From positions 1-38,689 of the forward strand of contig CALJOK010000023.1 in NCBI GenBank assembly GCA_937981555.1: a stretch of 38,689 nucleotides of DNA, in the 5' to 3' direction. The notes below the pieces were generated by a model, which did not search any database, was not told the DNA's origin, and saw only the letters and a list, made by a program, of their open reading frames with translations. Source of the stretch: an uncultured Saprospiraceae bacterium. Lineage in GTDB: Bacteria > Bacteroidota > Bacteroidia > Chitinophagales > Saprospiraceae. This document shows, in pieces, positions 1 through 38,689 of the stretch (position 1 is its first letter; every line of letters begins with the position of its first letter). The translations under genes were made by a program, and so were the position numbers.

Positions 1-854
1 TGATCAACTATACTAATATCCGATTGAATTTCAATATTGGAGATTCTGAAAAAGCTTCTGAACCACTTTGGTGGGTAAGTCCTATGGATTTATTAGCTGA
101 TGATATCGCAGAAGTAAAAGCTCGTCCAAAAATTGATATGACTGACACTGATGGAGATGGTGTTATTGATATGCTAGACCAAGAGAAAAACTCTACTGCT
201 GGATTTCCAGTAGATACTAGAGGAATTGCTTTAGATAGCGATGGAGATGGTGTACTTGATGGTAATGATAAAGAGCCATACACACCTGCTGGATATGTCA
301 ATACAGTTGATGCTGATGGTATTTCATCTATTCCTACTCCAAATTATACTAACGAAGATGATGTAAATCGGATCGTAGATGCTAAAATTGCTGCAAACTC
401 TGCTGCTACTCCAGTACCTTCGGCTTCTGATTGGTTCTTACCAATGATTCACTTCGATTTTAACAAGTATAGCTTGAAAAATTCTTCTTATGGTTCTTTG
501 CATCACGTAGCTACTGTTATGAAGCAAAATCCAAATGTAAGAGTTGTCGTTTCAGGTCACACAGATAGAACTTCTAGCAATTGCTATAATGAAGTACTTT
601 CTTATAACCGTGCTGAAACTGCGATTAATTACTTGGTAAGCAAGTATGGAATTTCTAGAGATCGTTTAGTATTACGATACGGTGGTGAAGAAACAAACTT
701 AGTTGCTACTAATGCTAAGAATATGATGAATCGTCGAGTTGAATTTAGTTTAGCTAATGGCGAAACTGAAATGGGACGACCTGATTGCCGAGCAAATGCT
801 GGCTCTGGAGCAGGTGGAACTAATTTCTCAGGAAATAAAGAAGCAGGTTTTTAA
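1..854 (+). CDS. OmpA family outer-membrane protein, 5' end outside window
   Basis: The reading frame is open to the left edge (first full codon at nt 3), so the start is missing; the first in-frame start-like codon, a TTG at 24, is internal. The first residues (YTNIRLNFNIGD) look like the last strand of a beta-barrel. Two acidic calcium-type repeats of the thrombospondin type 3 kind follow (DTDGDGVIDMLD and DSDGDGVLDGND, about nt 145-270). An OmpA peptidoglycan-binding domain (about nt 430-770) has the motifs IHFDFNKYSL, GHTDRTSSN and YNRAETA, including the Asp and Arg that bind diaminopimelate in this family. It is likely an outer-membrane protein tethering the membrane to the wall. The C-terminus is a short Gly-rich tail. 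A strong terminator follows 27 nt after the stop. The barrel is inferred from only a few residues. Confidence 0.9.
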   Translation, partial: INYTNIRLNFNIGDSEKASEPLWWVSPMDLLADDIAEVKARPKIDMTDTDGDGVIDMLDQEKNSTAGFPVDTRGIALDSDGDGVLDGNDKEPYTPAGYVNTVDADGISSIPTPNYTNEDDVNRIVDAKIAANSAATPVPSASDWFLPMIHFDFNKYSLKNSSYGSLHHVATVMKQNPNVRVVVSGHTDRTSSNCYNEVLSYNRAETAINYLVSKYGISRDRLVLRYGGEETNLVATNAKNMMNRRVEFSLANGETEMGRPDCRANAGSGAGGTNFSGNKEAGF

Positions 855-881
855 GACAGACCTACTTTTGAAGATAAAAAA

Positions 882-917
882 ACGGGCTATCATTAATTTG
901 ATAGTCCGTTTTTTTTT
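882..917 (+). terminator. Intrinsic terminator after the OmpA gene
   Basis: An 11-bp stem (882-892 with 899-909, one G-T pair) with a 6-nt loop is followed by nine T residues. It lies directly behind the OmpA stop codon and before the convergent CoA-binding gene. Confidence 0.85.
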
Positions 918-940
918 AGAGGAGGCTAAATTTAGAAATA

Positions 941-1300
941 TTAATATTGTCCAACTGAAAGTAAAACTAAAGTGCACGCAATTTCTGATTTAATTCCATT
1001 CTCTTTTGCTAGTTTTACTAATTCTGGATTCTCCGTTCCAGGATTAAAAATAATTCGGTTAGGTTTTAATCCAATGATGTAATCATAAAACTCAATCTGC
1101 CGTTTTGGATTTAAATAAAGTGTAATGGTATCAATCCCTTCGACCTTTGGTTTTCCTAAAAGAATCTCTATCCCATCAATTTTACCTGCACGATTTCCGA
1201 CAGGTACAACTTCATGATTGTATAATTTTAATCTTCGAGTAGCGATATTTCCATACCTGTCAGGTTTGGTAGATGCGCCTAATACTAATGTTTTTTTCAT
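941..1300 (-). CDS. CoA-binding domain protein (YccU-like)
   Basis: This 119-residue protein is a single small Rossmann domain. The N-terminal motif TLVLGASTKPDRYGN, the central HEVVPVGNR, and the later IIFNPGTENPEL and GIKSEIACTLVLLS match the CoA_binding/YccU family. The family folds like the CoA-binding part of succinyl-CoA synthetase, but its physiological role is not established. Length is normal for the stand-alone family. It lies downstream of pdhC on the same strand, but an intrinsic terminator sits 10 nt before its ATG. It is therefore transcribed by read-through or from a promoter I could not identify. Acetyl-CoA chemistry next door is suggestive only. Confidence 0.85.
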   Translation of the reverse strand: MKKTLVLGASTKPDRYGNIATRRLKLYNHEVVPVGNRAGKIDGIEILLGKPKVEGIDTITLYLNPKRQIEFYDYIIGLKPNRIIFNPGTENPELVKLAKENGIKSEIACTLVLLSVGQY

Positions 1301-1309
1301 AATAATTTA

Positions 1310-1352
1310 AACAAAAAAGTCGAAACAAGGTTTTTAACTCATTTCGACTTTA
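1310..1352 (-). terminator. Terminator or attenuator between pdhC and the CoA-binding gene
   Basis: On the minus strand a 10-bp stem AAAGTCGAAA/TTTCGACTTT is followed by a short T run. It lies after the pdhC stop and ends about 10 nt before the ATG of the next minus-strand gene, so it could modulate read-through. Confidence 0.65.
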
Positions 1353-1372
1353 ATTTTTTTTGGTAAAAAAAA

Positions 1373-2656
1373 TTAAACCAACATTCGAATTGGATCTTCC
1401 ATTACAGATTTAAATGTCTGCAAAAATTCAGCACCAGTAGCTCCATCCACAACTCTATGATCGCAAGACAAAGTCACTTTCATACGTTTACCTGGTACAA
1501 CTGCTCCATCTTTAACAACTGGTTTATCTACGATTGCTCCAACTGCCAATGAACAAGCATTTGGTCGATTGACGATTGCTGTAAATTCTTCAATTCCATA
1601 ATTTCCTAAATTCGAAACCATAAATGTACTTCCTTGCATTTCTTCAGGAGGTAATTTTTTATCTCTTGCCAAACCAGCCATTGATCTAACTTCAGCATTG
1701 ATTTGAGACAATGATTTCATGTCCGTATGTTTTATAACTGGAAGTAATAATCCATCAGGTGTTGCTACAGCAACTCCGATATTAATGCTTTGATTATATC
1801 GAATGGTACTATCATCAAGCCAAGAAGCATTGATAACTGTATGTTTGCGAAGAGCAACAGCTGCAGCTTTTAACACTAAATCATTATAAGAAATTTTAGT
1901 AGGAGAAATTTCATTCATCTTAGTACGAGACTCAATCGCTTTTTCCATATCCATTTCAATGGTCAAGTAAAAATGAGGAGCCGAAAATTTATTAGCCACT
2001 ACATTTTTAGAAATTGCTTTTCGCATCATGCTCATTGGCACATCTTCAAAACCTTCTCCGCCAGAATGAACAAAAGGTTGAATCGCAGGAGGTCCCTGTT
2101 TTTCAGCTTTAGGCTGAGTTGGTGCACTTGCTGGAGCAGATCCTGCTCCTCCTAAAAATGCTTCCACATCTTTTTTCACAATTCTACCATTATCACCTGA
2201 GCCTGTAATTTGAGAAATATCAATTCCAGCTTCTGATGCCATACTTTTAGCTAAGGGGGAAGCTTTAATTCTTGCTTCTGACTTAGCTGCACTAGGAGAT
2301 TCAACTATATCAACATTAGCTGTTTCTACTTTTGTAGGTTCTGCTGCAGGACTTGGAGCAGAGGCAGCTGGAGCGCTTCCACCACCTTCATCGGCAGCAA
2401 TGGCAGCTTTCCAATCTTCTCCTTCTTCACCAACTACGGCAATCACACCATTGATTGGCACTGTCCCTTCTTTGACAGCGATATGCAAAAGCACACCCTC
2501 AGTATAACTATCTAATTCCATTGTTGCTTTATCCGTTTCCACTTCTGCCAGAGTATCACCTGGTTCTACTGCTTCACCTTCTTCTTTTAACCATCCTACG
2601 ATGTTACCTTCGGTCATTGTATCACTCATACGAGGCATTCGAATTACTTCAGCCAT
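1373..2656 (-). CDS. pdhC: Pyruvate dehydrogenase complex E2, dihydrolipoamide acetyltransferase
   Basis: This is the E2 core of pyruvate dehydrogenase, which transfers the acetyl group from lipoamide to CoA in the cytoplasm. It has 427 residues. One N-terminal lipoyl domain (about 1-80) carries the lipoylation site VETDKATME with Lys43. A Pro/Ala/Ser-rich linker follows, then the peripheral subunit-binding domain (about 127-166, KASPLAKSMASE and GRIVKKDVEAF). A catalytic chloramphenicol-acetyltransferase-like domain (about 203-427) carries the active-site motif DHRVVDG with His400 and Asp404. Many Bacteroidota E2 proteins carry more than one lipoyl domain; only one is seen here. The E1 and E3 genes are not in the window. 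A 2-oxoglutarate or branched-chain E2 is possible, but the IRMPRMSDTMTEG start is typical of the pyruvate enzyme. The gene is divergent from recR. Confidence 0.93.
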   Translation of the reverse strand: MAEVIRMPRMSDTMTEGNIVGWLKEEGEAVEPGDTLAEVETDKATMELDSYTEGVLLHIAVKEGTVPINGVIAVVGEEGEDWKAAIAADEGGGSAPAASAPSPAAEPTKVETANVDIVESPSAAKSEARIKASPLAKSMASEAGIDISQITGSGDNGRIVKKDVEAFLGGAGSAPASAPTQPKAEKQGPPAIQPFVHSGGEGFEDVPMSMMRKAISKNVVANKFSAPHFYLTIEMDMEKAIESRTKMNEISPTKISYNDLVLKAAAVALRKHTVINASWLDDSTIRYNQSINIGVAVATPDGLLLPVIKHTDMKSLSQINAEVRSMAGLARDKKLPPEEMQGSTFMVSNLGNYGIEEFTAIVNRPNACSLAVGAIVDKPVVKDGAVVPGKRMKVTLSCDHRVVDGATGAEFLQTFKSVMEDPIRMLV

Positions 2657-2692
2657 AATATTTTACTTTTATTTATTTTTTGAATTGATAAA

Positions 2693-2731
2693 AAATAGGA
2701 ATTGCAAAAATGCAATATTTAAATAGGAATT
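2693..2731. promoter_or_regulatory. Operator-like repeats in the pdhC-recR divergent region
   Basis: Two exact 11-bp direct repeats (AAATAGGAATT at 2693-2703 and 2721-2731, 28 bp apart) flank a perfect inverted repeat, ATTGCA-AAAA-TGCAAT at 2701-2716. The position, about 40 bp upstream of pdhC between divergent genes, suits a regulator site. The regulator is unknown and the function is inferred from structure alone. Confidence 0.35.
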
Positions 2732-2845
2732 CCAGAGAATTTATTAAGAAAAATATGGAAAATTTAACATTTTAGAATCAATAAGGTTTTTGATTTTCAT
2801 TAAAAAACTGCTTCTAAAAACTAAATATATTTGAGTCCAAGTACT

Positions 2846-2853
2846 TACCTTTG
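2846..2853 (+). promoter_or_regulatory. Possible -7 element of recR
   Basis: TACCTTTG matches the Bacteroidota -7 consensus TAnnTTTG and ends 4 nt before the recR ATG, which would give a leaderless transcript. No well-spaced TTG -33 element was found, so support is weak. Confidence 0.3.
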
Positions 2854-2857
2854 TTTT

Positions 2858-3472
2858 ATGAATTTTACGTCCAAATTAATAGAAGAATCTGTCGAAGCAT
2901 TTTCGAGTTTACCGGGTATTGGTAAGAAATCTGCTTTGCGTCTTGTTTTATACTTAATGAATCAGTCGAAAGAGACGACGCATGACTTTACCGCAGCACT
3001 TATTAATATGCGCGAAAATATAAAAACATGTTCTAATTGTCATAATATTTCAGATACTGAAATTTGTGGAGTGTGTTCTGATATGCGAAGAGATCGGTCA
3101 GTTATATGTATAGTGGAAAATATTCGTGATGTGATGGCGATCGAAGATACGGGACAATTTCGAGGTATGTATCATGTGCTTGGTGGAGTTATTTCTCCAA
3201 TCGAAGGAATTGGTCCAGCTGATTTGAACATCACTTCTTTGGAAGCTCGTTTGCAAAAAGAAGAAACTAAAGAAGTTATCATGGCGGTCAGTCCAACGAT
3301 AGAAGGTGACACCACGATTTTTTATATTTCAAAAAAACTGAAAGATATGAACGTAAAAGTAAGTACGATTGCTAGAGGTGTTTCTTTTGGTGGAGAATTG
3401 GAATATGCAGATGAACTAACCTTGGGACGTTCGATCGTAGCAAGAATTCCTTATCGAATAAAAGGAGAATAG
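2858..3472 (+). CDS. recR: Recombination mediator protein RecR
   Basis: RecR acts with RecO and RecF to load RecA at single-strand gaps. The 204-residue product has normal family length. The N-terminal helix-hairpin-helix contains LPGIGKKSALR. A four-cysteine zinc finger follows (Cys58, Cys61, Cys70, Cys73: CSNC...CGVC). The Toprim domain (about 80-180) has CIVENIRDVMAIE and YHVLGGVISP. The ATG at 2858 was chosen over an in-frame TTG at 2831 because it gives the family's usual N-terminus. The stop is 8 nt before the ATG of the glycosyltransferase gene, so the two are probably co-transcribed. Confidence 0.95.
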   Translation: MNFTSKLIEESVEAFSSLPGIGKKSALRLVLYLMNQSKETTHDFTAALINMRENIKTCSNCHNISDTEICGVCSDMRRDRSVICIVENIRDVMAIEDTGQFRGMYHVLGGVISPIEGIGPADLNITSLEARLQKEETKEVIMAVSPTIEGDTTIFYISKKLKDMNVKVSTIARGVSFGGELEYADELTLGRSIVARIPYRIKGE

Positions 3473-3480
3473 GATAGCCA

Positions 3481-5460
3481 ATGAAGCTTTCCATCATCAT
3501 CGTCAACTATAATGTCAAATATTTCCTCGAACAAGCATTGCTCTCTGTTCGAAACGCAATCAAGCACGTCAATGCGGAAGTTTTTGTGGTCGATAATAAT
3601 TCGGTAGATGATTCTTGCCAAATGGTTTTGCAAAAATTCCCTGAGGTAAAACTGATTCAGAATAAATCCAATCCTGGTTTTTCCATAGCTAATAACCAAG
3701 CCATTCAGCAATCAAAAGGAGAGTATGTTTTGCTTCTCAATCCTGACACAGTTGTCGAAGAAGATACTTTTGAAAAGTGTATCGCTTTTATGGATAGTCA
3801 TTCAGATGCAGGAGGCTTGGGAGTGAAAATGATTGATGGCTCTGGCCAATTTTTACCTGAGTCAAAAAGAGGGTTTCCTTCTCCATTTGTTGCCTTTTGT
3901 AAAACGTTTGGGTTGTCTCGAATTTTTCCAAAATCAAAAACTTTTAATCGTTATCATTTAGGTTTCTTAGATGAAAATAAAACGCACGAAGTTGATGTTT
4001 TAGCGGGTGCATTTATGATGTTGAGAAAATCGGTTTTGGATAAAATTGGTTTGCTCGATGAGTCATTTTTTATGTATGGCGAAGACATAGATTTATCCTA
4101 TCGGATAGTGAAAGCGGGGTATAAAAATTACTACTTCGCAGACACTACAATTATTCACTATAAAGGGGAAAGTACGAAAAAAGGCAGCCTGAATTATGTC
4201 AAAGTTTTTTACAATGCCATGATTATTTTTGCCCGTAAACACTTTGTTGGAGAAAAAGCGAAACTGTTTATTTTGATGCTTCATGCTGCTATTTATTTTA
4301 GGGCATTTATCACTTTAGCAGGAAGCTTTTTTAGACGCATTTATTTGCCCTTGATTGATGCAGCATTGATGCTGGGAGGACTTTTTATTTTAAAAGAATT
4401 TTGGGCAACGATTTATTATGACGAACCAGATTATTACCAATCTGCATACTTGTGGTTTAACTTTCCTTTATACATAACTATTTGGTTATCAGCGATTTAT
4501 TTTAGCGGTGGCTATGATGAAAAGTATAATATTCGTCGGTTAGTTCGAGGCGTTTTGATGGGGTCTTTGTTGCTTGCTGCTGTTTATGGTTTCTTAGATT
4601 TGCAATATCGGCCTTCCCGTGCGTTGATTGTTATGGGAGCAGTTTGGACGTTGTTTTCAACGACAAGTGTACGTATGCTTTTGCATTTTTTTCAATATAG
4701 AAATTTTAATATTGGGAAAACAGAGCAGTCCAATTTAGTCATCGTTGGAAGCAAAAATGAAAGTGATCGAGTGATAAATTTATTGATGCAAGCTCGTGTC
4801 GATACTAATTTGATTGGTACCGTTTCTCCCGAAGGAGTTGAAGATTCAAAAACGTATTTAAGTAGTTTAGAGCAGCTTGATGAAGTTGTTCATATTTATA
4901 AAATTCATGAAATTATTTTTTGTTCCAAAGACATTCCTGCGCAAAATATTATGCAATGGATGACTTGTCTTGGAACGGATTTGGATTATAAAATTGTCCC
5001 TGAAGAAAGCCTCAGTATTATCGGAAGTAGTTCCAAAAATACTGCTGGTGAATTGTATACGATTGACATTCGTTTCCAAATTGCTGACTACATGAATCGA
5101 CGAAATAAAAGGATGCTAGACATCATTCTTAGCATCACTTTTATGGTTCTATTTTTATTGTTTTTTATTATTGTAAAAAATAAGATTGGATTCGCTGGGA
5201 ATATTTATCAAGTGCTTTTTGGTAATAAAAGTTGGGTAGGATATATTTTAAATAACAATAATATTAACACGCCAAAAATTATCGAGAATTTACCTCAAAT
5301 TCGATCAGGAGTTTTGTCTCCTTTAGATGCCTTAAAGTTAGATCAACTCAATGATCCAACCATTGATCGATTGAATTTTTTATATGCTAAAGATTACGAA
5401 GTGTCCAATGATCTTGATATTATTTGGAAGGGAATTCGGAATCTTGGAAACTCAAAATAG
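3481..5460 (+). CDS. GT2 glycosyltransferase fused to a membrane region and remnant sugar-transferase domain
   Basis: The 659-residue fusion begins with a family 2 glycosyltransferase of the WbbL/rhamnosyltransferase type (about 1-250). It shows LSIIIVNYNVKYFLEQAL, VVDNNSVDDS, the LLNPDT metal/nucleotide region and DESFFMYGEDIDLSYR. Several membrane helices follow (about 260-410). A Rossmann-like domain (about 415-530, LVIVGSKNESDRVINLL) resembles the CoA_binding_3 part of polyprenyl glycosylphosphotransferases. A last membrane helix follows, then a short tail with IYQVLFGNKSWVGY and LPQIRSGVLSPLDAL. That tail aligns with the end of the bacterial sugar-transferase domain, but its catalytic centre (KFRxM and the DELPQ region) is absent. 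It probably builds surface polysaccharide at the inner membrane, with the C-terminal half structural or regulatory. It follows recR by 8 nt. No clear terminator was seen behind it. Confidence 0.85.
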   Translation: MKLSIIIVNYNVKYFLEQALLSVRNAIKHVNAEVFVVDNNSVDDSCQMVLQKFPEVKLIQNKSNPGFSIANNQAIQQSKGEYVLLLNPDTVVEEDTFEKCIAFMDSHSDAGGLGVKMIDGSGQFLPESKRGFPSPFVAFCKTFGLSRIFPKSKTFNRYHLGFLDENKTHEVDVLAGAFMMLRKSVLDKIGLLDESFFMYGEDIDLSYRIVKAGYKNYYFADTTIIHYKGESTKKGSLNYVKVFYNAMIIFARKHFVGEKAKLFILMLHAAIYFRAFITLAGSFFRRIYLPLIDAALMLGGLFILKEFWATIYYDEPDYYQSAYLWFNFPLYITIWLSAIYFSGGYDEKYNIRRLVRGVLMGSLLLAAVYGFLDLQYRPSRALIVMGAVWTLFSTTSVRMLLHFFQYRNFNIGKTEQSNLVIVGSKNESDRVINLLMQARVDTNLIGTVSPEGVEDSKTYLSSLEQLDEVVHIYKIHEIIFCSKDIPAQNIMQWMTCLGTDLDYKIVPEESLSIIGSSSKNTAGELYTIDIRFQIADYMNRRNKRMLDIILSITFMVLFLLFFIIVKNKIGFAGNIYQVLFGNKSWVGYILNNNNINTPKIIENLPQIRSGVLSPLDALKLDQLNDPTIDRLNFLYAKDYEVSNDLDIIWKGIRNLGNSK

Positions 5461-5579
5461 CATTTTCCAAAATCAGAAAGTTAAATTAATTCCTCTCTTC
5501 CAATTCTTTTTGTATTTTTATCCTTCCCCTAATACACACTTATATTTCAATTTGTTTTTATAATCTAAATTAACTAAAG

Positions 5580-8012
5580 ATTAGCCCAAACATCTACTCC
5601 TACTCATTTCGCAAGAAGTGGTGCTACCACTTAGCGCAATTCTGTTTTATTATTGCTGCATGCGTTTTACCTTTTCCCTCTTTTGGGCAAGGGGAAGAGA
5701 TTGCTGTCTCTATTCTTAAATCTCCATTATGGAATCTCGGATTATTTTTTGGAACTGCTTTGTTTAGCCTCTTGGTAGCCTGGATTCGATACATTGTTTC
5801 GAAGGATCGAGCCTATTTGTTTTATTCCATATTTGTGATATTCAATCTACTTTATTTTTTGCATTATTATGAATATTATGGAGGAGTGAAGGTGTTGTTT
5901 AATTTTATTTTTGAAACATTAGCTCCTGATATTCGAATTGTATTCTTATTGTTAGGGTATGTTTTCTATAATTATTTTGCGATTGAATTTCTCAAATTGA
6001 ATGAAGTGAATCCAGCATTAGCAAAGACTTTAAAAAGATGTGCATGGTTAATAATTGGGGTCATTGTTATTCATCTAATATTTTTTCATGCAGGATGGAA
6101 TCCAATAGATGGAGAATTCTCGAAGTATAAAAAGCTACATGATTTTACGATTATAAGTGCAGCAGTCATTGAGATCTATGCTATTTTTAAAGTTTACCAA
6201 GCCAAATCTACCTTATCCAAAATATTAGTTTTGGGAGCTACGCTGTTTTTCTTTGGTTCTTTTTTCGGATTTATATTGACCGTTTCTACAGACTTTGTAA
6301 GTCCATTGTTACAAGAATATCCATTGCTTCCCACACAGATTGGATTTCTATGTGAGGTCTTATTTTTTTCCATCGGTTTGGCGTATCGGACTTTTTTATT
6401 TGAAAAAGAAAAAGACTTTGCGAATGAAAAATACATTCAGAAGTTGCAAGAAAATCTACAATTAGAATTAGAAAGAAAAGATGCTTTAAAGTATAAAGAA
6501 ATCAATGATTTGAAGTCAAGACTTTATACTAATATCACGCATGAGTTCCGAACTCCGCTGACGGTCATCATGGGAATGACTGAACAATTGGAAGAAAATC
6601 CTAAAATAAATTTAAAAAATCGCCTACAAACTATTCAACGAAATAGTGGGCAATTATTAGACCTGGTCAATCAATTATTAGAGTTAAATCGATTGGAAGA
6701 AGGTTCTATTCAACCTAAATTGCAGCAAGGTCGGATCATTCAATATTTAAAATATTTGACGGAATCCTATCAATCTTTTGCTTGGTCTAAGCAGAGAAGT
6801 TTGTCTTTTCATTCCGAGGTAGAAGGTGATTTTTTGATGGATTATGATCCCAAAAGATTACAACGAATTTTAATTAATTTACTTTCAAATGCTATAAAAT
6901 TCACTCCTGAGTTAGGGCAGATAAAAGTTTCTATAAAAAAGGATTTAGATCGTAATTCGCTGATTATCAGGGTTGCAGATACAGGGCAAGGTATTCCAGC
7001 AGAAGCATTGCCCCATGTTTTTGAGCGATTTTATCAAGTAGATAATTCATCGACTAAAAGCATTCAAGGAACAGGAGTTGGTTTAGCTCTGGTCAAGGAA
7101 ATGACTGAGTTATTAAATGGAAATATTTTATGTAAAAGTATTGTTGGAAAAGGTACCACTTTTGAGTTGTCATTTCCAATCACTAATAGTGCAATATTAG
7201 ATTTGTCTAAAATTGAAATCCTAAATCCAAGTTTGACAGCCGTAAAAGATAAGAACCATGAGGAAGAGATGATCAATTTTGAAGATGGGAAACCAATTCT
7301 TTTGATTGTCGAAGATAATGATGACGTGGCAGAATATTTGAAATCTTGTTTGTCTCCACATTATCAATTTCTTTTTGCGAAAAATGGAAGAATTGGTTTG
7401 GAAGAAGCTTTTGAAAGAATTCCTGACATTATTATTAGTGATGTGATGATGCCAGAAATGGACGGATTTGAATTATGTGAGAAACTAAAAAATGATTCTC
7501 GAACTAATCATATTCCAATCATTTTATTAACGGCTAAATCGACGACTAAGGACAAATTGGAAGGACTTTCGAAAGGGGCAGATGCCTATTTGGAAAAACC
7601 ATTTGACAAAGAGGAATTACTTATCCGATTACAACAATTAATTCTACTGCGGAAAAATATTTTGGAAAAAAACAACCTTGAAATAGAGGAGAAACCAGAA
7701 GATCAATTTCTCCAAAAAATACATCAAATCGTTTTAGGTAATATTGAAGATTCTGATTTTGATGTGTCTCGTTTAGTAGCTGAAATGGAAATGAGTAGAA
7801 CACAGATTCATCGAAAAATAAAAGCATTGACCGATTTATCGACCACTCAGTTTGTTCGAATTATCCGCATGCAGGAAGCTAAAAAGATATTGGCTTCGAC
7901 CTCTTTTAATGTTTCTGAAGTGGCCTACAAAGTGGGTTATAAGAATCCTACAAATTTTTCTACACACTTCAAAGCTCATTTTGGGATCTCACCAAGCCAA
8001 AGAGATAAGTAG
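5580..8012 (+). CDS. Hybrid two-component sensor kinase/response regulator with AraC-type output (7TM sensor)
   Basis: A one-protein two-component system. Signal peptide-like sequence (RKKW...FCFIIAACVLPFPSFGQ) runs into a seven-helix membrane region of the 7TMR-DISM type (to about nt 6395). A short coiled coil, HisKA (ITHEFRTPLT, His codon at 6540), HATPase (NLLSNAIKFTP, DTGQGIP, GTGVGLALV), a receiver (LLIVEDNDDVAEYL, ISDVMMPEMDG with the Asp codon at 7440, LLTAKS, YLEKPFD) and a C-terminal AraC helix-turn-helix (YKVGYKNPTNFSTHFKAHFG) follow. It should autophosphorylate at the membrane and bind DNA through the fused output. The frame is open from a stop at 5571, but no ATG, GTG or TTG occurs before the TTG at 5760, which lies inside the first membrane helix. 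I therefore extend to the ATT at 5580 (ATC at 5592 is an alternative). The exact start is uncertain. The targets are unknown. Confidence 0.9.
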   Translation: MSPNIYSYSFRKKWCYHLAQFCFIIAACVLPFPSFGQGEEIAVSILKSPLWNLGLFFGTALFSLLVAWIRYIVSKDRAYLFYSIFVIFNLLYFLHYYEYYGGVKVLFNFIFETLAPDIRIVFLLLGYVFYNYFAIEFLKLNEVNPALAKTLKRCAWLIIGVIVIHLIFFHAGWNPIDGEFSKYKKLHDFTIISAAVIEIYAIFKVYQAKSTLSKILVLGATLFFFGSFFGFILTVSTDFVSPLLQEYPLLPTQIGFLCEVLFFSIGLAYRTFLFEKEKDFANEKYIQKLQENLQLELERKDALKYKEINDLKSRLYTNITHEFRTPLTVIMGMTEQLEENPKINLKNRLQTIQRNSGQLLDLVNQLLELNRLEEGSIQPKLQQGRIIQYLKYLTESYQSFAWSKQRSLSFHSEVEGDFLMDYDPKRLQRILINLLSNAIKFTPELGQIKVSIKKDLDRNSLIIRVADTGQGIPAEALPHVFERFYQVDNSSTKSIQGTGVGLALVKEMTELLNGNILCKSIVGKGTTFELSFPITNSAILDLSKIEILNPSLTAVKDKNHEEEMINFEDGKPILLIVEDNDDVAEYLKSCLSPHYQFLFAKNGRIGLEEAFERIPDIIISDVMMPEMDGFELCEKLKNDSRTNHIPIILLTAKSTTKDKLEGLSKGADAYLEKPFDKEELLIRLQQLILLRKNILEKNNLEIEEKPEDQFLQKIHQIVLGNIEDSDFDVSRLVAEMEMSRTQIHRKIKALTDLSTTQFVRIIRMQEAKKILASTSFNVSEVAYKVGYKNPTNFSTHFKAHFGISPSQRDK

Positions 8013-8036
8013 TTGATTATCAGTATTTTAGGGTGT

Positions 8037-8078
8037 TTGTTTCATTGTTAATGAAACAATAGCATATGTATTTTTTTT
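8037..8078 (+). terminator. Likely terminator of the hybrid kinase gene
   Basis: A perfect 10-bp stem (TTGTTTCATT/AATGAAACAA, 8037-8046 with 8050-8059) with a 3-nt loop lies 24 nt after the stop codon. A T run follows at 8071-8078, slightly farther from the stem than usual. Confidence 0.6.
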
Positions 8079-8140
8079 AAAAGGGAACATATTCATAACT
8101 TTTTAAAACCACATTTCAAGAATAGAGATTAAGAACACAT

Positions 8141-8312
8141 TAAATTTGTATCCTATTTTAAAAAATAAGGCAACACCCTTAAATCTCATAACCCTCCTCT
8201 CATGCTGTGATTTAAAATGCACTTTTTAATTATTAAACCTAAAGAGAGATTGTAGCCTTTTAACCAAATGGATAATCAACCCTTTCTTCGTCCTGAAGAA
8301 AGGGTTTTTTTG
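8141..8312 (+). ncRNA. Possible small RNA between promoter-like and terminator elements
   Basis: The stretch 8013-8336 holds no convincing gene. After the kinase terminator, TAAATTTG (8141-8148) matches the TAnnTTTG promoter element, though a proper TTG -33 box is not clear. About 130 nt later a strong intrinsic terminator stands at 8278-8312. Together they could bound a transcript of roughly 160 nt. No known RNA family is recognised, so this is a positional inference. Confidence 0.3.
8278..8312 (+). terminator. Strong intrinsic terminator
   Basis: A perfect 12-bp stem AACCCTTTCTTC/GAAGAAAGGGTT (8278-8289 with 8295-8306) has a 5-nt loop and then T residues. It points along the plus strand and lies 266 nt beyond the kinase stop, just before a convergent gene. 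Confidence 0.8.
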
Positions 8313-8336
8313 ATGATGGAAGATTGGTTATTTTAT

Positions 8337-8768
8337 TTAAAATAAAGAATCAGAATTTTTATCATCATCACAAATTTTCAAAGTAACTGTTCCGCTTGCT
8401 CTTCCTCTAAAACAATCATCAAAAAATTCACCATCTTTTATAAATCTTTTGCAAATATGAACAGCTCGATTTTCACCATGTTTCACTTCAAAACTTAAAA
8501 GAATACTTTCATATTTTTGGAATAATTTCCCAGTAAGTTCTTTTCCATTTATAATAATTTTGCCTTTTGGTAATTCAATTTTGGCAAAATCATTTTTTGA
8601 TTCGATCAAGTTGTCTTTGACTAAATTTTTTAGAAGACGTCTTTTTAATTGATCAAGATTATTCGAAGATGAAATAGTGAAGTCTGAGGTAAGATTTTTT
8701 TCAAAATATGCATTTGATAAAACGCTCAAACAAAAAATACTTGTGAGGAGAAGGATGGACTTTTTCAT
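8337..8768 (-). CDS. Small secreted protein of unknown function
   Basis: The 143-residue product begins with a clear signal peptide (MKKSILLLTSIFCLSVLSNA), so it is probably periplasmic or exported. The mature part is lysine- and aspartate-rich. It has no recognised domain. KIIINGKELTGKLFQKYESIL resembles the 'NGK-L---L--KY' stretch of small Bacteroidota proteins of unknown role. Three cysteines (ICKRF, DDCFRG, KICDDD) lie in the last third. It is convergent with the kinase and has 186 nt upstream before the next gene, so it is likely monocistronic. No function is proposed. Confidence 0.65.
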   Translation of the reverse strand: MKKSILLLTSIFCLSVLSNAYFEKNLTSDFTISSSNNLDQLKRRLLKNLVKDNLIESKNDFAKIELPKGKIIINGKELTGKLFQKYESILLSFEVKHGENRAVHICKRFIKDGEFFDDCFRGRASGTVTLKICDDDKNSDSLF

Positions 8769-8892
8769 AATTTATTTTTTTAGTTATAAAATTAAATTTA
8801 GTTGAAAAAGTAAGTCCAAGGGGAGTGCCAGAATTTAATTAACTGATTTTCAGTTTCTTATAAAAATAAAAAAAGTTAAAGTAGTTTGATAT

Positions 8893-8910
8893 CGAACAGA
8901 TTTGTTCGAA
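8893..8910. repeat. Short perfect inverted repeat
   Basis: TCGAACA-GATT-TGTTCGA forms a perfect 7-bp inverted repeat with a 4-nt centre, between the small secreted protein gene and the TonB receptor. It could be an operator for the minus-strand small gene or just a hairpin. Confidence 0.3.
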
Positions 8911-8919
8911 AAAGGAATT

Positions 8920-8949
8920 TTACCGCAGAGTTGTAAAACCCTGCGGTAA
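8920..8949 (-). terminator. Probable terminator of the TonB receptor gene
   Basis: TTACCGCAG (8920-8928) pairs with CTGCGGTAA (8941-8949), 6 nt beyond the receptor stop on the minus strand. The following T content is modest (AATTCCTTTTT), so efficiency may be limited. Confidence 0.55.
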
Positions 8950-8954
8950 GAAAA

Positions 8955-10808
8955 TTACTTCGAATAGTCCAATTGAATTTTCACGCCTCCATAAATCCAA
9001 GTCCCCGGCATCTCCACCAAATTCGTTTCAAAATATTCTACATCCAATAAATTATTGGCAGCTAAATAGATTGAATAACTTTTTGCTTTCCAATAAAGTT
9101 TAGTGTCCACCAAACTATAATCATCCATCGTCGCTCGATCAACATATCGGTAAGAAATATTATGATAAAGATTCCCTCCGATTCGATAATCGATTCCAGC
9201 AGTAAATTGATGATTCAAATTTTCCAAAACATATCGTGAAATGCCGACGATATTTTGAGGAACCTCGGCATTAATGTATGTGTACCCCAAGCGTATATTT
9301 TTAATGAAAAAGTCTTTTCCAAACCGTGCAGTTGGATTAAAATCTAAACTCGCATCAATTCCCATCATTGTCAAACCTGCAATGTTATTTGGTTGCCATT
9401 GAAGTGTATCTGCTGCTTTTGTCCAATCAATCAAGTCAGTTCCATCTCGCAAGAACCAACTCAAATTTGCACGCACTCCAGCTGCATCATACTTTACTCC
9501 AAACTCATAAGAAAGAGAAGATTCTGGCTCTAAATTTTCATTGCCCAAGTTCCCTGCATCTTCATAGAATAAGTCAGTAAAAGTTGGAATTCTCCACGTG
9601 TACCCCACGTTACCAAATAGTTTTACTCCTTTCGAAACTTTATAACCTACATCAACTCCAGGGAAAATGTGGGTTCCAAAATCAGAATATTGACTGATGG
9701 CGATTCCAGGAGTTACATCTATTTTGTTATTTAAAAAACTAGCTCTGTGCTCCAAAAATAAGGTGGCAATTCGACGATCTCTTTTCCCTAAATTATTACT
9801 TCTCAAATAGACCGAACTCAATTCAACTCCAACTCCAGTCGCCCCTGCTTTACTATAAAAGTCCGCATGACTTTCTACCGTCAAGACATTGCTAATATGC
9901 AAGTTGCGATAGAAATTAGGTTCATCTCTTTTTAATAAATATTCATCTTGATTTCGTCTCCAATTAAATCTTGTTTTGATGGCAAATTTATCACTCACTT
10001 TTTGATGACCGATATTAAAAAGACTCGTCTGAACTTCCTCATATTGGTTTTGCCAAAAATCAGAAGTACCTCCATAAAATCGATTTGCGCCAAATTCTCG
10101 GTCGGTAAATGTTCCCATTACTTCTAATTTTTGCGTAGCGTCAATTTTATATTCCGCTTGATAGAGGTAATTAGAAATGTCGTAATCTGAATTAAATCGG
10201 TAACCATCAGAAAAATGACGACCGAAAGAAAAGTACTGATTAAAATCTCCTTTCGGCAGAGCAGCAGAAATGGAAACACTTCCCAAACTGTTTTGACCAC
10301 CTTCCAAATTAATATTGACAAAAGCTTTGTCAGGAGTTCGGGTCACAATATTGATCGCTCCAGCAAAAGCATTTGCGCCATAAATTCGTGCAGCCGGCCC
10401 TTTTAAAATTTCGATGCGTTCGATATTATCCATATTGAGTGGAAGGTTCAATGCATGGTGACCAGTTTGTGGGTCAGCCATCTTTACGCCATTAATTAAA
10501 ATCAAAACTTGGTCAAAAGTTCCGCCTCGCAAACTTACATCTGCTTGGACCCCATGTACTCCTCGTTGACGAATGTCGAGACCTGCCACATGTTGAAGTG
10601 CATCTGCCACGCTGTGAACTGGGGTGTTTTCTAATTGTTGCCGAGTAATAATATTGACAGTATTGGAGCTTTCAGAAACGGGTAGTTGAAGTCGATTAGC
10701 TTGAATGATAATTTCTTCAATTTCGACTTTGGTCGAATCTCCATTCATTTGTGCTGATGCTGAAATGGTAAAAAGCAACATCAAAATAGGTAGCAATTTT
10801 TCTCTCAT
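8955..10808 (-). CDS. TonB-dependent outer-membrane receptor, BtuB-like
   Basis: A TonB-dependent receptor for energised uptake across the outer membrane. The ATG at 10808 gives 617 residues and a good signal peptide (MREKLLPILMLLFTISASAQ); an upstream in-frame TTG at 10865 was rejected because it overlaps the promoter. A TonB-box-like stretch (VEIEEIIIQANR) precedes the plug, which has the family motifs DALQHVAGLDIRQRG, VSLRGGTFDQVLILINGVK, RIEILKGPAARIYGANAFAG and INIVTRTP. A 22-strand-type barrel follows, ending with GTWIYGGVKIQLDYSK. The compact size, lack of an N-terminal carboxypeptidase-like domain and plug sequence resemble BtuB. The substrate (a corrinoid or siderophore-like compound) cannot be fixed from sequence. 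No cobalamin riboswitch was seen upstream. It is divergent from the 5'-nucleotidase. Confidence 0.92.
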   Translation of the reverse strand: MREKLLPILMLLFTISASAQMNGDSTKVEIEEIIIQANRLQLPVSESSNTVNIITRQQLENTPVHSVADALQHVAGLDIRQRGVHGVQADVSLRGGTFDQVLILINGVKMADPQTGHHALNLPLNMDNIERIEILKGPAARIYGANAFAGAINIVTRTPDKAFVNINLEGGQNSLGSVSISAALPKGDFNQYFSFGRHFSDGYRFNSDYDISNYLYQAEYKIDATQKLEVMGTFTDREFGANRFYGGTSDFWQNQYEEVQTSLFNIGHQKVSDKFAIKTRFNWRRNQDEYLLKRDEPNFYRNLHISNVLTVESHADFYSKAGATGVGVELSSVYLRSNNLGKRDRRIATLFLEHRASFLNNKIDVTPGIAISQYSDFGTHIFPGVDVGYKVSKGVKLFGNVGYTWRIPTFTDLFYEDAGNLGNENLEPESSLSYEFGVKYDAAGVRANLSWFLRDGTDLIDWTKAADTLQWQPNNIAGLTMMGIDASLDFNPTARFGKDFFIKNIRLGYTYINAEVPQNIVGISRYVLENLNHQFTAGIDYRIGGNLYHNISYRYVDRATMDDYSLVDTKLYWKAKSYSIYLAANNLLDVEYFETNLVEMPGTWIYGGVKIQLDYSK

Positions 10809-10835
10809 AAAATTGTTGGTTGGTTTAAAAAAACG

Positions 10836-10865
10836 CAAAGGTAATGGAAGATTAATATTGACCAA
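10836..10865 (-). promoter_or_regulatory. Promoter of the TonB receptor gene
   Basis: On the minus strand TTG is followed by 19 nt and then TACCTTTG (10843-10836). This matches the Bacteroidota consensus TTG-N17-23-TAnnTTTG. Transcription would begin about 25 nt upstream of the ATG at 10808. Confidence 0.55.
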
Positions 10866-10962
10866 TTTTATTGAAAGGTTTTTTATGGAAGTGTCATGTT
10901 GGAAATATTTTTATCATTTTTAATAATTATTGTTTTTCGGATTTCTCATCGGATTTTATTTC

Positions 10963-10970
10963 TAAATTTA
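10963..10970 (+). promoter_or_regulatory. Possible -7 element of the 5'-nucleotidase gene
   Basis: TAAATTTA, one mismatch from TAnnTTTG, ends 4 nt before the ATG at 10975, the same spacing as before recR. A -33 box is not evident. It suggests a leaderless transcript but is weak alone. Confidence 0.22.
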
Positions 10971-10974
10971 CCTT

Positions 10975-12960
10975 ATGAAAAATCCAAACCATAACCAGAT
11001 TCATTTTTACAAAAAGATTATTTACCTAATTTTTTGTCTTTCCATTTTTTCTTTCTCTTCTATTTTTTCTCAAACTCAAGGAAAAAAATTGACCATTATT
11101 CACACGAATGATTTGCAATCTCGACTGCTGGGTTTTGCCCCCAATTCAGATTTTACTCCACTTACGACTAATGATGATAAAACCGTTGGAGGTATCGCAA
11201 GAGTTGCTAATGTGATTCGGAACCAGCGAGCAAAAGCTCCTGATCGAACTTTAGTTTTGGATGGAGGTGATTGGATGATGGGAACTTTATTTCAAACGAT
11301 CAGTACATTTGAAGGAGCTGAATTGCGACTGATGCAAGCGATTGGTTATGATGCTGCGGTGATCGGAAATCATGAATTTGATTTTCATTGTGATGGTTTG
11401 GCAGACATCATTGAGTCGGCATTGAAGCATGGAGATATTCCTCAACTCGTTTTGTCGAATGGAAATTTTAGTGCAGAAAGTAAAGAAGATGATCGACTTG
11501 AATCACTTTTTAAAAAGGGAAAAATCCTTCCGCATTTTATCATGGAGAAAAATGGGATTCGAGTTGGGATGTTTGGATTGTTGGGAAAAGAGGCAGCAAG
11601 CGTCGCTCCTTATTCCAAGCCAATGACCTTTGATGATCCAATTGAGTCTGCGAAAAAAATGGCTGCGTTTTTGAAAAATGAAGAAAAAGTAGATGTGATT
11701 ATTTGCATGACACACTCAGGAATCTGGCATGTGGAAGATGGATCTTGGGGAGGGGAAGATGTAGATTTGGCGAGAGCAGTTCCAGCGATTGATGTAGTGA
11801 TAAGTGGGCATTCTCATACGCCACTTCCTGAACCAATTATGGTCGATGGGACGCCTGTAGTTCAAGCTGGATCGGAAGGTGAATATGTAGGTGTTTTGGA
11901 AATGCAATATCAAGATGGTCAAATAGAAATGACTGATTATCAGTTAGTTAAGGTGGATGACTCTTTTGCGACAGAAGCAGATATTAATTCGATGGTAGAT
12001 AGTTTTCAGTTAACAATTGATGATAAGGTTTTGGAAAAATATGATGTGAAATTTACCGATGTGTTAGCCGAAACCGAATTTGATTTAACGATTTCGAGGA
12101 AGAGTTTAGTGGCTAGTAATTTAGGTGCTTTTGCTGCAGATGCTGTTCGGTTTGGGGTAGAAAAATTTTCGGGGAATCCTGAAATCCCAGTTGTTGGATT
12201 TACTACTGCAGGTTTGATTAGAGACAATCTTTTGGCAGGGGAAAGAGGAATGCAACAAGTTTCTGATCTCTACCGAATCATGCCATTAGGAAGAGGAGTG
12301 TTGGACGACGATCCAGGTTATCCATTAGCAAAAGGATTTATCACACCCGCAGAATTAAAAAGTGTTTTGGAAATTTTACTCATCGCACCTTCGATCAAAG
12401 GGAATAGTCATTTCCCATTTTTCTCAGGAATGCGATTTAAATATAATCCTAATCGAATGCTCTTAGATCAAGTTTACGAAGTAGAAATTGGAAATGAAAA
12501 AGATGGTTACACCGCCCTCGATATTTCTTCCAATGAAGGATTAGTTGCGATCGGAGCGAACGCTTACATTTATGAATCTATCAATTTGATTGGAGAAATT
12601 AGCAAAGGAATTTTGAGTGTAATTCCAAAGCATGCTGATGGAACTCCTATTGAAAATGTCAACGACGCGTTATTAGATTTTTCTAAAACAGAGCCTGGAA
12701 TTCAAGAGGTGAAAGAATGGAGTTCGTTGTTTGAGTTGACGAAAAGTTTTCCAGATGTAAATGGAAATGGGTTTCCTGATTTTCCTGAATTTTATAGAAA
12801 AGGAGAAATTCGTCAAATCGAAATGGCTAGTTGGAATCCAGTCATGATGTATAGTAATGCAACGAAAGTGATGTGGGGAACGACTGGGGTTTTTCTTTTG
12901 ATTGGTTCATTTTTTATTTGGTTGATTCGACGATTTCGAAAAAAACGGAAAGTGAGTTAA
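10975..12960 (+). CDS. 5'-nucleotidase/2',3'-cyclic phosphodiesterase-like metallophosphoesterase, membrane anchored
   Basis: A UshA/5'-nucleotidase family enzyme of 661 residues, expected to act outside the inner membrane on nucleotides. A signal peptide (to about residue 36) precedes a metallophosphatase domain with the metal-site motifs IIHTNDLQSR, LDGGDW, GNHEFD, CMTHSG and SGHSHTP. A 5'-nucleotidase C-terminal domain follows (about 365-570). Near the end DVNGNGFPDFPE fits a single EF-hand calcium loop exactly (D, N, N, D, E at positions 1, 3, 5, 9, 12). A C-terminal membrane helix (VFLLIGSFFIWLI) with a basic RRFRKKRK tail would anchor it. It has no partner in an operon and is followed by a terminator. 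The exact substrate is not determined. Confidence 0.88.
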   Translation: MKNPNHNQIHFYKKIIYLIFCLSIFSFSSIFSQTQGKKLTIIHTNDLQSRLLGFAPNSDFTPLTTNDDKTVGGIARVANVIRNQRAKAPDRTLVLDGGDWMMGTLFQTISTFEGAELRLMQAIGYDAAVIGNHEFDFHCDGLADIIESALKHGDIPQLVLSNGNFSAESKEDDRLESLFKKGKILPHFIMEKNGIRVGMFGLLGKEAASVAPYSKPMTFDDPIESAKKMAAFLKNEEKVDVIICMTHSGIWHVEDGSWGGEDVDLARAVPAIDVVISGHSHTPLPEPIMVDGTPVVQAGSEGEYVGVLEMQYQDGQIEMTDYQLVKVDDSFATEADINSMVDSFQLTIDDKVLEKYDVKFTDVLAETEFDLTISRKSLVASNLGAFAADAVRFGVEKFSGNPEIPVVGFTTAGLIRDNLLAGERGMQQVSDLYRIMPLGRGVLDDDPGYPLAKGFITPAELKSVLEILLIAPSIKGNSHFPFFSGMRFKYNPNRMLLDQVYEVEIGNEKDGYTALDISSNEGLVAIGANAYIYESINLIGEISKGILSVIPKHADGTPIENVNDALLDFSKTEPGIQEVKEWSSLFELTKSFPDVNGNGFPDFPEFYRKGEIRQIEMASWNPVMMYSNATKVMWGTTGVFLLIGSFFIWLIRRFRKKRKVS

Positions 12961-12994
12961 ATTATTTTTATATGTCTATGTCGTAAAAAAAATC

Positions 12995-13033
12995 AAAGCG
13001 CAATTGAATTAAGTTTTAGTTGCGCTTTTTGTA
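12995..13033 (+). terminator. Terminator of the 5'-nucleotidase gene
   Basis: The 9-bp stem AAAGCGCAA/TTGCGCTTT (12995-13003 with 13020-13028) is followed by T residues, 34 nt after the stop codon. Confidence 0.7.
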
Positions 13034-13095
13034 TTTATAAAAAGATCGGGAGATTTGACTTTGATTAGGTAAAGTAATTTTAATAAAAAATTGCA

Positions 13096-13131
13096 AAAGG
13101 AAATTCAATGAATATTGAGTTTCCTTTTTCT
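13096..13131 (+). terminator. Second terminator-like hairpin, just before the amidohydrolase gene
   Basis: AAAGGAAA (13096-13103) pairs with TTTCCTTT (13120-13127), and the inner bases pair further around a GAAT loop. T-rich sequence follows. It ends about 20 nt before the next ATG, so it either backs up the first terminator or acts as a leader attenuator. Confidence 0.5.
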
Positions 13132-13150
13132 ATTTTTGTAAAAAAACAAA

Positions 13151-14353
13151 ATGCTTAAAAATAAAATAAAATCCCTTTCCGAAAAATACCACCAAGATAC
13201 CATCGCCCTTCGTCGGCACATTCATGAAAATCCAGAACTCAGTTACCAAGAAGTAGAAACTGGAAAATTCATTTCTGAACAACTGAAAGAAATGGATATT
13301 CCTCATGTTCATGGCGTAGCGGAGAATGGAGTGGTCGCTCACATCAGAGGAACAAAAGGAAAGGCAAAAGGTCGCAAAAGAGTAGTTGCGCTTCGAGCTG
13401 ATATTGATGCATTACCAATTTTGGAAGCGAATAAGGTTTCTTATAAATCCAAAAATAAAGGGGTCATGCATGCCTGTGGACATGATGTGCATAGTTCTTC
13501 TTTGTTGGGAACTGCTAGAATCTTAAATGAAGTGCGCAACCAATTTGATGGAACAATAAAATTAATCTTCCAACCTGCAGAAGAGAAAATGCCAGGCGGT
13601 GCAAGTATTATGATTGCAGAAGGTGTTTTGGAAAAACCTAAACCAGCGAGTATTTTTGGACAACATGTTCATCCACCTTTAGAGGTTGGAAAAATCGGAA
13701 TGCGACCGGGCATGTATATGGCTTCGGCTGACGAATTATATTTGACGGTAAAGGGCAGGGGAGGGCATGGAGCTTTGCCTCATGATTGCATTGATCCAAT
13801 TTTGATTGCTTCACACTTGGTAGTGGCATTGCAACAAATTGTGAGTAGAAATGGAAATCCCACAGTTCCTTCTGTTTTGACTTTTGGAAAAATTAACTCA
13901 ACTGGCGGAGCAACGAACATCATTCCTAACGAAGTAAAACTCATGGGAACTTTCCGAACGATGGATGAGAAATGGCGAATGGAAGCGCATGACCTAATGA
14001 AAAAAATGGTCAAAAATATGGCGAAAGCAATGGGAGGAACAGCTAAATTAAACATCACAGTCGGTTATCCATTTTTAGTGAATGATGAAGTTTTGACGAT
14101 GCGAACGCGAAAATTTTCTGAAGAATATTTAGGTGCAGAAAATGTAGTGGATTTACCCATTAGAATGACGGCAGAAGACTTTTCCTATTACTCTCAAAAA
14201 ATGCCTGCTTGTTTTTATCGACTTGGAACGGGTAATTTGAAAAAAGGAATTACAAGTCCTGTGCATACAAATACTTTTGATGTGGATGAAGATTGTTTGA
14301 AATTGAGTACGGGATTGATGGCTTGGTTGGCGGTGAATGAGTTGAGCATTTGA
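13151..14353 (+). CDS. M20 family metallo-amidohydrolase/peptidase
   Basis: A zinc-dependent amidohydrolase of the M20D group (N-acyl-amino-acid deacylase / hippurate hydrolase-like), probably cytoplasmic since there is no signal peptide. The 400 residues carry the expected motifs: LRRHIHENPELSYQE, LRADIDALPI, the metal-site MHACGHDVHSS (His107, Cys109, His111), FQPAEEKMPGG with the Glu-Glu pair, the dimerisation-domain GRGGHGALPHDCIDPI, and a late metal ligand region MTAEDFSYYSQ. The metal-binding cysteine and paired histidines are typical of this subfamily. The true substrate cannot be assigned. The ATG at 13151 follows TATTTTTG (13131-13138), a TAnnTTTG match, but without a good -33 box. 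Confidence 0.92.
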   Translation: MLKNKIKSLSEKYHQDTIALRRHIHENPELSYQEVETGKFISEQLKEMDIPHVHGVAENGVVAHIRGTKGKAKGRKRVVALRADIDALPILEANKVSYKSKNKGVMHACGHDVHSSSLLGTARILNEVRNQFDGTIKLIFQPAEEKMPGGASIMIAEGVLEKPKPASIFGQHVHPPLEVGKIGMRPGMYMASADELYLTVKGRGGHGALPHDCIDPILIASHLVVALQQIVSRNGNPTVPSVLTFGKINSTGGATNIIPNEVKLMGTFRTMDEKWRMEAHDLMKKMVKNMAKAMGGTAKLNITVGYPFLVNDEVLTMRTRKFSEEYLGAENVVDLPIRMTAEDFSYYSQKMPACFYRLGTGNLKKGITSPVHTNTFDVDEDCLKLSTGLMAWLAVNELSI

Positions 14354-14416
14354 TATTCGATATTCCCAATAAATCGCAGTTCAACCTTGAAAATCAAATG
14401 TTTATCGAAACTTTGC

Positions 14417-14494
14417 TTTTTCAAAATAATGAATCACTAAATTCGATGATTCTTAAAAGTCTATTTTCTCAAAAATAATTTTTCAAAATAATGA
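14417..14494 (+). repeat. 16-bp direct repeat reaching into the permease start
   Basis: TTTTTCAAAATAATGA occurs twice in the gap 14354-14490, and the second copy includes the ATG of the permease. The first copy also holds an ATG but opens only a 3-codon frame. This may be a local duplication of the start region. Confidence 0.4.
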
Positions 14495-15747
14495 TTACGA
14501 TAATAAAAATTATCAAGGAGAGTATCATTCAGGCATTTCAACAATTGGCTGGAAGTAAGTTAAGGAGTTTCCTTTCCTTGTTGGGAATTACGATTGGGAT
14601 ATTTTGTATCATCATTGTTTTGTCGGCGGTGGATTCCTTGGAAAATAATGTGCGTAGTAGTTTTGATAAATTAGGAGACGATGTAATTTATGTAGATAAA
14701 CAACCTTGGGATGAAGATCCAGGATCGAGTTGGTGGAAATATTTCCGTCGACCTAATCCTAATTTTAAAGAGTTTGAATTAATTAAATCAAAAGCAAAAG
14801 GAGTTGATCTGGCATGTTACACGGCAAATATTGGAAGCCGTACGGTGAAGTATCGTTCAAATAGTGTTTCAGGAGCAGGTGTGGCTGGTGGTACTTATGA
14901 CTTCGCTCAGATGTATAATGTGGTGATGGAGAAAGGGAGATATTATACGCCCTCGGAATATTCGACTGGTGCGAATAAGGTAGTCTTGGGAAATACAGTT
15001 GCGAATGAGCTTTTTGGCAATCTGGAACCTATCGGTAAAAAGATATCGGTTAATGGAATAAAATTGGAAGTCATTGGAGTGATTGAGAAAGGTGGAGAAG
15101 ATTTATTGCAAGTGATGCAGCTAGATGAGGTGGTGCTGATTTCGTATAATTTGGCTCGGAAATTTGCTAAGGTGGATAAAAATAATCGAAATACGATGTT
15201 GGCGGTCAAAGCAAAAGAAGGGGTTGCGTTAGAAGATTTAGAAGATGAAATTACTGGATTATTGCGATCTAGTCGAAGATTAAAACCAAGAGAGGATAGC
15301 AATTTTGCCTTGAATAAATTAACCATGCTGAGTAGTTTGTTGGATGGTTTTTTTGGAATTATGTATTTGGTTGGAGGGATCATTGGAGGATTTGCTTTGT
15401 TCGTTGGGATGTTTAGCGTGGCGAATATTATGTTTGTTTCGGTCAAAGAAAGAACAAGTATTATTGGAATCAAAAAAGCGCTTGGAGCGAAAAAATATGT
15501 TATCCTTTTAGAATTTTTAATCGAAGCAATAATTCTTTGTCTGGTCGGAGGAGCAGTAGGATTATTGATGGTGATGGGTGCATTGAAGTTAGCTTCGATG
15601 ATTCCTGATATGGCTTTTGAAATGTATTTATCTGCGGACAATGCTATTTTTGGAATTACAGTTTCGATAATTATTGGAATTTTAGCTGGAGTAATTCCTG
15701 CATTTTTGGCAGCGAGAATGGATCCGGTAAGTGCGATTCGAGCGTAA
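14491..15747 (+). CDS. ABC transporter permease, MacB/FtsX type
   Basis: A 418-residue permease. The first membrane helix follows RSFLSLLGITIGIFCIIIVLSAVDS. A long periplasmic MacB_PCD-like domain (about 45-270) comes next, and then an FtsX domain with three C-terminal helices and the typical VANIMFVSVKERTSIIGIKKALGAKKYVI motif region. The C-terminus AARMDPVSAIRA is the hallmark ending of the family. Such permeases pair with an ATPase and work as mechanotransmission pumps for lipoproteins, peptides or drugs. No ATP-binding partner is nearby, so the ATPase must be encoded elsewhere. The substrate is unknown. Confidence 0.9.
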   Translation: MITIIKIIKESIIQAFQQLAGSKLRSFLSLLGITIGIFCIIIVLSAVDSLENNVRSSFDKLGDDVIYVDKQPWDEDPGSSWWKYFRRPNPNFKEFELIKSKAKGVDLACYTANIGSRTVKYRSNSVSGAGVAGGTYDFAQMYNVVMEKGRYYTPSEYSTGANKVVLGNTVANELFGNLEPIGKKISVNGIKLEVIGVIEKGGEDLLQVMQLDEVVLISYNLARKFAKVDKNNRNTMLAVKAKEGVALEDLEDEITGLLRSSRRLKPREDSNFALNKLTMLSSLLDGFFGIMYLVGGIIGGFALFVGMFSVANIMFVSVKERTSIIGIKKALGAKKYVILLEFLIEAIILCLVGGAVGLLMVMGALKLASMIPDMAFEMYLSADNAIFGITVSIIIGILAGVIPAFLAARMDPVSAIRA

Positions 15748-15787
15748 TTTTTTTGGAGATATTTTTTCGATCATAATTAAATAAAAA

Positions 15788-15946
15788 ATGATATTGTTTC
15801 TTATAGGTGGATGCCTTATTAAAGATACTCCTAGCGGACCAACTAATTCCGAGGTTATTCTATCGTTTATTCTGACCATTTTAATTGTTTACATGATTGC
15901 TAATTCTCTCCTTTTTTTTACCAAAAAAGAAGAAGAGGTTGAATAA
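15788..15946 (+). CDS. Small membrane protein, 52 residues, hypothetical
   Basis: An ATG-initiated frame of 52 codons lies 40 nt after the permease stop. The N-terminus MILFLIGGC is short and hydrophobic, with a cysteine that only loosely fits a lipobox. A polar stretch (KDTPSGPTNSE) follows, then a clear membrane helix (VILSFILTILIVYMIANSLLFF) and a charged tail (TKKEEEVE). The helix with a hydrophilic tail argues for a real protein, but codon evidence from so short a frame is thin. A 25-bp inverted repeat that can act as terminator follows 55 nt later. It might be co-transcribed with the permease. Confidence 0.45.
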   Translation: MILFLIGGCLIKDTPSGPTNSEVILSFILTILIVYMIANSLLFFTKKEEEVE

Positions 15947-16001
15947 ATAATATGAGCAAACTAACTCCTTTCGTTTATTTGTTCTAACGACCGTTAAATA
16001 A

Positions 16002-16059
16002 TTTCACAAAAAAAAACTCAATAAGATGAAACATTCTTATTGAGTTTTTTTTTGTGAAA
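16002..16059. terminator. 25-bp perfect inverted repeat, bidirectional terminator-like
   Basis: Arms 16002-16026 and 16035-16059 are perfectly complementary over 25 bp with an 8-nt loop. The arms contain an A9/T9 tract outside CTCAATAAGA/TCTTATTGAG. On either strand the inner hairpin is followed by nine T residues, so it should terminate in both directions. Confidence 0.65.
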
Positions 16060-16388
16060 AATTAAGATAGTGGGAAAATCCTTCTTTTTGGTATGGTATT
16101 TATTGTTAATGTAATAGTCGTGTTCAAAATAGAATAATGTCACAAAAAGACATTTTAATAAAAACATAAAAGATGTAAAGGCAAGAATTTGCCGCCATCT
16201 TATTTCAATCTTACCAATACTTTCAATTTACCAAAATCTTACACTTCTAGATTAATTACCCAAGCAGAGTTTACATTTTTCCAATTTTCACAAGATGGAG
16301 AAAAGGTGTAGATATCTGTATATGTATATTTTATAGATCAAATTTTTAAAAGTAACTATTGAAAAGTTTTAACAAAAAAAATAGAATA
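16060..16388 (+). other. Leader/intergenic region before the first giant surface protein
   Basis: No gene is seen in this AT-rich stretch. It contains a hairpin at 16170-16201, in which AAGATG pairs with CATCTT around an inner GGCAA/TTTGCC stem. TATATTTT near 16326 resembles a -7 box with one mismatch. The promoter of the downstream three-gene unit should lie here, but no confident -33/-7 pair was found. Confidence 0.4.
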
Positions 16389-19300
16389 ATGAATAAATTC
16401 TTGCCTCCGCAAATTTTTGTAGTTCAAGGAAAACTACTATCCAAGAACTTACGAAATGGGATATTAGTATTACTTACACTTTTATTTTTGCCAATCTTTT
16501 TACAAGCTGAAGGTTCAGTCGATTTTAGAAATAATGCTGGAAAGCGTCTTTTTTATTGGGCAAATGAACAACAGCAAATAAAAGTTTATGCTCAAGCAGG
16601 AGAGTATATTAATTTAGGATCAAGCCACATTGGAGTCAATAGTGGCTTTTTGTTATTGTATAAACCTGATGGAACACTTGCTGGAATTTATCAAGATTTG
16701 GGACTTGGAGCAGGGCTAGGTATCATTAATAATGATGTCGAAGAATTGAATGGTCCAACTGGTGGAGGTACAATGAATGGAAGTGGTTATGTGCCAATTA
16801 CACAAGAAGTGATGGCAGGCGAAGAAGGAATTTGGACAGTTGTTTTAGGGTTTCCATCTACACTTCCAATTACTTCTCTTTACTCATTTACCAATTTGGA
16901 AAATAATGAATCATGGAATCGAGTAACTGCTCAGCCTGATGAATGGGCGGTAGTCGCTTGGGATGCAACAGTATCAACTGGTGCTACGGCAAATAATGGA
17001 GGAACGATGGTGACTGGACGAGTTTTTACGAATCAGTATAAATCAATTATTACTGGAGGTTTAAATACGACTTCTCCTACCTTTTATATGATGTCAAAAG
17101 AAGGGGTTCAATATCAATTAGATTTTGACGGAGTAGATCCATATGGTTTTGATCTTTCAGCAAATTCTACGGGTATTGTTGATCATAAGGGTCAACCAAC
17201 TTATACTTCAAAAGCAACTACAGATTATACTGTTTCAGATGATCCTTCTTCTTGGAATAGTGGTGCTTATTATATTTATGATGCTCAGAGTAATGATAAT
17301 GGTTCATTGATTAATTATAAAATATTTTTTAATACACCTGATCCAACTATGCCTTCACAGGCAATGACAACAAATGTATACACTAACTCAACTTATACGA
17401 CTTGGTTGAATAATGTAGTGAGTTCTGATCCTTTGAGTGTTCAAGGGTTTGATTTTACGGGAGTTGACAATATGGGAAATCCAACTTGTTTCGGAGATAA
17501 TATGCAAACAGGTGTAGGAGGAATTCTTTCTTATAATTCTAATATGACCGGTACTGCAAAATTATCTTTAGATCTAAATGGTGATGGAGATTTTATTGAT
17601 GCAGAGGATAGAATTATTTATCAAGCAGCTGAAACAGGAGCTAATGAAATGATTTGGGATGGATTAGATGGAACTGGTGCAATGATGAATTTGGCAACGG
17701 GTGTAGAAATAGATTATTTACTAGAAATGCGTGCAGGAGAAATGCACATCATGATTCGAGATGTTGAAAATAATTTAGGTGGTATTACTTTTACCAGATT
17801 AAATGGTCAAAATGCTCCTGCTAATGATTTCTTCTATGATCATACAGAAGTTAGTGGAACGACTAGTGGAGGTGCTGCACCTTCTATTTCTTCAACTACT
17901 ATACCTCATACCTATTCTTCCAATTTTGGTAATAATAAAATGTTAGACTATTGGGCTTACCAAGATGTTGCAGGAAATGCTTCAGGTAAGGTGATCGTAA
18001 ATGTAGTTACAGATTGTTCTAAACCAGTTATAGTAGATAGTGATAATGATGGAATAGATGATGATATGGATTTGGATGATGATAATGATGGAATTCCTGA
18101 TTCGAGAGAATATTGTCACCCAACAGGCGGATTTGCTTGTTTTTCAAATGGTGTAGATCCAAGTGCAGATGAGGATGGAGATTTGGTAGCTAACTATTTG
18201 GATGCTGATGATGTTGCAGTAAATAATCCATGTACAGATGCAGATATGAATGGAGTTTGTGATGGCGTGGATGCGATTTTTGATAATGATGCTGATGGTG
18301 TTCCAGATCACCTAGATTTGGATTCTGATAATGATGGAATTCCAGATATGGTAGAAGCAGGTCATGCTCAATTGGATTCAGACATGGATGCTCGGATTGA
18401 TGGAGTTGCTGCTGACTTTGGAGCGAATGGATTATTTAATACCATTTCTTCTGATCCAGATGCGATGACTGCGACGGTTACTTATACAGTTTTAAATACC
18501 AATAATAATAATAGACCAGATCATGATGATTTGGATTCTGACGATGATGGAATTTTTGATGTAATAGAATCTCAACAAGTAGATGGAGACTTTGATGGAA
18601 TTGTAGGAACTGGAATTCCAAAGGTGGATGCAAATGGATTACCTATCGAAGATGGAAATGGAAACCCTGTGATAATTAAATTTTCTCCAAAAGATTTAGA
18701 TCTTGATTTGATTCCAGATTATCGAGATTGGGATCGAGATGGAGATGGTATTGCAGATTACTATGAATGTCCTGATCAAACTAATTGTACGGATTCAGAT
18801 ACCGATGGAAATTTTGATGTGGATGAATTAGATAGTGACGGAGATGGATTGACTGATAATGAAGAATGTCCAACTGGACTTCCTTGTGCAGATACAGATA
18901 ATAATGGAACTGATGATTTTCAGCAATTTAATATAGGATGTCCAACCTTTGATATTCCTGTAGTAACTGTTGCGGATAATGTTATTTGCGAAGGTGAAAT
19001 AATTTCGCTTGCGACAACTGCTGTGGCTGGAACGAATATAGCTTACGAATGGACTTTTACAGATAACAATACAAGTTATTCTTTAGGTCTGACTACTTCA
19101 CCAAATTACTTTATCAATTTTACTAATCCTACACACACCGGAATTTATGCTGTGCAAGTGAAGTCAGGAAGTTGCGCTTCGCAAATTTCAAATGCGGAGA
19201 ATGTAACTGTATATTCTACTTCATCACCAATTGCAACAAATGCAACCTCTCAATCAATACCAGCTTGTGAAGGTGAAAGTATGCAACTGGAAATACCTTA

Positions 19301-21077
19301 TATGATCGATGCAACTTATGAATGGCATGGACCAAATGGATTTACTTCTACACAATATGATCCTGTCATTACGAATCTAACTACCAATAATGCAGGTAGT
19401 TATTATGTTGTGGTGGAAATGAGTGATGGATGTGCAACGGTAATTTCAACCAATACAACTTTGTTTGTTCAAGCAACTCCACCACCAGCTGCAGTAGAAA
19501 GTATGGTAGCAGTTTGTGAAGGAAGTGATTTAGTTTTGACAGCAAATCCATTGGGTATTCCACCTAATGCTACTTTAAATTTTGAATGGTTTTACCAAAC
19601 AGGAACTTCGATTGGTACAACAACTGATTTAGATTTTGTTGTTCCTAATATTGATGCCTCTTCTGCGGGAGAGTATTATGTAGTGATGACTGTTGGGAAT
19701 TGTATAGCAGATGCATCTGCGATGGTCATGGTAGAAATTACAGATACTGATGTTCCAAATGCAGGAAATGATATGACAGTTTGTGGTTTAGGAAATACAA
19801 ATTTGACAGCGATGATGCCTTCTGTTGGAACAGGTCAATGGACTTCGACAACTGGTGCAACGATTAATGATGAGACTAATCCAAGTGCTTCAGTCTCAGA
19901 TTTGATTGCAGGAAATAATATTTTCGTTTGGACACTTTCCAATGACAACTGTGCTAACTATGCTACAGATACTGTCATGATTAATTATACCGATGCGACT
20001 GATGATATATCGAATGCTGGAGTGGACTTGGAAGTATGTAATGATGGTTCAGTTGTTTTAGGAGCAGCTTCACCAGCAACTGCTTTTGGAGTTTGGTCGC
20101 AGCCTAGTACTCAAACGGCTATCGTCATTTCAAATAATACTTCTCCAACTCCAACTGTTTCAGGAATGATTCCTGGTAACACTTATACTTTTACTTGGAC
20201 ACTTTCAGAAGGAACTTGTTTTGATTATGATTCAGATGAAATGACAGTTTCTATTTCTGAATTGCCTGCGATAAATGCACAAGTTGATGTAGAGCAAACT
20301 TATGCTTGCGAAGGCACAGAAGTTAATCTAATTGCGAATCAACCAGCTGTAGGAACTGGAATGTGGATGACGCCGTCTTCCGCAACGATCACCAATCCAA
20401 CTAATGCTTCCACTACAACTAACAATGTTCCATCGGGTGCAAATATGTTTATTTGGTCATTGTCAAATGATGCTTGCGAAAATTATGCAGCTGATACGAT
20501 GGTGGTTTTCCGAGAAGATAATATTGAAGTAACAGATGATAATTTCATTATTAGTTTAAATGAAAGATTAGTTGACGAAGATGTTTTGGTAAATGATGTT
20601 ATTGGTTTTGTCAACGAATATGAAGTGAATATTACTCAAAATCCTACTCAAGGAACAGTTCAAATGATTGATGGAATTTTCACTTATGAACCCAATCATA
20701 ATGCCTTTGGAATAGATGAATTTGAATATGAAGTTTGTAATGTAAACTGTGCCAACGATTGTCAAAAAGCAACGGTCACGATTACGTTAAATGGTTTGAC
20801 TGAGAAAGGAGACTGTTGGATTCCAAATGTTTTGACTCCAAATGGAAATGGTAAAAATGATGCTCTAACGATTCCATGTACACAGAATTTTCCAAATAAT
20901 GAATTGACGGTTTTCAATCGATGGGGAGATAAAGTATTCTCAATTGTAGGTTATCAAAATGATTGGGAAGGAACTTATAATGGAAATGATTTACCAGCAG
21001 GAACCTATTATTATATTTTCAAATTGGATACAGATGATGCAGATCCTGCACAAGGATTTTTTACAATTATTCGATAA
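16389..21077 (+). CDS. Giant T9SS type B cargo protein with TSP3 and Ig/PKD-like repeats
   Basis: A 1562-residue surface protein. The ATG at 16389 replaces an upstream in-frame TTG at 16359. A 28-residue basic extension precedes the signal core (NGILVLLTLLFLPIFLQAEG). An N-terminal domain (about 50-540; GKRLFYWANEQQQIKVYAQAG) of a kind seen in Bacteroidota surface proteins follows. About 300 acidic residues of thrombospondin type 3 calcium repeats come next (nt 18034-18930; DSDNDGIDD, DLDSDNDGIPD). Then three Ig/PKD-like units with CEGE-type starts, three roughly 90-residue units with GxW...GNNIFVWTLSNDNC patterns, and a cadherin-like domain (VLVNDV...GTVQMIDGIFTYEPNHNAFG). The last ~85 residues (IPNVLTPNGNGKNDALTI, VFNRWGDKVF, LPAGTYYYIF) are a type B T9SS/gliding-associated sorting domain. 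It is probably exported by T9SS with the PorP/SprF protein 83 nt downstream. An adhesion or gliding role is inferred. Confidence 0.9.
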   Translation: MNKFLPPQIFVVQGKLLSKNLRNGILVLLTLLFLPIFLQAEGSVDFRNNAGKRLFYWANEQQQIKVYAQAGEYINLGSSHIGVNSGFLLLYKPDGTLAGIYQDLGLGAGLGIINNDVEELNGPTGGGTMNGSGYVPITQEVMAGEEGIWTVVLGFPSTLPITSLYSFTNLENNESWNRVTAQPDEWAVVAWDATVSTGATANNGGTMVTGRVFTNQYKSIITGGLNTTSPTFYMMSKEGVQYQLDFDGVDPYGFDLSANSTGIVDHKGQPTYTSKATTDYTVSDDPSSWNSGAYYIYDAQSNDNGSLINYKIFFNTPDPTMPSQAMTTNVYTNSTYTTWLNNVVSSDPLSVQGFDFTGVDNMGNPTCFGDNMQTGVGGILSYNSNMTGTAKLSLDLNGDGDFIDAEDRIIYQAAETGANEMIWDGLDGTGAMMNLATGVEIDYLLEMRAGEMHIMIRDVENNLGGITFTRLNGQNAPANDFFYDHTEVSGTTSGGAAPSISSTTIPHTYSSNFGNNKMLDYWAYQDVAGNASGKVIVNVVTDCSKPVIVDSDNDGIDDDMDLDDDNDGIPDSREYCHPTGGFACFSNGVDPSADEDGDLVANYLDADDVAVNNPCTDADMNGVCDGVDAIFDNDADGVPDHLDLDSDNDGIPDMVEAGHAQLDSDMDARIDGVAADFGANGLFNTISSDPDAMTATVTYTVLNTNNNNRPDHDDLDSDDDGIFDVIESQQVDGDFDGIVGTGIPKVDANGLPIEDGNGNPVIIKFSPKDLDLDLIPDYRDWDRDGDGIADYYECPDQTNCTDSDTDGNFDVDELDSDGDGLTDNEECPTGLPCADTDNNGTDDFQQFNIGCPTFDIPVVTVADNVICEGEIISLATTAVAGTNIAYEWTFTDNNTSYSLGLTTSPNYFINFTNPTHTGIYAVQVKSGSCASQISNAENVTVYSTSSPIATNATSQSIPACEGESMQLEIPYMIDATYEWHGPNGFTSTQYDPVITNLTTNNAGSYYVVVEMSDGCATVISTNTTLFVQATPPPAAVESMVAVCEGSDLVLTANPLGIPPNATLNFEWFYQTGTSIGTTTDLDFVVPNIDASSAGEYYVVMTVGNCIADASAMVMVEITDTDVPNAGNDMTVCGLGNTNLTAMMPSVGTGQWTSTTGATINDETNPSASVSDLIAGNNIFVWTLSNDNCANYATDTVMINYTDATDDISNAGVDLEVCNDGSVVLGAASPATAFGVWSQPSTQTAIVISNNTSPTPTVSGMIPGNTYTFTWTLSEGTCFDYDSDEMTVSISELPAINAQVDVEQTYACEGTEVNLIANQPAVGTGMWMTPSSATITNPTNASTTTNNVPSGANMFIWSLSNDACENYAADTMVVFREDNIEVTDDNFIISLNERLVDEDVLVNDVIGFVNEYEVNITQNPTQGTVQMIDGIFTYEPNHNAFGIDEFEYEVCNVNCANDCQKATVTITLNGLTEKGDCWIPNVLTPNGNGKNDALTIPCTQNFPNNELTVFNRWGDKVFSIVGYQNDWEGTYNGNDLPAGTYYYIFKLDTDDADPAQGFFTIIR
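18034..18930 (+). repeat. Thrombospondin type 3-like calcium-binding repeat tract
   Basis: The coding sequence holds repeated D-x-D-x-D-G-x-x-D units (DSDNDGIDDDMD, DNDADGVPDHLD, DSDDDGIFDVIE, DRDGDGIADYYE, DSDGDGLTDNEE). Irregular insertions separate them. Such tracts bind many calcium ions and form a rigid stalk. Confidence 0.85.
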
Positions 21078-21160
21078 GGGATTTTTGTTTAAAGAAATGT
21101 AAAAGTATTGTTACAGGAAGTAACTTTTTAGAAAAAAATAATTTTTAAAAAATAATAAAG

Positions 21161-22084
21161 ATGCAAAAATATTTAATTCTTCTAATTATAGTGATGGGAA
21201 CTGCCTGGTCCGTCAATGGTCAAAATGATCCACACTATACTCAATTCATGCATAACAAAATGGCTATCAATCCAGCTTATGCAGGAAGTAAAGAAGTACT
21301 TACGTTCACTTCTCTTTATCGAAATCAATGGTCAGGAGTAACTGGTGCGCCAACAACTTATACGGTAAATGCACATGCTCCTTTTTTCAATAATCGATGT
21401 GGAGCGGGGCTTTCATTTGTAGGTGACCAACATGGTTTTTACAAAACATATAATATCGGATTGAATTATGCGTACCGAATTCCTATGAAAAATGGAGCAA
21501 CATTTAGCATAGGATTGAGTGGTCAAATTGAATATGGTCAAATCGATTTTACTATGATTGACCCTGTGGATATGAATGATGAAGACATTCCTTCGAATGA
21601 GACTTCTCGGATTAATCCAAATTTTGGAGTAGGATTTTACTACAGTCATCCACAATATTATGTGGGACTTTCTGTGCCTAATTTCATGCGATCAACAGTT
21701 TATTCTAATAACCCAAGTCAATCGGTTGATATTAATTCAATGCGAACGTATCAATTGATGGGTGGTTTCATGACTCGGATTAATCACGCAGTTCAATTCA
21801 AACCTGCGATGTTAGTGAGTTACAATCCAGGAGCTCCAATCGAAGTAGATGTCAACGCAAGTTTTTTATTTATGGAAAAAATATGGGTAGGTGCATCTTA
21901 TCGATTAGGTGATTCATTTGATGCGATGTTGCAGTACCAATTTAATCCACAAATTCGAGCAGGAGTAGCGGTTGATTTGACTACATCTAAGTTGTCTCAA
22001 TATAGTCCTGGAAGTTTTGAAGTGATGTTAGAATACGGGTTGAATTTTGAAGGAAAAGGAATGAATCACTTAAGATATTTTTAA
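21161..22084 (+). CDS. PorP/SprF family type IX secretion outer-membrane protein
   Basis: A 307-residue outer-membrane protein of the PorP/SprF family. The signal peptide (MQKYLILLIIVMGTAWSVNGQ) is followed directly by the family signature DPHYTQFMHNKMAINPAYAGS, then LYRNQWSGVTGAP and the HAPFFNNRCGAGLSF region. The remainder alternates like a beta-barrel. In Flavobacterium johnsoniae SprF is needed to secrete the adhesin SprB, and PorP-like proteins are tied to type B cargo. Here it follows a giant type B cargo gene by 83 nt and precedes a PorE-like gene by 99 nt, so it is probably the dedicated export or attachment partner of that cargo. Multiple paralogues per genome are usual, so I give no symbol. 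Confidence 0.95.
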   Translation: MQKYLILLIIVMGTAWSVNGQNDPHYTQFMHNKMAINPAYAGSKEVLTFTSLYRNQWSGVTGAPTTYTVNAHAPFFNNRCGAGLSFVGDQHGFYKTYNIGLNYAYRIPMKNGATFSIGLSGQIEYGQIDFTMIDPVDMNDEDIPSNETSRINPNFGVGFYYSHPQYYVGLSVPNFMRSTVYSNNPSQSVDINSMRTYQLMGGFMTRINHAVQFKPAMLVSYNPGAPIEVDVNASFLFMEKIWVGASYRLGDSFDAMLQYQFNPQIRAGVAVDLTTSKLSQYSPGSFEVMLEYGLNFEGKGMNHLRYF

Positions 22085-22183
22085 TCTCTCAGCCTCCTAA
22101 AAGTGAGTTTTGGAGTGGCAAATGAAAATTGATTTTTTCAAAATAAATAACTGATAACCAGTTGTTTATAAAATAAAAATAAA

Positions 22184-24475
22184 ATGAATCGATATTTATC
22201 TATATTTTTTACAATAGTATTTTGTTTTGCAAGTGTAATGTTATTTGCACAGACAGAAGAGACTAAAAAGGATCCAACTGGTTGGAAAAAAGCGGACAAG
22301 TTGTACCAACAGCAAGGCTATATGGCGTCAGCTACTAAGTATCAAATGAAGCAAAATGCTGATAATATGCAACCTGAAGTAATGATTCGAATTGCTAATT
22401 CATATCGACTAAATGGAGATGCAGAACTAGCAGAATATTGGTATTCTAAATCTATTAATCAATCTACAAATGTAGAAGATAAACTCCATTATGCCGAAGT
22501 ATTGCAAAGTACAGGAAAGTGCGAAGATGCCATTCGATGGTTTGATGAATACCAAAGTGTAGCAAATTCTGACCGTAAGTTTATTTCAGATTGTAGCGAG
22601 TTATCAACATTTAAAAAGCATGAAAATGTTACTGTTGAAAACCTAAAAGCATTAAATACTGAACACTTAGATTATAGTGCTGTAAGTCATGACGGAGGAG
22701 TTGTTTTTACTTCAACTAGGGGAGTGCAAAAAATTCGGAAGGTAACGGATGCTTGGACAAAAGGTAATTTTTCAGATGTATTTTTTGCAAAGATGGATGA
22801 TGAAGGTAAAGTAGAAAACATCACTCCAGTCGTAGGAGGTATCAATAAAAAATATCATGATGGTGTAACTTCAATTAGTGAAAGTGGCACGTTGATGTTC
22901 TTTTCAAGAAATAATAAAAAGAAGAAAAAGAAAAATCAATCCATCAATTTAAAAATTTACAGTTCCATTTTTGTAGATGGAATGTGGACAGATGCAACTG
23001 ATATTGGTATCAATGGAGATAATTTTGCGACTTGTCATCCAAGTCTTTCTGCTGATGGTAAATTGCTTTATTTTGCTTCTGATCGCCCGGGTGGTTTTGG
23101 AGGAATGGATATTTATGTTTGTGAAAACCAAAATGGAAAATGGAGGAAGCCTCAAAATTTAGGACCAACAATTAATAGTGCTGGAAATGATATTTTTCCA
23201 TTTGTTAATAACGAAGGTATTTTATTTTTCTCTTCCAATGGACATGTAGGAATAGGAGGCTTGGATGTTTTTTATGCAGAAAAATCAAGTACCTATGATG
23301 AAGGAACTTGGGATGTAAGAAGAAATCTAGGAACACCTTTTAACACTAAAAAAGATGATTTTGGTTTTTATGCGAATGAATATATGACCAAAGGATTTTT
23401 GACTTCCAACCGATTTGGAGGAAAAGGTGGCGACGATATTTACACTTGGGGAAATGATAATGAACCTTTAGAATTGACTGAGACGAAGACGTCTTATGTT
23501 ATGGTGATGGATCCAGAAACTAATTCAGGGATCAGAAATGCAGTTGTGAAAATTGAAGACGTGAATGGAAATGGAAATCCAATGGAAGGCAAAACTGATG
23601 TAAAAGGATTATTAAAAACAACGGTGGAGGAAGGTAAAGTATATAAAGTTACAGTTGAAAAGGAAGGGTTTTTACCAATTGAAAAAGAACTTTCCGCAGC
23701 AGAAATGATGGGTGGGATTTCTTACTCTTTCAATTTGGAAAAAACAAAATGTGTAGAATTATTTGGAACTGTCGTCAATGAAAAATACAATAAAGTAATG
23801 CCTAATACAGATATTACTTTGGTGAATAAATGTACTGGAGAAAAAACTGTAGTGACTTCTCAAGCAGATGGAAGTTTTGATTTTTGTTTAGAAAATGGAT
23901 GTGATTTTGATATTGTTGCTAGCAAGGATAATTTTATGGCAACTGAGACTCAAGTTTCTACGATGGAGCCAAGTGAAGGAAATATGAAAGAAATCAAAAT
24001 TGAAATGTTGCCTTCTGACCTACCAGTAAAATCAAATCCAATAGTGAAAACAGAGTCTTCTGCTGAGGTGAAAAAACATTTCTTAGGAGATGAAAAAGCA
24101 ACTTTTAGTGTAGGACAAGTTCTTACATTGAAAAACATTTACTATGATTTTAATAAATCAAATATTCGTCCTGATGCACAGGTTGAATTAGATTATATTG
24201 TTACAATGATGAATGAATTTTCTAATATGGAAATTACACTTATCTCTCATACTGACTCACGTGGAAATAATAACTACAATAAAAAACTTTCGGAAAAGAG
24301 AGCAATTTCTGCTCGTCAATACATCATTTCAAAAGGAATCACACCGAACAGAATTATTGCTTCTGGCTATGGTGAAACTGAATTGAAAAATGACTGTAAA
24401 GATGGTGTAGATTGTTCAGATGGTAAACATCAAATTAACCGAAGGACAGAAATTTTGATTAACAAGATGGACTAG
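22184..24475 (+). CDS. PorE-like TPR/beta-propeller/OmpA protein of the T9SS
   Basis: A 763-residue envelope protein. A signal peptide (to about residue 22, ending LFAQ) precedes TPR-like helices (about 30-150). PD40/WD40-like blades follow (about 160-430: GVVFTSTRGVQ, KLLYFASDRPGGFGGMDIYV, GILFFSSNGHVGIGGLDVFY, GFLTSNRFGGKGGDDIYTW). Two carboxypeptidase-regulatory-like beta domains come next (about 440-620), and then a C-terminal OmpA domain (NIYYDFNKSNIRPDA, ISHTDSRGNNNYN, LSEKRAISARQY) with the peptidoglycan-binding Asp and Arg. This order matches PorE of Porphyromonas gingivalis, which links the T9SS to peptidoglycan. Unlike PorE, no lipobox cysteine is seen. It is the last gene of the cargo-PorP-PorE-like unit and is followed by a terminator. 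A lysine tract (NNKKKKKKNQ, nt about 22911-22940) interrupts a propeller blade. Confidence 0.92.
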   Translation: MNRYLSIFFTIVFCFASVMLFAQTEETKKDPTGWKKADKLYQQQGYMASATKYQMKQNADNMQPEVMIRIANSYRLNGDAELAEYWYSKSINQSTNVEDKLHYAEVLQSTGKCEDAIRWFDEYQSVANSDRKFISDCSELSTFKKHENVTVENLKALNTEHLDYSAVSHDGGVVFTSTRGVQKIRKVTDAWTKGNFSDVFFAKMDDEGKVENITPVVGGINKKYHDGVTSISESGTLMFFSRNNKKKKKKNQSINLKIYSSIFVDGMWTDATDIGINGDNFATCHPSLSADGKLLYFASDRPGGFGGMDIYVCENQNGKWRKPQNLGPTINSAGNDIFPFVNNEGILFFSSNGHVGIGGLDVFYAEKSSTYDEGTWDVRRNLGTPFNTKKDDFGFYANEYMTKGFLTSNRFGGKGGDDIYTWGNDNEPLELTETKTSYVMVMDPETNSGIRNAVVKIEDVNGNGNPMEGKTDVKGLLKTTVEEGKVYKVTVEKEGFLPIEKELSAAEMMGGISYSFNLEKTKCVELFGTVVNEKYNKVMPNTDITLVNKCTGEKTVVTSQADGSFDFCLENGCDFDIVASKDNFMATETQVSTMEPSEGNMKEIKIEMLPSDLPVKSNPIVKTESSAEVKKHFLGDEKATFSVGQVLTLKNIYYDFNKSNIRPDAQVELDYIVTMMNEFSNMEITLISHTDSRGNNNYNKKLSEKRAISARQYIISKGITPNRIIASGYGETELKNDCKDGVDCSDGKHQINRRTEILINKMD

Positions 24476-24502
24476 ATTTATTGATTAGAAAAGTATTGAT
24501 AG

Positions 24503-24537
24503 GCCCTGTTTTTCTTTGTAAAAACGGGGCTTGTTTT
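24503..24537 (+). terminator. Terminator of the cargo-PorP-PorE-like unit
   Basis: An 11-bp stem, GCCCTGTTTTT/AAAAACGGGGC (24503-24513 with 24520-24530, one G-T pair), is followed by a T-rich tract. It lies 27 nt after the PorE-like stop codon. Confidence 0.8.
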
Positions 24538-24553
24538 TTCTACAAAATTGAGT

Positions 24554-24601
24554 GTTCCAAATTTTAGTCTTTTTGGTTCTTTTTGGTATAAATTTTGGAA
24601 C
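24554..24601. repeat. Inverted repeat enclosing a tandem 10-bp repeat
   Basis: Arms GTTCCAAATTTTA (24554-24566) and TAAATTTTGGAAC (24589-24601) are complementary but for one mismatch. Between them TCTTTTTGGT occurs twice head to tail (24568-24577, 24578-24587). The rest of the gap to 24811 is AT-rich and shows no gene or confident promoter. A regulatory role for the next gene is possible. Confidence 0.45.
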
Positions 24602-24811
24602 TTAAATTATAGATTTTTTTAATGTTATTTTTTGCAGTAAAATTGACGTTTTCTCATTGTAATCAACAAATAAGAATTAATTAAAAAATGACTTCGTGTT
24701 ATTTAATATGTATAAAGTGTTGACTGTGAGTATTTTTTAAATAATATTATTGGTTTTTTATCATTTTTTATAAAAATAATAAAACGCTTAATAATTAATA
24801 TCCTTTAATTT

Positions 24812-27800
24812 ATGAGGTATAATTCTACTTTCTCAAACAAAAAAAATCCCATGAACGTAAGCTTCTCAAATCTAACTTTATTCAAAAAAATAAGCCAGTT
24901 GAGGGCTGTGGTTTTGGCTATAGTTTTAGGTGTTTTTTGTTTGGCATTTACTAGTTCGGACAAGGGTAATAACAATACATTTACATTTGCTGGTTTTAGT
25001 GAAAGTGAAGCTAGTCTAAATGCAGTTATTGGTCCGAATGATACCGTTGATTTAGCCTTGGTTTTGACAACTCCAAATACATTTGCTTGTCCTGGAAGTC
25101 AAGTGAATTTTACTATAGAAATTCTTAATCAAGGATTGACTACGGTGGAGAGTTTTGAACTGACGAATTATGTTCCAGCGGGTTTGACTTTAAGTGCAAT
25201 GGGGAATACTGGTTGGGTTCAGACTGGGGACAAAGTTAAAAAAACAGTAACTGGATCACTTAATCCAAATGGCTTTACTACCGAAAGTATTGCATTTGAT
25301 TTAGACTCAGATTTTTCTGGCGCATCACTTGAGAATAGAGTAGAAATTAGTGCAGCCGATTGTGATGCAGACCCAAATAATGCCGCTCCATTTGAATTGG
25401 ATTCAACCTTTGATGATATTGATAATGATAGTATTGGAGGAGATAATATTATTGATGGAAGTTTAGGAGATGAAGATGATCATGATTTTGCAACGGTGAT
25501 GAATGATGCACCACAGTTGACGAATGTGAGTGTGACTCCTTCTTCTTGTAATTTTGATAATGGAACTGCAACTTTAGATCCTACAGGATTTACATCGTAT
25601 GATTGGAGTGATGGGGGAACAGGGGCAGCTCGAACTGGACTTTTTCCAGGACTTTATACAGTTACATTTACCAAAGTTAATGGGTGTACCAATACAGAAG
25701 AAATTGAGGTAACAAATGATTGTACTGGCTGTGAAGCAATTGCTGGAACAGTAACGATGGATGCAGATACTTTTTGTATTCCAGGAGATTCTGTATTAGT
25801 AACTTTTACGGATGATATGAATTCAGTTATGCCTCAACCACAATTTATTAGAACTTATTTTTTGACACAAGGAGATTCCAAGGTGATCATGGCATTCGAT
25901 ACTATACCTCAATTTTATGTTTATGAAAAAGGAATGTATCGAGTTCATGTTAAGGTCTTTGATGTGCTTCATGTACCTCAAGAAGAAATTGATAGTGTTG
26001 AAATTGGAGTGACTTCATTGATTTTTCTGAATCAATTTTTGCAAGATGGTGGAGGATATTTATGTGGAGCTTTGGATACAACAGGAATTCAATTTGAAGT
26101 TGGAACTGCTTCTGCAACGGTAACTTCAACAAGTGATGAAGATTGTGGATCAGGTAATGGTTATGCTTTATTAGATCCTATTGATTATACTTATGAATGG
26201 AGTGATGGCGGAACAGGACATGAAAGAACAGATTTGTCAGCAGGAGTTTATTCAGTAACGGTTACTGGATGTGCTGACTGTATTTGGTTTGTCAATGATA
26301 TTACGATTGAGACAAGTTGTGTATTAAATGATACAATTCCATTTATTATAGAAACAGATTCCACCGAGACTTTTTGTGGAAATCCGATACCTGATTATTT
26401 TTCCAATAATACGACGACGACACTTTGTGCAGGAGGAACTTCAGGTGGGGATGGTACTTATGGAAGTTATACAGTTTCAGAAACAGGATGTATAATTTAT
26501 ACTTCTAATAGTTTGCCAGGAAGTGGTATTGATACGATTTGTGTGGTGGTAAATGATGATATGGGAAATGCAGATACGACTATTTTTATCCCTACAGTTA
26601 TCTGTCATACTGTTCCACAAATTATTAATGTGGCTTGTAATGTAACCACTTCAACAGGCGATTTATGTTTGGATATTCCATTTGATGATATTGGGAATTT
26701 CAATGTTACGGTTGATGGTGTTCCAGTTTCGACAGGATTCACAGGATGTCAGGGAGATAGTTCGATAGTTTATGATTACTCTGGACTTTTTGCTCAGGGG
26801 AATTTTGGTCCATATGAATTAGATTCATGGGTAGTGGAAGGGCAAGATTTAGTACTTACTTTCCAAAATATCCAAGAATTGGTAGATGAAATGAATGATT
26901 GGGATGCAGCAGCAAATTGGGTACTCAATACAACTGATTTAACTATTTCAGGAGGTGATTTTGATCAAGAGTATGAAGATCTAATCATTACTCATCCATT
27001 GACAAATGCTACGATATCGATTCCACCAACTGTGCTTTATGATTTTGCTGGAACATCTGTAGAAATATCAGAAGGACTTCACACAATCATTTATACGGAA
27101 GTTGGAAATAATTGTCCAACTGCTTCTATTCAAGCAACTGTTTCATGTGCGCCTTGTGTTCCTTTTTTACCAGCAGATACAGTAAATGTAGTTGCTGCAA
27201 ATTGTGTGGGAACTGGTGACTTCTGTGTAAATATTGCAGTAGCCAATATTTTTGAATATCAAATCTCAGTTGATGGATCAGCTTATGGAGGTTCCTTGAT
27301 GGCATGTGATTTTGCTGCTGTAGATGATGGAACTAACCTTCAATTAAATGTTGGATTGCATGAAATTATTTTTACTCAAGTCACAACAGCTTGTTCTGAT
27401 ACGATATTAGTAGAAGTGACATGTCCGCCTTGTAGCGATTGGTTGACAGATGTAGTATCCCTTGAAACTACGACTTGCGGAAGTACAGTTGAAACGTGTA
27501 TAAATGTACCTGCAGGAACCCTTTCAGATTATGAAATTAGAGATAATGGAAGTTTATATGCAGGTTCTATTGGAACATGTATAAATGGAATAGATGCGAC
27601 GATTGCAGTAGATACTGGTTTTCACCAAATCACTATGTTGAATTTGTTGAGTGGATGTATTGATACGATGAGCTTAACTATCAATTGTGTTCCAGACACT
27701 CTGATTTTGGATACATTGATTGAAATCACCGCGATGGATACACTTTGCTTAGACGAAATATTGGTAGGAGATTTAGCCATGGTAGAAATTCTTTGCGGAG

Positions 27801-29335
27801 ATACGGTTAATGTTATCGTTAATTATACAATTGATACATTGACTAATTGTATCATTTTCGAAGGGATCAATTTTGGTGCTGATATACTTTGTTTAAGATT
27901 GACTAATAGCCTAGGAGATCGAACAGATATCATTCTTAATATAACTGTAACACCACCATGTGGAGATGGTTTTATTAATATGGATTCGGCAATATTAGGT
28001 ATTTCAGATTGTGCTGGAACAACACCATTATGTTTAGAAATTCCTTTTGGTCAGATTGCTGCGTATAATATTACAGATAATGGATTCGCATATGCAAATG
28101 GATTTGCAGGATGTGATTTTGACACTACTTATAGTTACAATTATTTTGCTTTGCCAGCTCAAGGTGCTGCGGGGCCATATAATGTAGATTTATGGATGGT
28201 TAATGATTCAACTTACTCAGGTATGTTTATGACTATTACTGATTTAGTTGATTCGATGAATGTGTGGGATACGACGGGAACATGGACTTTGGATCCTATT
28301 TCATTTAATATTGGAGGAGGGAATATTTCAAGTAATTATGGAAATATTACGATCACACAGAATGGAACAGGTGCATTTGCTCTATTAGAACTGACAGAAA
28401 GTTTGACGCCAAACGGAACTCAAATTTTGATTGGTGATGGACCTCATGAATTGGTTTTTTCAGATACAGCTACACTTTGTCAAGATACTATTCAAGCAAC
28501 TGTTTTCTGTTTGATTACTGATATAGTGTTAGATACCATTATGGATGGAACGATGGATACTTTATGTATTGATACCACAGAATTATTAGGAAATATAATT
28601 AGTATATCAAATGCGTGCCCAACAGAATCTGGAGATATGATAGCATTCGAAATTGTAGATAGTACTTATTGCGTAAATTATGAGGGATTAAATCCTGGTG
28701 AAAATACAGCTTGTATTGTGGTTTGTGACGATTTAGGCTTATGCGATACCACTACAATTATTGTAACTGTTTTGGTTGATACTTTAGCTTTGCCAGATGT
28801 GATAACTGATGCTGATACCACGCTGATGGATCAAATGGTAGTAACTAACTTATTAGCAAATGATACGATCAATGGTATTTTTGATACGATGTATATTTTG
28901 ACAGATCCAACAAATGGAACGGTTGTCATGAATGGAGACGGAACAGCTACTTATACGCCAGACGAAGGGTATTGTGATCCCACTATTCCAGATTCCTATA
29001 ATTATGTGTTGTGTAATACTTCTGGTTGCGACAGTACTTTGGTCACCATTTTAGTGTTGTGTGAAGAAGGAGGTGAGTTATCATTTTATAGCGGATTTTC
29101 TCCAAATGGAGATGGAATTAATGATATCTTTTATATCCAAGGGGTAGAAGGCTACGCTGACAATGTGCTTTGTGTATTTAATCGTTGGGGAAATCGAGTG
29201 TATTATAAAGAAGGTTATGACAATACATTTGATGGAACTTGGGAAAACACAAGGTTAGCCGATGGAACTTATTTTTATGTGTTTGATGATGGAAATGGCA
29301 ATCGATATTCGGGCTATGTCCAAATAGCGAGATAA
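24812..29335 (+). CDS. Giant T9SS type B cargo protein with repeated cysteine modules
   Basis: A 1507-residue surface protein. The ATG at 24812 is used; the ATG at 24851 is an alternative. Either gives an extended N-region before the core AVVLAIVLGVFCLAF. A DUF11-like domain comes first (about 85-230: FTIEILNQGLTTVESFELTNYVPAG is typical), then a SprB-like repeat (SSCNFDNGTATL...YDWSDGGTG). Two interleaved module types fill the centre. Module M (C-x-CLxIPF...NGxxYxxG...GC) occurs four times (nt about 26632, 27190, 27460, 27998), twice with a long insertion. Module N (DTLC...EGxN...CxxxxDDLG) occurs three times (about 26350, 27718, 28535). A cadherin-like domain (TNLLANDT, GTVVMNGDGTATYTPDEGY) and a type B sorting domain (FYSGFSPNGDGINDIFYI, VFNRWGNRVYY, LADGTYFYVF) end the protein. 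It stands alone between terminators. Function beyond a T9SS surface protein is unknown. Confidence 0.9.
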   Translation: MRYNSTFSNKKNPMNVSFSNLTLFKKISQLRAVVLAIVLGVFCLAFTSSDKGNNNTFTFAGFSESEASLNAVIGPNDTVDLALVLTTPNTFACPGSQVNFTIEILNQGLTTVESFELTNYVPAGLTLSAMGNTGWVQTGDKVKKTVTGSLNPNGFTTESIAFDLDSDFSGASLENRVEISAADCDADPNNAAPFELDSTFDDIDNDSIGGDNIIDGSLGDEDDHDFATVMNDAPQLTNVSVTPSSCNFDNGTATLDPTGFTSYDWSDGGTGAARTGLFPGLYTVTFTKVNGCTNTEEIEVTNDCTGCEAIAGTVTMDADTFCIPGDSVLVTFTDDMNSVMPQPQFIRTYFLTQGDSKVIMAFDTIPQFYVYEKGMYRVHVKVFDVLHVPQEEIDSVEIGVTSLIFLNQFLQDGGGYLCGALDTTGIQFEVGTASATVTSTSDEDCGSGNGYALLDPIDYTYEWSDGGTGHERTDLSAGVYSVTVTGCADCIWFVNDITIETSCVLNDTIPFIIETDSTETFCGNPIPDYFSNNTTTTLCAGGTSGGDGTYGSYTVSETGCIIYTSNSLPGSGIDTICVVVNDDMGNADTTIFIPTVICHTVPQIINVACNVTTSTGDLCLDIPFDDIGNFNVTVDGVPVSTGFTGCQGDSSIVYDYSGLFAQGNFGPYELDSWVVEGQDLVLTFQNIQELVDEMNDWDAAANWVLNTTDLTISGGDFDQEYEDLIITHPLTNATISIPPTVLYDFAGTSVEISEGLHTIIYTEVGNNCPTASIQATVSCAPCVPFLPADTVNVVAANCVGTGDFCVNIAVANIFEYQISVDGSAYGGSLMACDFAAVDDGTNLQLNVGLHEIIFTQVTTACSDTILVEVTCPPCSDWLTDVVSLETTTCGSTVETCINVPAGTLSDYEIRDNGSLYAGSIGTCINGIDATIAVDTGFHQITMLNLLSGCIDTMSLTINCVPDTLILDTLIEITAMDTLCLDEILVGDLAMVEILCGDTVNVIVNYTIDTLTNCIIFEGINFGADILCLRLTNSLGDRTDIILNITVTPPCGDGFINMDSAILGISDCAGTTPLCLEIPFGQIAAYNITDNGFAYANGFAGCDFDTTYSYNYFALPAQGAAGPYNVDLWMVNDSTYSGMFMTITDLVDSMNVWDTTGTWTLDPISFNIGGGNISSNYGNITITQNGTGAFALLELTESLTPNGTQILIGDGPHELVFSDTATLCQDTIQATVFCLITDIVLDTIMDGTMDTLCIDTTELLGNIISISNACPTESGDMIAFEIVDSTYCVNYEGLNPGENTACIVVCDDLGLCDTTTIIVTVLVDTLALPDVITDADTTLMDQMVVTNLLANDTINGIFDTMYILTDPTNGTVVMNGDGTATYTPDEGYCDPTIPDSYNYVLCNTSGCDSTLVTILVLCEEGGELSFYSGFSPNGDGINDIFYIQGVEGYADNVLCVFNRWGNRVYYKEGYDNTFDGTWENTRLADGTYFYVFDDGNGNRYSGYVQIAR

Positions 29336-29356
29336 TTTATATAAAAGAAAAACTGA

Positions 29357-29398
29357 GATCCCGAATCATCAATATGATGATTCGGGATCTTTTTTTTT
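29357..29398 (+). terminator. Strong terminator after the second giant gene
   Basis: A perfect 15-bp stem (29357-29371 with 29375-29389, GATCCCGAATCATCA arm) has a 3-nt loop and ten T residues, 21 nt after the stop codon. Confidence 0.9.
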
Positions 29399-29463
29399 GA
29401 CATATAAGCCTTATGAAATTTATTAAAATAATATAAATTGACTGACTCTATAGAATTTATTTA

Positions 29464-29510
29464 TTCAATTAATTGAAAGCCTAATCATTAAAATTTTGAT
29501 TAGGCTTTTT
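29464..29510 (+). terminator. Second tandem terminator, overlapped by a palindrome
   Basis: AAAGCCTAATCA (29476-29487) pairs perfectly with TGATTAGGCTTT (29497-29508), followed by T residues. Its left edge overlaps a 14-nt palindrome, TTCAATTAATTGAA (29464-29477). It probably backs up the terminator 75 nt upstream. Confidence 0.65.
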
Positions 29511-29654
29511 ATGTAGAATTTCGGTGGTTGATAAACTAAAGAATTGACATAATGAAAGCTTGAATTAGACCTAATTGCTATTTTTATCAATGGAGTATTA
29601 TTTTTATTCTTATATGAAAAATATAATACTATAAAAACTACAAGAATATAGGTA

Positions 29655-29686
29655 TTGCCTTCAAGGGGAGATTGATCGTATATTTG
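29655..29686 (+). promoter_or_regulatory. Candidate promoter of the third giant gene
   Basis: TTG (29655-29657), 21 nt, then TATATTTG (29679-29686) fits TTG-N17-23-TAnnTTTG. If used, it would give a leader of about 450 nt before the ATG at 30146. Confidence 0.35.
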
Positions 29687-29850
29687 ATGAACAATACAGA
29701 GGTAGATATTCCCCTATATATCTATGGTTATTGAATAAAAAATAAAATCCCAACCGTAAAATGAATTTCTTTTCATTTACAAACACTTAAATTTTATACT
29801 AATAGTTAACCCCATTAATATTTTTTATTCAATAAAATAAACTGTAAAAC

Positions 29851-29900
29851 TTACTCTTCATCTATCAGTATTTTATTTTTTTAAATAGATGTAAGAGTAA
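29851..29900 (+). promoter_or_regulatory. Hairpin in the presumed leader of the third giant gene
   Basis: TTACTCTTCATCTAT (29851-29865) pairs with ATAGATGTAAGAGTAA (29885-29900): 15 base pairs with one bulged base and a loop of 19 nt rich in T. No T run follows on the plus strand, so a terminator is unlikely. A regulatory or stabilising leader structure is the better guess. Confidence 0.35.
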
Positions 29901-30145
29901 AGAAAGATCCTATTAAGGATGTAATTCAAAACAATACTCTACTGATTTTATAATACCCCAAGTTGCTACCCCCTGCATATTTGTATCAAAGTGAAATATT
30001 CCTTTAATGATTAGCACATAGCGGTCATTGTAAGGCTTGTCTATGTTTTGCTATTTCAAAAAAATTAAGTAGAGATTAAAGAATAAATCAGACCTAAAAA
30101 TTTGATGCCTTGAATTATTTTTTCACTAAACAAACATATTAACCC

Positions 30146-33100
30146 ATGGAGAGAATGATCTTTACATTCGATCAAGTGTTAAATCGGAATTGGAATTCAC
30201 TAACCAGAAGCTGTTGGAGCTTACTGTTAGTGGGTTTTTGTTTTGTATTTAACACCAGCCAGATGACTGCACAAGATTGCACGTTATCTGCAAGTTTTGC
30301 CGAAGTCAACAATATTAGTTGCAATGGCGCAATGGACGGGAGTATCTTACTGGAAGCCGAAGTGGCTCAAAGTGGTACTCTCTTTTCTCGTTATATCCAA
30401 TATCAATGGAGTAACGGAGCAGTAACTAAAGGTATTTCAGGATTAGCTCCTGGATTATATGAAGTTACTGTTACTGAATTTGCTTTAACTCCGCCAATAC
30501 CATTATTAGGGAATCCTCCTGATATTTTGGTATGTACGAAGGAGTTAGAGATTACTTTAACTGAACCTTTTGAATTGACTGCAATTGTTGCATCAGTTAA
30601 TAATGTAAGTTGTAACGGCGGAAGCGACGGAGACATTTACATGGATGTACAAGGAGGAACAGCTCCTTATAACTATTTTTGGCTTGGTGCTACTGCTGCG
30701 GATAATACGCAGGACGCAGTAGATGTTCCTGCTGGTGCTTATACTTTTTCAGTAATTGATGCAAATGGTTGCCGAGTCGATATCCTTGATATCGTGGTTG
30801 GTGAGCCAACTGCTGTTACAGTAACTATTGATGGAGTGACTGATGCAGATTGTGCAGGTAACGAAACTGGTTCTGCTACTGCTACAGGAGCAGGCGGAAC
30901 TGGTGCGATTACTTATACATGGAGCGATGGATCTACAGGAGCTACTGCAGAAGATCTTCACGCAGGTGGATATTCAGTAACAGCTACAGATGAAAATGGA
31001 TGTACTGCTCAAGCAAGTACTTTTATTGCTGATCCTAATGCTATTGATGTAAAGATCAATGACCTTACAAATGTATCTTGTAATGGCGGAAGCGATGGAA
31101 GTGTATCAATAGATGTAACTGATAATCCTACAGGAGGAACACCTCCTTATATTTTAAGTTTTGTCTATTATAATGGAACACTTATTAGTACACCAAATAC
31201 TCCACTTGATGGATCTGGTGCATCTTTAAATTCATTGTTATATACAGACATGATTGCAGGACAATATACATTTTTTGTTACTGATGTAAATGGTTGCAGA
31301 GTGTCTACAATTACAACAATTGACGAACCAACATTATTAATCTCTGACATTATTACATCTACTGATGCTTCTTGTAATGGAGATGCAGATGGTACTGCAA
31401 CGGTATATGCTACAGGAGGAACTACTGCTTATACTTATGCTTGGAATGATCCTGCTGCACAAACTACTGCAACTGCAACTGGTTTGGCTTCTGGAACTTA
31501 TACAGTTACTATTACAGATGCTAATGATTGTGAAGTAGAAAATACTGTTACAATTGGAGAGCCTGCGGTACTATCATTAGTTCCAAATTCGCCTCAAAAT
31601 GTATCTTGTAATGGAGGTAGTGATGGTTTTCTTTATATTGCTACAAATGGAGGTACAGGACCATATAATTATAATTGGAGTGGAAGTTCTTTAAGTGCTT
31701 ATTTTCCAAATGATAATGTTGAGGAATTAGTAGATGTTCCAGCTGGTGTTTATAGTGTAGTTGTAACAGATGCTAATGGCTGTACTGCTCAACTTACTAA
31801 TTTGGTTATCACAGAGCCAACACCAGTTACCGTTTCTATAGGAGATGTAATTAATGCTGATTGTGCTGGTGGAGAAACTGGTTCTGCTACTGCTTATGGA
31901 GCAGGAGGAACTGGTGCGATTACTTATGCTTGGTCAAATGGTCAAACGGATGCTGAAAATTGGGGAATACATGCTGGAGGTTATTCAGTAACTGCTACTG
32001 ATGCTAACGGATGTACTGCACAGGCTTCTACTTCTATTTCAGATCCTAATGGACTTTCAATGGAAGTAATTGAAAGTAGCCAACCATGGTGTAATGGAGA
32101 TGACAATGGAAGTGTTACATTAGGTATTTTACAAACAGGTAATTTAGGAGGAACTCCTCCATATACATTAGTTGATGTATATTTTAATGGTACTGAGGTA
32201 AGTGTAAATATTCCATTTACTGGAAATACATTGTATGTGGATGATTTAGATGCTGGTCAATATTCATTTGTTGCACGAGATGATAACAACTGTGAAGTTG
32301 CTGCATATTTTACAATGGATGAGCCTAATCTTTTAATCTCTGACATTATTACATCTACTGATGTTTCATGTATTGGAGATGAAGATGGGACAGCTACTGT
32401 ATATGCTACAGGAGGAACTACTCCTTATACTTATGAATGGAATGATCCTGCTGGACAAACTACTGCAACTGCAACTGGTTTGGCTGCTGGAGCTTACATG
32501 GTTATTGTAACAGATGCTAATGATTGTCAAACGGTTCAGACTATTACAATTTTCGAACCTTCTGCAGTAAATATATTTTTTATTGCAAAAAGTGATGTGT
32601 CATGTAATGGAGGAAGCGATGGAAATATCTTTATGGGAGCAAATGGTGGTACTCCACCATACAATTACGATTGGTCAGGAAATTTCCCTGCTGATAATAC
32701 ACAAGATGCTGTGAATGTTCCTGCTGGAACTTATTCAGTTACTATTACAGATGCTAATGGTTGTACTGATGTGGCTGCTGGTATTATAATTACAGAGCCA
32801 ACTGCTGTTACCGTTTCAATCGGAAATGTAATCAATGCAGATTGTGCTGGAAACGAAACTGGTGAAGCTACTGCTACAGGTATGGGCGGAACTGGTACTA
32901 TCACATATGCATGGAGCAATGGACAGACTGGAGCAAATGCAACTGATCTTCACGCAGGTGGATATTCAGTAACAGCTACAGATGAGAATGGATGTACGGC
33001 TCAGGCTTCTACATTTATTTCTGATCCTAATGCATTAGACATTGTTGTATCAGATTTGACTAATGTATCCTGTAATGGAGGAAATGATGGAAGTGCGACT

Positions 33101-36100
33101 ATAGGGGTTACATTTAGTCCACCAAGTGGAACAGCACCATATGTATTAGCAGGTTATTATAGAAATGGAGTATGGAGTGGATTTTTAAATCTTCCTTTAG
33201 GTCCAGTTACTGGATATACTTATGGGATAGTAGTAAATAATCTTACTGCTGGTCAATATTCATTTTATATTGATGATGTAAATGGTTGTAGAATATCTAT
33301 CAGTACAACTATAGATGAGCCTACATTACTAATCGCTGAAACTATCTCAACTACTGATGCACTTTGCAACGGAAGCTTTGATGGAACAGCTACAGTAAAT
33401 GCTACAGGAGGAACTACTCCTTATACTTATGCATGGTCAAGTGGAGCTATCTCAGCTACAGCTACTGGTCTTGCTGCTGATACTTATACTGTTACTGTTA
33501 CTGATGCAAATGGATGTACTGCGACTTCAACTGCTACTATTGGACAGCCTAACACACTTGGATTGTCAGTAAATGGAGTAGTTAATGTATCATGTAATGA
33601 TGGTTCTGATGGAGCTATTTATTTATCTACAATTGGAGGTACTGGACCATATAATTATAACTGGTCAGGCCCAGGCCCTGGATTTGATCAAGTGGCTGAC
33701 AATGTTCAAGATGCATTAGATCTTCCTGCTGGAACATATTACGTTACAGTTACAGATCATAACGGTTGTACTGCAACTTCTACCAATACAATTACTGAGC
33801 CTTCAGCAGTTACTGTTACTATTGGAAATGTAGTAGATGCTGATTGTGCTGGAAATGAAACTGGTTCTGCAGTAGCAACTGCTTCTGGTGGAACAGGTTC
33901 AATTTATAACTACGCATGGAGTAACGGTCAAAACGGAACTAACCAAGCAACTGCAACTGGATTGCATGCTGGTGGTTATAGTGTGACTGTAACTGATGAG
34001 AATGGTTGTACTGCTCAAGCTTCTACGTTTATTTCTGATCCTAATGGATTAGTAATGACAGCTTTTAACCTTACTGATGTTACTTGTAATGGTGGAGATG
34101 ACGGAACTACTTCTGTAGTAATTAACGGAGGAACTGCACCTTATACATTTAACTTACCGCTTATCGCTACTGGACCTAATAATGCAACTGCAACAGGTTT
34201 GGCTGCTGGTTCATATGTTTTCTCAGCTACTGATGCTAACGGATGTGCAGTAAGTATTGCTGTTCAGGTTGATGAACCTACTCTTTTAATTGCTGAAATT
34301 ATCGCAACTACTGATGCACTTTGCAACGGAAGCGCAGATGGAACGGCTACTGTAAATGCTACAGGTGGAACTACAGGTTACACTTACGCATGGTCTAATG
34401 GACAAACTACTGCAACTGCAACTGGTTTGGCTGCTGGAACTTACGGAGTTACTGTAACTGACGCTAACAATTGTACTGCAGAAACTTCTGCTACAATTGG
34501 TGAGCCTGATGCATTATCATTGAATAATAGTTTGATTATAGATGTAACTTGTAATGGAGGAAATGATGGAACTATCTTCATCCAAACTTCTGGAGGAACT
34601 GGACCATATAACTACCAATGGGGAGGTCCTACAGGTGCATTTGATGCTAATCCTGATAATACAGAAGATGCTATTGGCGTACCTGCTGGAACTTATAATG
34701 TTACAGTAATAGATGCAAATGGATGTACTTTTACTTTATCAGACCTTGTTGTTAATGAGCCAACATTATTAACTGTTTCTATTTCAGATGTAATGAATGC
34801 AAATTGTATAGGTAATGAAGATGGTTCTGCTACAGCAACTGCTGCAGGAGGAACTGCTCCATATACTTATTCATGGTCAAATGGAGATGCTACTGCAACA
34901 GCTTCTGCTCTTCATGCTGGTGGTTATACTGTAATTGCAACTGATGCAAACGGTTGTACTGCAATGGCTTCTATTTCTATTACCGATCCTAATGGATTAA
35001 TTTTCGGAGTTACAGAATCTACAGATGTATCATGTAATGGTGCTTCTGATGGAACTGCTACATTCGGAATTGTTGGAGGAACTGCTCCTTACGCATTGAT
35101 TGGATATATTGGACCAAATGGACAACAAGTTGATTTGGCATCTAATCCTCTTCCTGTTGTTACAGGAACTATTTTCCCTAACATGAGTGCTGGATTATAT
35201 GCATTCTTTGTAACAGATGCTAACGGGTGTCTTACTGCAAACAATGTAATCATTCATGAGCCTACTATCTTATTTGGTGAAATTATCCACCAAGAAGATG
35301 TGACTTGTATAGGTGACAATGATGGAGAAGCTACTGTAAATGCTACAGGAGGAACTACTCCTTACACTTACGAATGGTCAGCTTCTGCTGGAAGCCAAAC
35401 TACTAATACTGCTACTGATTTAGTAGAAGGATTACATTCAGTTACTGTTACAGATGCTAACGGATGTACTGATGTAGTTAATGTAGTTATTGGTCAAACT
35501 GATGATATTCCACCATTATTTACTACTACTATTCCTGGTGACATTACAGTTGAATGTGATGATATTCCTGAACCATTTGTATTGCTTGCTGCTGCTTGGC
35601 ACGTAATGGACAACTGTTCTGATGCTACTGATATCTTAATTGAATATACAGAAACTCAGATTGATATTGTTTGTCCTAATACTTATACTTTGAAAAGACA
35701 ATGGACAATTACTGATGAAGCTGGAAACACAGCTGTTCATATCAGAAATGTATATGTTCAAGATACAACTGCTCCTACATTTACAGTACCTGCTGCTGTA
35801 ACTATCGAATGTGATGAAGATACTTCTCCTGCTAACACAGGTGACGTAACTGATCAAATGGATAACTGTTCTGCTCCTGCAGATATAGTTGTAGCATTTA
35901 CTGATGTAGATGATTTAACAGGATGTGGTGGATATACTGGAACGATTACTCGTACATGGACTGCAACTGATGAGTGTGGTAATGTAGAGACTAAAGTTCA
36001 AGTAATTACTATTGAAGATACTACTGCACCAACTGCAGTATGTAACAGTTTCACTATTGAGTTAAATGCTCAAGGAGAAGCTAGTATTACAATTGCTCAA

Positions 36101-38689
36101 GTTAATGGAGGAAGTACAGATAACTGTGCAGCTGTATCACAATTAACTTATGCATTGGATAAAATGGATTTCACATGTGCTGATTTAGGTGCTAACATTG
36201 TTACACTTTCAGTTACTGATCCTTGTGGAAACACAGGAACTTGTGAAGCTACTATTACAGTAGAAGATAACATTGATCCAATTATTACTTGCCCAGGCGA
36301 TATGGTTATACACCTAGATCCAGGTGCATGTGATCAAGTAATTTCTTACGATGTATTGGCTACTGATAACTGTGATGTAACTGTTGCTCAAATTTCTGGA
36401 TTGTATAGCTCAGGCGATGCTTTCCCAATTGGAGGACCTTACGTTTTAGTTTATGAAGCAACTGATGAAGCTGGAAATACTGCTCAATGTTCATTCTCTG
36501 TAACAGTATTTGAGTATGTTCCTACTTCAACTGATTTAGGATGCAATAGCTTAGTTCATGTTTCATTAGATGAAAACTGTGAAGCATTAGTTACTGCTGA
36601 TATGGTATTAGAAGGTAACAACTTCGGTTGTTATGATGATTATGTAGTTACAATTATTGATGCTAATGGAAATACTGTAATTGGTAATTTATTAACATTA
36701 ACTCATGTAGGAACTACTGTAACGGTATCTATATTAGATCCTGATACAGGTAATATCTGTTGGGGAGAAATCTTAGTAGAGGATAAATTAATCCCTACAT
36801 TTGATTGTCCTGCTGACATAGATGTAACTTGTAATGGAGCAACTGCTCCAGCAATTACAGGAGAACCTACTTTGACTAGTTGTGAAACTAGTGTAACGAT
36901 TGAATTCGAAGATGACTATACTGATTTTGGTTGTGCAGGTGATCCAAGTGATTCTTCTGTAAGAGCTAGAATCATTCGTACTTGGACTGTAACTGATGAA
37001 TCAGGAAATTCTGACCAATGCGTTCAGAACATTAATATCTTGAAACCAGCTTTAGCTGATGTTGTTTTCCCTAATGACTTAGATGAAATCAATGGAGCTG
37101 CTTTAGATTGTGCAGCAGTTGCAGCTAACCCTGCATTGACTGGACCTAACTTTACTGGTTACCCAGAGTATGCAAATCAAGATGTTACTCCTGGTGGATT
37201 ATGTGCATTCTCAATCGGATATGTAGATTCTGAATTGGAAATTTGTGCTGGAGGATCTAGCTACGAGGTGATTAGAACTTGGACTGTTAGAAATATGTGT
37301 GAGCCTTTAGTACCTGGTATTAACCCAGTTCAACACATCCAATCTATCAAAGTATTGGATACGACTGCACCAGATTTAACTTGCCCAGCTCCTACTACAT
37401 TATCTACTTCATCTAACTCTTGTGATGTTGCAGTTACTTTGCCAGCGGCAAATGTAAGTGATGACTGTTCAGGATATGAAGTTTATGTAGAAACTTCTAA
37501 TGGTACAATCTACTCTAACGGTGGATTTATCGGAACTTACGGTTTAGGAGATCACACAGTAACTTATTATGCTACTGATGCATGTGGAAATATTTCTTCA
37601 TGTGATTACACATTTACTGTTGCTGATGTAACTTCACCTATTGCAATTTGCGATGAGCATACAACTGTTGCAATTGGATCTGATGGTACTGCATCTATTA
37701 ATGCAATCACATTTGATGATGGAAGTTTTGATGCTTGTAGTGATGTTACTTTAGACGTTCGAAGAATGGATAACCCGGCTTGTCCTGGTTCTGATTTCAC
37801 ATCATTCGGATCAAGTGTACCATTCTTCTGTTGTGATGTAAACACTATCGTAATGGTAGAGTTAAGAGTAACTGATGCAGCAGGTAATACAAACTCATGT
37901 ATGGTAGAAGTAGAAGTTGAGGACAAAATTAACCCAACTATTATCTGTGCTTCAGATAAAGATGTTGAGTGTTCTGAAACTTACTTAGACTATATCGTAG
38001 TTGGACAACCATTACCACAAGATGCAATTGATGCAAATGGAGAAGCTGTAGCTTCAGATAACTGCCCAGGTGTAACTCTTACAAATAATGTAATCGCTAA
38101 CACAGTTGACTGTGGTAACGGAACAATTACAATTGTATGGACTGCTACTGATGCAGGAGGAAGAACTACTTCTTGTATCCAGAGATACTTTGTTGCTAAC
38201 AATGATCCTTTCTTCATTGTAGATACAGAGCACAGATTAACTCCAATTAATCACAACTTACCTGCAGTAGGACCTCACTCATCTCAGGATGATGTTGAAT
38301 GGCCAGCAGATATTGAATTGACTACATGTGGATTAGGTTTAGAGCCAGCTGACTTAGTTGGAAACTATCCATTAGATGCTTACCCACAAATTTTCGAAGG
38401 AGCTTGTAACAACATCGCAGTTGGACACGAAGATCAAGTACTTGATTTTGGAGTTGCAGATGCATGTTTGAAAGTATTGAGAAAATGGTATGTAATTGAC
38501 TGGTGTCAAGCAGGAGCTAACCAAGATCCAACTCAACTTGGACCTGGTGTATGGCACTATACACAAATCATTAAAGTAATTAACTCTAATGATCCAAACG
38601 TAACAGTAGTAGATTTCCCATCAGTAATTGATAACTATGATGCAAATTGTGGAAACGCATTCGCAGCATTTGAAATCACAGCTGATGAT
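30146..38689 (+). CDS. Giant SprB-repeat and HYR-domain surface adhesin, 3' end outside window
   Basis: The frame is open from the ATG at 30146 to the window edge, 2848 codons without a stop. An N-terminal extension (MERMIFTFDQVLNRNWNSLT) precedes the signal core (CWSLLLVGFCFVF). Twenty-one SprB-type repeats follow (nt about 30280-35506) with the pattern SCNGGSDG...GGTxPYxYxWS...LxAGTYxVTVTDANGCT...EPTxL, two cysteines per repeat. The last 20 form five ABCD super-units. From about 35515 to the edge, roughly ten HYR-like domains follow (TCPGDMVIHL, DNCDVTV, YEATDEAGNTAQC; repeated TTAP/NIDP junctions). One differs (about 36520-36785; LGCNSLVHVSLDENCEA). SprB repeats are named after the mobile gliding adhesin of Flavobacterium. 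A T9SS sorting domain is expected beyond the edge but is not visible. Adhesion or gliding is inferred. Confidence 0.92.
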   Translation, partial: MERMIFTFDQVLNRNWNSLTRSCWSLLLVGFCFVFNTSQMTAQDCTLSASFAEVNNISCNGAMDGSILLEAEVAQSGTLFSRYIQYQWSNGAVTKGISGLAPGLYEVTVTEFALTPPIPLLGNPPDILVCTKELEITLTEPFELTAIVASVNNVSCNGGSDGDIYMDVQGGTAPYNYFWLGATAADNTQDAVDVPAGAYTFSVIDANGCRVDILDIVVGEPTAVTVTIDGVTDADCAGNETGSATATGAGGTGAITYTWSDGSTGATAEDLHAGGYSVTATDENGCTAQASTFIADPNAIDVKINDLTNVSCNGGSDGSVSIDVTDNPTGGTPPYILSFVYYNGTLISTPNTPLDGSGASLNSLLYTDMIAGQYTFFVTDVNGCRVSTITTIDEPTLLISDIITSTDASCNGDADGTATVYATGGTTAYTYAWNDPAAQTTATATGLASGTYTVTITDANDCEVENTVTIGEPAVLSLVPNSPQNVSCNGGSDGFLYIATNGGTGPYNYNWSGSSLSAYFPNDNVEELVDVPAGVYSVVVTDANGCTAQLTNLVITEPTPVTVSIGDVINADCAGGETGSATAYGAGGTGAITYAWSNGQTDAENWGIHAGGYSVTATDANGCTAQASTSISDPNGLSMEVIESSQPWCNGDDNGSVTLGILQTGNLGGTPPYTLVDVYFNGTEVSVNIPFTGNTLYVDDLDAGQYSFVARDDNNCEVAAYFTMDEPNLLISDIITSTDVSCIGDEDGTATVYATGGTTPYTYEWNDPAGQTTATATGLAAGAYMVIVTDANDCQTVQTITIFEPSAVNIFFIAKSDVSCNGGSDGNIFMGANGGTPPYNYDWSGNFPADNTQDAVNVPAGTYSVTITDANGCTDVAAGIIITEPTAVTVSIGNVINADCAGNETGEATATGMGGTGTITYAWSNGQTGANATDLHAGGYSVTATDENGCTAQASTFISDPNALDIVVSDLTNVSCNGGNDGSATIGVTFSPPSGTAPYVLAGYYRNGVWSGFLNLPLGPVTGYTYGIVVNNLTAGQYSFYIDDVNGCRISISTTIDEPTLLIAETISTTDALCNGSFDGTATVNATGGTTPYTYAWSSGAISATATGLAADTYTVTVTDANGCTATSTATIGQPNTLGLSVNGVVNVSCNDGSDGAIYLSTIGGTGPYNYNWSGPGPGFDQVADNVQDALDLPAGTYYVTVTDHNGCTATSTNTITEPSAVTVTIGNVVDADCAGNETGSAVATASGGTGSIYNYAWSNGQNGTNQATATGLHAGGYSVTVTDENGCTAQASTFISDPNGLVMTAFNLTDVTCNGGDDGTTSVVINGGTAPYTFNLPLIATGPNNATATGLAAGSYVFSATDANGCAVSIAVQVDEPTLLIAEIIATTDALCNGSADGTATVNATGGTTGYTYAWSNGQTTATATGLAAGTYGVTVTDANNCTAETSATIGEPDALSLNNSLIIDVTCNGGNDGTIFIQTSGGTGPYNYQWGGPTGAFDANPDNTEDAIGVPAGTYNVTVIDANGCTFTLSDLVVNEPTLLTVSISDVMNANCIGNEDGSATATAAGGTAPYTYSWSNGDATATASALHAGGYTVIATDANGCTAMASISITDPNGLIFGVTESTDVSCNGASDGTATFGIVGGTAPYALIGYIGPNGQQVDLASNPLPVVTGTIFPNMSAGLYAFFVTDANGCLTANNVIIHEPTILFGEIIHQEDVTCIGDNDGEATVNATGGTTPYTYEWSASAGSQTTNTATDLVEGLHSVTVTDANGCTDVVNVVIGQTDDIPPLFTTTIPGDITVECDDIPEPFVLLAAAWHVMDNCSDATDILIEYTETQIDIVCPNTYTLKRQWTITDEAGNTAVHIRNVYVQDTTAPTFTVPAAVTIECDEDTSPANTGDVTDQMDNCSAPADIVVAFTDVDDLTGCGGYTGTITRTWTATDECGNVETKVQVITIEDTTAPTAVCNSFTIELNAQGEASITIAQVNGGSTDNCAAVSQLTYALDKMDFTCADLGANIVTLSVTDPCGNTGTCEATITVEDNIDPIITCPGDMVIHLDPGACDQVISYDVLATDNCDVTVAQISGLYSSGDAFPIGGPYVLVYEATDEAGNTAQCSFSVTVFEYVPTSTDLGCNSLVHVSLDENCEALVTADMVLEGNNFGCYDDYVVTIIDANGNTVIGNLLTLTHVGTTVTVSILDPDTGNICWGEILVEDKLIPTFDCPADIDVTCNGATAPAITGEPTLTSCETSVTIEFEDDYTDFGCAGDPSDSSVRARIIRTWTVTDESGNSDQCVQNINILKPALADVVFPNDLDEINGAALDCAAVAANPALTGPNFTGYPEYANQDVTPGGLCAFSIGYVDSELEICAGGSSYEVIRTWTVRNMCEPLVPGINPVQHIQSIKVLDTTAPDLTCPAPTTLSTSSNSCDVAVTLPAANVSDDCSGYEVYVETSNGTIYSNGGFIGTYGLGDHTVTYYATDACGNISSCDYTFTVADVTSPIAICDEHTTVAIGSDGTASINAITFDDGSFDACSDVTLDVRRMDNPACPGSDFTSFGSSVPFFCCDVNTIVMVELRVTDAAGNTNSCMVEVEVEDKINPTIICASDKDVECSETYLDYIVVGQPLPQDAIDANGEAVASDNCPGVTLTNNVIANTVDCGNGTITIVWTATDAGGRTTSCIQRYFVANNDPFFIVDTEHRLTPINHNLPAVGPHSSQDDVEWPADIELTTCGLGLEPADLVGNYPLDAYPQIFEGACNNIAVGHEDQVLDFGVADACLKVLRKWYVIDWCQAGANQDPTQLGPGVWHYTQIIKVINSNDPNVTVVDFPSVIDNYDANCGNAFAAFEITADD
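30584..31579 (+). repeat. SprB super-repeat 1 (units A1-D1)
   Basis: Conserved first cysteines lie at codons 30611 (A), 30851 (B), 31079 (C) and 31373 (D). A carries NTQDAVDVPAG, B carries DADCAGNETGSA and LHAGGYSVTATDENGCTAQ, C a variable loop and DVNGCRVS with DEPTLLI, D ITSTDASCNGDADGTATV. Confidence 0.85.
31580..32575 (+). repeat. SprB super-repeat 2 (units A2-D2)
   Basis: First cysteine codons are at 31607, 31862, 32090 and 32369. The period from super-repeat 1 is 996 nt for A and D. The D1 and D2 units share a 31-bp identical stretch at 31337-31367 and 32333-32363. Confidence 0.85.
32576..33565 (+). repeat. SprB super-repeat 3 (units A3-D3)
   Basis: First cysteine codons are at 32603, 32843, 33071 and 33365. 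The A unit repeats NTQDAVNVPAGTYSVT, B repeats NADCAGNETGEA, and C carries the longest variable loop. Confidence 0.85.
33566..34522 (+). repeat. SprB super-repeat 4 (units A4-D4)
   Basis: First cysteine codons are at 33593, 33845, 34085 and 34322. The C unit lacks the long loop seen in the others, which shortens this super-repeat to 957 nt. Confidence 0.85.
34523..35506 (+). repeat. SprB super-repeat 5 (units A5-D5)
   Basis: First cysteine codons are at 34550, 34805, 35033 and 35306. This copy is the most divergent: B has NANCIGNEDGSA and D has QEDVTCIGDNDGEATV. It passes directly into the first HYR-like domain. Confidence 0.82.

Follow-up and report, generated by a model that had tools for sequence, protein, structure and literature searches.

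SprB repeats (PF13573) are found in numerous large Bacteroidota proteins, and the phrase "SprB repeat" occurred in two papers only of the literature searched. The family includes SprB of Flavobacterium johnsoniae, described as a type B T9SS substrate anchored by SprF (PMC12635249). A comparable organization is found in the muscle proteins titin (A-band super-repeats) and nebulin (seven-domain blocks), which are built from other domain families, have grown by blocks, and contain domains more alike at the same position of successive blocks than between neighbours. In titin, conserved surface clusters occupy particular block positions (PMC10665226 and PMC1553488), and the filament to which the super-repeat belongs is known. 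Among solved structures, the closest fold is that of GhpA, the grappling-hook protein of Aureispira (PDB 9flp, 9flu and others), a heptamer according to PMC13319060.

The window, i.e. the whole stretch of 38,689 nucleotides analysed here, comes from a Saprospiraceae bacterium and encodes an array that shares its repeat family with SprB of F. johnsoniae and its block growth with titin and nebulin, is without a known partner lattice, and, unlike the other SprB arrays surveyed, has an A-B-C-D order found only here and in one congeneric genome (G003). It is best explained, and we think probably so, as the rod of a surface protein in which an A-B-C-D block was duplicated, the C repeats are candidate sites, and the domains are tied by disulfides.

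The repeat protein, its surroundings and its fold

The features of the locus are collected in Table 1. The protein was assigned to the SprB repeat family at 510 bits (PF13573 cut-off, 28; E 4e-157), 18 stretches having E-values no higher than 0.001, and a 21st repeat (R0) preceding A1, missed in the earlier note, scored as class D.

Table 1. Features of the repeat gene and its surroundings in the window (repeat boundaries set ten residues ahead of each first cysteine)
Feature	Position	Strand	Remarks
CHU_C protein	16359..21077		
PorP_SprF gene	21161..22084		
ORF of repeat protein	30146..38689	+	2848 codons; stop-less to contig end; C-terminus missing
R0, degenerate SprB repeat upstream of cycle	~30290..30580	+	nearest class D; boundaries approximate
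Super-unit 1	30581..31576	+	A1 30581-30820, B1 30821-31048, C1 31049-31342, D1 31343-31576
Super-unit 2	31577..32572	+	A2 31577-31831, B2 31832-32059, C2 32060-32338, D2 32339-32572
Super-unit 3	32573..33562	+	A3 32573-32812, B3 32813-33040, C3 33041-33334, D3 33335-33562
Super-unit 4	33563..34519	+	A4 33563-33814, B4 33815-34054, C4 34055-34291 (short loop), D4 34292-34519
Super-unit 5	34520..35515	+	A5 34520-34774, B5 34775-35002, C5 35003-35275, D5 35276-35515 (D5 end approximate)
Cysteine-rich region with HYR matches, downstream of SprB array	35516..38689	+	cut by contig end

The region after the SprB array is 60% identical to a paralogue on contig C1, which continues into a cohesin-like match and then a type A T9SS sorting domain (below its own Pfam cut-off in one profile search), whereas F. 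johnsoniae SprB is described as a type B substrate. The sorting signal of the repeat protein lies beyond the contig end, outside the window; residues 1183-1207, inside the SprB array, matched an NCBIfam sorting domain at 23.7 bits (cut-off, 23), which was taken as spurious. A PorP_SprF gene, the neighbour sought for an SprB-type gliding adhesin, is present in the window, but it adjoins the gene for the CHU_C protein and lies about 8 kb from the repeat gene, so that their pairing is doubtful. The region would encode the rod portion of a very large surface protein, which would leave via the T9SS and stand off the cell. A near match to blocks 1-3 was absent from the plasmid collection.

Structure models gave mean pLDDT values of 89 and 94; the model of two super-units had a pTM of 0.46, and its geometry is therefore not fixed. 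All six top PDB matches of one super-unit were GhpA fragments; for the single repeats and the super-unit, identity to GhpA was 17-23% and no TM-score exceeded 0.52. A GhpA profile match at E 5e-45 was obtained, but composition bias contributed heavily to it (up to 73 bits), and no match to GhpA at E 1, and hence no clear chain-wide homology, was detected by phmmer with the full window protein; against PDB, this search returned two weak decoration-protein matches and nothing else. Structure alignment A1 comprised the 50 top-ranking stretches out of 111 candidates and six window/G003 rows, and structure alignment A3 comprised 33 of the 34 best stretches and eight window/G003 blocks, L187 being dropped from the latter because its longer stretch contains a stop.

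Period four and the descent of the blocks

The A-B-C-D pattern is real and old. Twenty SprB repeats had been proposed to cycle through four classes five times, and this was confirmed by identity lags, a repeat tree and DNA self-shift. The first-cysteine spacings given for class A (996, 996, 990 and 957 nt; codons at 30611, 31607, 32603, 33593 and 34550) and class D (996, 996, 957 and 984 nt; codons at 31373, 32369, 33365, 34322 and 35306) are exact. Mean repeat identity at lags 4, 8, 12 and 16 was 0.588, 0.575, 0.564 and 0.508, respectively, and 0.31-0.40 at other lags; identity was 0.571 within classes (40 pairs) versus 0.365 between classes (150 pairs), and the top value in 20000 label shuffles (0.499) stayed below the within-class value. 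Period four had a z of 11.6, reached by none of 1000 shuffles, which places the array among super-repeats. In the tree of 21 repeats, a single branch set each class apart from the rest, with support of 99/98 for B, 96/93 for C and 81/82 for D but weak support for A (79/68 or 68/88), and grouping by super-unit instead of by class was rejected for each of the five super-units (AU p 3.9e-5 to 3.8e-59). When the DNA of blocks 1-3 was compared with itself at shifts of 60-1499, 996 ranked top (46.6% identity), followed by 981 (38.8%); for the whole array at shifts of 60-2099, 1992 was first and 996 second (44.3% and 39.7%). The class signatures exist, with more variants than the earlier note stated: B2 has ADCAGGETG, LHAGGYSVTATDENGC is exact in B1 and B3 only, and DEPTLLI of class C appears as DEPNLLI in C2 and HEPTILF in C5.

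The same cassette occurs three times in G003, a congeneric MAG whose contig is identical to that of locus L132 (JAQXDE010000034.1, Saprospiraceae MAG), in a protein with an N-terminus and following domains unlike those of the window protein. Among the four other genomes of the genus in the sample, it was found in G003 only, the other three (G001, G002 and G004) being drafts of 370-510 contigs each, with G004 66% complete. Block dS was 0.70-1.49 within the window and G003 arrays and 0.91-1.75 between arrays. Window block 2 and G003 block 2 (W2 and G2) were sisters (support 98/97), as were, less firmly, W3 and G1 (86/90). Block relations derived from A and D conflict with those from C, AG2 being closest to AW1 and DG1 to DW1, so that the blocks may be mosaics; the cassette may also have been transferred between the two species.

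Growth by duplication of blocks of about 330 residues, as had been suggested, is supported by the identity lags, the repeat tree and the block comparison with G003. In the ancestor, a run of four already diverged repeats would have been duplicated as one block before the split between the window species and its congener, and copy number would later have changed in whole blocks to five and three, respectively, as expected if unequal recombination joins in-phase blocks.

Among the SprB arrays surveyed, periods of 4, 2, 3 and 5 were significant in 5, 4, 2 and 1 arrays, i.e. in 12 of 114 arrays of at least 8 repeats (chance expectation at p<0.005, about 0.6), and were not significant at p<0.005 in 102; as loci were picked by likeness to a window super-unit or by SprB matches, this is not a population frequency. 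A second sample of 16 arrays contained three with significant periods, of 7, 7 and 3. A-B-C-D as a general SprB order was rejected, since class profiles run on 2215 repeats of the 114 arrays found it in the window and G003 only, and class D was the best call for 1630 of these repeats. Loci L139 and L140, identical in coordinates and scores, were both retained in the period and class-profile counts, and L140 was excluded from the cysteine counts. An SprB repeat match was present in 36 of 148 sampled Bacteroidota genomes.

Cysteine losses in neighbouring repeats

Where the first cysteine of repeat i was lost, the second cysteine of repeat i+1 was lost in 17 of 41 cases, versus 34 of 2088 otherwise, gapped cells at the cysteine columns being excluded; none of 2000 within-array shuffles attained a co-loss of 17. 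Other pairings of first-cysteine loss gave 1/58 for the same repeat and 3/55 for the previous repeat. The idea of pairing came from a list of odd neighbours in a cruder, fixed-position cysteine count, which gave no association for the same repeat or between the second cysteine of i and the first of i+1. Because the hypothesis arose from the first sample, the second sample served as an independent test, and co-loss between i and i+1 was found there in 8/10 versus 0/257 (co-losses from three loci). Offset -2 was also raised (6/9), which may be due to the period-3 array L271. Effects at first and last repeats of the second sample were weak (3/33 vs 12/302 and 3/29 vs 13/272, respectively), a spare cysteine was not enriched ahead of first repeats (p 0.37), and no partner is evident for the final SprB repeat, since the domain that follows has Ala where later domains of that region have Cys (by eye). 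A disulfide inside one repeat was rejected on the co-loss pattern of both samples.

These losses indicate, at the level of sequence, that a disulfide staples each SprB repeat to the next, first cysteine of i to second cysteine of i+1. The rod domains would thus be joined serially by disulfides, and such a chain would resist pulling, although this mechanical effect is a guess. The proposed covalent wiring is testable across the SprB family and would bear on load-carrying by such surface proteins.

Class C and the meaning of the block

Class C differs from A, B and D in combining divergence within the array with matching between species: identity is at most 51% between window copies, and 84% for CW2-CG2 and 67% for CW3-CG1. 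In 1000 column bootstraps, G2 was matched best by W2 in 100% for C, 0.1% for A, 33% for B and 55% for D, and G1 by W3 in 100% for C, 53% for A, 9% for B and 0.7% for D. The eight window and G003 copies scored 1.5e-23 to 3.3e-42 with the class-C profile, the best score outside them in 298 family genomes being 5.5e-15. Loops are longer in A and C (C4 is without the long loop), and D is the generic SprB type. Retention of block-specific features across two species suggests that C has its own job, as read from the substitution pattern of these eight copies; the earlier proposal of different jobs for B and C is strengthened to that extent for C, and B is set apart by its mean dN, lowest within the window, within G003 and between species. 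A, B and D would then chiefly form the rod, and the C copies, each with its own interspecies-conserved loop, would be candidate binding or partner-contact sites, one per block.

Some SprB arrays are ordered composites, and C is singled out as the domain type to test for binding. A broader and more doubtful reading is that SprB arrays are neighbour-bonded Ig-like chains in which C supplies distinct, individually conserved binding sites at regular intervals, one at every fourth repeat, as a bacterial counterpart of the titin super-repeat.

The order could instead be a neutral trace of block duplication, with no class-specific job and a C loop that is merely tolerant. This is less probable but to be taken seriously: A-B-C-D order is an expected, automatic by-product of block duplication and alone is not functional evidence, array periods differ (2, 3, 4, 5 and 7), multi-domain duplication is the common growth mode of domain repeats (PMC1553488), and in the pair W3-G1 alone the dN of B is not the lowest, D and C being equally constrained. 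Free drift would, however, not be expected to yield C loops that are species-matched yet divergent within the array unless the copies recently co-descended. The dS of CW2-CG2 (0.72) is below the values for A, B and D in the W2/G2 blocks (1.14-1.38), so that recent shared descent or exchange may account for part of the C match.

The earlier note had also offered the four-repeat block as a structural unit, such as one helical turn of a filament; an axial bundle repeat would be a variant of this. Equal lengths of blocks 1 and 2 (996 nt; block 3, 990), copy number in whole blocks in both species, and the heptameric GhpA filament of similar fold (PMC13319060), which demonstrates that rods of this kind can assemble, would fit, but we consider it improbable, since other arrays have different periods or none, block 4 falls 13 residues short of block 1, the two-block geometry is not confident, and the proposed disulfides would have a period of one. 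A duplicated rod with C as candidate sites is preferred. Recent tandem amplification or an assembly artefact, which might be suggested by the stop of both the window and G003 contigs within the gene past the SprB array and by the existence of another array, L160, that is freshly amplified (lag-3 identity 95%), is very hard to credit, as the window blocks are 51-65% identical to one another with dS of 0.70-1.40 and are related to the blocks of another species.

The four-class cycle of the repeat protein

The ORF of the repeat protein (see table) begins with a sequence that, judged by eye, resembles a signal peptide. A degenerate SprB repeat, R0, lies upstream of the first class A repeat; 20 more SprB repeats follow, and behind them comes a cysteine-rich region that gives HYR matches. 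The genome carrying the window contig comprises 117 contigs.

Features of the window on and upstream of the repeat ORF
Feature	Position	Remark
Type B T9SS protein (CHU_C), PorP/SprF gene and OmpA-family gene in a row	16359-24475	upstream of repeat ORF
Second type B (CHU_C) T9SS protein	24812-29335	upstream of repeat ORF
ORF of repeat protein	30146-38689	open through contig end, no stop

The earlier note had described five rounds of four repeat classes (A, B, C and D), and the cysteine-codon spacings that it gave were confirmed. Identity between repeats peaked at lags of 4, 8, 12 and 16, the A/B/C/D labels outscored 20000/20000 label shuffles, and the expected period of about 996 nt was recovered as the optimum of a DNA self-shift over blocks 1-3 (996). 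In a tree of 21 repeats, each of the four classes lay on one side of a branch, with moderate support for A and D, and B and D were grouped (support 80/76). The super-unit (one A-B-C-D block) as a clade was rejected in this tree for each of the five super-units. The class signatures were present, with more variants than the note had stated. Long loops belonged to classes A and C and short ones to B and D, the cysteine-to-cysteine distance per repeat in the window being 53-58 for A, 50-54 for B, 53-72 for C and 50-53 for D.

Block size, age and spread of the cassette

The same A-B-C-D cassette was found three times in a congeneric genome (G003), on a contig of 4169 bases (JAQXDE010000034.1), in a protein whose N-terminus and following domains differ from those of the window protein; the first A of this array was diverged when scored with class profiles. 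Blocks of the two arrays were sisters in two cases, namely block 2 of both (98/97) and window block 3 with G003 block 1 (86/90), and dS was 0.70-1.49 for blocks of the same array, against 0.91-1.75 for blocks of different arrays. When 298 family genomes were searched with one super-unit, 16 matched at 1e-42, led by the window's own genome (8.6e-216) and G003 (1.1e-111), with 4.5e-52 as the best of the other 14. A class C profile built from the eight C repeats of the window and G003 scored its own eight at 1.5e-23 to 3.3e-42 and reached 5.5e-15 at best elsewhere in these genomes. Class profiles applied to 2215 repeats restricted the ABCD order to the window and G003 and marked D as the generic SprB type.

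A period of four was not special among SprB arrays. Among 114 arrays with at least eight repeats, a period reached significance in 12 (p<0.005 after correction over periods), namely 4 in five arrays, 2 in four, 3 in two and 5 in one; in the other three arrays of period four the order was not ABCD. A second sample (20 regions, 16 arrays) gave three significant periods, 7, 7 and 3. The block size copied therefore differs between proteins. Duplication of several domains at once is the common growth mode of domain repeats according to Bjorklund and colleagues (PMC1553488). No super-repeat in SprB arrays was found in the accessible parts of the open-access literature on SprB repeats and structure, higher-order repeats of adhesins, titin, and domain duplication (including PMC7698502 and PMC9870892).

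The period of seven occurred at loci L274 and L275, from two genomes of one class. A further locus (L160:4040-21334) held 62 SprB repeats of period three with 95% identity at lag 3, and is a recent amplification of three repeats.

Probable cysteine pairing of neighbouring repeats

Both cysteines were present in all 21 SprB repeats of the window (30278-35515), and in G003 the second cysteine was missing in the first repeat only. Co-loss was counted in 2406 repeats from 158 runs. Where the first cysteine of a repeat was lost, the second cysteine of the next repeat was lost in 17/41 cases, and otherwise in 34/2088 (odds ratio 43); the control pairings gave 1/58 within one repeat and 3/55 with the previous repeat. 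The 17 cases were spread over 13 arrays and 10 loci, and 2000 within-array shuffles reached a maximum of 10. The second cysteine was missing in 32/154 first repeats vs 66/2235, and the first cysteine in 14/133 last repeats vs 44/2142, as expected if the partners of these end cysteines are absent. First repeats in this sample showed no enrichment of a spare cysteine on their upstream side.

In a second sample (340 repeats, 33 runs) co-loss was 8/10 vs 0/257, all cases coming from three loci. The offset of -2 was raised as well (6/9), which may be explained by a period-three array in this sample, and the end effects were weak (3/33 vs 12/302 for first repeats and 3/29 vs 13/272 for last repeats).

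Co-loss between neighbours argues for inter-domain disulfides from the first cysteine of a repeat to the second cysteine of the following one, which are likely in SprB arrays. In terms of the Ig-like fold, such a bond would connect the loop behind the first strand of one domain to the loop ahead of the last strand of its successor, and these two loops face each other in a tandem rod. Since this pairing would have a period of one, super-units would not be marked off by it. Inter-domain disulfides in SprB arrays were not found in the accessible parts of the open-access literature on disulfides of SprB and tandem Ig-like domains (including PMC12635249 and PMC10619420).

Class C, fold and surface context

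The evidence that the classes may have different jobs was best for class C, in its matching between species. The C copies of the window array were at most 51% identical to each other, whereas the C repeats of block 2 in the window and G003 were 84% identical (dN 0.09, dS 0.72), and that of window block 3 was 67% identical to that of G003 block 1; no comparable match of these block pairs was found for A, B or D. Class B had the lowest mean dN (0.25 within the window, 0.29 within G003 and 0.27 between them), except in the pair of window block 3 and G003 block 1, in which C and D lay below B. We read class C, from the sequences of two species, as the probable place of a block-specific function in loops varying between blocks, although recent shared history may account for some of this effect, given the lower dS of the pair of block 2 C repeats. 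The block relations given by A and D conflicted with those given by C, which makes recombination within blocks likely.

AlphaFold2 models had a mean pLDDT of 94 and a pTM of 0.74 for four repeats, and of 89 and 0.46 for eight, the domains being confident in both and their arrangement loose in the latter. The best PDB matches of the eight-repeat model were GhpA (first and second) and DSCAM (third), and for one super-unit GhpA took each of the six top places, TM-scores on the query being 0.48-0.52. GhpA, described in PMC13319060 as a protein of 5898 residues forming a heptamer, resembles the window protein in fold, and was not found by single-sequence search with the latter.

A paralogue on contig C1 (L085:2-6889) resembles the C-terminal half of the window protein, with 60% identity over part of the HYR region and 92% DNA identity across the final 190 bases of the window, and has a cohesin-like match and a type A sorting domain at its end. 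From this sorting domain and the upstream T9SS genes, we think of the repeat protein as a putative T9SS-exported surface rod, which may or may not be involved in gliding. A long tandem array with units about 474 bases apart, in a 5518-codon ORF at about 1-14000 of contig C21 of the window's own genome, was also matched by the window protein, through the part that contains HYR.
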